A DNA stretch of 47,415 nt. It comes from a virus. Within the stretch, counting starts at the first letter, position 1, and every line of letters starts with the position of its first letter. The stretch covers positions 1 through 47,415 of IMG/VR virus record IMGVR_UViG_3300044568_001517; one strand, written 5' to 3'. A model generated the notes under the pieces. That model did no database searches and was not told the origin of the DNA. It saw only the letters and a program-made list of their open reading frames with translations. Below, piece by piece: positions 1-47,415 of this stretch. The position numbers and the translations under genes were made by a program.

Positions 1-155
1 TCGTAGACGAGCGCTCGGCCAACCGCCGCGCGACTATGATCACGACCAACTACGATGGATCCACGCTCAAGGCCAAATTTCCTGACGCCGAAACTGGGGC
101 CGCCTTCGTGGCCAGACTCCGAGAGTTTTACGACTTCAGCGGGGAGGCTACCTGA
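1..155 (+). CDS. DnaC-like helicase loader, C-terminal fragment (left copy)
   Basis: This is the last 50 codons of an AAA+ helicase-loader-type ATPase cut by the window edge. The reading frame starts at base 3 and stops with TGA at 153-155. The fragment contains the ITTN sensor-like stretch and is identical in protein sequence to residues 179-228 of the complete gene at 45676-46362, although four synonymous base differences lie in the last 30 nt. Its 3' end overlaps the 3' end of the convergent rusA gene by 28 nt. See the complete copy for domains. Confidence 0.85.
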   Translation, partial: VDERSANRRATMITTNYDGSTLKAKFPDAETGAAFVARLREFYDFSGEAT

Positions 156-589
156 GCGGGGATGAACGGCGAGCATTCATCGATCATCACCTCAGTGAAG
201 CCACCCTTGTCCCACTCCAGTTTCATCACGCGCAGGTCTGCGATCTTCTGGTCGGCCTCGATGTAGCCAGCGGTCACCAGACAGTCCAAGATGGTTTTGA
301 CCACATTGTCCGCATCGGGCTTTGTGGTCTTCCATTCTATGTTCTTACAGGGTCTGCACTTTGGCGGCTGGTAAAACAGGGCCACGATAATCCTGAGGGG
401 CTTATTATTGAAATAGGGGAACTTGGGCCTCTGGATCGCCAACTGGGTAAGGAAGGCAGACTCCCACTTCTTCGCGTCACTCTTCTTCATCTTGCCCACG
501 AAACGGCGGCCATCTGTAGTCTTTAGGATCCGCAGGGCCGACTGGTGGGTAGTCTCAGGCGGGGCGATGTCGAAGTGCAGGGTTTTCAT
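128..589 (-). CDS. rusA: RusA-family Holliday junction resolvase (left copy)
   Basis: A 153-residue protein with the RusA signature KPDADNVVK at residues 90-98. It offers the acidic pair D92/D94, K98 and a further acidic residue near D113, matching the catalytic D-x-D...K...D layout of the family. RusA resolves four-way junctions; in phages it trims recombination or replication intermediates before packaging. The gene is antisense to both neighbours: its 3' end overlaps the helicase-loader end, and its start is divergent from the HTH gene at 638. Compared with the right copy (46335-46799) it differs at about 20 residues and one short indel, all outside the catalytic core. Confidence 0.85.
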   Translation of the reverse strand: MKTLHFDIAPPETTHQSALRILKTTDGRRFVGKMKKSDAKKWESAFLTQLAIQRPKFPYFNNKPLRIIVALFYQPPKCRPCKNIEWKTTKPDADNVVKTILDCLVTAGYIEADQKIADLRVMKLEWDKGGFTEVMIDECSPFIPAQVASPLKS

Positions 590-637
590 ATGCCGTCAGT
601 AGTTGACCATTTGAGACAAGTCGAGCAAAGTTCGGGT
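590..637. promoter_or_regulatory. Divergent rusA / HTH-gene intergenic region
   Basis: A 48-nt gap between two divergent starts. On the plus strand TTGACC (603-608), a 17-nt spacer and CAAAGT (626-631) could form a weak promoter for the HTH gene. TTGACC and CAAAGT are kept in the right copy although the spacer differs. No recognisable promoter is seen for rusA. The -10 is poor, so this is a tentative call. Confidence 0.25.
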
Positions 638-1093
638 ATGGACTACGAGCCTCAGCCAGATCGGATCAGAACAGATGTTAAATCCCGCCACAGGGGTACC
701 AAGATCCCTAAGGAGAAGCGCGCGGAGATCGAGAAGCGCCTTGAGCAGGGCGAAGGGATCGTGGCCACCGCGAAGGCTGTCGGATCGTCCGAGCATACTG
801 TCTCCGCGATCAGAAACGACCTGACCAAGAGCGTGGACACCAACGCTTGGAAGAAGGCCCACGGAGTCAACCTGATGGCGGCCGCAATGCGGATGGGCGA
901 GCGTCTGCTGACCGAGGTCGATAACCTTTCCCCTTCCCAACTCCCATTGGCCATCGCCATCATTACCGACAAGGCGCTGGCGATGAACGATCAACCTACC
1001 ACAGTCACCGAGCATAGACTTAAGATCAGCCACGATGATCTGGACAAGATGCTACGCGGGCAGGTGATCGATCTTCCCCCTTCGCCTCAGTAG
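638..1093 (+). CDS. Helix-turn-helix DNA-binding protein, candidate small terminase (left copy)
   Basis: A 151-residue protein. Residues about 20-65 are basic and helical and look like a homeodomain/resolvase-type HTH (KIPKEKRAEIEKRL, then AKAVGSSEHTVSAIRNDL). The C-terminal half has a helical segment and a conserved tail ending near ISHDDLDKMLRGQVIDLP. I chose ATG 638 because the upstream ATGs (545, 591) lie in divergent sequence and ATG 591 is lost in the right copy, whereas this start is kept. The layout (N-terminal HTH, helical oligomer-like middle, short tail) resembles phage small terminase subunits, but the gene is far from the large subunit on the map. A transcription regulator is the alternative. 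The stop codon lies inside the following tRNA gene. Confidence 0.6.
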   Translation: MDYEPQPDRIRTDVKSRHRGTKIPKEKRAEIEKRLEQGEGIVATAKAVGSSEHTVSAIRNDLTKSVDTNAWKKAHGVNLMAAAMRMGERLLTEVDNLSPSQLPLAIAIITDKALAMNDQPTTVTEHRLKISHDDLDKMLRGQVIDLPPSPQ

Positions 1094-1158
1094 TTCAGTG
1101 GTAGAACACCTGTTTTGTAAACAGGTTGTCGCGGGTTCAATTCCTGCCTGAGGCTCCA
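1084..1158 (+). tRNA. tRNA-Thr (anticodon TGT)
   Basis: A complete cloverleaf. The acceptor stem GCCTCAG pairs with CTGAGGC, the anticodon stem CCTGT/ACAGG encloses TTTGTAA, the T-loop is GGTTCAATTCC, the discriminator is T, and the terminal CCA is encoded. The first 10 nt overlap the 3' end of the HTH gene, including its TAG stop. It would read ACA. Confidence 0.95.
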
Positions 1159-1233
1159 GTGGGCGTAGTTCAACGGATAGAACCGCCGCCTTCTAAGCGG
1201 CTGATCTGGGTTCGATTCCCAGCGCCCGCACCA
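1159..1233 (+). tRNA. tRNA-Arg (anticodon TCT)
   Basis: It begins directly after the CCA of tRNA-Thr. The acceptor stem GTGGGCG pairs with CGCCCGC (one G-T wobble), the anticodon loop CTTCTAA gives TCT, the T-arm is GGTTCGATTCC, and the discriminator A is followed by an encoded CCA. It would read AGA/AGG, and Arg AGA codons are visibly frequent in the long minus-strand late genes. Confidence 0.95.
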
Positions 1234-1238
1234 CCTTC

Positions 1239-1275
1239 AAAACAAAACTCCCACCTACGCGAACATAGATGGGAG
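1239..1275 (-). terminator. Intrinsic terminator of the late operon
   Basis: Read on the minus strand, a nine-pair stem (CTCCCATCT / AGGTGGGAG, one mismatch, 10-nt loop, plus coordinates 1248-1275) is followed by the T-rich tail TTTTGTTTT (1247-1239). It lies 50 nt downstream of the last late gene (stop at 1326) and faces the end of the plus-strand tRNA unit, so the two transcription units converge here. Confidence 0.8.
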
Positions 1276-1297
1276 AAGGCTTGTCGGCCTTTTGTTT
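1276..1297 (+). terminator. Weak plus-strand terminator after the tRNAs
   Basis: AAGGC, a six-base loop, GCCTT and then TTGTTT. The five-pair stem is short, but its position just beyond tRNA-Arg and back-to-back with the late terminator makes it a plausible end of the plus-strand transcript. Confidence 0.4.
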
Positions 1298-1325
1298 CAC
1301 CCAGCAGACGACAATCCGCTAGACC

Positions 1326-2066
1326 TTAGATCGTGAGGTCGGGGTCAGGTTTGTCAATCTTGGGGAACAATCGGCGCCAAAGGGCGAACAAGGCTTGGAT
1401 CCCAGCCACCCCGATCAGGCTTAGGCTTACCCATATGAAGGCTTCGTGGTCAAACAGCCTAGGAAGGGCCGCTACGCCAGCCCCTGAGGCCATCAGGCCA
1501 ATGGCCCCCATCTTGCCTACGCCTACCCAGTGGCCAAAGATCAGGGCAAAGGCGCCTAGGGCGATCAGGCCAGCACCTAGGGCCAGCAGGTAGGTATCCT
1601 GCTTCTCCCTGTTGGCGGCCCTCAGTTCTAAGTCCTTTTTGAATAAATTTTGCTCGGCCTCCACGCGGCGGCGCTCGGAATCCTTAACCACTGTCTCCCA
1701 AGCCGCGTTGATCTCCTTGATCGTCTTGTCGGCCTCTTCCTTAACCTTAACCAGTTTGCTATGATCTCCTGCCAGCGCAAGGGCGTGATTGATGTTTTGT
1801 TGAGTGGGCTTGTCCAAGTAGGATCCAGCGGCCTCTAGGAGTACCCCGACTGTCTTAGTAGGGGGAGTCTGCTCGGCCCCCGCGTTTACATCCTTGGCCA
1901 CCTTGACATAGCCAGCCGCGCGCTCAATGGCCTTGTCTTGCTTGTCGGCAAAGGAATCGGCGGCCGCAATAGGAGCCTGAGCCACAGTAGGCTCGTCAGG
2001 CTTCTTGGTCGAGCAAGCGATCAGAGCCAGCGCGAGAGCAAGGATCGGAATCTTGTGAAGGCCCAT
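1326..2066 (-). CDS. Lipoprotein with coiled coil and C-terminal membrane segments (spanin-like candidate)
   Basis: A 246-residue protein. It begins with a signal peptide and lipobox (LIAC, Cys18). A charged helical region follows, with strong coiled-coil character at about residues 95-160 (many Lys/Glu, VKVKEEADKTIKEI). Three hydrophobic segments follow near 157-180, 186-204 and 209-230. It is the last gene of the late operon, directly after two small membrane proteins, one holin-like. An outer-membrane lipid anchor plus periplasmic coiled coil plus C-terminal membrane anchor is the plan of unimolecular spanins, although those have one transmembrane segment rather than three. Function is inferred from architecture and position only. 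Confidence 0.6.
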   Translation of the reverse strand: MGLHKIPILALALALIACSTKKPDEPTVAQAPIAAADSFADKQDKAIERAAGYVKVAKDVNAGAEQTPPTKTVGVLLEAAGSYLDKPTQQNINHALALAGDHSKLVKVKEEADKTIKEINAAWETVVKDSERRRVEAEQNLFKKDLELRAANREKQDTYLLALGAGLIALGAFALIFGHWVGVGKMGAIGLMASGAGVAALPRLFDHEAFIWVSLSLIGVAGIQALFALWRRLFPKIDKPDPDLTI

Positions 2067-2070
2067 TGGA

Positions 2071-2412
2071 TTATTTTCTGAGTTTCAGAAACAATCGTAC
2101 CCCAGATGCCAAGGCTACGATTCCTCCGATTATTAGGGTTAGTACGCATACGATTTGGAAATTGTTCACGATGCTTTCAACCCTATCGATGGGGATGCTG
2201 TCGCCTACATCCGTGACCACTGCCTTATCCGTGATCAGGGCCACGGCAGAGTTGGCGTTGGTGATAGCCTTGAACCCAGCCACGATAGTAGTCGCGCTCA
2301 ACAGGCCAGCGATGCCGATGGCGAGAAGGAAGCCGCTCTGGATAGCGATGATAGTCTCAGCGGCGCTTGCGCTTGGGCTTTGGCTTTTCTGGCTTAGGGG
2401 TTTTTTTCGCAT
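2071..2412 (-). CDS. Small membrane protein of the lysis region
   Basis: A 113-residue protein with a basic N-terminus, one hydrophobic segment at about residues 21-47, a polar middle rich in Asp/Val, and a second hydrophobic segment at about 87-109 ending in a basic tail (RLFLKLRK). It overlaps the 3' end of the upstream holin-like gene by 56 nt and ends 4 nt before the lipoprotein gene. It could be a second holin, an antiholin or a spanin partner. I recognise no family. Confidence 0.6.
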   Translation of the reverse strand: MRKKPLSQKSQSPSASAAETIIAIQSGFLLAIGIAGLLSATTIVAGFKAITNANSAVALITDKAVVTDVGDSIPIDRVESIVNNFQIVCVLTLIIGGIVALASGVRLFLKLRK

Positions 2413-2701
2413 TGTTTACTTTGGTGATAACTAGTTCTACGACCTCAGGTGAGGCCATACCAGAGAGCGACATAATCAAAGCCTTGTACAGGCCAGACAT
2501 CTCTACTCCGTGCAAAGCGAAGTAAACGATCACGCCGATGATTCCAGCCGCCGAGATCTTCCTAGCCCATATGATGGCAGGAGATGTCTGGTCAGTGATC
2601 AGCATACGCGCGAGCATACCCGCTCCTCCAAGCAGTGATACGATCCAGCCCCCGCGTTTAAAATCCTCGGCGGCGGCGCCGAAATCTGGGCTAGTGTTCA
2701 T
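2357..2701 (-). CDS. Holin-like protein
   Basis: A 114-residue protein with hydrophobic segments near residues 19-35 (WIVSLLGGAGMLARMLI), 48-66 and 71-92, and a strongly basic C-terminal tail (KPEKPKPKRKRR). The order matches class I holins of the LydA/HP1 type: RK-rich loop, glycine-rich membrane helix, 'LSGMASPE' segment. Such holins permeabilise the inner membrane at lysis. It follows the giant virion gene with a 4-nt overlap and precedes the other membrane genes, forming a lysis cassette without an adjacent endolysin. Confidence 0.65.
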   Translation of the reverse strand: MNTSPDFGAAAEDFKRGGWIVSLLGGAGMLARMLITDQTSPAIIWARKISAAGIIGVIVYFALHGVEMSGLYKALIMSLSGMASPEVVELVITKVNNAKKTPKPEKPKPKRKRR

Positions 2702-5700
2702 TTAGATGGGGTAGGGTCTGGGCCAAAGTGTTTCTTGAACCACTCCGCGTTCTTCTTAGGAACTTGGATCGGGATCAGGTCGTCAGGTGCGTGTAAGGCC
2801 ATCGCTTTAATCCAACTTTCTTGCTGTGTCCTTGTCATCATCGCACCCTGATCGTGCGTTAACTGAGGTTGATTCCAACCATAGGAGCCATCGACCTTAT
2901 ACAGATGCGGGATCTCTAATGAGCCAGATATGCCATCGGTCTGTAGTCTCTTGTACTGAGCAACGAGGTCTCTGATCTCAGGAGTATCAAAAGATTTCCA
3001 GACCTCGGCGGCTTTGCCTTCTGTAGCCTTGTATGATATATGTATACTATTTTGTGCGTCCAGATCGTAGGATCCCCTTCCATCCCAGCGGCTGTCTTGC
3101 TTGTGCATCTGGGCGTCAGTCATCAGCGCCCAGAAGAGTCTGCGCGAAGGAACAAATATAACTGTGTTTTCAGAACGCTTAGGGGCGTACAGTTTCAGAG
3201 CCTCCTTCTCACCTTCCTTGGTGCCTTTCATTCTGGCTTTGCGGTTAGCCTCTAGCACCGCGTTGATCCGCGCTTGCTCTGCTTGCTGGGCAACGAAGCC
3301 TTCCCCTTCGGCGATCTTCTTCCGCGCTTCCATAAACTGACCAATGGCGCCTTCGGTTCCCATCTGAATGGTGCCTTCGTTGTCTCTGACATTCTCCCTT
3401 GTTCGAACGCTCTGTAGCGCTCTGGCCACTGCGTCTAGTCCGCTGGATGTGAATGTAGCCGTCTCAGTAGTCCCTTGGTTCCTGCGCTGGTAGGTGGTTG
3501 TCTCCGTAGTAAGGCTTCGCGGCCTGATCAAGAACGCCGCCTTCACCGCGTCATCAAGCAGTGTGCGCTTCTTGTTTTCTGGGGCCGCGCTGTAGTTTTC
3601 CAAAGCCGCCTTGCGAGGATCGACTTCGCCTCTCAGCATCTTGTCTTTCCAATTGGTCTTAGAAGAAAACACCTGAGCATACAGACGGACAGACGCGAGC
3701 AACTGTTGGAACGCATTCAGAGACTTGCTCCACAGGCTGTTGAGTTCTGTCGCGTACTGCTTGCCTTCGCCTTCGCCATTCTTCTCAAGGTGCTGAAGGA
3801 TATCATCGAGCGGAGACTTCTCCATCGGCGGGAGATCCGTAAGGTAAACCTGAGTCTGCGGAGACTTAAGGATCCCAGCCACATACTCAACAATGGTGAC
3901 AAAGTTATAATCCTTTGCCCAAGCGCTACCTTTGGGATCGCTGTAGGTACGCGGGTTTTCAATAGCGTATTTGTAGCCAGCACCACCTACATCGGGCAAT
4001 GGGTTGGTAGTACTCATACCATACGGCAATTTTGTCCTAGGTGTTCCATCGGCACGGAATCTTTTAGGATCTACTTCGAAAGCAATGTCAGCGGCAGAAG
4101 GCTCTCTTCCAAGTTTCTTACGCGCGGATCTGACATAGATGCTATCGCGCATTGATGCCATATCGCGAGCCTGTGTGCCTTCAAGGATCCGCAACCAAGA
4201 CTCCACAATGGTGTGGAACGCCGCTTGTCTAATAATGTCGCGTGTCAGTTCCTGTGATGTGTCGGCAGGTAGATCGACATTGTTCATCGACCTGTACAAC
4301 TTACTAGACTTCGTGTGTTGCTCCTTCATAAACGCAAGCCGCTCGGCCATAGCGTTTCTCATTGCCGCAACATACGAAGGCGCATCCTTGTACAGGGCGA
4401 TCTTCGGAATAGGACTGAGACCTTCCTCCGTGGCCTCTCCTTCGGTCATATTGAACCTTCTCTTTGTTCTGGATCCAGCCGCCTGTCTTCTGGAATCCAT
4501 CAGAGAGGGGGGATTTAAAAGCACATCCCAACTCCTATGTTCGCCCGCGTCTCTATGCATCATAGAGCCATACAACATATGATTCCACTCTTCGATCACT
4601 GTGCTAAAATCTGGGCTGGTTGACTGCCATCTATCTCCCATAACCATCAGGTTAGTCTCGGCGTCAGCCGCCGCGTTCGATCTTTCGTTGCGTACATCGA
4701 GCGTGATCTGATTGCTTAACAACTCCCTTCCTAGGTTGTCGGCTCCTTTTTCGTAAGTGGTGCTAGAGTAAGCATCCATAAACAGGAACATATCTAGAGC
4801 GTTCTGTTCCCTTGGGGTCATCTTCTCCCACTTAAGATTGCCGTGCGCCAGTTGCCTTGTGACAAGATCTCTAAAATCTGCCTGTGAAATGGATTTGGAA
4901 TCCGCATTTACATCGTGGGCCATCTGCCAGACGAAGACCAAATCTTCCAGTGTACCTCCGTTCTGGCCCCAGTAAGCCCACCAATCAGCAGACTGACCTT
5001 GCTTAATCGCGCCGCTTTTAAAGACAGAATAGTACATCGAGGACGCCATATATGGGTTCTCTTTGTACTTAGCCCCTACGCCCATATCAGACCCAGCCGC
5101 CATAGACTCCGCAGATCCGTAGCCTGAAGGGCTGAAGTCAGGCTTCACATCATTGCCAGCATAGAATCGGTTGATGTCCCTGACGACCTTGTTCGGATCC
5201 GTTCCCTCTGGGTAGGACAGGCCAGCCTCGCGCTCCCATCCGTTCTCATCAGGTCTGGTTGTGTCGCGCAGATCTAACTGGATAGATCTCTTGTCGTTGG
5301 AGTCTCTGATGAGATCCTTAATCATCGATAACTGGCTAGAGGTAGGCTTTAGGCCGATGTCTAGGAGCGTGTGGTCTCTTGCCTGAGACATACGGATAGC
5401 GCCAGTGGCTTGCATAGCCTTCACCATATTGTACCTGCTGGCTTCGTGCGCGCCTACAGGAGCATTGATACCATCGGGAAGAATTACCTCGCGGTGATCG
5501 GTGTAGCGCTGGCCGACAAAGTCATCACGGCCGTTGCGGCCACTAGGAACATAGTAATCACCTTCTCGTTTAAACCCAGAAGCATCCCTGCGGCCAGACA
5601 AGTCCAGCATAGATCCGTTAGGTAGCAGGTAGCCACCTTCGTAAGGGTCGCGAGTCAGGCCAAACTTTTCGATATTAACCTTAAGAATGCGATCAACAAA

Positions 5701-8700
5701 ACTGTCCTCAGGGTGGCCAGAGGGACTGTACTTGCGCTTGGGGTTGATCTGCCACGCGGGAAGCCACTCCTTGGTAACATACTTTCCATTGACTGAATCG
5801 CCTTCGGTAAAGGCAGTCATCGATCCTTTGGAGTACATATCGCCTACGGAAGCGCGCGTATCCAGAGTTGGGATCATACCTTGTGCGTCCTGCTTGGCGG
5901 CCGCGATAGTGGGATTCTCTCCCATCACTTCAGCAAGAAGTTCTTGAGCCTTCCCGATCCTTCTTCCTCTGATAACCCCATCTTCGTTTGATGCGAAATC
6001 CTCAGTAACAAAACTATCCTTGGCCGCAGTGCTGTAGTCAAAGGACACCTGATTGAATCCAGCGTACTTAAGGCGCTCGACAATCTCAGATAGGAAACCT
6101 TTCAATAGTTTATTGTCTGCGGCAGGTTCGTTCATCGCTCCCTCGACCTGTCGTCTTGGGCCGCCTCTCATCGAGATGATGTCGTTGCCAATCGGCTTTG
6201 CCCTGCGGCGGGTAGGATCATCAAACTTAAAGAACTTAAGTTCAGCCTTACCAGAGACATCCCTGCCAGAGGCGCTTTCAGAAGTGCGGACAATAATTCC
6301 AAACACTTCCTTACCAGCGGCGTCAGTTAAGGACACTCTAGATCCCTTGAACCTGCCTTGGGTATCCCTGACGGCCTTCCTGTTCTGGGTGGCGTACAGG
6401 CCAGAAGTATTAAAGTCGAATCCACCAAGCGACTCGCGCGCTCTATCGCTGAACAGGCCGCCGTTCTTTAGGTTGGCCGTGTCGGAGGGGAATGCCTGAT
6501 CAAATCGAATGAAAGAAGGGCTATATTTTCTAGATCTATCGATTCGGTAGATATCAACTGGGCCATTCTTTGTGGTAAGCGGGGAAGGAAGTGGGTTCTT
6601 GGATCCAGCAAAGACAATGCGAAGACCATCGTGTTCATCGACAGTGGTCAGGCGATCAGCCTCGGCGGCATCAACATCGTATTCGTTTTCGTGCAACTTG
6701 GTCATCGTGTCCACGAACTTGTCGGTCATCTTACGATGATCAGCCGCAGTCATACCCTGCTTCGGGATCCATAGTTGCGTGACTCCAGCCATCTTCAGGC
6801 GTTCTACGATCTCAGCAAGGGCGCCGATGATAGGCTCAATAGTAATGTGATCTGCCTTCTTACGCATCTGAAGGACAGCCATCTGCCTAGCCTCGTTAGG
6901 TCTGCCCTCAGGCGCCTCGCGGTTCTGCATCAGGTAGAACTCGGCCGCAGACTCGCCCCTGTAACCATTATCAATAAGCGTGATAAAGGACATCGGGTTA
7001 TCCTTTGGGTTCATACCATTGGCACCCATCGGGGCGTCATCCATACCTTCTCTAAGTTCAGCGTCCTTTACCTGTTCGAAGTCCAGCGAGTAGTTACCAG
7101 CAAGCGCGCGCGCGGCGGTCTTGCTCCAGAACTGATCTCCGCTCTTGACGCCAGTCTCGTCAAAGAGGCGTTCAAACGGAACGAAGGAAGGCGAGTACTT
7201 TGTCTTAGGATCAATATTCCAGCCGTCCTCATCGGCTTCCCAGCCTTCTTGGCTAAGTTCAGGATCCTTGCCGAACGCATCCTTGATTGCCGCGTGGATA
7301 TTCTGAGCATCAAAGGAGTCGTAGAACATACTCTTTGTTCCAGTGTGTCTAAGGCGCTCAAGTGTTTCTCTGACTACGGAAGTCTTAAGATCAGGGTGGC
7401 CAGCCAGTTCATCGACAACGATCTGTCTTCCAGCGGATCGTCCTGCCGCGAACCTTAGGATGCCCCTTGAGTCAGTCTCTTCCTTATACCACTTGCTCTC
7501 ACGCCTTGAAGCAATTCCTTCAGGCGTCTCGGCAACGAAGGCTTGGCTGACAGTAACTTCCTTGTTGGGATTGGAAGCGGAGATCTGGAACGACATAACA
7601 ATGTTACCTGTTTCCGAGTTCTTTGCCTCGACTCTAATATTGCCAGCAGAGTCGGCTTCGTATGAGACGATCGCGTTCCTAGGCAGGTTGTGTTCGGCGT
7701 AATCGCTGAACAAGTTGCCTCTTCCCTTAGATGCGCTGTCGTTAAACGCGCGCTCAAATGTGATGTTAGACGGAGAGAACAAGCGCGTGGGATCGACATA
7801 TGTCGTAATGTTCGCTGACGCTCTTTCTCCTGTGTTGATAGCAATAGCCGTGGCTGAATCGCGCGTGTCAGTGTTATTTGAATCGTGCATCTGGTGCCGC
7901 GTGTTTCCTTCGCCGTAAGTATTTCTTCGGTTCTTAAACACGGCGCCTGTCTTGTCTACGATGTAAGAATCCAGCCCGCGCGTCCCTTCCCCAAGAAGGC
8001 CAGCCGCTTTAAACCTAGCGCCTACCTCTGAGTTAACAGCGTCACCAGCACCCTGAACCTCATACGCAAGATCATACATATTCTTTAGCGTCTGCGGAAT
8101 GTTAAGGTGAGAGGCTAACGCAGGGTATGTAGATCTAACGAGACCCTTTCGCAGTTCTTCAATGCGATGATATTGGTCTTTGATATCTCTTAGTTCTTTC
8201 ACTTCCAGACCACTAGGTTCCCACGCAAGACCTTGCTTAGACAGTTCCGACTGTCTATCGATATACTTGTTCCTGAGCGCATCAAATTTGCTTGTGAGCC
8301 AATCCCTAGTGTAGGCAAATTCTGAAATATTTCTATTATAAGGCTGTGATCTGAATGTTGCGTATGCCTGATTGATTTCAGCCATCAGCGCAGGATCATT
8401 AAGGATCCCATCCAATGCCTTAACAGTATTATAGGTAGTGCCATCCATCGCGTGGGTGCCACCAATGTGGCCAACATCAAATGGCGTTCTATTAGGAGCA
8501 TCCTTTGGCTGAGTTACTAAGTTGGCAGGGCCAGCCACAGGGCTAGATAGGTACAGTTGCTGATCGGTAACATCGTTCGCACTAACCTGTCCGTGTGTGT
8601 CTGAGATCCTGTATGCGTGTCTTCCTGTTGAGGAAGATGTACTTGGCGCAGTGGCTACGATAGCGACATCAAAGTTTCTGGAGTAGTATGTTCCCCACGG

Positions 8701-11700
8701 CTTGTTTTGATGATATTCAACATTATCAAATCCGCTTGAAGTAAAATTAAGGCTGATCTCCGCGTCCATAGGAGTAGTAGACAGTCTTTGAATCAGAGCA
8801 TTAAGGCGGTTAACAAACTTAGCCGTTCTATGTGAGAAGGGCAAAGGAGGACTCATCCCGCTTCTTCTTGCTTTCGGGAAAGCCTCTTCGATTGTTTTGC
8901 TATTCCAAGCGTGGAACTCAACAGTGGGGCTGTCGTCAGGTCTGTACTTGAAGATGTTCGATGAGTCTGGGTAGACTCCGATGTTGACGAGCGCGGCGCT
9001 ATCGTTGGCCTTGATTGGGTTCGTAGCCTCGTTGACCTTGAACTTCTCACCATTGATCTCGATGGTTCGCTCGCCGCCCTGTGCGGCAACCTCTCCAGTA
9101 AGGCGGCCCCTCAGAATAGACTCAGCGGCCTTCTTCCCGACAACCTTGATAGGCTTTCTGTCGAAGGCGCCGATGATCTCAAAGATGTTGGTAAGTTTGC
9201 CGTCAGCCGCGCGCTTCTGGGTGATCTGGAAGTTCTTGTCTCCCCACACCACGCCGCCTTCGGACTGGATGATCGGGGTGGCCATCTTTTCCTTGATCCA
9301 CTTGGTGGCCTGTTCGGCCGTAAGGGCTACATTCCCCTTGGTACTGGCCTGACCCTGTCCTGATGCATCGACTCCCAGAGTCTCCGTTGCCCTTCCTCCA
9401 ACTCCGCGCTCGGTGCCAGTTGGAGACCAAGTCGTCCGATTATTCTCGAAGACTGTGGTGTCTCCTGTGAATAGGTCTCCTGTTCGTTCGTTCTCTGCGG
9501 CAAGGGCTGTTTCTCTTTCGAGTCCATTCTTGTACCGCTGAAGTTTGACGGCGAGGCTGACATCTCTGCCGATCTCGGCGCTGTTGAAGGTGTCGAAGGA
9601 GCCACGCGGGACTGTCTCGGAACTGAGGTGGAAGGCATTGAGTCGTAGTTGGGTTCCATAAACTGTAGGGTTCTGAGTGATTAGATCGGCAAGGCCAGTC
9701 TGCCACGCATCCATATACCAGCGGGCGCCTTCCTCGGAAAGAAGATCCTTACTCCCAGTCTGGATCTCCGAGATCTTGCTGAACTCTTTGTAGCGCGCGG
9801 TGATCTCAGGTGTGCAAGCGGCTTGGACGCCGATGTACTTGGTAAGGCCATCGATCTTCTTTTGGATCTCTTTAGCGCCCTTGCTGTTCGGATCCATCTT
9901 GGACATCTCATTGGAGAGTCTGGAGATCTCGGCGGCGTTGGGGTTGCGCGGATCAGGGATCAATGTGAACCCATCGATAAGCGGGTTCTTCTCGGAAAGG
10001 TGTTTCGCGACAAGCATTGCGTCTGCTTGAGACACAGAACCGCCAAACATAACATCGCCAGCAGGTCTAGCGTTGGGATGGTTCGATCCGACAAGTTCGG
10101 CAACGAAGACATCCTTCTGGGAATAGTTCTTAGCCTGAGTGACAAGGTAATCGGCCAGCAAACCAAGTTGATTTTGGACTGTAGGATTAACGCGCTCGGC
10201 CAATTCGTTGGCCTCAGCATTTTCCAAGGCTAACTGGGCCTTCTTCAGATCCTTAGTCTTCGCATTAATCTTCTTCTGCAACTCATCGCGAACTGGGATG
10301 TCAACGGACGCCGACATCTGTTCCGTGTATTGGCGCAGGAGCCTTGCTTCGTTGCTAACCTTTGTCAGTGCATTGCCGCGCGCGTTGGCCAAGATCGTAC
10401 CCTTACCCCTGTGCGCGATCACATCGAACATCAGGGAGTGTTCCGCTCTTCCACCAGAGACGCCAATAGTCTGACCGATGTTCGCGCCTCTAAGGGCATT
10501 GCCTAAAGCGTCTGCGACAAAGCCACTGACCTGTTCGATCTTTTCCTTGGGGAAGGCAAACCTTCTGCCAGATCCTGCCGCGCTCATAGGTACGCCCTTG
10601 ATCTGCGTCAGGCCAACCGCATCGTAAGATCCAGCGAAGCCAGCAACGATTCTGCGGATGTTCTGGTAGTCGTTGATCTTAAAAGGATCGCGAGCGCCAG
10701 AGAACTCAGCCATCGGGCCTTCGAAGGAAGACATCTCCGCGCCGATAGTCTTTGTCCATCCGTTCCTATCCCAGACCCCCTTTTCGTGGAACCAGATCAA
10801 AGCCTGAAGGTCATCGGGCATCATATCCGCAAACTCGCCGCCGCGTTCACGGAGTCGAGCCGCCGCTTTTTCAAAGACAGTCTGGCCAAAGAAGAAGTCG
10901 CCGCCGCCTTCCCACTGTGGGAACTCAGCAGTTCCGTGGTTATGCCACTGGTAGTCTACGCCACCCTCCATAGATGCATTAAGGCGCCAGATCCCTCTCT
11001 TCTTGATCTTAGTGCTGATAATTCTGTGAAGCGTTCTGGCCGCCCACACATCGATGGTGGCCGCGCGCGTTGTGCCAGCAAGGTTGCCAGCAAAATTAGG
11101 AGTCTTCGGCCCTTCGGTAAGTTCGTGCCACAGGTTGTACATAACCTGACCGACCTTAACAGTGTTGGCGTTGTACTTCTTCCCGCTCTTACGGAGCATC
11201 AAGTTGGCCTTGTCTCTAAAGATCCTGCTCTTGGCCGCGTTAAGCCCTTCGGACAACTGGGTAGGAGTCAGTCGGTTACGCGGGGTTGCGTCCAGTTCTT
11301 TAAGTGCTTCAACGAAGTCCTTTACCACCTGCTCAGGGATCGCGTCTTCGCCGTCTAGATTTTTGAAATTAACGATGTCATCCCATTCGTATTCTGTCTT
11401 GTTAATCTCGTTTGCCCTGTTGGCCGCTTCCTTTGCGCGAAGCAGGTCAACCGCTTCGGCCTCAAACTCAGAGACTCCGTTGGAATCTTTGCGGCCAGCC
11501 TTTTCGTGGACTAAGCGAAGTTGATCGTGGATGCGGGTGAGAACCTCGTTGTACTTGCCCTGAGAGAACATCGCCAAAGCCTCTTCCGCTTGCTTGAAGT
11601 TTTCCTTAACTGGGGTTCTGGCCGATGTGGCGCCCTGACCTTCGGCGAACATACCATAGACAGATCCGTAGATGGAGTATCCATCGCGCACCATATTCCT

Positions 11701-14700
11701 GTACCAGCCAAGACCCTTCTTCTTGTCGGGATCCTTAACCGCCTCAAGCGCCTCTTCGACAAGACGCATAGCAACCTCTTCCGCGTGTGCGTTGACGGCA
11801 GGATCGCCCATTCGGTAGTGGTCGGATCCAACAAGCATTTCCATCAAGCCATAGCCAACCTTCTGGAACTTAAGAGTTCTGCGGGTGTCGCCGACCTTGG
11901 CATAGCCGCGCTTAACTTCTAAGTCGTCTGCGGTATACTTGATCTCTTTTCCGTCAGCATCTTTCATTGCTTCTGTCTTGGGAGTTCCGTCCCTATTCAT
12001 AGCAAGTCTGGCAGGAAGCAGTTCTTCATTGTCTCTCTGCATCATTTCAATTGCCGCTAGATGCCCTTCGAACAAACGAAGTTGCGGATGCTTTTCTGCC
12101 CTGAGGTTATCCATCAGGAGTTTATTGTGCATCTTAGTCGCGGCAATGATGGCCTCGGAACTATTTGCGTATGCGTTGTTAGCAACGATCTTGAACTTCT
12201 TAGTCGTGTCTACGAGCAGGTAGTTCCCATCAACCACTGCGACAACGATGCCCTTGTCACCACCCATAAGGTTTGCGCCTAGTTGATTCTGTCCGATCAG
12301 TTGGCGGCGCTGGCTGTCGAGACCAATGAAGTCTTTAGCCTGTTCAATTGTCGAGAACGAGTAAGGCTTATCAAAGTCATTTGCGGCCACGAAGAATCTC
12401 TTGTCCTTCTCTATGATCGTGTACTTGGCTGTAACTGTCTTTGAGATGCCGTCCTTCTTGCCGATCTTCTCATAAGCGTAAGCCGCATTGATCATAGTGA
12501 CTTTCTTGCCGTCCTGCTCGATCACTTTAGGAGCGCCGAAGGAAGGAGGCGAATAGTTGCCAGCGGCCTTTGGATAGAAGTTGGGTTCGTTCAGGCGCCA
12601 GTTCCCAGTGGTAACCGACAAATCCTGCATCAGATCTAATCTAAATGTAGTGAACGCAAAGTCAGGCCCGCGCTCCCAAGCGTGGAAGGGCTTAATGATT
12701 GGGTTGTTGTAGAGGAGCGCTTCTCCGTTAGGGCCAAATCCACCCTTCGGAATGGCGCCCATAATTCTAAACATAATGTCTCTAATGGCGGCGCCTTGCT
12801 CGCCTCCACCAAAGAGTTCTGCGCTGGGCAAGCCTCCATCAGAAAGGTTCTCAGAATAGCGCCTAAGGTGGTGAACCATAACATCCATCGACCCCCCAAA
12901 CAGATCTGCCACATTGACTACGGCGCCGCTAGGAAGGGTATAGGTATTGTTGAACTCATCTGCTCCGCGCTTCAGGATCACGCCTAGGTCGATGCCTGTG
13001 ACCATAATCTCAAAGTGAGGAGTAACAAGATTACCATTCCGATCCTTGCTGGTCATCACGAACTCCATCTTGTACGGAACGATCTCCCTGAATGTGGGAA
13101 GCACCTGATGCTTGGGCTTACGAAGTTGTGCTACAGACCCATCGTCCGCGTAGTATTCGTGCGTAAGCGCGTTGTAGATAAACTGGATCTGACCGCCGCC
13201 GAAACCCTGTCCGCTAATGGCGTTGATTGTATCTCTTAGTACGGAAAGGTTGATGACCTCCTTGGGGAGCAACATCCCACTGTTTTTAAGCGCAGTAAGG
13301 CCAGCATCCGTAAGGACACCGATCCCGCGCTTGTTGCCGTGCTTGTCCTCAGAAATGACGATGCCAGTAACCTTCGGGCCTTGAGCCTCAAGGAGGCCAA
13401 GCATCATCCCGCCGCGCGCGGCTCTCTCCTGCTCTACTAACTCTGGGGACTTAAGTTTGCCGTTAGCGTCCTGCCAATGTTCAAGGCCAGCCCTGCGAAG
13501 CACGGCGCCAAGTTCATTTGCTGGGATAGAAGAAAGATCTAAAGCACTGCCAGCGCCCTTATTGGCCAAGCGCTTCATAAGATCGTCCATAGCCCTTTCG
13601 GCGACAGGATTGATCAGGAACTTTCCATCCTTAGTCTTAAAGATTTCACCGATTGAAGTCTTGCTCACTGCCTTATCGAGGGCGATCTTGTCTGCTCTCA
13701 GTCGTTCAGCCTTTTGTGCGAGCGCTTCCCAGAGAGGCTTGTTGAGGAACTTGGCGACAGTGCCATCGGAATTCCGCACGACAAGTTTCTCCATCGCGCC
13801 CATAGTGCGGCTAAAGTCAGACCCAACTTTCTGTAGTCTCGTAATTAAATCCTTAGTCTCTTTGCTGGATCTGATCGCGTTGACATCTCTGATGCGAAGG
13901 GCGATGCCCTGTCCGTTCAAGTCTTTCTGGGTCTGGAAATCAATGAAGTCCTCAAGTTGGTTAGTGAGCCGTCTGAGTCCATTTCCATTGCCGCCCCTAA
14001 ACAAGAAATCGGATCTGTGCCTCTGAAGGTATGATTCAAAGTAGAATGCGCCGAACTCTTCCGCGTAAAGGTTTAGCAAGTCCTTAGCGCTCTTTACCTG
14101 ATCGGGAGTCGCTTGCTTGTTGTTGATGGTGTCGTAGGCCGTCCTAAGGTCATCAGTGGCAACCTTTGCTCCGTTAGGATCATCGCGGTGTAGCGTATCA
14201 ATATACAACTGTCCGAACTCACGAAGTAGGCTTGGGTCAGCGGCTCCCTGCTGTGCGACAAGAACGCCGTTTTCATCGCCGATGCCGAACATACTATTCC
14301 TGAAATATGAGATAGCCTGTTCCCTCGCGATCAGGTGATTGACCGCGTGGAAGACTTCGTGGCCACCCACTGTGTTAGCCGCCATACCACTGCTTCCAAG
14401 AAGACCAGCCCTGTCGGCGTTGATGTAAATTATCCCATTGCCAGCACCACCTTCGTGGAACACGCCGTTGTAAGCGTTCTGTCTGGTATTGATTCTAGAT
14501 CTTTGCTCCTTGGTTCCGTTCAGTTTGATATCACTAAGCCACTTATTGATCTCAATCGACAGTTCAGCATTTTTCTCGCCAGCGATACGGCGCGTGTCTG
14601 CGGCAAGATCTCTTGTGGCGTCCGATGATGCTTCTGCGATGGCCTGTTGATGTAGGCGTTCAACCTCTGCCTTAAGTTCTCTCACTCTGTACTGTCTGCC

Positions 14701-17349
14701 GCCGATGTTAAAATCAGTATCAAGAACGGCATCGAGCCTCAAAATATTTCCGTTAATATGAGCCGTGTCGCCTTCCCTGTGGAAAATGATCTTGGTGTTG
14801 ATGCCGTTCGCCATTTTGACGGCGCCAACAAGCAGGGGGATTCGGCTCCAGTCTCTGTCAAATTCAGCACCCTTGATAAGGTCTTCTACGATCTGTTCGC
14901 TGACTGTACCCTTTGCCATCTTGCGGGCATCTACAGTTGCTCCAGTATGCGTCCAGACTCCAGATCGGTACTGTGCGAAAGAAGCAATGCCAGCAGATGC
15001 TCCACCAATACCTGCGCCACCCCAGATGCCGTGGACGCCGCCACGATGGCCGTCCTGCATAAACCCAAGGCCATATCCTACGCCAGCGCCGTGCCACGAA
15101 CCCTTAACAAAATCATAGAATGGAGCAGACATCGGCCCCATCACATTGGCGGCAACCTTTGACATCATTCGCGTGGCGCCAGTCAGGGATGTGTCTACGG
15201 CCATAGACTCCAATGTACTTACAAGTCCAGTACCAGTTCTTGCGGCTCCTCTGTAGCCGTACTTTTCAAGCATCCCGCCTACCTCTGCGGCACCTTTCCC
15301 GAAACCCCACATCGCCGCCAACTTAGTGCTTACTCCATATCCTAAAAATGCATCTGTAATGCCAACTGTACGCATCACATACTTAAAGGTGGCGGGGTTA
15401 TAGACCATTCCCAATTTCGGCGCCATAACCTCAGCCAACTTAGAGAGTCCCTGACCAGCCATACCAAAGGCGCCAACCATAACTTTGCCACCCTTGCCGA
15501 CCACCCATCCAGTTACCTTGGTGGCGGCGCCAAGCGTAGCACCCTCAAATGTTTGAAGGTAAGTCCCATAGGTGGCCAGTCTTGTGTTGATCGCATCCTT
15601 AGTCGCAATCCTGATGACTCCGTTCTTAGCGCTCCATTCGGCACCACGGCCGACAGCACCAAGCAATCCCATACCTTCGATCTGGCCAGCCTTAGTGATC
15701 GCAGAAGCGCGGCCTACGAGGCCAGCGGGGTTGATCCGCATCATACCTACATTGGTCAACTCCGCATTGAATGCGCCGTACTTGTACAGGGCCGCTTGCA
15801 TTTCTTCAGTCGTGTAACCAGAAACCATAGCGCCAGCGCGCGCAATAATGTGGGATTTCTCCCCCCGTCCAATTTTTTCAACCTCATCTTGATTCATCAT
15901 CCCTGCGTCAAAATTCGCAACAAGGACTTTGGGATCCGCTAGACTAGGATCTCCATTGATCATACTCCACCAGTCTTTAAATTTGCCGCTTTTAAGATGC
16001 CCCCAAGTGCTTGTCGGATCTAGGACTGGGCCAAACACTTGACGACCAAGCATCTCAGCGCCGCTGACGCCCGCGTCTACGACCCCTACACCAGTAAAGT
16101 TGACTCCCTTTGCAGTAACATCCTTGAGCGCATTAACTGTAATATTATCTCCGTTATCAAACATTCCGTGGCCCCACGCGCGAGTCATCCATTCCGCAGG
16201 ATTGATCTTACCCTGAAGTCCCGCTCTGTTGGCATACATTTCATACGCCTTTTTTTCATCAGCGGTCAACTCTACGAGTTTCTGTTTCTTAGGATTAACA
16301 GTTTTAAAGTTCGGATCAACGAGGGATGAATTATAAAGTCTCTCCTGCCAACTGATTCCTTCGTCTAGACCTTCTAGATCAAAATCAGTGATTCTGAGTG
16401 GCCCCATATCCGTACCAGCGCGGAGCAAGGCGTATGAGTCCCCCTTTGCTTGTCTTACTCTTCTTTCAACAGACGGAACCTCTTCCTTGAGGGCCATCAT
16501 AAAGTCAGCCATTTCAATCCTATTTAATGACGCCAGAATTGCTTGGAATTCAGGGTCTGTTTTCATCCCAGTTTTAGTCAAAAGGTCTGGGGTCTTTTTG
16601 ACCTTTTCGATAAGACCATCTACGACTTCTTTTCTGTAAGCCTTCGGGTTTGCTTTAAATTCTTTGAGCGTTGCCCAGAAAAGTTTAGTGTCAGCAATGC
16701 GCTGTTTGTCGTTCTGCGCCATTCTTTCATCAGAAGATGTAGCCCCGCCATCCCAAGCGCCAAGAATCTGACCGATCGATGGATACCTGCCGATCTTCTT
16801 AGACTTAATGTAACCCCAACCAGCGTGGCCAAGATCCTCATACCAACTAGTTGATTCTCCGTAAGTGTTTCTAATTTGCTCTACGGCCTTGTGGTCTTTA
16901 AGCCCAAGGCGCATCATACCTAACTTGTCGTCATCGTTAAGTGTTCTCCAAGTGCTTCTATCCTTGGCGATCATTGCCCAATTATTCCTAGCGACCATAT
17001 CCTTCTCTGTATCGGTTAGTTCCCTGTGGCCAGCGATAGGGCCGCGCTTTTCAATGCGATCCTTTGATTCAGCAAGAACCCTGTCGTAATGCTCATCGAC
17101 CACGCGCTTGATAGCCGCGTCATCTGGCGTCAACTGATCCTTGGAAGGGGTGGCGCCACCAGTTACTAGGAATCGGCGAGCATCTGCTTCGTTCTTTTCC
17201 TCTTCTTCCTTGGTAATGGTAGGGGCGCCAAGAGGGGCGCTAGGATCTGGAGCGGCGGCTTCAGCGGCCTTCTTGGCTTCTTCCTCAGGCGTAGAAGCCC
17301 TAAGTCTAAGATCGGCCTCTCCGCTACCTCTAAAATTTAGATCAGCCAT
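2698..17349 (-). CDS. Giant internal virion / ejection polyvalent protein (4,883 aa)
   Basis: One uninterrupted frame of 14.65 kb, about 32% of the genome. Features in order: an acidic Ala/Glu-rich N-terminus; a glycine-rich, weakly hydrophobic zone at about residues 535-795 that could contact membranes; a zinc-peptidase motif HEVFH at 997-1001 with a candidate third ligand near EEFGAFYFE (about 1093-1102); a GPKT...ATIDVWAAR segment at about 2080-2110; a DDLQALIWFHEKG segment at about 2175-2190; a coiled coil at about 2353-2385; then [FY]SPS-linked repeat domains at 3191, 3385, 3609, 3874 and 4072. In gene order it holds the place of T7 gp16, the last internal core protein, ejected with DNA. 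Multi-enzyme 'large polyvalent proteins' are known in phages and are thought to be delivered into the host. The individual domain functions are inference. Confidence 0.85.
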   Translation of the reverse strand: MADLNFRGSGEADLRLRASTPEEEAKKAAEAAAPDPSAPLGAPTITKEEEEKNEADARRFLVTGGATPSKDQLTPDDAAIKRVVDEHYDRVLAESKDRIEKRGPIAGHRELTDTEKDMVARNNWAMIAKDRSTWRTLNDDDKLGMMRLGLKDHKAVEQIRNTYGESTSWYEDLGHAGWGYIKSKKIGRYPSIGQILGAWDGGATSSDERMAQNDKQRIADTKLFWATLKEFKANPKAYRKEVVDGLIEKVKKTPDLLTKTGMKTDPEFQAILASLNRIEMADFMMALKEEVPSVERRVRQAKGDSYALLRAGTDMGPLRITDFDLEGLDEGISWQERLYNSSLVDPNFKTVNPKKQKLVELTADEKKAYEMYANRAGLQGKINPAEWMTRAWGHGMFDNGDNITVNALKDVTAKGVNFTGVGVVDAGVSGAEMLGRQVFGPVLDPTSTWGHLKSGKFKDWWSMINGDPSLADPKVLVANFDAGMMNQDEVEKIGRGEKSHIIARAGAMVSGYTTEEMQAALYKYGAFNAELTNVGMMRINPAGLVGRASAITKAGQIEGMGLLGAVGRGAEWSAKNGVIRIATKDAINTRLATYGTYLQTFEGATLGAATKVTGWVVGKGGKVMVGAFGMAGQGLSKLAEVMAPKLGMVYNPATFKYVMRTVGITDAFLGYGVSTKLAAMWGFGKGAAEVGGMLEKYGYRGAARTGTGLVSTLESMAVDTSLTGATRMMSKVAANVMGPMSAPFYDFVKGSWHGAGVGYGLGFMQDGHRGGVHGIWGGAGIGGASAGIASFAQYRSGVWTHTGATVDARKMAKGTVSEQIVEDLIKGAEFDRDWSRIPLLVGAVKMANGINTKIIFHREGDTAHINGNILRLDAVLDTDFNIGGRQYRVRELKAEVERLHQQAIAEASSDATRDLAADTRRIAGEKNAELSIEINKWLSDIKLNGTKEQRSRINTRQNAYNGVFHEGGAGNGIIYINADRAGLLGSSGMAANTVGGHEVFHAVNHLIAREQAISYFRNSMFGIGDENGVLVAQQGAADPSLLREFGQLYIDTLHRDDPNGAKVATDDLRTAYDTINNKQATPDQVKSAKDLLNLYAEEFGAFYFESYLQRHRSDFLFRGGNGNGLRRLTNQLEDFIDFQTQKDLNGQGIALRIRDVNAIRSSKETKDLITRLQKVGSDFSRTMGAMEKLVVRNSDGTVAKFLNKPLWEALAQKAERLRADKIALDKAVSKTSIGEIFKTKDGKFLINPVAERAMDDLMKRLANKGAGSALDLSSIPANELGAVLRRAGLEHWQDANGKLKSPELVEQERAARGGMMLGLLEAQGPKVTGIVISEDKHGNKRGIGVLTDAGLTALKNSGMLLPKEVINLSVLRDTINAISGQGFGGGQIQFIYNALTHEYYADDGSVAQLRKPKHQVLPTFREIVPYKMEFVMTSKDRNGNLVTPHFEIMVTGIDLGVILKRGADEFNNTYTLPSGAVVNVADLFGGSMDVMVHHLRRYSENLSDGGLPSAELFGGGEQGAAIRDIMFRIMGAIPKGGFGPNGEALLYNNPIIKPFHAWERGPDFAFTTFRLDLMQDLSVTTGNWRLNEPNFYPKAAGNYSPPSFGAPKVIEQDGKKVTMINAAYAYEKIGKKDGISKTVTAKYTIIEKDKRFFVAANDFDKPYSFSTIEQAKDFIGLDSQRRQLIGQNQLGANLMGGDKGIVVAVVDGNYLLVDTTKKFKIVANNAYANSSEAIIAATKMHNKLLMDNLRAEKHPQLRLFEGHLAAIEMMQRDNEELLPARLAMNRDGTPKTEAMKDADGKEIKYTADDLEVKRGYAKVGDTRRTLKFQKVGYGLMEMLVGSDHYRMGDPAVNAHAEEVAMRLVEEALEAVKDPDKKKGLGWYRNMVRDGYSIYGSVYGMFAEGQGATSARTPVKENFKQAEEALAMFSQGKYNEVLTRIHDQLRLVHEKAGRKDSNGVSEFEAEAVDLLRAKEAANRANEINKTEYEWDDIVNFKNLDGEDAIPEQVVKDFVEALKELDATPRNRLTPTQLSEGLNAAKSRIFRDKANLMLRKSGKKYNANTVKVGQVMYNLWHELTEGPKTPNFAGNLAGTTRAATIDVWAARTLHRIISTKIKKRGIWRLNASMEGGVDYQWHNHGTAEFPQWEGGGDFFFGQTVFEKAAARLRERGGEFADMMPDDLQALIWFHEKGVWDRNGWTKTIGAEMSSFEGPMAEFSGARDPFKINDYQNIRRIVAGFAGSYDAVGLTQIKGVPMSAAGSGRRFAFPKEKIEQVSGFVADALGNALRGANIGQTIGVSGGRAEHSLMFDVIAHRGKGTILANARGNALTKVSNEARLLRQYTEQMSASVDIPVRDELQKKINAKTKDLKKAQLALENAEANELAERVNPTVQNQLGLLADYLVTQAKNYSQKDVFVAELVGSNHPNARPAGDVMFGGSVSQADAMLVAKHLSEKNPLIDGFTLIPDPRNPNAAEISRLSNEMSKMDPNSKGAKEIQKKIDGLTKYIGVQAACTPEITARYKEFSKISEIQTGSKDLLSEEGARWYMDAWQTGLADLITQNPTVYGTQLRLNAFHLSSETVPRGSFDTFNSAEIGRDVSLAVKLQRYKNGLERETALAAENERTGDLFTGDTTVFENNRTTWSPTGTERGVGGRATETLGVDASGQGQASTKGNVALTAEQATKWIKEKMATPIIQSEGGVVWGDKNFQITQKRAADGKLTNIFEIIGAFDRKPIKVVGKKAAESILRGRLTGEVAAQGGERTIEINGEKFKVNEATNPIKANDSAALVNIGVYPDSSNIFKYRPDDSPTVEFHAWNSKTIEEAFPKARRSGMSPPLPFSHRTAKFVNRLNALIQRLSTTPMDAEISLNFTSSGFDNVEYHQNKPWGTYYSRNFDVAIVATAPSTSSSTGRHAYRISDTHGQVSANDVTDQQLYLSSPVAGPANLVTQPKDAPNRTPFDVGHIGGTHAMDGTTYNTVKALDGILNDPALMAEINQAYATFRSQPYNRNISEFAYTRDWLTSKFDALRNKYIDRQSELSKQGLAWEPSGLEVKELRDIKDQYHRIEELRKGLVRSTYPALASHLNIPQTLKNMYDLAYEVQGAGDAVNSEVGARFKAAGLLGEGTRGLDSYIVDKTGAVFKNRRNTYGEGNTRHQMHDSNNTDTRDSATAIAINTGERASANITTYVDPTRLFSPSNITFERAFNDSASKGRGNLFSDYAEHNLPRNAIVSYEADSAGNIRVEAKNSETGNIVMSFQISASNPNKEVTVSQAFVAETPEGIASRRESKWYKEETDSRGILRFAAGRSAGRQIVVDELAGHPDLKTSVVRETLERLRHTGTKSMFYDSFDAQNIHAAIKDAFGKDPELSQEGWEADEDGWNIDPKTKYSPSFVPFERLFDETGVKSGDQFWSKTAARALAGNYSLDFEQVKDAELREGMDDAPMGANGMNPKDNPMSFITLIDNGYRGESAAEFYLMQNREAPEGRPNEARQMAVLQMRKKADHITIEPIIGALAEIVERLKMAGVTQLWIPKQGMTAADHRKMTDKFVDTMTKLHENEYDVDAAEADRLTTVDEHDGLRIVFAGSKNPLPSPLTTKNGPVDIYRIDRSRKYSPSFIRFDQAFPSDTANLKNGGLFSDRARESLGGFDFNTSGLYATQNRKAVRDTQGRFKGSRVSLTDAAGKEVFGIIVRTSESASGRDVSGKAELKFFKFDDPTRRRAKPIGNDIISMRGGPRRQVEGAMNEPAADNKLLKGFLSEIVERLKYAGFNQVSFDYSTAAKDSFVTEDFASNEDGVIRGRRIGKAQELLAEVMGENPTIAAAKQDAQGMIPTLDTRASVGDMYSKGSMTAFTEGDSVNGKYVTKEWLPAWQINPKRKYSPSGHPEDSFVDRILKVNIEKFGLTRDPYEGGYLLPNGSMLDLSGRRDASGFKREGDYYVPSGRNGRDDFVGQRYTDHREVILPDGINAPVGAHEASRYNMVKAMQATGAIRMSQARDHTLLDIGLKPTSSQLSMIKDLIRDSNDKRSIQLDLRDTTRPDENGWEREAGLSYPEGTDPNKVVRDINRFYAGNDVKPDFSPSGYGSAESMAAGSDMGVGAKYKENPYMASSMYYSVFKSGAIKQGQSADWWAYWGQNGGTLEDLVFVWQMAHDVNADSKSISQADFRDLVTRQLAHGNLKWEKMTPREQNALDMFLFMDAYSSTTYEKGADNLGRELLSNQITLDVRNERSNAAADAETNLMVMGDRWQSTSPDFSTVIEEWNHMLYGSMMHRDAGEHRSWDVLLNPPSLMDSRRQAAGSRTKRRFNMTEGEATEEGLSPIPKIALYKDAPSYVAAMRNAMAERLAFMKEQHTKSSKLYRSMNNVDLPADTSQELTRDIIRQAAFHTIVESWLRILEGTQARDMASMRDSIYVRSARKKLGREPSAADIAFEVDPKRFRADGTPRTKLPYGMSTTNPLPDVGGAGYKYAIENPRTYSDPKGSAWAKDYNFVTIVEYVAGILKSPQTQVYLTDLPPMEKSPLDDILQHLEKNGEGEGKQYATELNSLWSKSLNAFQQLLASVRLYAQVFSSKTNWKDKMLRGEVDPRKAALENYSAAPENKKRTLLDDAVKAAFLIRPRSLTTETTTYQRRNQGTTETATFTSSGLDAVARALQSVRTRENVRDNEGTIQMGTEGAIGQFMEARKKIAEGEGFVAQQAEQARINAVLEANRKARMKGTKEGEKEALKLYAPKRSENTVIFVPSRRLFWALMTDAQMHKQDSRWDGRGSYDLDAQNSIHISYKATEGKAAEVWKSFDTPEIRDLVAQYKRLQTDGISGSLEIPHLYKVDGSYGWNQPQLTHDQGAMMTRTQQESWIKAMALHAPDDLIPIQVPKKNAEWFKKHFGPDPTPSK
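5731..7779 (-). repeat. Three diverged tandem domains in the giant protein
   Basis: These are residues 3191-3873 of the giant protein. Three blocks each open with [FY]SPS[NF]-[IV]-x-F-[ED]-[RQ]-[AL]-F (at 3191, 3385 and 3609). Each closes with a helix of the type E-x-x-E-R-L-[KR]-x-x-G (ETLERLRHTG, EIVERLKMAG, EIVERLKYAG) followed by a hydrophobic strand. Block lengths are 194, 224 and 265 residues. Further YSPSG and FSPSG linkers at 3874 and 4072 start different domains. The blocks are too diverged to be a recent duplication. Confidence 0.7.
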
Positions 17350-19733
17350 TAGTGTGTGTATCTTCGGAGGATCTGGTTGATCTGTTCTGGATCAAGACCA
17401 GAATTATTTAGCACCGCGCTCAGTTCATCGAGTTTTTTTCTGTAGTAAAGAGGGCCAGCGGAAGGGCCGTTCTCTTTCTTTCTATTGACTAGGGCCATCG
17501 ACATTTCCGCTCGCAAATCATACCAGTCATTATTGTAAGATCGGCCATCTGTCTTTGCGGCAGTAATTGTGTTCCACCAGTTCGACAGATCCGATCCGTA
17601 ATATCTTCCTCCATCAATTCTAGTTGCCGCGCCAGAAGAGACTTCAAGGTATCCGCTGTCAGTGCCAGTAGCAGGGATAGATGAAAGGGTGTTCCTCATA
17701 GAGGCTGTGATATCACCCATCTGCTGGGCGGCACGGCTAACGAAGTCGCTGGTTGCCACAGTTCCCCTTGAGAGAACGGCTTGTGCTAAGATCTTAATGG
17801 CGCTTTCTTCTTTGAGGTTAAAGTTTTCAGGGAATTGAGCGCCAATATCAGGAGCCAAAGTTCGAAGGTAATCCCAGTCTGTCTTGGACAGGACGCCAAG
17901 ACCCTTGGCCTTAATTCGAATAAATGAAGCAACGGCCGTAGAGAATTGCTGTTTCTCAGCGTTGCTCATATCACCGAATGAGCGCAAGACAGCAACGCGG
18001 CGGCCATCTGTGCCTCTTTCATCTTCAGTGATCGTAGGGCCAAGCGCTGGATTTGCCGCCCTTTCTTCTGGTGTAGTCGGACGAGTGACCTGCTTGAATT
18101 CCACGCCAGATCCGTCAGCGGTCTTCTTCTTAAGCAAATTCGTGATCTGCCCAAGGGAGAACATCAGGTCGTTATTCGTCCTGATGTCTTCCTTAACTTT
18201 TAATGACTCTGGCTCGCTCAATTGCATCTGTCCTTTGACGAACAAAGAGTGCCTACCATCGTTCATATCGTGGACGACCTTGATCGGCGCCAACCCATCA
18301 ATGGTAGATATCCCGAATGTCTGAGCGCTAATCTTGATCGCTCTAGCGGCGGTATTGGCAACCCACTTGTGGTAGTTCTCGGCGGCTTCGCCTGTCAAGT
18401 TACTGCCATCTGGCTTGTTCTTAAGCCACTCGACAAAGTTAGCATCTGGCTCTCTGGTGAGCGCACCTGTGGTCTTGTCCACAGTGATCTTGTAGCCATC
18501 AGATGTTGTCTCTCCGTCATAATAAGCCATTTCGTAAACCCAGCGCTTTGCCTCTGGAGTGACAGGGAGATCCTGCGCCCGCATATTTGTTTCCCAAGCG
18601 TTGGCCGCTACGAACGCATTTACATCCTTAGCGTTTCTAGCCGCAATGTGGGTAGGCTCGTACTTAAGAACAGCAGGGGCGCCTGTCTTCTTCGATTCGA
18701 CTTCCGCATCGCTAAGAGCAGATGAGAGTTCTTTCTTTTCGAGTTGGAGCGCTCTGATCTCTTCCTTGATCGGAGTAGGAAGTAATTCGGGTGCGCCGCG
18801 TTTCTCGGTAAGGTCTCTGACCCTAGCCTCAATGTCCACAAGCCGCTCTCTTGCCTTAACAGGGTCAGCCATCAAAGTCTTGGCGGCAAGGGTTTCCTGA
18901 TCTGCTCCAGTTACTGCTACTGATGCCTGTGCAAGCGCTTGGGCAAATTTCTCAGTAATAAAAGCATCTTCGCTATTAAGTTTGTCCAGCCTTTCAGTGT
19001 CGGCAGGAGCCGTTGCGGCAATTTGCGCTTGGATGTTTTGTTTCGCGGTTTGAAAAGCGCTTACAAAGTTAGCATCCATACCGACCTGACCGCCTTCATA
19101 CACCTTGACTGCGGGTGGCAGATTGCGTGATCCAGAAAGAACATCAGCGCTTCTGATGCCTCTAGTGGCGTCCATATCCTTCTTGATAGCCAATCTCGCG
19201 TTGGATTCTCTTACTGCCTGTTCTCTAGCCCATCGGTCACCAGCCACTCCAGCGGTACCGATCTTAGACTGCTCCTCCTTAAAATCTTCGGCAAACTTAC
19301 TCAGCATCGTAATGCGGCCGAGCGACACTGTCTTCTGCGTAAGGCTCTTATCCGTCCATCCGCTGATGTCCTTTGTGAGTGTGTCCTTGGCATCAATGAT
19401 TGCGCGATAAGCCAAGGCGGCTGGATCTGTCGTATTAGCATCTGCCGCCTTTCCTTTAACATCATCTGGAGTAGACTTAATCTTGGCGTCTAGGTAGGCA
19501 TTAATGTCTCCCGCCTTTGCGAAAGAAGCCTTAGCGGTTCCGTCAGCAACTTCGTGCTTCTGTTGGTTCTCCTTGTACGCGGCAATGGCGCCACCAATGC
19601 CTTCACCAATGGCTTTACCTGTGCCTTGGATGTTAGCGCCTACCTGAGCGTAAGCCTGTAGGAAGCCGTCAGGGATAGTGCTTACGCGCTGTCCTTCGTA
19701 CTGCTTAGAGAAAGGTCTAGATCCTTCGGCCAT
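17349..19733 (-). CDS. Internal virion protein (T7 gp15-position)
   Basis: A 794-residue soluble, mostly helical, Ala/Lys/Glu-rich protein with no cysteine-rich or transmembrane region. The N-terminus has a short glycine-rich stretch (GKAIGEGIGGAIAAYKE, about residues 37-53) before long helical segments. It has one of the few clear Shine-Dalgarno sequences here (GGAG about 8-9 nt before ATG). Its stop overlaps the start of the giant gene. Position and composition match podoviral inner core/ejection proteins, which line the DNA channel and are delivered with DNA. I recognise no catalytic motif. Confidence 0.6.
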   Translation of the reverse strand: MAEGSRPFSKQYEGQRVSTIPDGFLQAYAQVGANIQGTGKAIGEGIGGAIAAYKENQQKHEVADGTAKASFAKAGDINAYLDAKIKSTPDDVKGKAADANTTDPAALAYRAIIDAKDTLTKDISGWTDKSLTQKTVSLGRITMLSKFAEDFKEEQSKIGTAGVAGDRWAREQAVRESNARLAIKKDMDATRGIRSADVLSGSRNLPPAVKVYEGGQVGMDANFVSAFQTAKQNIQAQIAATAPADTERLDKLNSEDAFITEKFAQALAQASVAVTGADQETLAAKTLMADPVKARERLVDIEARVRDLTEKRGAPELLPTPIKEEIRALQLEKKELSSALSDAEVESKKTGAPAVLKYEPTHIAARNAKDVNAFVAANAWETNMRAQDLPVTPEAKRWVYEMAYYDGETTSDGYKITVDKTTGALTREPDANFVEWLKNKPDGSNLTGEAAENYHKWVANTAARAIKISAQTFGISTIDGLAPIKVVHDMNDGRHSLFVKGQMQLSEPESLKVKEDIRTNNDLMFSLGQITNLLKKKTADGSGVEFKQVTRPTTPEERAANPALGPTITEDERGTDGRRVAVLRSFGDMSNAEKQQFSTAVASFIRIKAKGLGVLSKTDWDYLRTLAPDIGAQFPENFNLKEESAIKILAQAVLSRGTVATSDFVSRAAQQMGDITASMRNTLSSIPATGTDSGYLEVSSGAATRIDGGRYYGSDLSNWWNTITAAKTDGRSYNNDWYDLRAEMSMALVNRKKENGPSAGPLYYRKKLDELSAVLNNSGLDPEQINQILRRYTH

Positions 19734-19736
19734 AAA

Positions 19737-20849
19737 TTAATCTCCAGTTTTACCAGCGCCAAGACCCTTAGCCCAGCCGCCACCAATACCACCAATGGCA
19801 GAGCCAACGGCTCCAATGGTAGCGGATTGGACTTGAGCGCGGGCGGCCGCGTAGGCGGCGGCGGTCTGCTGGTTGGAGTTGTTGAGATCGGCCGCGTACT
19901 GGGATTCTGGGTTGAACAGGCGCGGGCCGATGTTCTGGGAGAACCCGCTGGCGAACTGCTGTTGGTTCATACCAGCGTTGAAAGCCTGACCCTGACGGCC
20001 AAGGATGGCTTGGAAGGGATCAGCCGTAAACTGCTTGTTCAGGCCAAGGACGGCGCCAGCGTTCTGCCTAGCGGCCGCGCGGCGGGTTTCAGTCATTTGG
20101 TAGGTACCCAGCACATCGGCGGCAAGCCCCTGATTGCCCATAGACAGGCCACGATCAGCCATCCCGATGCGGGAGGTCTGGAGGGCGTATCTCTGCTGTT
20201 CAGGGGTCAGGGCGCCATTGGCGTTAAGGTCAGCCATAGCCTGAGCGTTAAGGGTCTCAATCAGGCTCTTGGAGCGGGGATCAGCATCAAGGTAGGCTTG
20301 GCTGGCCCTTTGACCTAGCATCTCTACATCCCTGATGTCTGACGAGCGTTGGGCCGATGTCGTAAGAGCCTCTGCGCGGGCCATAGATGGCATTACATCC
20401 TTCTCAAGGATATCGATCAGGCCACGATCACTAAAGGACGCAGGATCAGGCGGCGTGTTCTTCAGAAGGGTCAGCCTACTGATCTCATTATCAACGCGCT
20501 CCAGACCAGCAGAATCGTAGACAACTTGGCCTCTTTTTCCTACGCGGATCCCTTGCTGGATACCCGCGCGCTCGCGTTGAAGTTGGGCGATCTGGGCGTC
20601 TGCTCCAGCGGATGCGGCCAAAGCCTTTTCGTACTCGCCCCTGCTCGTAGCGCTCAGATCATCGGCCGTGACGCGGCCTAAGAGGCTGTTTCTGTACCCA
20701 GCCAATTCAAGGCGCTGGTACTGCGGTCTGAATGCGGCCTCGGCGGCATATAACTGCGGAGCCATTTGCACCTGAGCCTTAAGGGCGTCAGATGTTTCCT
20801 TGTAGTAATCCCTCGGAGGAGGGGTCTCTGGGCCTTTACCGCCGCCCAT
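19737..20849 (-). CDS. Internal virion protein (T7 gp14-position)
   Basis: A 370-residue protein rich in Ala, Gln, Gly and Arg. A Pro-rich N-terminus (GGGKGPETPPPRDYY) leads into long helical segments. The C-terminus is a glycine-rich hydrophobic stretch (GAVGSAIGGIGGG) typical of small podoviral ejection proteins that enter membranes. It overlaps the upstream gene by 14 nt and is followed after 3 nt by the 794-residue protein, so the three ejection proteins are co-transcribed in T7-like order. Called by composition and position. Confidence 0.6.
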   Translation of the reverse strand: MGGGKGPETPPPRDYYKETSDALKAQVQMAPQLYAAEAAFRPQYQRLELAGYRNSLLGRVTADDLSATSRGEYEKALAASAGADAQIAQLQRERAGIQQGIRVGKRGQVVYDSAGLERVDNEISRLTLLKNTPPDPASFSDRGLIDILEKDVMPSMARAEALTTSAQRSSDIRDVEMLGQRASQAYLDADPRSKSLIETLNAQAMADLNANGALTPEQQRYALQTSRIGMADRGLSMGNQGLAADVLGTYQMTETRRAAARQNAGAVLGLNKQFTADPFQAILGRQGQAFNAGMNQQQFASGFSQNIGPRLFNPESQYAADLNNSNQQTAAAYAAARAQVQSATIGAVGSAIGGIGGGWAKGLGAGKTGD

Positions 20850-21276
20850 TGGAGTTTCCTCTTCGGATCAGTTTAGTAGCGATGTCGTGGCCATTCATAG
20901 CGGTAAAAGCGCCCTTGCGAAGTCCGTAGCAGGGCTTGCGGGTAGGGAACATATCTAAGTACATATGGGCAAGTTTATCGCGTGATTCCTCATCGTCCGC
21001 GACAACTTGTGCAACAAAGATACAGGTTTTGCCTACAGGTGGTTTCCAGATAAACCGATTCCTTGCGTATTCCTCATCGCACTCATACGCGATCATCGCG
21101 CCTGTGATCAGGCCGTCATCGTTGGTTACCCAGCCTCCGTTGCCCCCAAGCATATGGAAGGCTATGTATTGCCTCAGGTAGTTGTCGTCAGAGAACGAAG
21201 ACTCCCAGAACTCAGGATCAGTGACTCTGCGCTTAACGAGATCTATGATCCCATCGACTGGATTGGCTGTGATCAG
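20836..21276 (-). CDS. Virion-assembly-type protein (T7 gp13-position), non-ATG start
   Basis: The first ATG (21153) gives only 105 residues, but the frame is open and clearly protein-like further upstream (VDGIIDLVKRRVTDPEFW). I therefore place the start at CTG 21276, whose last two bases overlap the TGA of the upstream fibre gene; this gives 146 residues. The start is uncertain, since any in-frame rare codon nearby would do. The protein has Trp/Gly-rich and Cys-containing strands in its second half. It occupies the position of T7 gp13, a small protein required for internal core assembly, but I cannot show homology. Confidence 0.5.
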   Translation of the reverse strand: MITANPVDGIIDLVKRRVTDPEFWESSFSDDNYLRQYIAFHMLGGNGGWVTNDDGLITGAMIAYECDEEYARNRFIWKPPVGKTCIFVAQVVADDEESRDKLAHMYLDMFPTRKPCYGLRKGAFTAMNGHDIATKLIRRGNSNGRR

Positions 21277-22793
21277 GTGTAGATTTCGTAAGCGTGGCCA
21301 AGCGATAATCCGATTTCGTGGTCAAGTGCTGTTGCGCTATTAACACTTCTGTTGAGATGAAGAGTGGTAGTCCTATTATTTGCAGATCTAAAGTGGACAG
21401 AATAAGTGCAAGCAACATCGAGAGTGTTAAAGTCTACAATCTTAACAGTTATCACTGCGGGCGTTGTTGCGTCATTGGCATCGTAATACGCACCAACGCC
21501 AGCCCAAGTGTTGTTTAGTGCATCAGTTGTATCAGGAAGTCCAACCGCAACGCCAGCGCCAGCGCCAGTAATAGGAGTTCGCGTCACAAGATAAACGCAA
21601 TCAGAAGAGTATGTAGATTCGCCAAAAATAGTCCAAGTAAGCACTACTCGATTTCCTGCCTTTGCAGGAGTAAATGTAATGTCGAGCGGCGTTATTTTTG
21701 TACCCCAAAGGTTTGCGGAATTCTGGAGACCACCCCAGCCTGATGTGAGGACTGCTTGCGCTCTTGTCTGGGTAAAGTAATCAAACCTTGGCTTAATATC
21801 AAAACCTTTGACCTTCACATCGCCGTAGAATGTAGCAGGGGCCGCAAACGAAGTGGCGCCAGTGAATCTGGAAGTTCCGTCAACAGACGCATTGCCTGTG
21901 ACGCTTAGATCTCCGCTTACTTTGGTTTCAGCGAGTTCAGTTTTACCGACAGCCTTAAGTCTTCCGTTAACAACGGCGTAGCCCTTCTGTGTGTAGGAAA
22001 GGGTTCCAGCCGAAGCGATCCGCGCAGGGGTGTAAGACAGTACGCCCGATGAAGCGGGTCTGCTGGGAGGGAATGTGGACAGTGTGTAGGTGAACTGATT
22101 GGCGTTTAGTACAGTGATCGAAGCACTGGCGGCGCTGTAATTAGGATCGCTGGCCGTAACTGTGACCGAGGTGCCTGATGTCAGGCCGTGCGCGGTAGAG
22201 GTTACTGTAACAAGAGCCTGATTGTAGGCAGGGGGAGTGGAAACGATTACGGACGAAGTCCACGCGACATTAGAAACGGAAGAAGGCAGAGTGTAGGTGA
22301 ACGCATCTACCGATGTTACTGTGATCGGGGTGTCCGCGCTGTATGACGCATTGCTGGCGGTGACGGCCAGTACTGCACCTGTGGTCAGTCCGTGCGCCGT
22401 GGCCGTAACAGTGACCAAGGTTCCATTCGAAGAAACCCAACTTTTGTTAGTTGCAGTGACTCCATCGAATGCCGTCAGGAGCATTCCCTGATTAGGTTTT
22501 CCATCGATGACGGAGGTCTTAAGCGTATCAATGGTTGCGAGCGTAGCCGTGACTGTAGGCAGTGTGGTAGCAACCCTAAGCAGTTCCCTGACTCTCACCT
22601 TCCTCAATAGAGATGCGCTTAGATCGTGGAGAAGGACAGTGTCATTGTTCACATCCACGCTCGCGGTAAGCAACTCCGTCTTGGTGGACAAGAAGGTAGG
22701 GTCGATGGTTGTGGTATCGACTAGGTTCTTCAGTTTGAGAGCGGTGACGAGGTCGCCGTCTACGAAGTTTTGTGTTCTGTTTAAGTCGGGCAT
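21273..22793 (-). CDS. Tail fibre / appendage protein
   Basis: A 506-residue Thr/Ser/Ala/Val-rich beta protein. Residues about 134-240 hold two copies of a beta module (HGLTTG ... FTYTL at 134 and HGLTSG ... FTYTL at 202, 68 residues apart). A shaft-like repeat follows (SGDLSVTGNASVDGTSRFTG, about 295-315), then a C-terminal globular domain with a Trp/Gly-rich segment. No chaperone or depolymerase motif is seen. Its TGA overlaps the likely start of the next gene. It lies between the nozzle gene and the internal protein genes, a usual place for podoviral appendages. Confidence 0.65.
   Translation of the reverse strand: MPDLNRTQNFVDGDLVTALKLKNLVDTTTIDPTFLSTKTELLTASVDVNNDTVLLHDLSASLLRKVRVRELLRVATTLPTVTATLATIDTLKTSVIDGKPNQGMLLTAFDGVTATNKSWVSSNGTLVTVTATAHGLTTGAVLAVTASNASYSADTPITVTSVDAFTYTLPSSVSNVAWTSSVIVSTPPAYNQALVTVTSTAHGLTSGTSVTVTASDPNYSAASASITVLNANQFTYTLSTFPPSRPASSGVLSYTPARIASAGTLSYTQKGYAVVNGRLKAVGKTELAETKVSGDLSVTGNASVDGTSRFTGATSFAAPATFYGDVKVKGFDIKPRFDYFTQTRAQAVLTSGWGGLQNSANLWGTKITPLDITFTPAKAGNRVVLTWTIFGESTYSSDCVYLVTRTPITGAGAGVAVGLPDTTDALNNTWAGVGAYYDANDATTPAVITVKIVDFNTLDVACTYSVHFRSANNRTTTLHLNRSVNSATALDHEIGLSLGHAYEIYT
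22077..22394 (-). repeat. Two HGL-FTY beta modules in the fibre gene
   Basis: Two copies of a roughly 39-residue module start at residues 134 and 202 of the fibre protein. The pattern is HGL-T-[TS]-G-x-x-[VL]-x-V ... Y ... ITV ... FTYTL. A third, more diverged copy is at 24139-24255 in the nozzle gene. Such small Ig-like or insertion modules are common in phage structural proteins. Confidence 0.6.
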
Positions 22794-22794
22794 A

Positions 22795-24750
22795 TTAGTC
22801 TTTGCTCACGACATTTCTGCCAGCGAGTGTCGCGTCAATAGTAACTCCTCTAACGGACGGCTGGCCAGTAATCATCTGGTACTCGACCTGAGCCGCGTAG
22901 CCCCTAAGGGCTATGGGGACTCTGCGAGAGGTGTCGTTCTGGGGTAGCGTCTGAATGTTATCTACCAAGATCTCCCGATCAGGGTTGATGACTTTCACTG
23001 TGGTTTTGATAGACCCTCCGTTAGGGAAGGACATATCCGTATTGACTGCGGAAAATCTTTTCTCGTACAGGCTTCCCATCGTAAAGCGCCTAGTGATCAT
23101 ACGAGTATCTGTTGCGGTTACTCTCACTTCCGTCTCTCCGAGCCACGCGCCAAACTCAATTGGAACAGTGGCTGGATCATCCTCAATGAGCGAAAACGGA
23201 AGCACAGGGGTGCCTAGGTTGTCAGTTTCATCTCCAAAGATATGCTCTTCTGTGAGGAAAACGCCACCTGAGGAAGACGCATTGACGCTGGATAACCCGC
23301 CTCCGTAGTTGATCAGGAACAGGCGCTTTCTAGATCCGTAGTTCACGATCTGAAAGTCATCGATATAAAAGTCTCTGCTTCCAGCGGATCCTGCGATTCG
23401 CGTTGGATATGTATCAATGCTCTCCCAAGCCTTGTTCAGAATATTATAAACAAACACCCTGTTAGGTCTTGAGTGCGGGACTCCGTCTATATCGTTGCCG
23501 CACGGCACGGCCATAAAGAGGCGATTGTCAAAGAACACTCCGTGGGCCTTGTCAATGTACTGCCTATTGGCCTCTGCAAACTGGTCGTTGATCGGTGACG
23601 ACAACGGCTCAAGCGTGTTGATCGTCTTTAGATCTAACTGCGGCTCTAGCATATAGATGCCAGAGTCGGACAGGAAGAAGACATACCTACCAGTGTTCAC
23701 GATGGCCCGCTTTCCTACGCAACCGAAGGAATTGGAAATAGATGTCAGGTAGGACTGCTGATCTGGGTTCTCCCCTACAGCGTAGGTAGAGTTGATTACC
23801 CTGCCCTTGTAGATCGAGTTGCGCTCAAAAATGATAAACTCGTTCTCAAGCCAAGGAGTAAACCCTACCAGTTCATCATAGGATCCTAGGTTGATAGTAA
23901 ACTGGCCAAATGTCAGATCCCACGCGGTGAAGTCTAGATAGTCGGACACGGCCAACTTATCCTTACCCTGTTTAAGGATGATCCTATTGCCTTGGTAGAT
24001 GGCCGAATCTGAAGATGGGAGTGAGGCAGATACGCCACTAATCACAGTTTGAGGCGCGACTGTGATATCCGTGCCATCAAAAATAAACGCTGGTTTTGCC
24101 TTCTGGATTATTGCATCCCCATTCGCGCTGTTATGGTTGGAATCAAGTTCGTAAGTGAAAGTGTTATTGTCTACTTTCGTGATGATGTAATTTCCCCTGA
24201 AAGCAGTGTCGGCAGACTCTGCAATAGTCACTTCGTCTCCTGTGTCGTATCCGTGAGCCATTAAGATGGTTCTGGAACTGTCTTCGTAAGCAGTAACAGT
24301 GACAAGGGTGCTATGGTTAGTAGGGAGATCGTACTTAGCAAAATATGGAATTTCGTGCGCTGGAAGACCTCTAAAGATGTACAGTTTATGAACTGCCTGT
24401 ACGACAGATAGGCTATCCGTTGACGAGATCTCTCTTCCCGCAGGATAGGGGGCAGTCAGATCAAAACTATTGGTGGCAGGGTTAAATGTCCTGAGCGCGT
24501 CATCAGTTAGAACTGCGATCTTTTCATCTCCATCGACTGTAATAAACTTGGCTGAACCCATAATAAACTGGCCGTCCAGATCCTCATTATTCATCCGCTT
24601 CATACCATTACGCGCCTGAGCGACCCCGCGCGTGAGCCTTAGGTTCTTAGCGAACTGTAGGTACTGCTCTTTCAGTAGCACAGGGTTCGTGCGAGACTCC
24701 ATTCCAACGAAGCCCCCATCACGATCCGTCTGGTACTGAATGTTGGGCAT
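22795..24750 (-). CDS. Tail nozzle / tail tubular protein B-like
   Basis: A 651-residue, beta-rich protein whose N-terminus (GGFVGMESRTNPVLLKE...) and WD-like repeated blades (for example AIYQGNRIILKQGKDKLAVSD, FDNRLFMAVPCGN) resemble the beta-propeller nozzle proteins of podoviruses (T7 gp12, P22 gp10). These cap the tail tube and bind fibres. A beta module of the HG-x-x-TG ... FTYEL type is inserted at residues 166-204, and similar modules sit in the downstream fibre gene. The start ATG overlaps the upstream stop (TAATG). Confidence 0.7.
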   Translation of the reverse strand: MPNIQYQTDRDGGFVGMESRTNPVLLKEQYLQFAKNLRLTRGVAQARNGMKRMNNEDLDGQFIMGSAKFITVDGDEKIAVLTDDALRTFNPATNSFDLTAPYPAGREISSTDSLSVVQAVHKLYIFRGLPAHEIPYFAKYDLPTNHSTLVTVTAYEDSSRTILMAHGYDTGDEVTIAESADTAFRGNYIITKVDNNTFTYELDSNHNSANGDAIIQKAKPAFIFDGTDITVAPQTVISGVSASLPSSDSAIYQGNRIILKQGKDKLAVSDYLDFTAWDLTFGQFTINLGSYDELVGFTPWLENEFIIFERNSIYKGRVINSTYAVGENPDQQSYLTSISNSFGCVGKRAIVNTGRYVFFLSDSGIYMLEPQLDLKTINTLEPLSSPINDQFAEANRQYIDKAHGVFFDNRLFMAVPCGNDIDGVPHSRPNRVFVYNILNKAWESIDTYPTRIAGSAGSRDFYIDDFQIVNYGSRKRLFLINYGGGLSSVNASSSGGVFLTEEHIFGDETDNLGTPVLPFSLIEDDPATVPIEFGAWLGETEVRVTATDTRMITRRFTMGSLYEKRFSAVNTDMSFPNGGSIKTTVKVINPDREILVDNIQTLPQNDTSRRVPIALRGYAAQVEYQMITGQPSVRGVTIDATLAGRNVVSKD

Positions 24751-25589
24751 TACGCTGTCCAGAAAGGAATGTAGTAATATGTGCCGTCAATTCTAATCCT
24801 GATGGCGTTTTGAGGATTGTTTGCATCCCACCCGCTAGTAGGGGAAACGGCCCATTCTGTGGTAATGTCCTCAATCCTACTTCCACTAAAATTAAACGCT
24901 AATCCATTGCTATCAACTTTAAGCGCCGCCGTAGCATCGGGAGCAACGCCGATTCCGACCTTGCCGTGCTGATCTACGACAAAAGCGGTAGAGTCAGGCG
25001 TAGTACTGTCTTCGACAGTAATGGCGTTGCCAGTGCCATATTGAGTAACACGCAAAGCGGCGTTTACAGTGCCAATAGGAGTCTGGATAACCTGCGGAAC
25101 AATGAAGTTATTTGCAGAGTTTATGTTTGCGGTAGTCCTGACTACTCCGCTGGCATCTCTAAAGTTCATCCAATTTCCTCCAGTAGCAATCCACATATCG
25201 CCCGCAACAGTAGCCGCCGCACTTGTTCCGCCGATGCCGATATTGATGCCAGCGACACCAGCAACAGAAGTAAAATTAACTTTTCCAGTGGCAGTCCCAC
25301 CAGTCAGCGGAAGGCCAGCCGTAGTCTGCACAGTTCCGTTAGGAAAGGTCAGACCGCCACCATTAGGAGCAAGGTTGAACTTGCCATCAAAAGGGGTAAA
25401 TGTGTGGTAGTAATGCGTTCCAGCACCTGTGTCATTGTATGAGTCGATGACAAGATTGGAGTTAAGCACATTGCCTAACTGGGGAAGCGCCAACTCGCCA
25501 GACATTGTGCTTCCTACCAACTTTACAGCGGTAGGATCAGATTCGATGGTAATACCTACGCCACCGCCGCCTGAAATCGTGATAGCCAT
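24750..25589 (-). CDS. Short tail fibre-like protein
   Basis: A 279-residue Gly/Thr/Asn/Ala-rich protein with the low-complexity beta pattern of trimeric fibre shafts (PNGTVQTTAG, GKVNFTSVAG, GKVGIGVAPD-type turns). A small C-terminal domain ends in YYYIPFWTA. The GKVGIG...P motif is frequent in receptor-binding fibres. It lies between the adaptor and the nozzle genes with 1-nt overlaps on both sides, indicating tight translational coupling. The receptor is unknown. Confidence 0.6.
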   Translation of the reverse strand: MAITISGGGGVGITIESDPTAVKLVGSTMSGELALPQLGNVLNSNLVIDSYNDTGAGTHYYHTFTPFDGKFNLAPNGGGLTFPNGTVQTTAGLPLTGGTATGKVNFTSVAGVAGINIGIGGTSAAATVAGDMWIATGGNWMNFRDASGVVRTTANINSANNFIVPQVIQTPIGTVNAALRVTQYGTGNAITVEDSTTPDSTAFVVDQHGKVGIGVAPDATAALKVDSNGLAFNFSGSRIEDITTEWAVSPTSGWDANNPQNAIRIRIDGTYYYIPFWTA

Positions 25590-25891
25590 TAGGAGTTGGC
25601 GTAAGCAAGGTGAACTGTCGTAGCGGCCTCAGAGGAGATCAGACGCACAGTGCCATTATAGTTCTCCTGAGTGATAACGCCAAGGGGCGCGATCCGAATG
25701 CCTAGGGCGCCAGTGTCAGCGAGGATCGCCTGAACAGTAGCGGTTGTGGAAGTGTTCTGGATGACCAAGGCAACGCGGCGAGTGCCAGCGGGAGCGGTAG
25801 CGAGAACCTGCGCGGCCGAGGTGCCAACGGAGATATCGGCGTGAATGTAGCCTTTAATGAAAGGCCCAGAGAATGCGTTATGGTTGCTCAT
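25589..25891 (-). CDS. Small beta-rich structural protein
   Basis: A 100-residue protein of alternating hydrophobic strands (TRRVALVIQNTSTTATVQAI), with no signal peptide or charge clusters. It is placed between the head-tail adaptor and the fibre gene. It resembles small virion-associated beta sandwiches used as decoration or fibre-base proteins, but I recognise no family. Confidence 0.5.
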   Translation of the reverse strand: MSNHNAFSGPFIKGYIHADISVGTSAAQVLATAPAGTRRVALVIQNTSTTATVQAILADTGALGIRIAPLGVITQENYNGTVRLISSEAATTVHLAYANS

Positions 25892-25892
25892 T

Positions 25893-26669
25893 TTAGTATG
25901 TGTCGATAAAGTTGATCCGTCTGATCTGGCCCTGTTGGCGCAGTTCCTTGTCGTATTCCTGCTCTAGTACGGCTGAAGCATCGATGTCGGCCTTGCCAGC
26001 GTCTTCGTACTGCTGTTCTGATCTGAGGAAGTCCGCATAGACCGCGCGGCTAATGTAGGACGCGAACATATATGGGATCGAGACCTTGACCCATCTGGCA
26101 TCGCCGCCGCCTACAAAGACTGGCTTTGTTCCAATAGGAAGAACGACAGCAGTTGTATAAAAATTGGCCGTATGGGCGTACCCAGCGACAGGCATCAGTG
26201 TGCCTAAGCCAGACGAGGAATCGAAGTACACTTGAGCGCCAGCGCGGTATGTTACCGAGGCGCTCCAGACATCTCCGAACATTTCAGGTCTCTTGATCCT
26301 ATATTCAACCCATACTGTAGTGATCGGGGTATTTACCACGATAGTCTCTACATTATTGATCTCCGTAAGAGCATACGAAACATACACTGCCTGTGTAGTC
26401 GTAAGCGGATTCTGGCTGTATACCCCTACCACTTCGCCAGAGAGCGTAGGAACCGCTACTGTCCTGAGGCCAGTGGTTGCGTTTACTGTAACAGCAACCT
26501 CAGCAAACCTAGTAAGCGAGAACCACGGAAATGACTCCCAAGCAATCCGAAGACGCTGGTTGGCAAATTGCCGCACAGTGCGGAATTGCTGTTCCGTGAT
26601 ATTTGACAAGTCGTACCCGCACAGGTTAACCGCGTCAAACAGGACAGTACTGAAGTCAGTAGTCCTCAC
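25893..26669 (-). CDS. Head-tail adaptor / tail tubular protein A-like
   Basis: A 258-residue protein with the start pattern of podoviral adaptor proteins: MRTTDFSTVLFDAVNLCGYD, then an arginine-containing helix (RQFANQRLRIAWESFPW). A beta-rich middle and a helical C-terminus with many Gln/Asp/Glu follow. T7 gp11-type proteins bind the portal ring and hold the nozzle. The start is GTG, and it overlaps the upstream stop as GTGA, a coupled junction. Confidence 0.65.
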   Translation of the reverse strand: MRTTDFSTVLFDAVNLCGYDLSNITEQQFRTVRQFANQRLRIAWESFPWFSLTRFAEVAVTVNATTGLRTVAVPTLSGEVVGVYSQNPLTTTQAVYVSYALTEINNVETIVVNTPITTVWVEYRIKRPEMFGDVWSASVTYRAGAQVYFDSSSGLGTLMPVAGYAHTANFYTTAVVLPIGTKPVFVGGGDARWVKVSIPYMFASYISRAVYADFLRSEQQYEDAGKADIDASAVLEQEYDKELRQQGQIRRINFIDTY

Positions 26670-27028
26670 AGCGGCTTCCCTTGTGCGTCCGTGATCTTAG
26701 TATCAAATAGCAACTGAGTCTTGGAAGTGGACTTAACAACACACTCTGGGTTGTCTCTGAGAAACTCTCTCAAGAATCCTTTATCCTTCCAACAGTCAGG
26801 GCCAAGTTTGACACACCAAAAATAGTAGGACTCTGGAGGGATACGAGCCATCAACTGGCCCATACCCTCCACAGTCCGCGCGTCACCTTTGTGATTGGCT
26901 TTAGCCGCCCACTTCAGGTCGTGCGCCGTCTTGACCTTCTTCATCCCCCAACCAGTGCGGAGTTCTTCGTGAAACTCTTTTGTGAGTTCCGAAGGAAGAG
27001 CCTCGGCGATCTGGCGGGAGATGTCCAC
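26666..27028 (-). CDS. Unknown late protein after the capsid gene
   Basis: A 120-residue basic, helical protein with no family recognised. I chose GTG 27028 because it begins 10 nt after the capsid-gene stop; upstream codons in this frame lie inside the capsid gene and give atypical sequence. It contains WGMKKVKTAHDLKWAAKANH and a Cys/Trp-containing region near YFWCVKLGPDCW. By position between the capsid and adaptor genes it may act in head completion. Confidence 0.55.
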   Translation of the reverse strand: MDISRQIAEALPSELTKEFHEELRTGWGMKKVKTAHDLKWAAKANHKGDARTVEGMGQLMARIPPESYYFWCVKLGPDCWKDKGFLREFLRDNPECVVKSTSKTQLLFDTKITDAQGKPL

Positions 27029-27038
27029 TTTACGCGGA

Positions 27039-28193
27039 TTAGAGGTCGAACTTACCGAAGGCGAGCGGGTTGTGGACGCAAAGGCCCAGAACCATCTCGA
27101 TAGCGTTGGCAGGGCCACCGCCGTTGTCGGTCAGTTCAATGACCTCGGCGATGTTGCCGCCGTAGCGGATCTCGGTGTGTTCGAACGGAACAATGAAGCC
27201 CTTGTTCAGGTTCGGCGTGAATTCGCCGAAGGTACCCGAAGCAGGATCGGAATCGACATCACCAAGCCAGTTGGAGATGTGGAGGTTGATCTGGCCGAAG
27301 TCGCCTTGGAAGACATCGATGTACTGGCTGTATGTCGTATCGCCACCTTCGCGCATAGTGCGGATCGGGGACGAGGACAGGGCGCCACCACTCGGTGTCG
27401 TGTAGACGAGGTTGGAGAACGCGCGCTTCAGGTTAACGGCCAAGAGGCAGTCCCAAGTGCGGTTCTGGCCGATCTGCTTGTACAGGGCCGTGAGCATATC
27501 CTGACAGTGCGACTCGTTCAGGGCGGCGGCGTTAGCGCAGGTGTTCGCGTTAGCGACAGTACGGCTGGTACCACCAATAGTCTTCGTGGCCGAGGCCGCG
27601 ATGATGTTATCGGCAGGTGTGCAATACTGGTCGGGAACAGGAAGCGTAGCGTCCTTCTCCCACTTGGTCTTAGTCCAAGAGTCCAGAGCGCGTGTGCGAT
27701 AGCCGACAGTGCCGTTATCAGCCTGAGCGGTCTGGGAGGAGGTGAGGGCGACCTCGACATCGCGTTTGATCGCGAGCATAGCCTTAGCCATCTGACGCGA
27801 GCGTTCCGAGGGCGTACCAGCGAGACGAACCATATTGGATTCGGTCAACTTGGAGACGCGGAACTTTCTGCGGAAGATCTGAGGATAGGCGGCGAGGGTC
27901 GCTCTGTAGCCGATGGTGAACTGTTCCATCTTGGCGCCACCAGAGGTGTCACCAGTCGTGGATTCGTCCGTGCCGTCAATGACAGGCTGGACGCGGGGGT
28001 CGGGATTCTTATCGACCTGCCACTGGAACAGGGTGTTGGAGGGTTCGGCGCCTTTGCGAGCCATCGTAGTGAAGGGGGTATCCTTCGCTTCGACCAGCGT
28101 GATCATATCCGCGATATCCTCGCGGCGACCGACTCTGTTTGCTTCGCTACCAGCGTTGTAGCCCTGAAGATCTCTTTCGAATAGTCTTGCCAT
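27039..28193 (-). CDS. Major capsid protein, SU10/DUF5309 type
   Basis: A 384-residue protein. The N-terminus has the family's pattern DITLVEAKDTPF...-like (EDIADMITLVEAKDTPFTTM). It continues through an E-loop-like segment (NTLFQWQVD), a Gly/Thr-rich stretch, and a conserved helix with YPQIFRRKFRVSKLTE followed by RQMAKAMLAIKRDVEVAL. These are the hallmarks of the SU10-type HK97-fold capsid family (DUF5309). The preceding gene is a scaffold candidate. No protease or decoration fusion is seen. A long plus-strand frame over this gene is an antisense artefact. Confidence 0.85.
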   Translation of the reverse strand: MARLFERDLQGYNAGSEANRVGRREDIADMITLVEAKDTPFTTMARKGAEPSNTLFQWQVDKNPDPRVQPVIDGTDESTTGDTSGGAKMEQFTIGYRATLAAYPQIFRRKFRVSKLTESNMVRLAGTPSERSRQMAKAMLAIKRDVEVALTSSQTAQADNGTVGYRTRALDSWTKTKWEKDATLPVPDQYCTPADNIIAASATKTIGGTSRTVANANTCANAAALNESHCQDMLTALYKQIGQNRTWDCLLAVNLKRAFSNLVYTTPSGGALSSSPIRTMREGGDTTYSQYIDVFQGDFGQINLHISNWLGDVDSDPASGTFGEFTPNLNKGFIVPFEHTEIRYGGNIAEVIELTDNGGGPANAIEMVLGLCVHNPLAFGKFDL

Positions 28194-28222
28194 AGTATTT
28201 GGTGCCTTGCGGCGGTTTTGAA

Positions 28223-29227
28223 CTAACGAGACTTTAACCTAGCCTCAATGAGGGACGCGAGATCATCTCTGGAACCACTCTTAGTAAACCTTTTCTCCAT
28301 TTCCGTGACAGACGAATTTTGGTTTGCTGTCGATGGACTGACGGAGGGGCGAGTGGGCTGTAGTTGAGGACGGCGCTGGACTGAGGACGAGGATTCCTTG
28401 ACCTGCCTTAACTGCCGATTGGTCATACCATAGACGAAGTCTCCGATAACCAATTTGTAGTCTGGGAAGGCGCCAAGTTCTGGGAAGTTCTTCAAGAGCG
28501 CAACGGCGGTGTTGTACTCTTTGGTATCCTTTTTCTGCCACCACGGATATTCTTTCTCCGCGATAGGATCGAAGTGACGGCGGGCTGTAATGAACTGAGC
28601 CTGAGCGGGAATATTGGTTTCAATGTCCTTGAGAGCGTTGATCTTCATCTTACGGACTTCGGATTCGTCCATATGGATTACTGTACCATCGCCCTTGGGA
28701 ACTTCGCCACCATAGGGATTCTCTTCGCACCAGTCTCTGATCTGTCTAGCCTGTTCCAGTGACTTTTGCAGATCGGTCTCGTTCAGGACATTCCCAAACG
28801 GATTCTTACTGCGCGGGACAACTGGTTCATCTTTCTTCGACCTTACTGCTTCCAGTTCAGCGCGCAATCTGTCCGATTCAGCCTCGGCCTCGCGGCGCTT
28901 GGCTGTGATCTTATCGATCCGCTTCTGAATATGGTTGGGGATACCACTTCCCTCATCCTCGTCAGTTCCTGCGACATTCTCTGCCGAGTTCCTAGACGAT
29001 CTTTTATCAATGCCAACGGACGACTGGATTCCCTCTGCCAGAGGGTCGTCGAGAGGTCTTAGTTGGTCTTCCACCGACTGTGTATCGGATTCGGTAGCAT
29101 CCGTCCGCGATCCACCAGTGAGCGCGGATGTCTCGATGAAGGACGCGAGTCCTTCTAACGACAGAGGGCTGGTGTCCCCCTGCGGCTCCGCGTTTTGCGC
29201 GGTACTATTGTTATCTTGGTTGGGCAT
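28223..29227 (-). CDS. Scaffolding protein
   Basis: A 334-residue, highly charged protein lying between portal and capsid. It has a Ser/Asp/Glu-rich disordered N-terminus, a coiled coil at about residues 95-135 (KRIDKITAKRREAEAESDRL), a middle alpha/beta segment, and a Ser/Gln/Pro-rich linker. A basic C-terminal helix (DLASLIEARLKSR) is of the kind that binds capsid protein. The composition and position are those of podoviral scaffolds. It is preceded by a 142-nt gap with promoter-like signals. Confidence 0.75.
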   Translation of the reverse strand: MPNQDNNSTAQNAEPQGDTSPLSLEGLASFIETSALTGGSRTDATESDTQSVEDQLRPLDDPLAEGIQSSVGIDKRSSRNSAENVAGTDEDEGSGIPNHIQKRIDKITAKRREAEAESDRLRAELEAVRSKKDEPVVPRSKNPFGNVLNETDLQKSLEQARQIRDWCEENPYGGEVPKGDGTVIHMDESEVRKMKINALKDIETNIPAQAQFITARRHFDPIAEKEYPWWQKKDTKEYNTAVALLKNFPELGAFPDYKLVIGDFVYGMTNRQLRQVKESSSSVQRRPQLQPTRPSVSPSTANQNSSVTEMEKRFTKSGSRDDLASLIEARLKSR

Positions 29228-29369
29228 ACAATTTAAGGACTTGTAAGAAGTCCGACAGAGTTTTGTGGATCTCAGAACCGAGGCCAGTTAGGCCCGAAAT
29301 ATTTACCGCGTCAACAAAGCGACCAGTACGATGCAAGGTTCAGCAACCTTGTGGAAGATTTGCCAAGAA
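29228..29369 (-). promoter_or_regulatory. Promoter and hairpins ahead of scaffold/capsid genes
   Basis: This is the only sizeable gap in the late operon. On the minus strand TTGACG (29309-29314) and TAACTG (29285-29290) are 18 nt apart, giving a possible internal promoter for scaffold and capsid. A perfect 7-bp stem-loop (CAAGGTT / AACCTTG, 29334-29351) lies upstream. A 6-bp hairpin (GGACTT / AAGTCC, 29237-29253) lies 9 nt before the scaffold ATG. Neither hairpin has a T-run, so they are not clear terminators. Confidence 0.45.
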
Positions 29370-29633
29370 TCATACCACATCGGGGGCGTTCTTTCTGATC
29401 GCCTGAGTTCTGGCATCAATCAGGTAAGCCTTGTAATCGATAAGCGCTTCAACCCTTCCGCAGGAATGATGTCTGCGCTCGCTCGATAGTTCGGCCCCGA
29501 TTGCGGACACAGTCTCAATCGAGATGAATATATCCAGTAGCGCTAGGACGGCCTCAAACGCTTCGTTGGTGCCTTTGAAGCCTAACTTGCGAAGGGTGTC
29601 CTCAGTGGCTTGGAATTCTAGATTATCGCTCAT
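29370..29633 (-). CDS. Small conserved-type late protein of unknown function
   Basis: An 87-residue, helical, acidic protein (MSDNLEFQATEDTLRKLGFKG, then EAVLALLDIFISIET). It contains one Cys/His cluster (RRHHSCGR). Its ATG overlaps the portal stop as ATGA, so it is coupled to portal translation. I do not recognise the family. The position right after the portal suggests a head-assembly accessory role. Confidence 0.6.
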   Translation of the reverse strand: MSDNLEFQATEDTLRKLGFKGTNEAFEAVLALLDIFISIETVSAIGAELSSERRHHSCGRVEALIDYKAYLIDARTQAIRKNAPDVV

Positions 29634-32059
29634 TGGGGCATACCTTCAGGAGGCATCGGAGGTTGCTGGGGGCCGCCTTGCTGGCCGCCCTGCATCTGTT
29701 GCTGGATCATCTGGATGGCCTGTTCCTCGGTGGCGCCCTGATCCATCAGTTCCATCACCATCTTGGCCATCTCGCCGCCTTGCGCGGAACTCTGGGCCTG
29801 TTCCTGAGCCATCTGCTGTTGACTTGCGACAGCCTGATCGCCCACGGCGTCACGCGCGCCCTGCTGGCCGCTGGCCTTGGCGCTGTTAGCCGCTTTGGCC
29901 TGTTCAATGACACCTTTGACCTGATCAGACATAGACGGCCCCTGAGGGGCAACGCCTGTCCTTCCGACCTGCTTATTCTGCTCCTGCTGGAGAGACATCT
30001 GCAAGTTCTGGACATACTGCTGGAACAACTGCTGGAAGTTCTCATCGCCCTGAAGCGCCTGTTGGGCTTTGGGGTTCTGAGAGAGGATCTGCTGGGCCAG
30101 TTGGAGTTTGTTCTGGGCCGAAGGATCGTTCTCGACCAACTGAGGGGCGTTGCCCAACAGCATAAGGCCGATATCGGTCTGGACATCCCTGAACATCTTA
30201 TTGGACGCCTGTTCCGATTCAACGATGAGATCCTTGGCCGCATCTGGGGAGATCGTCTCAAGGATAGCCTTAACCAACTTGTTTCTGTCGATGACACCAG
30301 AGGAGTCCATCGGAACAGCAAATTTGGAGATGGCATCGAGTTTCTCCATCACAAGGTTAGTATCAACTTCGCGCACATCGAATTTAACGATGAAGTCGAA
30401 GCCGCCTTGGATCTCGGTAGCGCGCGCTGGAAGATCCATACCGCAGATACGCATCTTCTCTTCGGGGGTCAGGTACTGGAGGGCCAGCGTAAAGACCTGC
30501 TGGTAGATCTCAGTCCAGCAATGAAGCCATCCGTTGACCACAGACTGCTGAAGCAACTGGGATCGGACATCTTCGACATACTTGGAAGTCAGGCCGTAAT
30601 AAGCCGCGTGTTGCGCTTCGACTCGCTCGATCATCGAGAAAGCGATCTGCGGGTTACCTGCGGGTGGGTCTAGGAATGTGTAGTCGTCCTTCGTGGTGAC
30701 AGGAAGTTGAACGGCTGGGCCAATGCGGTTAAGAGCGCCAATGCGCTTGGCTACCTTGATGGGCGGCAGAGTTTCAAGGGCAGTTCTGTCGCGTAGCGAA
30801 TCGTGCTGGGCCTTGATCTCGTCTTGGTCGGTTCTGGAGATCTCAGGAACACCGCGAGACTCCATAATAGGTCTACGAGTGACCTCGCGCGCGTACCCGA
30901 CAAAGGGATACTTGCCGTGGTAGTAGTCTAGGATTTCGTGCTTGGCGTACAGTTCGTTTCCGACCTGAGGGCTGAACACTGTGAAATAGATCGCGGGGAT
31001 GCCTTCAGGGCCGATTTGTCGGGCGTAGGCGTAAACGATCTCGATCATATTCTTACCTCTCCAGACATTGGTGCTAAGAACATTCGTAACAGGGGTGAGG
31101 GAAGGATCGTTGTACATCGATGCCTTACCCAACTGCGCGGCGGCGGCCTCGATGAAATCCTTATCCCATCCATCGTTCACGCCCATCGATCTGAGTTCAA
31201 CTTCAGTGAGGAATGTGCGTCTGTAGATCACGCGCGCGCGCTGGAGGTCAGTGGTCTCCTGCGGGAATGTGATCTCATCATATGGCTTAAGCGCCGTGAC
31301 GCAGGGCATATTCTTGATGATGTACGGCTCCTCGATCTCCGCTTCTCCTTTTTCTCGGAGCGCGACCACCATCTTCTTACACTTGGAGACGCTGGCGTTG
31401 TTCAGCAACTGAGACAGGTTAGAGGCGAGGTAATCGTCATTAGATCCGCTCTGGATCATTTCAGAGATGTTGGCCAAGACGGAGTCGGGAGCCTGTTCCT
31501 TGTACTGCTCTTGGATCGCCATAAGGTCGTCCATAGTCACCTTCTGGCGTCTGATGGCAGATTCCTGATCCCAAGTGATGTGGTAAACAGTCCATCCGTA
31601 AGAAAGAGCGTATTGCGCCCCAAGGTAAGCCTCGGAGTAAAGTTCTCTACTCTGTCTGTTCTCCAAGATCCATCGCATCAAGGTGGAGGATCCAGTAGCG
31701 GGGCCGCCGTCATCGAGCGTTACGCCGCTCACGCGCAACTGACTGCGCTGGAACGCCGTGATGAGAAGCGCGCTGATGTCGTTGATCGTCCGATCGACAA
31801 GACGGACGCGGACATCGGAGGCGCCTTCCCAAGGCATCGCGGGCTTGCCGTCTTGGCGAGCATCGCTGTGTTTCTTGCCATCGTCAGTCTGGCCATACCA
31901 GCGACAATAGCGAATGTCATCGCAAGCGGCTAGGCGGTCAAGGGACGAGCCGTTATAAAGCGACTCGTTATACTCTTTGAGGAGTACTTTAAGATCTGGC
32001 GTTTTCGATGCCGCCGCCAACTTGTCGGTGGTCGGAGTGTTCCAAGGCTGGATTTTCAT
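29630..32059 (-). CDS. Portal protein
   Basis: An 809-residue protein, the size of the large P22/podovirus-type portals. The N-terminal half contains RYCRWYGQTDDGKK and a PWEGASDVRVRLVD segment typical of these portals. A long helical domain follows, and the C-terminal 150 residues are Gln/Ala/Met-rich with coiled-coil or barrel character (many QQ repeats), as in portals with C-terminal barrels. It lies between the large terminase and the scaffold. The portal forms the dodecameric DNA gate of the capsid. Its 5' end overlaps the small HTH gene by 71 nt. Confidence 0.85.
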   Translation of the reverse strand: MKIQPWNTPTTDKLAAASKTPDLKVLLKEYNESLYNGSSLDRLAACDDIRYCRWYGQTDDGKKHSDARQDGKPAMPWEGASDVRVRLVDRTINDISALLITAFQRSQLRVSGVTLDDGGPATGSSTLMRWILENRQSRELYSEAYLGAQYALSYGWTVYHITWDQESAIRRQKVTMDDLMAIQEQYKEQAPDSVLANISEMIQSGSNDDYLASNLSQLLNNASVSKCKKMVVALREKGEAEIEEPYIIKNMPCVTALKPYDEITFPQETTDLQRARVIYRRTFLTEVELRSMGVNDGWDKDFIEAAAAQLGKASMYNDPSLTPVTNVLSTNVWRGKNMIEIVYAYARQIGPEGIPAIYFTVFSPQVGNELYAKHEILDYYHGKYPFVGYAREVTRRPIMESRGVPEISRTDQDEIKAQHDSLRDRTALETLPPIKVAKRIGALNRIGPAVQLPVTTKDDYTFLDPPAGNPQIAFSMIERVEAQHAAYYGLTSKYVEDVRSQLLQQSVVNGWLHCWTEIYQQVFTLALQYLTPEEKMRICGMDLPARATEIQGGFDFIVKFDVREVDTNLVMEKLDAISKFAVPMDSSGVIDRNKLVKAILETISPDAAKDLIVESEQASNKMFRDVQTDIGLMLLGNAPQLVENDPSAQNKLQLAQQILSQNPKAQQALQGDENFQQLFQQYVQNLQMSLQQEQNKQVGRTGVAPQGPSMSDQVKGVIEQAKAANSAKASGQQGARDAVGDQAVASQQQMAQEQAQSSAQGGEMAKMVMELMDQGATEEQAIQMIQQQMQGGQQGGPQQPPMPPEGMPQ

Positions 32060-32219
32060 TGATGTGTTTTAGGATTTCGTCCCGATGGAAGCGGTGTTGG
32101 CCTCCGAGGGTTTTGTAGGTAGAAAGTTTTCCGTCTAGGCGAAGCCTATCGAAGTAACGCGCAGACAAGCCAGTCATTTCAGACGCGGCCTTTCTGGACA
32201 GGAGTGGAGGATAGGTCAT
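31989..32219 (-). CDS. MerR/excisionase-like HTH protein
   Basis: A 76-residue protein with a winged-helix excisionase pattern: LLSRKAASEMTGLSARYFDRL as the HTH, then a wing with KTLGGQHRFHRDEIL. It sits between the large terminase and the portal and overlaps the portal start by 71 nt. No integrase is present, so an excisionase role is unlikely. The DNA-binding domain of the lambda small terminase belongs to the same winged-helix class, so a packaging or regulatory role is possible. Confidence 0.6.
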   Translation of the reverse strand: MTYPPLLSRKAASEMTGLSARYFDRLRLDGKLSTYKTLGGQHRFHRDEILKHINENPALEHSDHRQVGGGIENARS

Positions 32220-32220
32220 C

Positions 32221-33828
32221 TTAGTAGGAAAATGGAGTGGACGATTGGTAGGTCTTGTTGTCTTCGTATTCTGGATTCATCACCGCTAGGTAGCGTAGGC
32301 AGTCGATCGGATCCTTCGATGCGCCCTTCTGGCCATCCTGACCAGTCCACTCCTTTAAGCAGAAAATAAGATTCTGGCAGGATTCAGAAATATACAACTT
32401 GGGCTGGTTAATTGAACTAATTGGCTGTGAGGGATCGTAGGCCAACCAGTTGTTGATCATCCCAACGCCTTCCTCAATCGAGATGCCAGCCGCTTGGATC
32501 AGAAACATCGGGTCATCCCCTTGCTGGAATAGATCGATGATAGATGTACCGCCGTCCCTACCTGCGGCCTGTTGCGCGCCCGCGCGCGGATCAACATAGC
32601 GTTCAGCGATAACCTCAGTACCCTCTAGGTGCCTGATCAGTTCCTTGTAGTCATCGAGTCCTCGGCCAGCGTTAGTCGTCTGGGCAGGGCCGATCTTTCC
32701 GTCAGGCTTGTCTGATGCCAGCGCCCATTCACCCACCATAGCATCGGGCCACTCGCGGTAGACATAGCGGGTGCCATCTTCGGCCACGCGCATCCAAAGC
32801 ATAAACCAGTTACGCGCTCCAGCAGGGTCGGTGGCTATGTAGTTTGTGCCACTAGAAGGGATCTTCGATGCCTCAATGATGTGCGTGTCGTCAAAGCGTG
32901 GGAACTGGTTGCCCTGTAGCGACTCGGCCCAGCCATAGGCGCGGATCTTGACCTCGTAGGACGATCTACCCTTCAGGCTCTTGGCTAGGTGGTCGAAAGG
33001 GTTGTAAGGATTGAATTCGGAGAAGAACCACATCGCATAGGCGCCCCTGCGGACACATTTGGCGATGTAGGGCATCTCGCCAGACTTGCATCCGATCACA
33101 TTGTTGCCGCTTTCCAGCAACTTGGCTGGCTTGGTCTCGATAATCCTGCAACCAGCCAAATAGTCCTTAACGACATTTGTGTAACCAGATACAGGTGTGA
33201 AGGTTACGATCAATTTACCCTTTCTTGTGATATTTCGGAATCTAAGCGTCTCCACCCAGTCCAAAGGCACAAGTTCATCGCACCAGATCACATCCGTTTC
33301 ACCACCTTCGATCACAGTGCGCTCCTGCGCGTAATTCATAAAAAAGCACTGGCTCCCATTGGGCAGAACAAAGGAATTCTCAGAGAATCCGTTCTTCTGG
33401 GTGTAGGCGATATTGGTTACCTTCGTCTTCTTGGCCTGTTTGAGTTCTGCTGGCAGGTACTTCCAGATCACGCTCTGTTGCATCTGGATGCTGGACTGGT
33501 TGGTCGTATGCAGACACCAGACGCGCGCGTTCGGCTTGTTGACTAGGGTGTAGACTACCCTTTTCGCCGCGTATTCGGTTTTTCCAGCGCGGTTACCACC
33601 GCTAAGTAGAATCTCATCATTCTGATCCAGAACTCTGTCGGCATCTTTCCAGAACCAAGGCTCGTATCCGTGACGATAGGGGTCGCGCTTTTCGGCTTCG
33701 ATCTTGTCTTCGCGGATCTGGAGGATCTCGATGGTTTTTTCGTGGCCGTGCGTTTGGACAAGCGTCTTGATGTCATCCTCTGTCGGGGTATGGAGTACAG
33801 GGTGCGGAGTAAGGGCCAACGAGGTCAT
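32221..33828 (-). CDS. terL: Terminase large subunit
   Basis: A 535-residue packaging motor. ATPase: Walker A GGNRAGKT (77-84), Walker B DVIWCDE (179-185) and coupling motif TFTP (209-212). Nuclease: acidic residues D334 (ATDPAG), D413 (YVDP) and D506/D509 (KDPIDCLRY) in an RNase-H-like fold. I chose ATG 33828 rather than the longer frame because GGAGG lies 5 nt upstream of it, the upstream extension is Pro/Arg-rich, and this start follows the preceding gene's stop by 1 nt. The enzyme cuts concatemers and pumps DNA through the portal. Confidence 0.95.
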   Translation of the reverse strand: MTSLALTPHPVLHTPTEDDIKTLVQTHGHEKTIEILQIREDKIEAEKRDPYRHGYEPWFWKDADRVLDQNDEILLSGGNRAGKTEYAAKRVVYTLVNKPNARVWCLHTTNQSSIQMQQSVIWKYLPAELKQAKKTKVTNIAYTQKNGFSENSFVLPNGSQCFFMNYAQERTVIEGGETDVIWCDELVPLDWVETLRFRNITRKGKLIVTFTPVSGYTNVVKDYLAGCRIIETKPAKLLESGNNVIGCKSGEMPYIAKCVRRGAYAMWFFSEFNPYNPFDHLAKSLKGRSSYEVKIRAYGWAESLQGNQFPRFDDTHIIEASKIPSSGTNYIATDPAGARNWFMLWMRVAEDGTRYVYREWPDAMVGEWALASDKPDGKIGPAQTTNAGRGLDDYKELIRHLEGTEVIAERYVDPRAGAQQAAGRDGGTSIIDLFQQGDDPMFLIQAAGISIEEGVGMINNWLAYDPSQPISSINQPKLYISESCQNLIFCLKEWTGQDGQKGASKDPIDCLRYLAVMNPEYEDNKTYQSSTPFSY

Positions 33829-33840
33829 ATTAACCTCCGT
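33829..33840 (-). promoter_or_regulatory. Shine-Dalgarno deciding the terL start
   Basis: On the minus strand GGAGG (plus 33834-33838) stands 5 nt before ATG 33828. It overlaps the 3' end of the 63-residue upstream gene. Clear Shine-Dalgarno sequences are rare in this genome. Confidence 0.75.
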
Positions 33841-34021
33841 TTCTGGCTCTATGCTTCCTGCTGTAGTTCTTGTGGTACGCCCTATTGGTGGGAAGCGAGG
33901 GTGAGGACGCAAGGGTAGTCCCCTTACGCCTCAACTGCTTCGTTACAGCCGACTGATAGTACGAACTGCCCTTCGCGTATCTGCGAGTAGCGGATCGGTT
34001 ACTGTTGGCCGCTTCCTTCAC
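33830..34021 (-). CDS. Small basic protein upstream of terL
   Basis: A 63-residue protein rich in Arg, Lys, Ser and Tyr (RKHRARNGG at the end). It has a GTG start overlapping the upstream stop as GTGA, and its TAA lies 1 nt before the terL ATG. No family is recognised. The tight packing supports a real gene, but the composition is simple. Confidence 0.45.
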   Translation of the reverse strand: MKEAANSNRSATRRYAKGSSYYQSAVTKQLRRKGTTLASSPSLPTNRAYHKNYSRKHRARNGG

Positions 34022-34200
34022 TTAAGTTCGTCCTTATCGACCTTGTCGTTCCACTTGGTCATATAGTTCTTGTACTTCTCGCTCACTACATCAGCGGCGC
34101 CAAGAGCCTTGTTGATCTTGGATCGATTATTTCGGGCGACAAGCACGGCACCTACGGCGCCAAGTACAATACCGACCAGAAGTGTAATAATGTAACTCAT
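34018..34200 (-). CDS. Small single-pass membrane protein
   Basis: A 60-residue protein with one hydrophobic N-terminal helix (residues 2-23, YIITLLVGIVLGAVGAVLVA) followed by a charged Lys/Asp-rich tail of about 37 residues. It is coupled on both sides (4-nt overlaps). It has the architecture of small phage membrane effectors or inner-membrane spanin-like subunits. Its position at the head of the late operon argues against the main lysis function. Confidence 0.55.
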   Translation of the reverse strand: MSYIITLLVGIVLGAVGAVLVARNNRSKINKALGAADVVSEKYKNYMTKWNDKVDKDELK

Positions 34201-34406
34201 TTTGTTTGTGGGAAATTTGTGATATCAAATGTCGGATTCTGTAGAACCTTGAACTGATCTGTACGCATATGTCGGATCACTCCATCGTGTTCTAGTACGA
34301 CTGCAAAAATATCGTTAGACCAAGTGCCGCCGTCCCTGACATACATCAGCCAGCCATAGCCAATATCGCTATGCACTGGGATCGGGTTGCGGAATTCGTG
34401 AATCAT
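34197..34406 (-). CDS. Small protein of unknown function
   Basis: A 69-residue protein with beta strands and aromatic residues (MIHEFRNPIPVHSDIGYGW, GGTWSNDIFAVVLE). It has no signal peptide or known motif. It overlaps its neighbours by 1-4 nt, as in a translationally coupled cluster at the start of the late operon. Confidence 0.55.
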   Translation of the reverse strand: MIHEFRNPIPVHSDIGYGWLMYVRDGGTWSNDIFAVVLEHDGVIRHMRTDQFKVLQNPTFDITNFPQTK

Positions 34407-34867
34407 CAGAATCGGCCTTTAAATCTAGGGTTTCTGAGCGGAATCAAAAAGGTACTCATCCCACCTTCCGTGCGGGTTTCAACTTTCATCCCTCTAGTCC
34501 ATTTGGAATTATCCCTCACCCTCATCATCCGCTTCGCGCCATTAAGCAGGACTTCCACAAGCCGAGGATTTCTGGGGAACACAGATATCACTGTACACTC
34601 GGACACCTCGGCCGCGTTAGCGGCCGACAAATTTTTTCTTTCTGCTTCCACCTGCACGGATTTGACGCCCCAGTGTTCGGACAGTTTGATGATGCCCTCT
34701 GGAGTGATCCAGACTGGCCGCTTCTCCTCAGGCGCCTTCGTGTCTTCGCGGTACCAATCAGTTTGGGGGCGAAGCAGACTGTAACGCAGATCGCTCATCG
34801 CTTTCCGTGTCAGGCCCATAGCCTTGGCCAGTTCGCTTTCGCGCGTGGCCATAACAGTCAGTTCCAT
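34406..34867 (-). CDS. First gene of late operon, possible wHTH protein
   Basis: A 153-residue protein. The N-terminal half looks like an HTH (RESELAKAMGLTRKAMSDLRYSLL) followed by a wing-like WITPEGIIKLSEHWG. The C-terminal half is basic and beta-rich (NGAKRMMRVRDNSKWTRGMKV). I chose ATG 34867; a GTG at 34879 and an ATG at 34852 are alternatives, and none has a clear Shine-Dalgarno. As the most upstream late gene before terL it is a small-terminase or late-regulator candidate. I recognise no family. Confidence 0.55.
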   Translation of the reverse strand: MELTVMATRESELAKAMGLTRKAMSDLRYSLLRPQTDWYREDTKAPEEKRPVWITPEGIIKLSEHWGVKSVQVEAERKNLSAANAAEVSECTVISVFPRNPRLVEVLLNGAKRMMRVRDNSKWTRGMKVETRTEGGMSTFLIPLRNPRFKGRF

Positions 34868-35436
34868 ACCGATCAGCACTGGTCAGTAAAACACACCTCG
34901 TCAAGCCTTTTGCAATAAAAAATGTCCTATGGGAATGCGTAGCGTAATTTTAACCCCGAATTTCCATCGACCCCCCCGCCCCCTGTCTGGCTGGTGCCGA
35001 TCTGGGCGGGCCTTGGCTGGCCGATCCGAGGGGTCTAGCGCGGCCGTGGCGGGCCTTGGCCGAGGTGCCATAGGTCAGGTGCCGCGTAACCTTGGCTGAT
35101 CGGGTGATCCGCGTAACTGGCTGGGCATCGATCTGGGGCGCCTTGGCTGATCCACGCGGTAGATGGGCTGGGTCAGTACCTGATCGGGCCTTGGAGGGCC
35201 ATCAGCGCTCTTCTTTTGGGGTATTGCCACGCTTTCTGGAGCATCCGAAGGATGGGTGACCGACTGGGTGATCCGCGTAGGGGATCAGGGGCTACAGGCT
35301 GGGGAGGAATTAGGGGGAGGCTAAGGGGGCTGGCTGGGCCTGTGGGCTGGGTTGACTGGCCTGAGCGGATCAGGACTAGGGCTGAGGGGTGATCGGGCCG
35401 TGGCGGGGCTTCTGGACGGCTTGGCTGGGGTGGGGC
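34868..35436. other. G-rich non-coding region between early and late units
   Basis: No credible gene. The plus strand is strongly G-skewed (32 G against 9 C in 35281-35340). A G-tract cluster (35301-35338, four tracts with loops of 8, 7 and 6 nt) could form a quadruplex. There are degenerate CCTTGGCTGAT-like repeats (35011, 35090, 35141), and an exact 14-nt direct repeat GGGTGATCCGCGTA occurs at 35102 and 35266. Near the late-gene end, TTGACG (minus strand, 34899-34904) is a possible -35 for the late operon. The region could hold an origin, a packaging site or late control. This is inference. Confidence 0.6.
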
Positions 35437-35464
35437 AACAATAAGGCCCACCTTGCGGCGGGCC
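35437..35464 (-). terminator. Intrinsic terminator after gene 35494-36546
   Basis: On the minus strand an 8-bp stem (GGCCCGCC / GGTGGGCC, one G-T pair) with a GCAA tetraloop is followed by TTATTGTT. It is 30 nt past the stop codon at 35494 and separates early transcripts from the late region. Confidence 0.8.
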
Positions 35465-35493
35465 GTTGCTCTGGCGCGGACTGATCGGGTGGA

Positions 35494-36546
35494 TCAGGCT
35501 TGGGCTTGGTCGGCCTTGCGCTGGGCCTTGGCGGCCTTGGTCAGGCTGGGGCGGGAGTGGCGGTAGAACGCGGCGTCCGTGGTGGCCTCGACAGTGGCCA
35601 CGAACTCGACAGCGGATCCGAGAACCAGATTCCAGCCGAGGTCGGCGGGCAGGGAGCCGAAGGACTTGCGGCCATCGGTAAGGACGATCAGGTACTTGCG
35701 GCTGATGCCGTAGTCGCCATCGTATTCCTTCATCGAGACGATCTTGCCAGTGAGGGTCACGCGGCCAGCGAGCGGCGCGAGATCGGCGATGGTCAGGTTG
35801 GTGGTGCGCTGATCGCGGATCCGCTGGACGGCGAGCGCGGCGAACTCGCGGGACTTGTCGAGGCCAGCGAGGATCACGGCGCGCTGTTTCTCGGTGGCGC
35901 TGTAATCGCGGTGACGGAGTGACGCGGCGATGTCGGCCACGAAGCGGATGCCGCGCTGGAACACCTGTGCCACTGCGGCGGCCATTTCGTTGTCGAGGTC
36001 GGCGCCGAGGAGGAACTGTTCGCGCTCGATCGCGGCGGCCTCGTAGCGGCCATCGCGGTTCGCGGCATCGATGGCGTCAGCCAGTTCAGGATCCGTCTCG
36101 GCCAACTGGGCGAGGGCGGCATCGCGCTTCTGCTCGGTGCGGATCGCGGCGGCGCGCTCCTTGAGGCGATCGAAGCGATACTCATCGAGCGTGAGGCCGA
36201 GGCGGTTGTCCGCGCAGATGTGGCCGACAGCGATGTGCTTCGCGGTGGGCTTGTGGAGCGCGACAGCGAAGTAGCGCGCGCGGCCTGTGCCGCAGTGCTG
36301 GCACTGGGTGGGGCAGTTGCGCTGGCCGAAGTACTGCTCGTACTTGTCGCGCACGGCCTTCTCATCGGCCTGAGCGGCGGCGTAGGCCGCGCGCAGATCG
36401 GTGACGGCCAGATCGCCCATCTCGCGGGACGAAGCGGCCAACTGGTTGTAGCCAGACCAGATCGCGGCGATCTCGCCCGCATCGATGTAGTCGATGACGG
36501 AATAGTCGGTCGGATTGAACTGGGAGGGATTGTGGATCGTGGTCAT
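35494..36546 (-). CDS. Unknown early protein with Cys/His cluster
   Basis: A 350-residue protein. It has a cysteine/histidine cluster at about residues 93-130 (NCPTQCQHCGTG, then GHICADNR), likely a zinc site. Ala/Arg/Glu-rich helices follow, then a C-terminal beta domain (GRVTLTGKIVSMKEYDGDYG) that resembles an OB-like or barrel fold. ATG 36546 is chosen because it follows the shared promoter/TCACCCAC module; the longer frame translates that module. The gene has its own promoter and terminator and so appears monocistronic. Function unknown. Confidence 0.65.
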   Translation of the reverse strand: MTTIHNPSQFNPTDYSVIDYIDAGEIAAIWSGYNQLAASSREMGDLAVTDLRAAYAAAQADEKAVRDKYEQYFGQRNCPTQCQHCGTGRARYFAVALHKPTAKHIAVGHICADNRLGLTLDEYRFDRLKERAAAIRTEQKRDAALAQLAETDPELADAIDAANRDGRYEAAAIEREQFLLGADLDNEMAAAVAQVFQRGIRFVADIAASLRHRDYSATEKQRAVILAGLDKSREFAALAVQRIRDQRTTNLTIADLAPLAGRVTLTGKIVSMKEYDGDYGISRKYLIVLTDGRKSFGSLPADLGWNLVLGSAVEFVATVEATTDAAFYRHSRPSLTKAAKAQRKADQAQA

Positions 36547-36554
36547 TTTGGTGG

Positions 36555-36597
36555 GTGGGTGAGGTGGCAGTGGAACAGATCCACCAGCCCCAGTCAA
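36555..36597 (-). promoter_or_regulatory. Shared early promoter module (gene 35494-36546)
   Basis: Minus strand: TTGACT (36592-36597), 17-nt spacer, TCCACTGC (-10 position TCCACT, 36569-36574), then the box TCACCCAC (36555-36562) ending 8 nt before ATG. It has the same spacing and boxes as the modules at 37715, 38895 and 39568. Confidence 0.7.
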
Positions 36598-36673
36598 CAC
36601 CTGATCTGCGCGGATCCTAGGACGGCCTAGGAGGCCCGATCAGGGGCGGGCCTAGGGGCGGGCTAGGGCGGCC

Positions 36674-36697
36674 AACAAAAAGCCCCCTTGCGGGGGC
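36674..36697 (-). terminator. Intrinsic terminator after gene 36721-37707
   Basis: Minus strand: GCCCCC, GCAA loop, GGGGGC, then TTTTTGTT. It is a perfect 6-bp GC stem with a tetraloop, 24 nt past the stop. Like the terminator at 35437 it has a GCAA loop. Confidence 0.85.
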
Positions 36698-36720
36698 GTG
36701 GCGGGCGGCTGGCGGGCCGA

Positions 36721-37707
36721 TCAGGCTTCGGTAGGGGTGAGGCGCTCGCCGATGGCCGCGACCTCGCGGGTGGGCCACTGGTTGAAGGCTTTGCCGTACT
36801 TGCTGAAGTTGATGATGCACTTCGTTTCGAAGGTGTAGGTCATCGGATTGCTGGCGCTGGGGTTCGTGGCGCTGATGTGGATCGTGGATCCTTCCCAGAC
36901 GGCGCCGTTGCTGGTGGCGGCCACGATGGTGGAGTCGGTCATCCCAGTGTGGGCGTAGTGGCGCTCGGCCGTGCGCGTGGCGATCTTCCACGCGAAGCCG
37001 CCCACGAACTGATCAGCCTCATCGGCCGCGACCTTGTCGAGGCGCTTGGCCGCGACAGCGCGATCACGGATCGTGCGCTCGGCCAGCGGATCGCGGAACG
37101 AGGGGCAGGAGTCATCGCTGAACAGGAGGCGGTACGCGGGCATCTGGCGCTGTTGATCGCCGACCAGATCGTAGAAGTCGGAGATCGTGGTCTCGGTCTT
37201 CACGACCTCGATGGATCCGTCCGCGTTCTTGCGGCGGCGCGTGGTGCCTTCGCTGATCGCCTTGGCGGCCAGCGCAACGAGGTAGTCGAAGTCGCGCAGG
37301 TAGCGCTGGGCGATGCGCTCGGCGATCTGCTTCTCGGCGTCAGCCAGAGTCGCGCGGATCAGCGTGACGGCGGGCGTCAGCAAGCGCACCAGATCCTTCT
37401 CGGCCTTGGCCTTGCTGGCCTTGGCCTTGGCGCGATCAGCCTTCGCGGCGAGTTCGATGCGCTTCTTCGGGAGGCGCTCGGCGATCTCGATCCGCTCGGC
37501 GATCTTCCACGCGAGATCGAACAGGGCGCTGGTCTCGATGCTGGAGGAGCGGCCGCTGTCGCGGGCCGTACAGGCGGCGGTCATCGCGGCCTTCTCGGCG
37601 AGGCGCAGGTGAGGCACGGAGGCGGTGAGGATCTCCGAGGCCAGTTCGCGGAAAGCGGACGGCTTGAGGGAGATCAGGGCGGTGGCGTTGGTGGGATCGA
37701 TGATCAT
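36721..37707 (-). CDS. Unknown early protein
   Basis: A 328-residue Ala/Lys/Glu/Arg-rich protein with a long basic coiled-coil-like segment (about residues 70-105, KADRAKAKASKAKAEKD), a helical middle, and a mixed C-terminal domain rich in Ser/Thr/Asn. No enzyme motif is seen. ATG 37707 directly follows the shared promoter module, and a strong terminator follows the stop, so it is probably transcribed alone. A role in host takeover would suit an individually driven early gene, but nothing in the sequence proves it. Confidence 0.65.
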   Translation of the reverse strand: MIIDPTNATALISLKPSAFRELASEILTASVPHLRLAEKAAMTAACTARDSGRSSSIETSALFDLAWKIAERIEIAERLPKKRIELAAKADRAKAKASKAKAEKDLVRLLTPAVTLIRATLADAEKQIAERIAQRYLRDFDYLVALAAKAISEGTTRRRKNADGSIEVVKTETTISDFYDLVGDQQRQMPAYRLLFSDDSCPSFRDPLAERTIRDRAVAAKRLDKVAADEADQFVGGFAWKIATRTAERHYAHTGMTDSTIVAATSNGAVWEGSTIHISATNPSASNPMTYTFETKCIINFSKYGKAFNQWPTREVAAIGERLTPTEA

Positions 37708-37714
37708 TTTCGTG

Positions 37715-37758
37715 GTGGGTGAGGAGGGCAGTGGATCACTTGTTCGACTGGGAGTCAA
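37715..37758 (-). promoter_or_regulatory. Shared early promoter module (gene 36721-37707)
   Basis: Minus strand: TTGACT (37753-37758), 17-nt spacer, TCCACTGC (-10 position 37730-37735), box TCACCCAC (37715-37722) 7 nt before ATG. It overlaps the end of the small gene 37736-37882, whose TGA abuts the -10. Confidence 0.7.
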
Positions 37759-37882
37759 GCACCTTGCAGATGATCAGGGCGGTGATCACCTTGGCCGCGA
37801 TCTTGAGGCCAAGGCTGACCGCGCCAGCGGCCAGCGCTATGGCCCCTAGGAGGGCGAGCGGGGCGAGATCGGAGAGAGTCAT
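37736..37882 (-). CDS. 48-residue membrane miniprotein
   Basis: Sequence read directly: MTLSDLAPLALLGAIALAAG, then AVSLGLKIAAKVITALIICK and a short polar tail. One long or two short hydrophobic helices fill residues 6-42. It lies 22 nt after the upstream stop, so it would be the second gene of that transcript. Its stop codon sits within the promoter of the next gene. No Shine-Dalgarno is obvious. A small membrane effector is likely, though chance coding in GC-rich sequence cannot be excluded. Confidence 0.5.
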   Translation of the reverse strand: MTLSDLAPLALLGAIALAAGAVSLGLKIAAKVITALIICKVLDSQSNK

Positions 37883-37904
37883 AGGGCTGGGCTGGGCTGG
37901 GGGC

Positions 37905-38867
37905 TTAGACGGCCTTCTGGGCGGCGGCTTCGGCGATCCGCGCGGCGGCCTCGGCGGCGTTGCGGGCCTTGGCCGTGGCCACGATCTCGGCGATGGCTTC
38001 GATGTCCTCCACGCTCAGGCGAGTGTCGCGGATCCGCACTTCGGATCCGTCCAACTTCATCGTGGGGTAGTAGGCGTACTTGTCGCCTTCGTTGGCCTTG
38101 GCCTGAGCGGCGGCGAGACGGCCGTTGCGGATCCGCTGGGCCTCGTTGCGGGCGGCTTCGGCGGCGAGCAGATCAGGCGACAGTTCGGCGGCGCGCTTAG
38201 TGGCCCACTCGGCGCGGTGGCTGACGAGGTCGATCAGGTTGTCCAGATCGTTGATCGCGTTCTTCACGATGGTGGCGCAGTTGGTCGGCGCGAAGGAGTG
38301 GCCGTAGCCAGCGCGGCGAAACTTCGTGTTGCTGACATTGACCTGAGCGTGAGGCCACAGGGCGCGGGCTTCAGCCAGCGCGGCCAGAGGAGCCATCTCG
38401 GCGTGGATGCGCTCGGCGTAGCCTTCGCCGCGCTGGGCTTCGTAGGACGGCTGGTAGTTGATCGTGAACGACAGGATCTGCTTCGCGGCGCCGAAGGCGG
38501 CGTAGGAGTGATCCGAGTTGGTCAGCGAGCCAGAGAACGAGGAGTCCGTCTCGGAGCCGCCCTTGGCGAAGCCGTCCACGCGGGCGGCCGTCCACGCGGC
38601 GTAGAGCGAGTGCGCGGCGAGGTTGGCCTTGATGATCACCAGTTCGGTGACGCGGCTGATGAGACCAGTGTTGATGTACATCTTGGTCGCAGGATCGAAG
38701 TGGCTACCCTTCGAGATCTGGATCTCGCGCGTCACCTCGATGCCCGCAGGGGCGATGGCGGTGAGCGAAGCGATGATCTCGTTGATCGCCGTGGTCGGAG
38801 AACCACCGATGGTGATCTTCGACTTCGGGAGGAGAGCGGACTTGATGGTGATGTGGCTGAGGTTCAT
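37905..38867 (-). CDS. Unknown early protein
   Basis: A 320-residue protein with an Ile/Thr-rich N-terminus (MNLSHITIKSALLPKSK), an internal region with many Ser/Thr/Gly, and an Ala/Arg-rich helical C-terminus (EAAARIAEAAAQKAV). I recognise no family or catalytic motif. The start ATG 38867 follows the shared promoter module with a 35-nt leader. No terminator is seen after it, so the 48-residue membrane gene is probably co-transcribed. Confidence 0.65.
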   Translation of the reverse strand: MNLSHITIKSALLPKSKITIGGSPTTAINEIIASLTAIAPAGIEVTREIQISKGSHFDPATKMYINTGLISRVTELVIIKANLAAHSLYAAWTAARVDGFAKGGSETDSSFSGSLTNSDHSYAAFGAAKQILSFTINYQPSYEAQRGEGYAERIHAEMAPLAALAEARALWPHAQVNVSNTKFRRAGYGHSFAPTNCATIVKNAINDLDNLIDLVSHRAEWATKRAAELSPDLLAAEAARNEAQRIRNGRLAAAQAKANEGDKYAYYPTMKLDGSEVRIRDTRLSVEDIEAIAEIVATAKARNAAEAAARIAEAAAQKAV

Positions 38868-38894
38868 ATGCGTATTGGTATTGTTGGTTATTTG

Positions 38895-38939
38895 GTGGGT
38901 GAAGGAGTGCAGTGGATCAGAAGTTCTAGTGGGTGTCAA
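38895..38939 (-). promoter_or_regulatory. Shared early promoter module (gene 37905-38867)
   Basis: Minus strand: TTGACA (38934-38939), 17-nt spacer, TCCACTGC (-10 position 38911-38916), box TCACCCAC (38895-38902). The leader to ATG is longer here (27 nt after the box). Confidence 0.7.
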
Positions 38940-38948
38940 GCGCTTGGA

Positions 38949-39548
38949 TCAGATCAGGCCGTAGGTCTTTTCGATCGCCTGATCCACAGTGATCTCAAGG
39001 TCGTCCAGATCGGTCAGGACATTGGATCCGTCAACGAGCATAGCGGACAGCAGGGCGACCTCGGCCTCGGTCAGGAGGCGGGAGGCCCACGCGCCGCGCG
39101 GCAGGTGCGGCTGGCCTTCGGCGTTCTGCTTCAGGGTCAGACGGATGTCATCGAGGTAGCACTCCAGCAGGGCAACGGCCGAGCGGATCTGCTGGCGCGT
39201 GGCCTTGGCCGACTTCTTCGCGAAGGTCAGGGCGCGGGCGGCGTTGGTGCGATCCTTGTAGAAGATCGTCTGCTTGAATTCCTCGAAAGCGCGCGCCACA
39301 GTGCGGCTGATCAGATCGTTCGAAACACCGCCGCGATAGGATTCCTTCGGGCCGAGGATGTAGGTGACGGCGGCATCGCAGTGCGCGGTCTCAGCGGCCT
39401 TGTACGCGGCCCTGACGGCGGCGAGCGTGTTGATGCGCTTCGTGATCAGCGCAACGCGCTTGGCCGCGATGGGCTTGAGCGTGTTGAGCGCGCGGATCGC
39501 TTCGGCGACTTGGTGAACTGCATCGGTGGTGGTGATCGTGATGGCCAT
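38949..39548 (-). CDS. Unknown early protein
   Basis: A 199-residue, Ala/Leu/Arg-rich, mostly helical protein (VAEAIRALNTLKPIAAKRVA) with an acidic C-terminal segment (LTDLDDLEITVDQAIEK). No known motif. ATG 39548 follows the shared promoter module; upstream in-frame codons translate the module and are not credible. Individually driven, like the three genes downstream on this strand. Confidence 0.65.
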   Translation of the reverse strand: MAITITTTDAVHQVAEAIRALNTLKPIAAKRVALITKRINTLAAVRAAYKAAETAHCDAAVTYILGPKESYRGGVSNDLISRTVARAFEEFKQTIFYKDRTNAARALTFAKKSAKATRQQIRSAVALLECYLDDIRLTLKQNAEGQPHLPRGAWASRLLTEAEVALLSAMLVDGSNVLTDLDDLEITVDQAIEKTYGLI

Positions 39549-39567
39549 ATGTGTGGTGTGTTTTGTG

Positions 39568-39611
39568 GTGGGTGAGGGGTGCAGTGGAACAGGTGTTCTA
39601 CCCTGTGTCAA
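39568..39611 (-). promoter_or_regulatory. Shared early promoter module (gene 38949-39548)
   Basis: Minus strand: TTGACA (39606-39611), 17-nt spacer, TCCACTGC (-10 position 39583-39588), box TCACCCAC (39568-39575). Confidence 0.7.
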
Positions 39612-39637
39612 CACCTGATCTGGGAGGGCGGCTGAGG

Positions 39638-40030
39638 TCAGACGATCCAGTCGATGACCTGCCAGATCGGGCCGCCGTAGATCGGCGCCGTGGGGGCGTC
39701 TAGGTGGCCTGTCAGATCCACCCCGCTCAGGATCGGGCGGCCGTCATAGCCCCGATGATCGGAGATCCGCGTGGCCCGCTCAAAGGCCGTCCACAGTTGC
39801 GGGCCGAAGCCAGCCAGCAGGTCATCGCTGGTACCTAGGGCCAGCACCACGCGCTCGGCGTCCGCGATCAGGTAGATCGGGCCGTCCACGCGGGGGATGA
39901 CGCCTAGGTGGTGATCGGCCAGCGCGAGGGCCACGCTCAGGCCGTCCCGCGCCATCGACTGGCGCGTCATCTGGAGCGCCTCCCAGTACCCCTGATGGGC
40001 GGGGGTGGGGGTGAAGGTGGTCGCGCTCAT
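39638..40030 (-). CDS. Unknown small early protein
   Basis: A 130-residue protein with several Asp/Gly-rich turns (PRVDGPIYLIADAERVVLAL) and aromatic residues near the end (GGPIWQVIDWIV). No known family. Its ATG overlaps the upstream stop (ATGA), so it is coupled to the 62-residue gene and part of a transcript starting at 40687. Confidence 0.55.
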   Translation of the reverse strand: MSATTFTPTPAHQGYWEALQMTRQSMARDGLSVALALADHHLGVIPRVDGPIYLIADAERVVLALGTSDDLLAGFGPQLWTAFERATRISDHRGYDGRPILSGVDLTGHLDAPTAPIYGGPIWQVIDWIV

Positions 40031-40215
40031 TTGGAAATTTCCAGAGTACGAATTTCCGCTTCGATTTCTACCTGTAGATTTACCATCTCGATCTCGTAGC
40101 GCTCGCGCTGGTCAGGGGTGAGGTAGTCATCCCCAGCGGCGCCAAGGGGCGCGGCGAGGATGCCAGCCAGATCGCGGGAGCGCTGGCGCAGGGAGTGGAG
40201 GCGAGTAACGCTCAT
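40027..40215 (-). CDS. Small helical protein
   Basis: A 62-residue protein (MSVTRLHSLRQRSRDLAGIL, ending in an Glu/Ile-rich helix EIEAEIRTLEISK). The start ATG 40215 lies 4 nt after the upstream stop; longer frames upstream are Ser/Arg-rich antisense-type sequence. Coupled to the next gene. Function unknown. Confidence 0.55.
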   Translation of the reverse strand: MSVTRLHSLRQRSRDLAGILAAPLGAAGDDYLTPDQRERYEIEMVNLQVEIEAEIRTLEISK

Positions 40216-40219
40216 CGGA

Positions 40220-40687
40220 TTAGCGGAGGTTGAGGTGGTACTTGATCGCTTCCTGCTTGAGCGAGTTGCGGAGCGCTTCGAACTGCGGCTCGTAGCAGAC
40301 GCGATCAAGGTAGGACTGGACGATGTCGTTGGCCTTTTCCTGCGCGGCCTCTTCGGCCTCAAACTGCTCTTCGGTGAGCATCGAGTAGTTCCAGCCAGCG
40401 CCGCGACCTTCGGGAGTCGGAAGGTAGGCGCCAGCCTCGGTGAACTTTTCGATGCGGGCATCGCAGGTCAGGGCGAAGCCGCCGCGATCATTGATGTCCG
40501 TCCAGACCTGAATCAGGACGGAGACATCGGCGGCGTAGGGCTGGCCGAGTTCGGTCACGCCTTCGATGTTGAAGGTGAGGCCGTACTTGGAGCCGTCAGC
40601 CCAGATCTTGGACTCGCGGTTGCGCTCGGTCTTGGAGTTCGGGCAGAGGATCTCTGCCGTGTTGTTTTGCTTGGTGTTGTTGCTCAT
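40220..40687 (-). CDS. Unknown early protein
   Basis: A 155-residue acidic protein. The N-terminal half has beta character (YGLTFNIEGVTELG, DVSVLIQVWTDIN) with two Cys. The C-terminal half is helical (EEQFEAEEAAQEKANDIVQ). It starts at ATG 40687, 12 nt after the TCACCCAC box, and heads a three-gene transcript with the 62- and 130-residue genes. Family not recognised. Confidence 0.6.
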   Translation of the reverse strand: MSNNTKQNNTAEILCPNSKTERNRESKIWADGSKYGLTFNIEGVTELGQPYAADVSVLIQVWTDINDRGGFALTCDARIEKFTEAGAYLPTPEGRGAGWNYSMLTEEQFEAEEAAQEKANDIVQSYLDRVCYEPQFEALRNSLKQEAIKYHLNLR

Positions 40688-40691
40688 ATGC

Positions 40692-40735
40692 GTGGGTGAG
40701 GATTTGAACGATGCCTAGCGTGGGGCCAAATGCAA
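40692..40735 (-). promoter_or_regulatory. Variant early promoter module (gene 40220-40687)
   Basis: Minus strand: TTGCAT (40730-40735), 17 nt, ATCGTT (-10 position 40707-40712), 7 nt, box TCACCCAC (40692-40699), then ATG after 4 nt. The box and spacing are conserved while the -35 and -10 are degenerate, so this may be a weaker version. Confidence 0.45.
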
Positions 40736-40737
40736 CA

Positions 40738-40938
40738 TCATTTTTTACCCCCCATTTCATTGGGGTTTTCGTGAAAAACGCTGTTCAGGCCCAGCCCACT
40801 CCTGAGGATCTGGCGCACGGCCACTGGGTAGGAGATGCCGTAGCGCTCCGCGCGGGCGCGGATCAAAGCCTCCTCTTCGGGATGCACTCTGATCTGGCGC
40901 CAGCGCTTCGCGGGGATCTTATTTCTGCGAGTCGTCAT
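40738..40938 (-). CDS. Ribbon-helix-helix-like regulator
   Basis: A 66-residue basic protein with a short strand (WRQIRVHP) followed by two helices (EEEALIRARAERYG, ISYPVAVRQILRSGL). This is the pattern of RHH/CopG-type DNA-binding proteins, which act as dimers on operators. It overlaps the upstream gene by 20 nt and is the last gene before the variant promoter at 40692. It could control the TCACCCAC promoters, which is inference from position. Confidence 0.55.
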   Translation of the reverse strand: MTTRRNKIPAKRWRQIRVHPEEEALIRARAERYGISYPVAVRQILRSGLGLNSVFHENPNEMGGKK

Positions 40939-41239
40939 CTTCAGGCGGTAGTTGATTCATCACTACAGGGAAGTTCTCCGCGCCGATGGATCCGAGGATG
41001 TTGTACTCGATGTGATCCACGGCTTGCTCTTCGGTCAGTTCTTCGATGTCGATCAGGCGATCGATCAGCAACTGGTAGTCATAGATCGCGACAGGGAAAG
41101 ATCCGCTGGTGCGGCCGATGATCGCGGCATCGTAAGTCTCAGGAGGATCGAGGAACAATGCTTCCTCGTTGGCCTCCGCGATGAACTCACGCGCTCGGTG
41201 ATCGGGCTTCTTGGATTTTTTAGAAGGGGACATCGTCAT
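40919..41239 (-). CDS. Unknown acidic protein
   Basis: A 106-residue protein. A Lys-rich start (SPSKKSKKPDHRARE) is followed by an acidic body with many Ile/Asp/Glu and the segment AEEQAVDHIEYNIL-like (TEEQAVDHIEYNIL), ending in EDDDSQK. Start choice lies between ATG 41239 and ATG 41233; both overlap the upstream annealing-protein gene. No family recognised. It is part of the recombination operon by position. Confidence 0.55.
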   Translation of the reverse strand: MTMSPSKKSKKPDHRAREFIAEANEEALFLDPPETYDAAIIGRTSGSFPVAIYDYQLLIDRLIDIEELTEEQAVDHIEYNILGSIGAENFPVVMNQLPPEDDDSQK

Positions 41240-41987
41240 CAGGGGTTTCGACTGTGGGAGCGGAGGTGACGCCGAGCGATTGATCGAGAGCATCACGGAA
41301 GGACTGATCCTTCGCGCTGATGGCGCCCTTGAACGGCTTCGGCTGGTAGTTGTCCTGCCACCACTTCAAACTGGCCGCAGGTAACGATCCAAGTGTCTTC
41401 CCCTGCAACTTGCCGAAAGGGATGATCACGCTCTTCCAGTCGCCGCCAGAGACTGGCTGTACGCTCGGCGCGCGCGGCGCAGGTGAGGGAGCGGCCGCGA
41501 TGCGTTCGTACTGCTCGACAGGCGCGTCCAGATCAGGCGGGTTCCACTTGAACTTGGTGCCGTCCTTCGTCTTGCCTTGGTACTTGCCGCTGTCGGTGAT
41601 CACGGCCCAAGCCTCAGGCAACTCGTATAGATATCGGCCGATCCCTAGGTTCACCACGGCCCTCTTCATCGCTCCAGACGCGGCGCTCTTGAACGGATCG
41701 ATGTCATCGCCTTTGTTCAGTTCGACCTCGCAGGATCCGCAGACAGTGCGATCACCGAAGGACATCGTCACTGTGCAGACGGCGCTGGATCCGATCTGCT
41801 TAAACTCCTCCTTGTGGCTCCAGCCTTCGCCGTAGACCTCATCGAGGCGCTCCATAGCGGCGCGGTTGTCGATGTAGGCTAGGCATCGCGCCCAGACAGA
41901 TCCATCGCTCTTGGTGCCGCAGGATTGGATGCGCCACTCGATTCTGCTGGCAGGGAACGGAGCGCGTAGGTGTGTGAGGTTACTCAT
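41220..41987 (-). CDS. Rad52-family single-strand annealing protein
   Basis: A 255-residue protein. Residues about 7-123 match the Rad52/Rad22-type annealing core: IEWRIQSCG, WARCLAYIDNRAAMERLDEVYG, then NKGDDIDPFKSAASGAMKRAVVNLGIGRYLYELP. The middle is a Pro/Ala linker. The C-terminus (about 183-220, IIPFGKLQGKTLGSLPAASLKWW) resembles the small 'FGKxxGKxL' domain found on many phage recombination proteins. It anneals ssDNA for recombination-dependent replication. Its partner exonuclease is probably the RecE-like gene 43939-44739 on the other strand. Confidence 0.8.
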   Translation of the reverse strand: MSNLTHLRAPFPASRIEWRIQSCGTKSDGSVWARCLAYIDNRAAMERLDEVYGEGWSHKEEFKQIGSSAVCTVTMSFGDRTVCGSCEVELNKGDDIDPFKSAASGAMKRAVVNLGIGRYLYELPEAWAVITDSGKYQGKTKDGTKFKWNPPDLDAPVEQYERIAAAPSPAPRAPSVQPVSGGDWKSVIIPFGKLQGKTLGSLPAASLKWWQDNYQPKPFKGAISAKDQSFRDALDQSLGVTSAPTVETPDDDVPF

Positions 41988-42288
41988 TGTTGGGTGTTGG
42001 TTTTGGGGAAATTTCAGTGGTGGCGTTAAGCGCCGCGATGAAGATCGTGGTGACCTGTTCGCGGATCAGGATCAGGTGCTTGCATCTGAACTCGTCTGGG
42101 AACATCGGTTCGTATCCCTCATCGATGGCCTTCTGCATCCGAGGCATCTGGACGCATTGGAAATTTTCGCAGGAGCATTCTCCGTGGAAATTGTTAGCGG
42201 CAAGATCGATCAGGTGTACCTGACCTTTCTTGGACGATGGCATCGTGTACCGCGTGGGGTGATCGTAGACTTCGAATTTCTTTTTCAT
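41980..42288 (-). CDS. SWIM zinc-finger protein
   Basis: A 102-residue protein with the SWIM pattern C-x-C-x(28)-C-x-H: C38, C40, C69, H71 (GECSCENFQ ... RCKH). SWIM domains bind DNA or protein and often accompany recombination proteins. It overlaps the annealing-protein start by 8 nt and abuts the upstream gene, so it is in the recombination operon. An accessory to the annealing protein is a reasonable guess. Confidence 0.6.
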   Translation of the reverse strand: MKKKFEVYDHPTRYTMPSSKKGQVHLIDLAANNFHGECSCENFQCVQMPRMQKAIDEGYEPMFPDEFRCKHLILIREQVTTIFIAALNATTEISPKPTPNNE

Positions 42289-42746
42289 CAGAATGGGTTC
42301 CGAGCATCGGACAGTTTAGAGAACTCGGCGATAGGAATGTGGATCACAGGCTCGATGTCCTGATCGTCTCCGCGCGAGTTGGCCGTGCGGCCGCCGACAG
42401 TGATCTCGCGGCGGGCCAGATCCTGAGCGTTGACCCTGTAGATGAAGACCCCATCGCTCCACTTGACCAGCAGGAAGGCTGGGCGGGCCGTAGCGTACTG
42501 CGCGCGGCAAACGCTCAGGTACTTCTCCAGCGAGGTGTAGAAGGTCTTGTACTGGGCGCGGGCGAAGTTCTTGCACCTGATCTCGATCCAGCCGACCACG
42601 CGGTTGCTCGGATCCACCACGCAGTAGTCGATCTTGTAGTAGCGCGGCGTCTTCACACAGGCCACACCCCAGACGGCCTCCACGGCATCGATGCAGATCT
42701 CCTCATCCTTGAGGTGGCCATCGTTCTCGTAGGTCGGGCGGCTCAT
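42288..42746 (-). CDS. Nuclease-like protein (PD-(D/E)XK-type candidate)
   Basis: A 152-residue protein starting at ATG 42746. The core has a beta-hairpin of the nuclease type: YKIDYCVVD, then VVGWIEIRCKNF, with D and E spaced as in PD-(D/E)XK enzymes. The usual Lys after the Glu is replaced by Arg (EIR), with a Lys two residues on. It could be an inactive or variant nuclease. It overlaps the endolysin gene by 4 nt. Function is a weak structural guess. Confidence 0.5.
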   Translation of the reverse strand: MSRPTYENDGHLKDEEICIDAVEAVWGVACVKTPRYYKIDYCVVDPSNRVVGWIEIRCKNFARAQYKTFYTSLEKYLSVCRAQYATARPAFLLVKWSDGVFIYRVNAQDLARREITVGGRTANSRGDDQDIEPVIHIPIAEFSKLSDARNPF

Positions 42747-43180
42747 CGGGACAGGCGGGCGATCCCGCGCTTGGTGACAGAGGGTACGGCGGCCAGCCTG
42801 TAGCCCAAGCGGGCAAACCCAGTTACGCCCAGATTCCACGCGGCGTAAATTTCCGATCGCGTTGGCTGGCGCCGCATATTGTGGGTGAGTCTGGATTCGA
42901 CCCAGCGGAGGTACTCGGTGGCGTACTCGCGGGCGATGGCCTCATAGGAGCAGTAGGTAGACCAGTCGTAGGCCGTGGCCCCGCGTAGGCGGCGGGCGGC
43001 GCTAACCTGATCCCACGCGCGCTCGGACATCTGCCAAGCCCCACGGCTTTCGCCGTTGTCGCCGATGGCCAGATTCTGCATACGCGATTCGGAGACGGCC
43101 ACAGCGGTTACGAATTTCTGGTCTACGATACTGGCTTCGCAGATCGCGGCTGAAGCCAAGGTTAGAAGGAGAATTCGCAT
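42743..43180 (-). CDS. Secreted lysozyme / transglycosylase-like endolysin
   Basis: A 145-residue protein. A signal peptide (MRILLLTLASAAICEAS) is followed by a Glu in AVSESR (E31), then the GDNGESRGAWQMS segment (about residues 40-52) and AAWNLG (113-118). This is the order of catalytic and substrate-binding motifs in goose-type/SLT lysozymes (E, G-x-x-Q, x-x-N-x-G). It would cleave peptidoglycan glycan strands after Sec export. It is encoded among early recombination genes, 40 kb from the holin-like genes on the linear map. A cell-wall role in entry rather than lysis is an alternative. Confidence 0.7.
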   Translation of the reverse strand: MRILLLTLASAAICEASIVDQKFVTAVAVSESRMQNLAIGDNGESRGAWQMSERAWDQVSAARRLRGATAYDWSTYCSYEAIAREYATEYLRWVESRLTHNMRRQPTRSEIYAAWNLGVTGFARLGYRLAAVPSVTKRGIARLSR

Positions 43181-43590
43181 TTGGTTAGGAGGGCTTGGAT
43201 CACAGCGGATCGGGCGAACTGGCTGTTGCCAAAGGCCATAGCCTGAGCGGCGGCCGCCTTGGCGTCCTGCTCGTCTTGCGCGTCTGCGGCCATACCAGAA
43301 ATTTCCGTTTCGGCCAGATCGGCCGCGCGCTTCACCTTAAACTCTTCGGTGTCTTCGAAGGCCACATCCTGCCAGCGGATCCATCCGCAAGACTTAGTCT
43401 CAAAGAGGATGCGCGTGGCGTGGATGATATCGCCATCGGCGTTAGACTCAGGGGCGGTGATCATTTGCATCAGCACGACAACGAAGTCGTTGGACACAGT
43501 AAATTTCCGCTTGGTGCCATCGATAGATTCAATGACTCCGTGGATTGGGATCGTGACGCGGGCGGCGTCATTTTTCGGTTCGTGTTGCAT
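43162..43590 (-). CDS. Unknown first gene of the minus-strand early operon
   Basis: A 142-residue protein with a beta-rich N-terminal half (ARVTIPIHGVIESIDGTKRK, then FVVVLMQMI), an acidic Ala-rich helix, and a polar C-terminus. ATG 43590 follows the TCACCCAG box. Upstream frame codons translate the promoter. No family recognised. Being first in the operon, it may be expressed earliest. Confidence 0.55.
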   Translation of the reverse strand: MQHEPKNDAARVTIPIHGVIESIDGTKRKFTVSNDFVVVLMQMITAPESNADGDIIHATRILFETKSCGWIRWQDVAFEDTEEFKVKRAADLAETEISGMAADAQDEQDAKAAAAQAMAFGNSQFARSAVIQALLTKCEFSF

Positions 43591-43597
43591 AGGAGGC

Positions 43598-43640
43598 TGG
43601 GTGAGGTCTTGAGGTGTAGGGATGTTGCACAAAGTGTCAA
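43598..43640 (-). promoter_or_regulatory. Variant early promoter module (gene 43162-43590)
   Basis: Minus strand: TTGACA (43635-43640), 16-nt spacer, TACACC (43613-43618), 8 nt, box TCACCCA (43598-43604), then ATG 43590. It drives the long recombination/endolysin operon and is divergent from the promoter at 43659. Confidence 0.6.
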
Positions 43641-43658
43641 GAGGTGTTTTTATGTGGC

Positions 43659-43702
43659 TTGACTCTGGCCGAAGTTCTGTTCTAATGGAGTCCTTCACCC
43701 AA
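43659..43702 (+). promoter_or_regulatory. Plus-strand early promoter module (gene 43708)
   Basis: TTGACT (43659-43664), 17-nt spacer, CTAATG (43682-43687), 7 nt, box TTCACCCAA (43694-43702), ATG at 43708. It drives the exonuclease and replication unit. Together with the promoter at 43598 it forms a divergent control region. Confidence 0.6.
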
Positions 43703-43707
43703 CGCAT

Positions 43708-43923
43708 ATGAACAAGATCCACTACCTCAAAGCGACCATCATCCGTGGCCTCGCTAAGTCACAAGGCAAGCGCGTATCCCGCGCCTTCCTCAACGCGCTC
43801 GACCAGTATGTCGAAGCCAAAGTCATCGCGGCTTGCCAGACCCATAACGGCGGCCTCAAGACTCTCGATGCGGGCCTCGCCCACTTCATCTTCGTTGGTG
43901 GCCTGAAGAAGAAGACCAAATAA
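43708..43923 (+). CDS. Small basic helical protein (histone-fold-like pattern)
   Basis: A 71-residue protein: helix 1 (NKIHYLKATIIRGLAKSQG), loop KRVS, helix 2 (RAFLNALDQYVEAKVIAACQ), loop GGLKTLD, and short helix 3. The RVS and K-T-[LI] loop signatures recall the histone fold. Helix 2 is about five residues shorter than in archaeal histones, so this is a resemblance, not a call. It is the first gene of the plus-strand replication unit and preceded by the TTGACT promoter. A DNA-binding role is plausible. Confidence 0.55.
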   Translation: MNKIHYLKATIIRGLAKSQGKRVSRAFLNALDQYVEAKVIAACQTHNGGLKTLDAGLAHFIFVGGLKKKTK

Positions 43924-43938
43924 TTTCCCCCCACAAAA

Positions 43939-44739
43939 ATGACCACACCGATCAAGAAAGTCGTCTACGATCTAGACGCCGCCCAGTACCACGCCAGCGA
44001 AGGTCTTAGCAAGACCCGCTTGGCTTATCTCCTCAAGTCGCCAGCCCACCTCAAGGCTTACGACTCCAACCTCCGTGACGAGCCGTCCAAGGATCAGATC
44101 CTCGGCACCGCGATCCACGAAGCCACGCTGGAGCCTGAGAAGTTCCTGAAGAACTGGGCTGTCCTCCCTGTCGGGATCGATCGCCGCACCACTGTCGGTA
44201 AGGCCGCCTATGCGGACTTCGTGGCAGAGAACGCTGGCAAGAGCCTGTTGAGCGCGGAGGACTACCAGACCGCCGTCTCCGTCTCCCTGTCCCTGAAGCA
44301 GAATATGAACTTCGGTGGCGCCCTCCGTGTCGGCACCCCTGAGATCAGCCTGTACGCGGCCTCTGACAACGGCCTCCAACTCAAGGCCCGCCTCGACCTG
44401 TACGATCCTGAGCGCAATGTCATCTGGGATATCAAGACCACAATCGCGGCAGATCCGTTCGGATTTAGGAAGGAATGCTTCAAGTATGCATACGCCCTAC
44501 AGGCCAGCCACTATCTTGATGTGGCCCGCCGCTCTGGCCTCGGCAACGAGCATACCAAGTTCGCCATCGCCGCCGTAGAGAAGACGGCTCCCTTCGCCGT
44601 TGGCCTGTATACGATCTCGGCCGAGAGCATCGCCAAGTGGGATGGCATCCGCGCGGGCCTGTTCGATGTCTGGAAGCGCGCCGATAACATCGGCCTGTAC
44701 CCAGCCTACTCCTCCGAGTTCGTCCAAATCGAAGCCTGA
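43939..44739 (+). CDS. RecE/DUF3799-like exonuclease
   Basis: A 266-residue protein. N-terminal ARVM-like segment LSKTRLAYLLKSPAHLKAY and LGTAIHEATLEP (about residues 26-68), then the nuclease core LKARLDLYDPERNVIWDIKTT (D151-K167 region) and ALQASHYLDVA. This is the PD-(D/E)XK order (D ... D-x-K ... Q) of RecE-type 5'-3' exonucleases. It would resect dsDNA for the Rad52-type annealing protein. No Shine-Dalgarno is obvious before ATG 43939. Confidence 0.8.
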   Translation: MTTPIKKVVYDLDAAQYHASEGLSKTRLAYLLKSPAHLKAYDSNLRDEPSKDQILGTAIHEATLEPEKFLKNWAVLPVGIDRRTTVGKAAYADFVAENAGKSLLSAEDYQTAVSVSLSLKQNMNFGGALRVGTPEISLYAASDNGLQLKARLDLYDPERNVIWDIKTTIAADPFGFRKECFKYAYALQASHYLDVARRSGLGNEHTKFAIAAVEKTAPFAVGLYTISAESIAKWDGIRAGLFDVWKRADNIGLYPAYSSEFVQIEA

Positions 44740-44740
44740 T

Positions 44741-45001
44741 ATGGACAACATCACTGAAGTCAGGGTCGAACTCTCAGCGCTCAAGGCGCTGGGAGGCCAG
44801 TGCTTCTTCGCCATCGTCTACGCCTACCTCAAGGCGCGGGCGGTGGACGGAGTGGCCCGCGTACCGAACAAGGAGGCCGCCGCGCTCTTCGGCGTCACTC
44901 CTCGGTACATCACCTCCGCGATCACCCACCTGCGTCAGGTCGGCCTGATCACCCACTACGAATACGATGGCCGCAACCGCATCGTTCACCTGATCAAATA
45001 A
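44741..45001 (+). CDS. Small winged-helix protein
   Basis: An 86-residue protein: a helical start (ITEVRVELSALKALGGQ), an HTH (VPNKEAAALFGVTPRYITSAITHL) and a wing (GLITHYEYDGRNRIVHLIK). It is a compact wHTH DNA-binding protein placed between the exonuclease and the initiator genes (1-nt gaps). It may be an origin-binding partner or a regulator of this unit. Confidence 0.65.
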   Translation: MDNITEVRVELSALKALGGQCFFAIVYAYLKARAVDGVARVPNKEAAALFGVTPRYITSAITHLRQVGLITHYEYDGRNRIVHLIK

Positions 45002-45002
45002 G

Positions 45003-45686
45003 ATGGAAAATCCATCATTAGGCTTTGTCGGCATCTTCATCCCCCGCGATCTCTGGCTACGAGCGGATCTCAGTGTCACCGAGAAGGTGCTTGCTGGGGT
45101 CGTAGACGCCTTGGACAAGGGCGATGGGTGCTGGGCGTCCAATGCGTACCTCGCGAACACTGTAGGGGTCGGAGAGAGGCAGATCCGCGACTACCTAGCG
45201 CGCCTTGAGGAAGCCAAGATCCTTAAGCGCTGGACTCAGGACGGAAACCGCAGGATCTCCAGTACCTACTCCAAGCCATCGAACAGTTCTTCGGTGGAGG
45301 AAAACAGCCACCCCCCTAGGAAGGAAACTGCCACCAATAGGGTAGTGGATAAAGTAAAAGATAATAAGAATAAGAGCGTATGTGTTTCAGAGGCTTTTTG
45401 TAAATTTAAAGTGGAGGTAACAGAGAAGGCTACGGAGTCATTCTGTCTGTTCATCGTTCATCGACAGGAGATCAAGCGGCCCCTGACCCAGCGCGCGCTG
45501 GAAGGCAATGTGGAGATCGTGAAGGCCGAGGCAGAGAAGAACGGCATCACATTTACGGAAGCGGCCAAGGAGATGGTGGACGCATCGATCAGGAACGGCT
45601 GGTACGGCCTGTTCCCTGTTCGCAAGGCCAGCCCTCACCTGCCCAAGAAGCAACTGACCAGCGAGGATCACAAGAATGGATTCTAA
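45003..45686 (+). CDS. Replication initiator / DnaD-like protein
   Basis: A 227-residue protein. The N-terminal wHTH (residues about 10-80: WLRADLSVTEKVLAGVVDAL, CWASNAYLANTVGVGERQIRDYL) is of the replication-initiator type. A polar linker follows, then a C-terminal helical domain with NGWYGLFPV, a motif seen near the end of DnaD-like proteins. The downstream gene is a helicase loader overlapping by 11 nt. Together they would open the origin and load host helicase. The origin itself is not identified. Confidence 0.65.
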   Translation: MENPSLGFVGIFIPRDLWLRADLSVTEKVLAGVVDALDKGDGCWASNAYLANTVGVGERQIRDYLARLEEAKILKRWTQDGNRRISSTYSKPSNSSSVEENSHPPRKETATNRVVDKVKDNKNKSVCVSEAFCKFKVEVTEKATESFCLFIVHRQEIKRPLTQRALEGNVEIVKAEAEKNGITFTEAAKEMVDASIRNGWYGLFPVRKASPHLPKKQLTSEDHKNGF

Positions 45687-46362
45687 GCACGGCACCTGTC
45701 TGCACTGCGGGTGCAAGACCACTGGCCTGTCCTTTGAGATCGGCGGCAAGACTGTCCAGTTCGGCGCCCCCGATGTCTGCGCGTCCCCAGAATGCACGGC
45801 CAAGGCTGACGCCGCCTTCGCGGCCGCAGAGGCCAAGCGGACGAAGCGGGATGGAATTTCCGTTCCAGTAATGTTTCAGGACACTGACTGTTCTAGGCTC
45901 CCATCGCGGCTGGCCCACTTGGCCAAGAACTGGACGCCGCATAGCGGGAAGGGCAACCTTCTCCTGCACGGCACCACGCGGATCGGGAAGACCAGAACGG
46001 CTTGGGAGATCTGCAAGCGGCTCGATGCTATCGGAGTAAAGGTTAAGGTACTCACGATGCGCGACATCGAGTTCCAGTTGCAGGAAGGCTTCCAGAAGGG
46101 CGACTGGCACCGCGTGGTAGATCGCTGGTGCGGCCATTCGTTCCTATTCATTGATGACCTAGGCAAGGAGAAGTTGACCGAGCGAACCGCGTCAGTCCTG
46201 TTCCAGATCGTAGACGAGCGCTCGGCCAACCGCCGCGCGACTATGATCACGACCAACTACGATGGATCCACGCTCAAGGCCAAATTTCCTGACGCCGAAA
46301 CTGGGGCCGCCTTCGTGGCCAGACTCCGAGAGTTCTACGACTTCAGCGGCGAGGCGACCTGA
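45676..46362 (+). CDS. DnaC-like helicase loader
   Basis: A 228-residue AAA+ ATPase. A cysteine cluster (C8, C11, C13, C35, C40) suggests a zinc-binding N-terminus. Walker A is HGTTRIGKT (98-106), Walker B FLFIDD (156-161), and a sensor ITTN is at 191-194. The family loads replicative helicase onto ssDNA. It overlaps the initiator gene, and its 3' end overlaps the convergent rusA by 28 nt. This is the complete version of the fragment at the left edge of the window. Confidence 0.8.
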   Translation: MDSKHGTCLHCGCKTTGLSFEIGGKTVQFGAPDVCASPECTAKADAAFAAAEAKRTKRDGISVPVMFQDTDCSRLPSRLAHLAKNWTPHSGKGNLLLHGTTRIGKTRTAWEICKRLDAIGVKVKVLTMRDIEFQLQEGFQKGDWHRVVDRWCGHSFLFIDDLGKEKLTERTASVLFQIVDERSANRRATMITTNYDGSTLKAKFPDAETGAAFVARLREFYDFSGEAT

Positions 46363-46799
46363 GGGTGGCTAAAGGGGTTGCACCCATCGATCATCACTTC
46401 GGTGAAGCCACCCTTATCCCACTCCAGTTTCATCACGCGCAGGTCGGCGATCTTCTGGTCAGCCTCGATGTAGCCAGCGATCACTAAGCAGTCCAAGATG
46501 GTTTTGACCACATTGTCCGCATCGGGCTTTGTGGTCTTCCATTCAATTTCCTTACAGGGTCTGCACTTGGGCGGCAGGTAGAACAGGGCCACAATGATCC
46601 GTAACGGCTTGCCAGCAAAGTAGGGCGCCTTGGGCTTTTGGGCGGCCAGAAGGGTAAGGAAGGCGGTCTCCCATTTCTTGGCATCGCTCTTCTTCATCTT
46701 GCCTACGAACATTTTGCCTGTCTGCTTGTTCTTTAGGATCTGCAACGCGGCTTGGTGGGTGGTCTCAGGCGGGGCGATGTCGAAGTGAAGGGTTTTCAT
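46335..46799 (-). CDS. rusA: RusA-family resolvase (right copy)
   Basis: A 154-residue allele of the left rusA. It keeps the same catalytic motif (KPDADNVVK) and the same overlap with the helicase-loader end. Differences cluster in the N-terminal third (KNKQTGKMF in place of KTTDGRRF) and near the C-terminus. The stop is TAG here and TAA in the left copy. Confidence 0.85.
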   Translation of the reverse strand: MKTLHFDIAPPETTHQAALQILKNKQTGKMFVGKMKKSDAKKWETAFLTLLAAQKPKAPYFAGKPLRIIVALFYLPPKCRPCKEIEWKTTKPDADNVVKTILDCLVIAGYIEADQKIADLRVMKLEWDKGGFTEVMIDGCNPFSHPQVASPLKS

Positions 46800-46847
46800 A
46801 CGCTGTCAGTAGTTGACCAGTTCGTACAAGTCGAGCAAAGTTACGGA

Positions 46848-47309
46848 ATGGAATACGAGCCTAAGCCAGAGCGGATCCGAACCGACATCAAGTCGCGGCA
46901 CAAGGGAACCAAGATCCCCAAGGAGAAGCGCGAAGAGATCGAGAAGCGCCTTGAGGCTGGCGAAGGCATCGTGGCCACGGCCAAGGCTGTCGGATCGTCC
47001 GAGCATACTGTCTCCGCGATCAGGAACGATCTTACGAAGGGCGTTGATACCAACGCTTGGAAGAAAGCCCACGGCGCCAACCTGATGGCGGCCGCCGCGC
47101 GGATGGGAGAGCGCTTGCTGGTTGAGGTCGATAACTTGTCTCCATCGCAACTACCATTGGCCATCGCGATCATCACGGACAAAGCGCTCTCCCTGAACGA
47201 TCAGCCGACCACTGTCACGGAACACAGGCTGAAGATCAGCCACGATGATCTGGACAAGATGCTACGCGGGCAGGTCATCGACCTCCCACCAGAATTGCCG
47301 CCTCAGTAG
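46848..47309 (+). CDS. HTH protein, candidate small terminase (right copy)
   Basis: A 153-residue allele of 638-1093 with the same start context and HTH. It lacks the upstream ATG at the position equivalent to 591, which supports the conserved ATG (46848) as the true start. The C-terminus is two residues longer (PPELPPQ). Its TAG lies inside the tRNA-Thr gene, as in the left copy. Confidence 0.6.
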   Translation: MEYEPKPERIRTDIKSRHKGTKIPKEKREEIEKRLEAGEGIVATAKAVGSSEHTVSAIRNDLTKGVDTNAWKKAHGANLMAAAARMGERLLVEVDNLSPSQLPLAIAIITDKALSLNDQPTTVTEHRLKISHDDLDKMLRGQVIDLPPELPPQ

Positions 47310-47374
47310 TTCAGTGGTAGAACACCTGTTTTGTAAACAGGTTGTCGCGGGTTCAATTCCTGCCTGAGGCTCCA
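47300..47374 (+). tRNA. tRNA-Thr (anticodon TGT), right copy
   Basis: Identical to 1084-1158, with encoded CCA. Its first 10 nt overlap the HTH gene. Confidence 0.95.
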
Positions 47375-47415
47375 GTGGGCGTAGTTCAACGGATAGAACC
47401 GCCGCCTTCTAAGCG
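47375..47415 (+). tRNA. tRNA-Arg (TCT), truncated by window end
   Basis: The first 41 nt, through the anticodon loop (CTTCTAA), are identical to 1159-1199. The window ends within the anticodon stem. Confidence 0.85.

Follow-up and report, generated by a model that had tools for sequence, protein, structure and literature searches.

The question raised by this locus is what kind of protein could occupy nearly a third of a phage genome. The window, i.e. the whole stretch of 47,415 nucleotides that was analysed, carries on its minus strand an open reading frame (2698-17349) which starts with ATG and encodes 4,883 residues with no internal stop. It takes 14,652 of the 47,415 nucleotides of the record (30.9%), and the remaining five frames of the same interval contain 94 to 386 stops. 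A sequence-only reading had described one uninterrupted frame of this size, and that description stands. It is likely that the product is a phage-type polyvalent protein and at the same time the third and largest ejection protein of this podovirus. Phage polyvalent and ejection proteins are already known as a kind; what is new here is the extreme size, the use of the DUF7178 domain as common core of a large class of nearly cysteine-free giants and, probably, a fold-level relation of that domain to the HhH-GPD glycosylases.

Integrity and relatives of the giant frame

The homologous frame is intact on independent contigs in four relatives (4,888, 4,626, 4,413, and 4,096 codons), and two further homologues are broken by contig ends, one being cut at 3,459 codons and the other split into 2,520 and 821. 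Between the window gene and the 4,888-codon homologue, the differences at codon positions 1, 2, and 3 number 1,145, 840, and 2,444, respectively. The excess at position 3 recurs in each 500-codon block, which argues that the whole length evolves as one protein. Judged by these substitutions, selection acts on the protein sequence along the entire gene. The frame does not look like an artefact of one assembly. A chimeric genome was also considered and was rejected because synteny with the relatives extends to the right-hand 13 kb, on the far side of the genome.

Distant relatives of 1,984, 2,049, and 3,381 aa show which parts of the giant are old. Cultured phages gave no tblastn match to aa 1-2450, and the scan of bacterial genomes with the core of the giant found no relative, so no host is named. 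Scans of the whole giant against Pfam, PHROG, and NCBIfam returned only DUF7178 with its PHROG counterpart, or nothing. Likewise, profile searches of PDB sequences, run with alignments of the zincin, core, modules, N-terminus, and companion proteins, yielded no convincing match.

Genomic context

The record is a podovirus-like genome. Terminase (including the large terminase gene), portal-position, scaffold, major capsid, and tail genes lie upstream on the same strand; the capsid protein is of the SU10 type and has only distant relatives in cultured phages, with about 24-27% identity among the matches listed. Three directly consecutive genes come after them. The first (19737-20849, minus strand) encodes a cysteine-free protein of 370 aa in the position of T7 gp14 and N4 gp52, its role being assigned from position only. 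The second (17349-19733, minus strand) encodes a cysteine-free protein of 794 aa, conserved in the relatives, in the position of T7 gp15 and N4 gp51, and its stop overlaps the ATG of the giant by one base. The giant is the last of this internal-virion series, in the gp16-like position that the sequence-only reading had given it. The published description of polyvalent proteins has them injected, frequently bearing a zincin, and encoded near virion genes (Iyer et al., 2017; PMC5512222); similarly, the giant stands beside the late genes, on the same strand, after the tail and internal protein genes.

Other features of the record lie outside this series. The record ends (1-1199 and 46208-47415) are direct repeats of 86.8% identity, which include a tRNA-Thr and the start of a tRNA-Arg and are possibly an end redundancy assembled from two strains; the tRNA-Thr (tgt) and tRNA-Arg (tct) genes are found at 1084-1233. 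An island of high G+C at 35000-40000 reaches 0.62-0.67, compared with about 0.52 for the structural half, and contains short repeats (36546-36608/39561-39622 and 37713-37760/38893-38941); several relatives have a high value there too. Immediately past the giant (1326-2701) come small genes for hydrophobic and lipoprotein-like products, perhaps lysis genes.

Likeness to the ejection proteins of T7 and N4

T7 gp16 is like the giant in order and position and is itself cysteine-free, but it has only 1,318 aa and shows no detectable sequence relation to it. N4 gp50, the virion RNA polymerase of the Schitoviridae, is likewise giant, cysteine-free, and the third of three ejection genes. It contains a zincin (PMC5512222). 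It is an ejected virion protein, which is packaged in the particle, passes through the tail in threaded form, and comes to lie partly within the membrane and partly within the cytoplasm (PMC12633501). The giant has no detectable sequence relation to N4 gp50 either. The best blastp E-values against the two proteins are 0.2-0.6 (0.4 or worse for gp16), short of homology, and the match to the series T7 gp14-gp15-gp16 and N4 gp52-gp51-gp50 is one of position, size order, and composition. An N4-type virion RNA polymerase would share the position, composition, and giant size, yet this identity is highly improbable: the giant lacks similarity to N4 gp50 (blastp E no better than 0.2) and matches no RNA polymerase family, the single-subunit type included, in Pfam or PHROG.

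Cysteine depletion

The giant contains 1 cysteine in 4,883 residues, a composition like that of the N4 and T7 ejected proteins and in line with its earlier description as ejection-type. Taken together, the three putative ejection proteins have 1 cysteine in 6,047 residues, whereas the other genes counted have 57 in 6,364 (binomial P ~1e-22); against the other virion proteins (0.54% cysteine), P is ~1e-12.6. Positive controls behave in the same way, with no cysteine in the 4,294 residues of N4 gp50, gp51, and gp52 or in the 2,065 of T7 gp15 and gp16, and 0.3-2.2% in most of the other virion proteins listed for the two phages. There are exceptions, as the N4 capsid protein also lacks cysteine and T7 gp14 has one; hence, the sign counts only for long chains. 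Each of ten giant homologues has 0-2 cysteines.

Position and cysteine depletion suggest that the giant most likely travels in the virus particle and enters the cell with the DNA. That it is a structural or tail component which remains in the particle is quite unlikely. Its place among virion genes would fit such a role, but it is the last of the series and lacks cysteine almost totally, as proven ejected proteins do; the giant also has a domain in common with polyvalent proteins that carry enzymes of intracellular type.

N-terminal segment and zincin motif

All coordinates within the giant refer to the minus strand. The stretch at about aa 500-900 is rich in glycine and alanine (15% and 13%, respectively, over aa 501-1000) and contains, ahead of the zincin, a glycine-zipper-like segment (aa 750-783; 15001-15102) with glycines invariant in 7 of 7 close homologues. 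This segment is a candidate for membrane insertion.

The region aa 850-1420 (13090-14802), defined by an alignment of seven sequences, putatively contains a zincin-like metallopeptidase, and its Pfam matches to zinc peptidases are weak only. The motif itself is well conserved. HEVFH (aa 997-1001; 14347-14361) is represented by one HExxH in each of the 10 homologues, and AEEFG (aa 1096-1100; 14050-14064), whose glutamate is invariant in the 7 close homologues, is a candidate for the third zinc ligand downstream. The apparent metallopeptidase of the sequence-only reading is thereby borne out as a conserved motif.

Conserved core and exchangeable modules

In the seven closer homologues the conservation extends to about aa 2,860, save where contig ends cut the sequence. 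The core comprises DUF7178 (aa 1876-2215; 10705-11724) and a remaining part (aa 2216-2860; 8770-10704) conserved in those homologues that reach the region. Beyond it, the modules d1 (aa 3192-3384; 7198-7776), d2 (aa 3386-3608; 6526-7194), and d3 (aa 3610-3873; 5731-6522) form a tandem homologous family (HMM E 1e-59, 1e-67, and 8e-59, respectively; d1 against d2 by hhalign, prob 97%), the third copy being found only in the window and in G002. The module d4 (aa 3878-4072; 5134-5718) is unrelated to d1-d3 and occurs only in the window, G002, and G005. The last part, aa 4080-4883 (2701-5112), has no Pfam family up to E 0.1 and is variable; among the five sequences compared, it is 61% identical to its two nearest homologues and 28% and 16% to the others. 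In G012, extra sequence is placed between the zincin and DUF7178 instead of C-terminally. The C-terminal half thus differs between relatives and, as far as such comparisons tell, its modules are exchangeable. This architecture of a conserved core and a variable C-terminus, together with the DUF7178 domain, goes beyond the sequence-only reading, which saw neither.

The LPD, ART, and GNAT domains for which that reading had proposed a search fared less well. Pfam detects no InPase, RNAP, LPD, or ART domain in the window protein. Assignment of d1-d3 to GNAT was not adopted, the weak hint being confined to one homologue (E 0.003-0.005) and only one member reaching E 0.003. Separately, a 3,381-aa relative without cysteine (L044:1187-11329) has extra segments that resemble ART and GNAT by eye, unconfirmed by Pfam.

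KYSPS linkers join the tandem modules, and with the conserved HExxH they would fit a polyprotein that is cut by its own zincin before packaging, so that the virion and the cell would receive fragments only. Zincin processing has been proposed for polyvalent proteins, with phage P1 DdrB as the precedent (PMC5512222). This reading is nonetheless unlikely, as the N4 giant, although it contains a zincin, goes into the particle unprocessed (PMC5512222), and the cysteine depletion spans the whole chain, as would be expected if the entire protein had to travel through the tail.

DUF7178 and its kinship with polyvalent proteins

DUF7178 (Pfam PF23802) matches the giant with 29.7 bits against a cut-off of 27 when scanned as a segment, and it is matched in 10 of 10 giant homologues. 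No DUF7178 protein encountered in this analysis is larger than the window protein and its 4,888-codon relative. Scans of viral contigs found more than 80 DUF7178 loci. Those frames of at least 1,000 aa (n = 66) contain 0.031% cysteine as against 0.525% in neighbouring ORFs, and 45 of the 66 lack cysteine altogether; hence, DUF7178 marks a class of giant, nearly cysteine-free, presumably ejected proteins. Phage C75C1 (L047) carries two cysteine-free giants near virion genes, of 2,769 aa (38751-39484 and 1-7576) and 1,343 aa (8707-12738), neither of which matches DUF7178.

Among 398 genomes of one bacterial phylum, the sole DUF7178 match lies in a 3,606-codon frame that also carries InPase, LPD38, and ART-PolyVal, which are domain names from the published polyvalent set (PMC5512222). 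The suggested kinship with polyvalent proteins is therefore upheld through DUF7178. The giant resembles the polyvalent proteins of Iyer et al. (2017; PMC5512222) in being a very large multi-domain chain (often over 2,000 aa in that class; here 4,883 aa with the zincin motif, DUF7178, and tandem modules) beside virion genes, but differs from the catalogued members in that no LPD, ART, or InPase is detected and in its podovirus ejection position.

A possible glycosylase fold

The AF2 model of DUF7178 from the G013 homologue (pLDDT 85) gave 23 PDB fold matches by Foldseek, about one third of them HhH-GPD glycosylases. The best two are chains of the Methanocaldococcus jannaschii 8-oxoguanine glycosylase/lyase (prob 0.77 and 0.60; E 0.63 and 0.79), and further matches include Clostridium acetobutylicum Ogg, EndoIII-3, and MutY. 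None of the Foldseek E-values is significant, the best being 0.63. An AF2 model of aa 1780-2870 from 10 sequences was poor (pLDDT 61.5; Foldseek matches mostly to coiled coils) and was set aside.

DUF7178 has an invariant lysine and aspartate, candidates for the catalytic aspartate of HhH-GPD glycosylases such as the archaeal 8-oxoguanine glycosylase/lyase and EndoIII and for the lysine of their bifunctional members. Lys2082 in GPKTPNF (11092-11112) and Asp2100 in TIDVW (11044-11058) are each invariant in 72 of 72 sequences, and their by-eye counterparts are EndoIII Lys120 and Asp138. The spacing of 18 in the window and nine homologues is that of K120/D138 in E. coli Nth; elsewhere in the 72-sequence alignment it is 23-38, mostly 23-28. 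There is, however, no significant sequence similarity to these enzymes. The HhH-GPD profile PF00730 fails to match the window or eight relatives even at E 10, and hhalign against Nth and MutY profiles gives a probability of ~1% or less, with a register that changed between profile versions; hence, the by-eye K-T-x-N...D match is only a lead.

Solo DUF7178 genes are found in Gordonia and Tunturiibacter phages (L211:1387-2016, L212:1387-2010, and L213:7902-8498). Depositors annotated the members in two Gordonia phages as glycosylase or N-glycosylase, and the one in Tunturi_3 adjoins an annotated DNA ligase. A helical domain that binds DNA or is structural, with neither glycosylase relation nor activity, is a rather unlikely reading of DUF7178. 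The lack of a significant sequence or Foldseek E-value to HhH-GPD proteins speaks for such a domain, while the top fold matches, the invariant lysine and aspartate, the depositor labels, and the neighbouring ligase speak against it. On the strength of the predicted fold, an HhH-GPD relation is probable. Searches of open papers did not reveal this relation, and the word 'glycosylase' is absent from the main text of PMC5512222.

Proposed course of infection and implications

For everything after translation, i.e. packaging, ejection, membrane role, and enzymatic activities, we infer the following course. The giant would be packed in the head together with the 794-aa and 370-aa proteins and threaded unfolded through the tail. 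Its glycine-rich N-terminal part may help to form the inner-membrane end of the ejection channel, and the C-terminal parts would be left in the cytoplasm. There, host proteins may be cut, or the chain itself processed, by the zincin domain; the predicted HhH-GPD DNA-glycosylase-like DUF7178 may act on DNA of the host or of the incoming phage, and the exchangeable modules at the C-terminus may act on host targets.

As a tentative proposal, many phages could inject a base-excision-type glycosylase within a giant cysteine-free protein, which would repair or process the incoming genome or attack host DNA in the first moments of infection. If this is true, the window protein would be among the largest carriers of such an injected enzyme, and base excision would be a role unmentioned in the published polyvalent repertoire.

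The proposal that polyvalent proteins are injected toolkits came from sequence, and few of these proteins have been put to the test. The near-total absence of cysteine across the 66 DUF7178 giants offers a simple genome-level sign of ejected proteins. Members of the lineage described here range from about 2,000 aa, the core, to about 4,880 aa, where modules have been added. Because this size series is so clear and one domain is common to every member, direct tests can now be made of delivery, of processing, and of what DUF7178 does.
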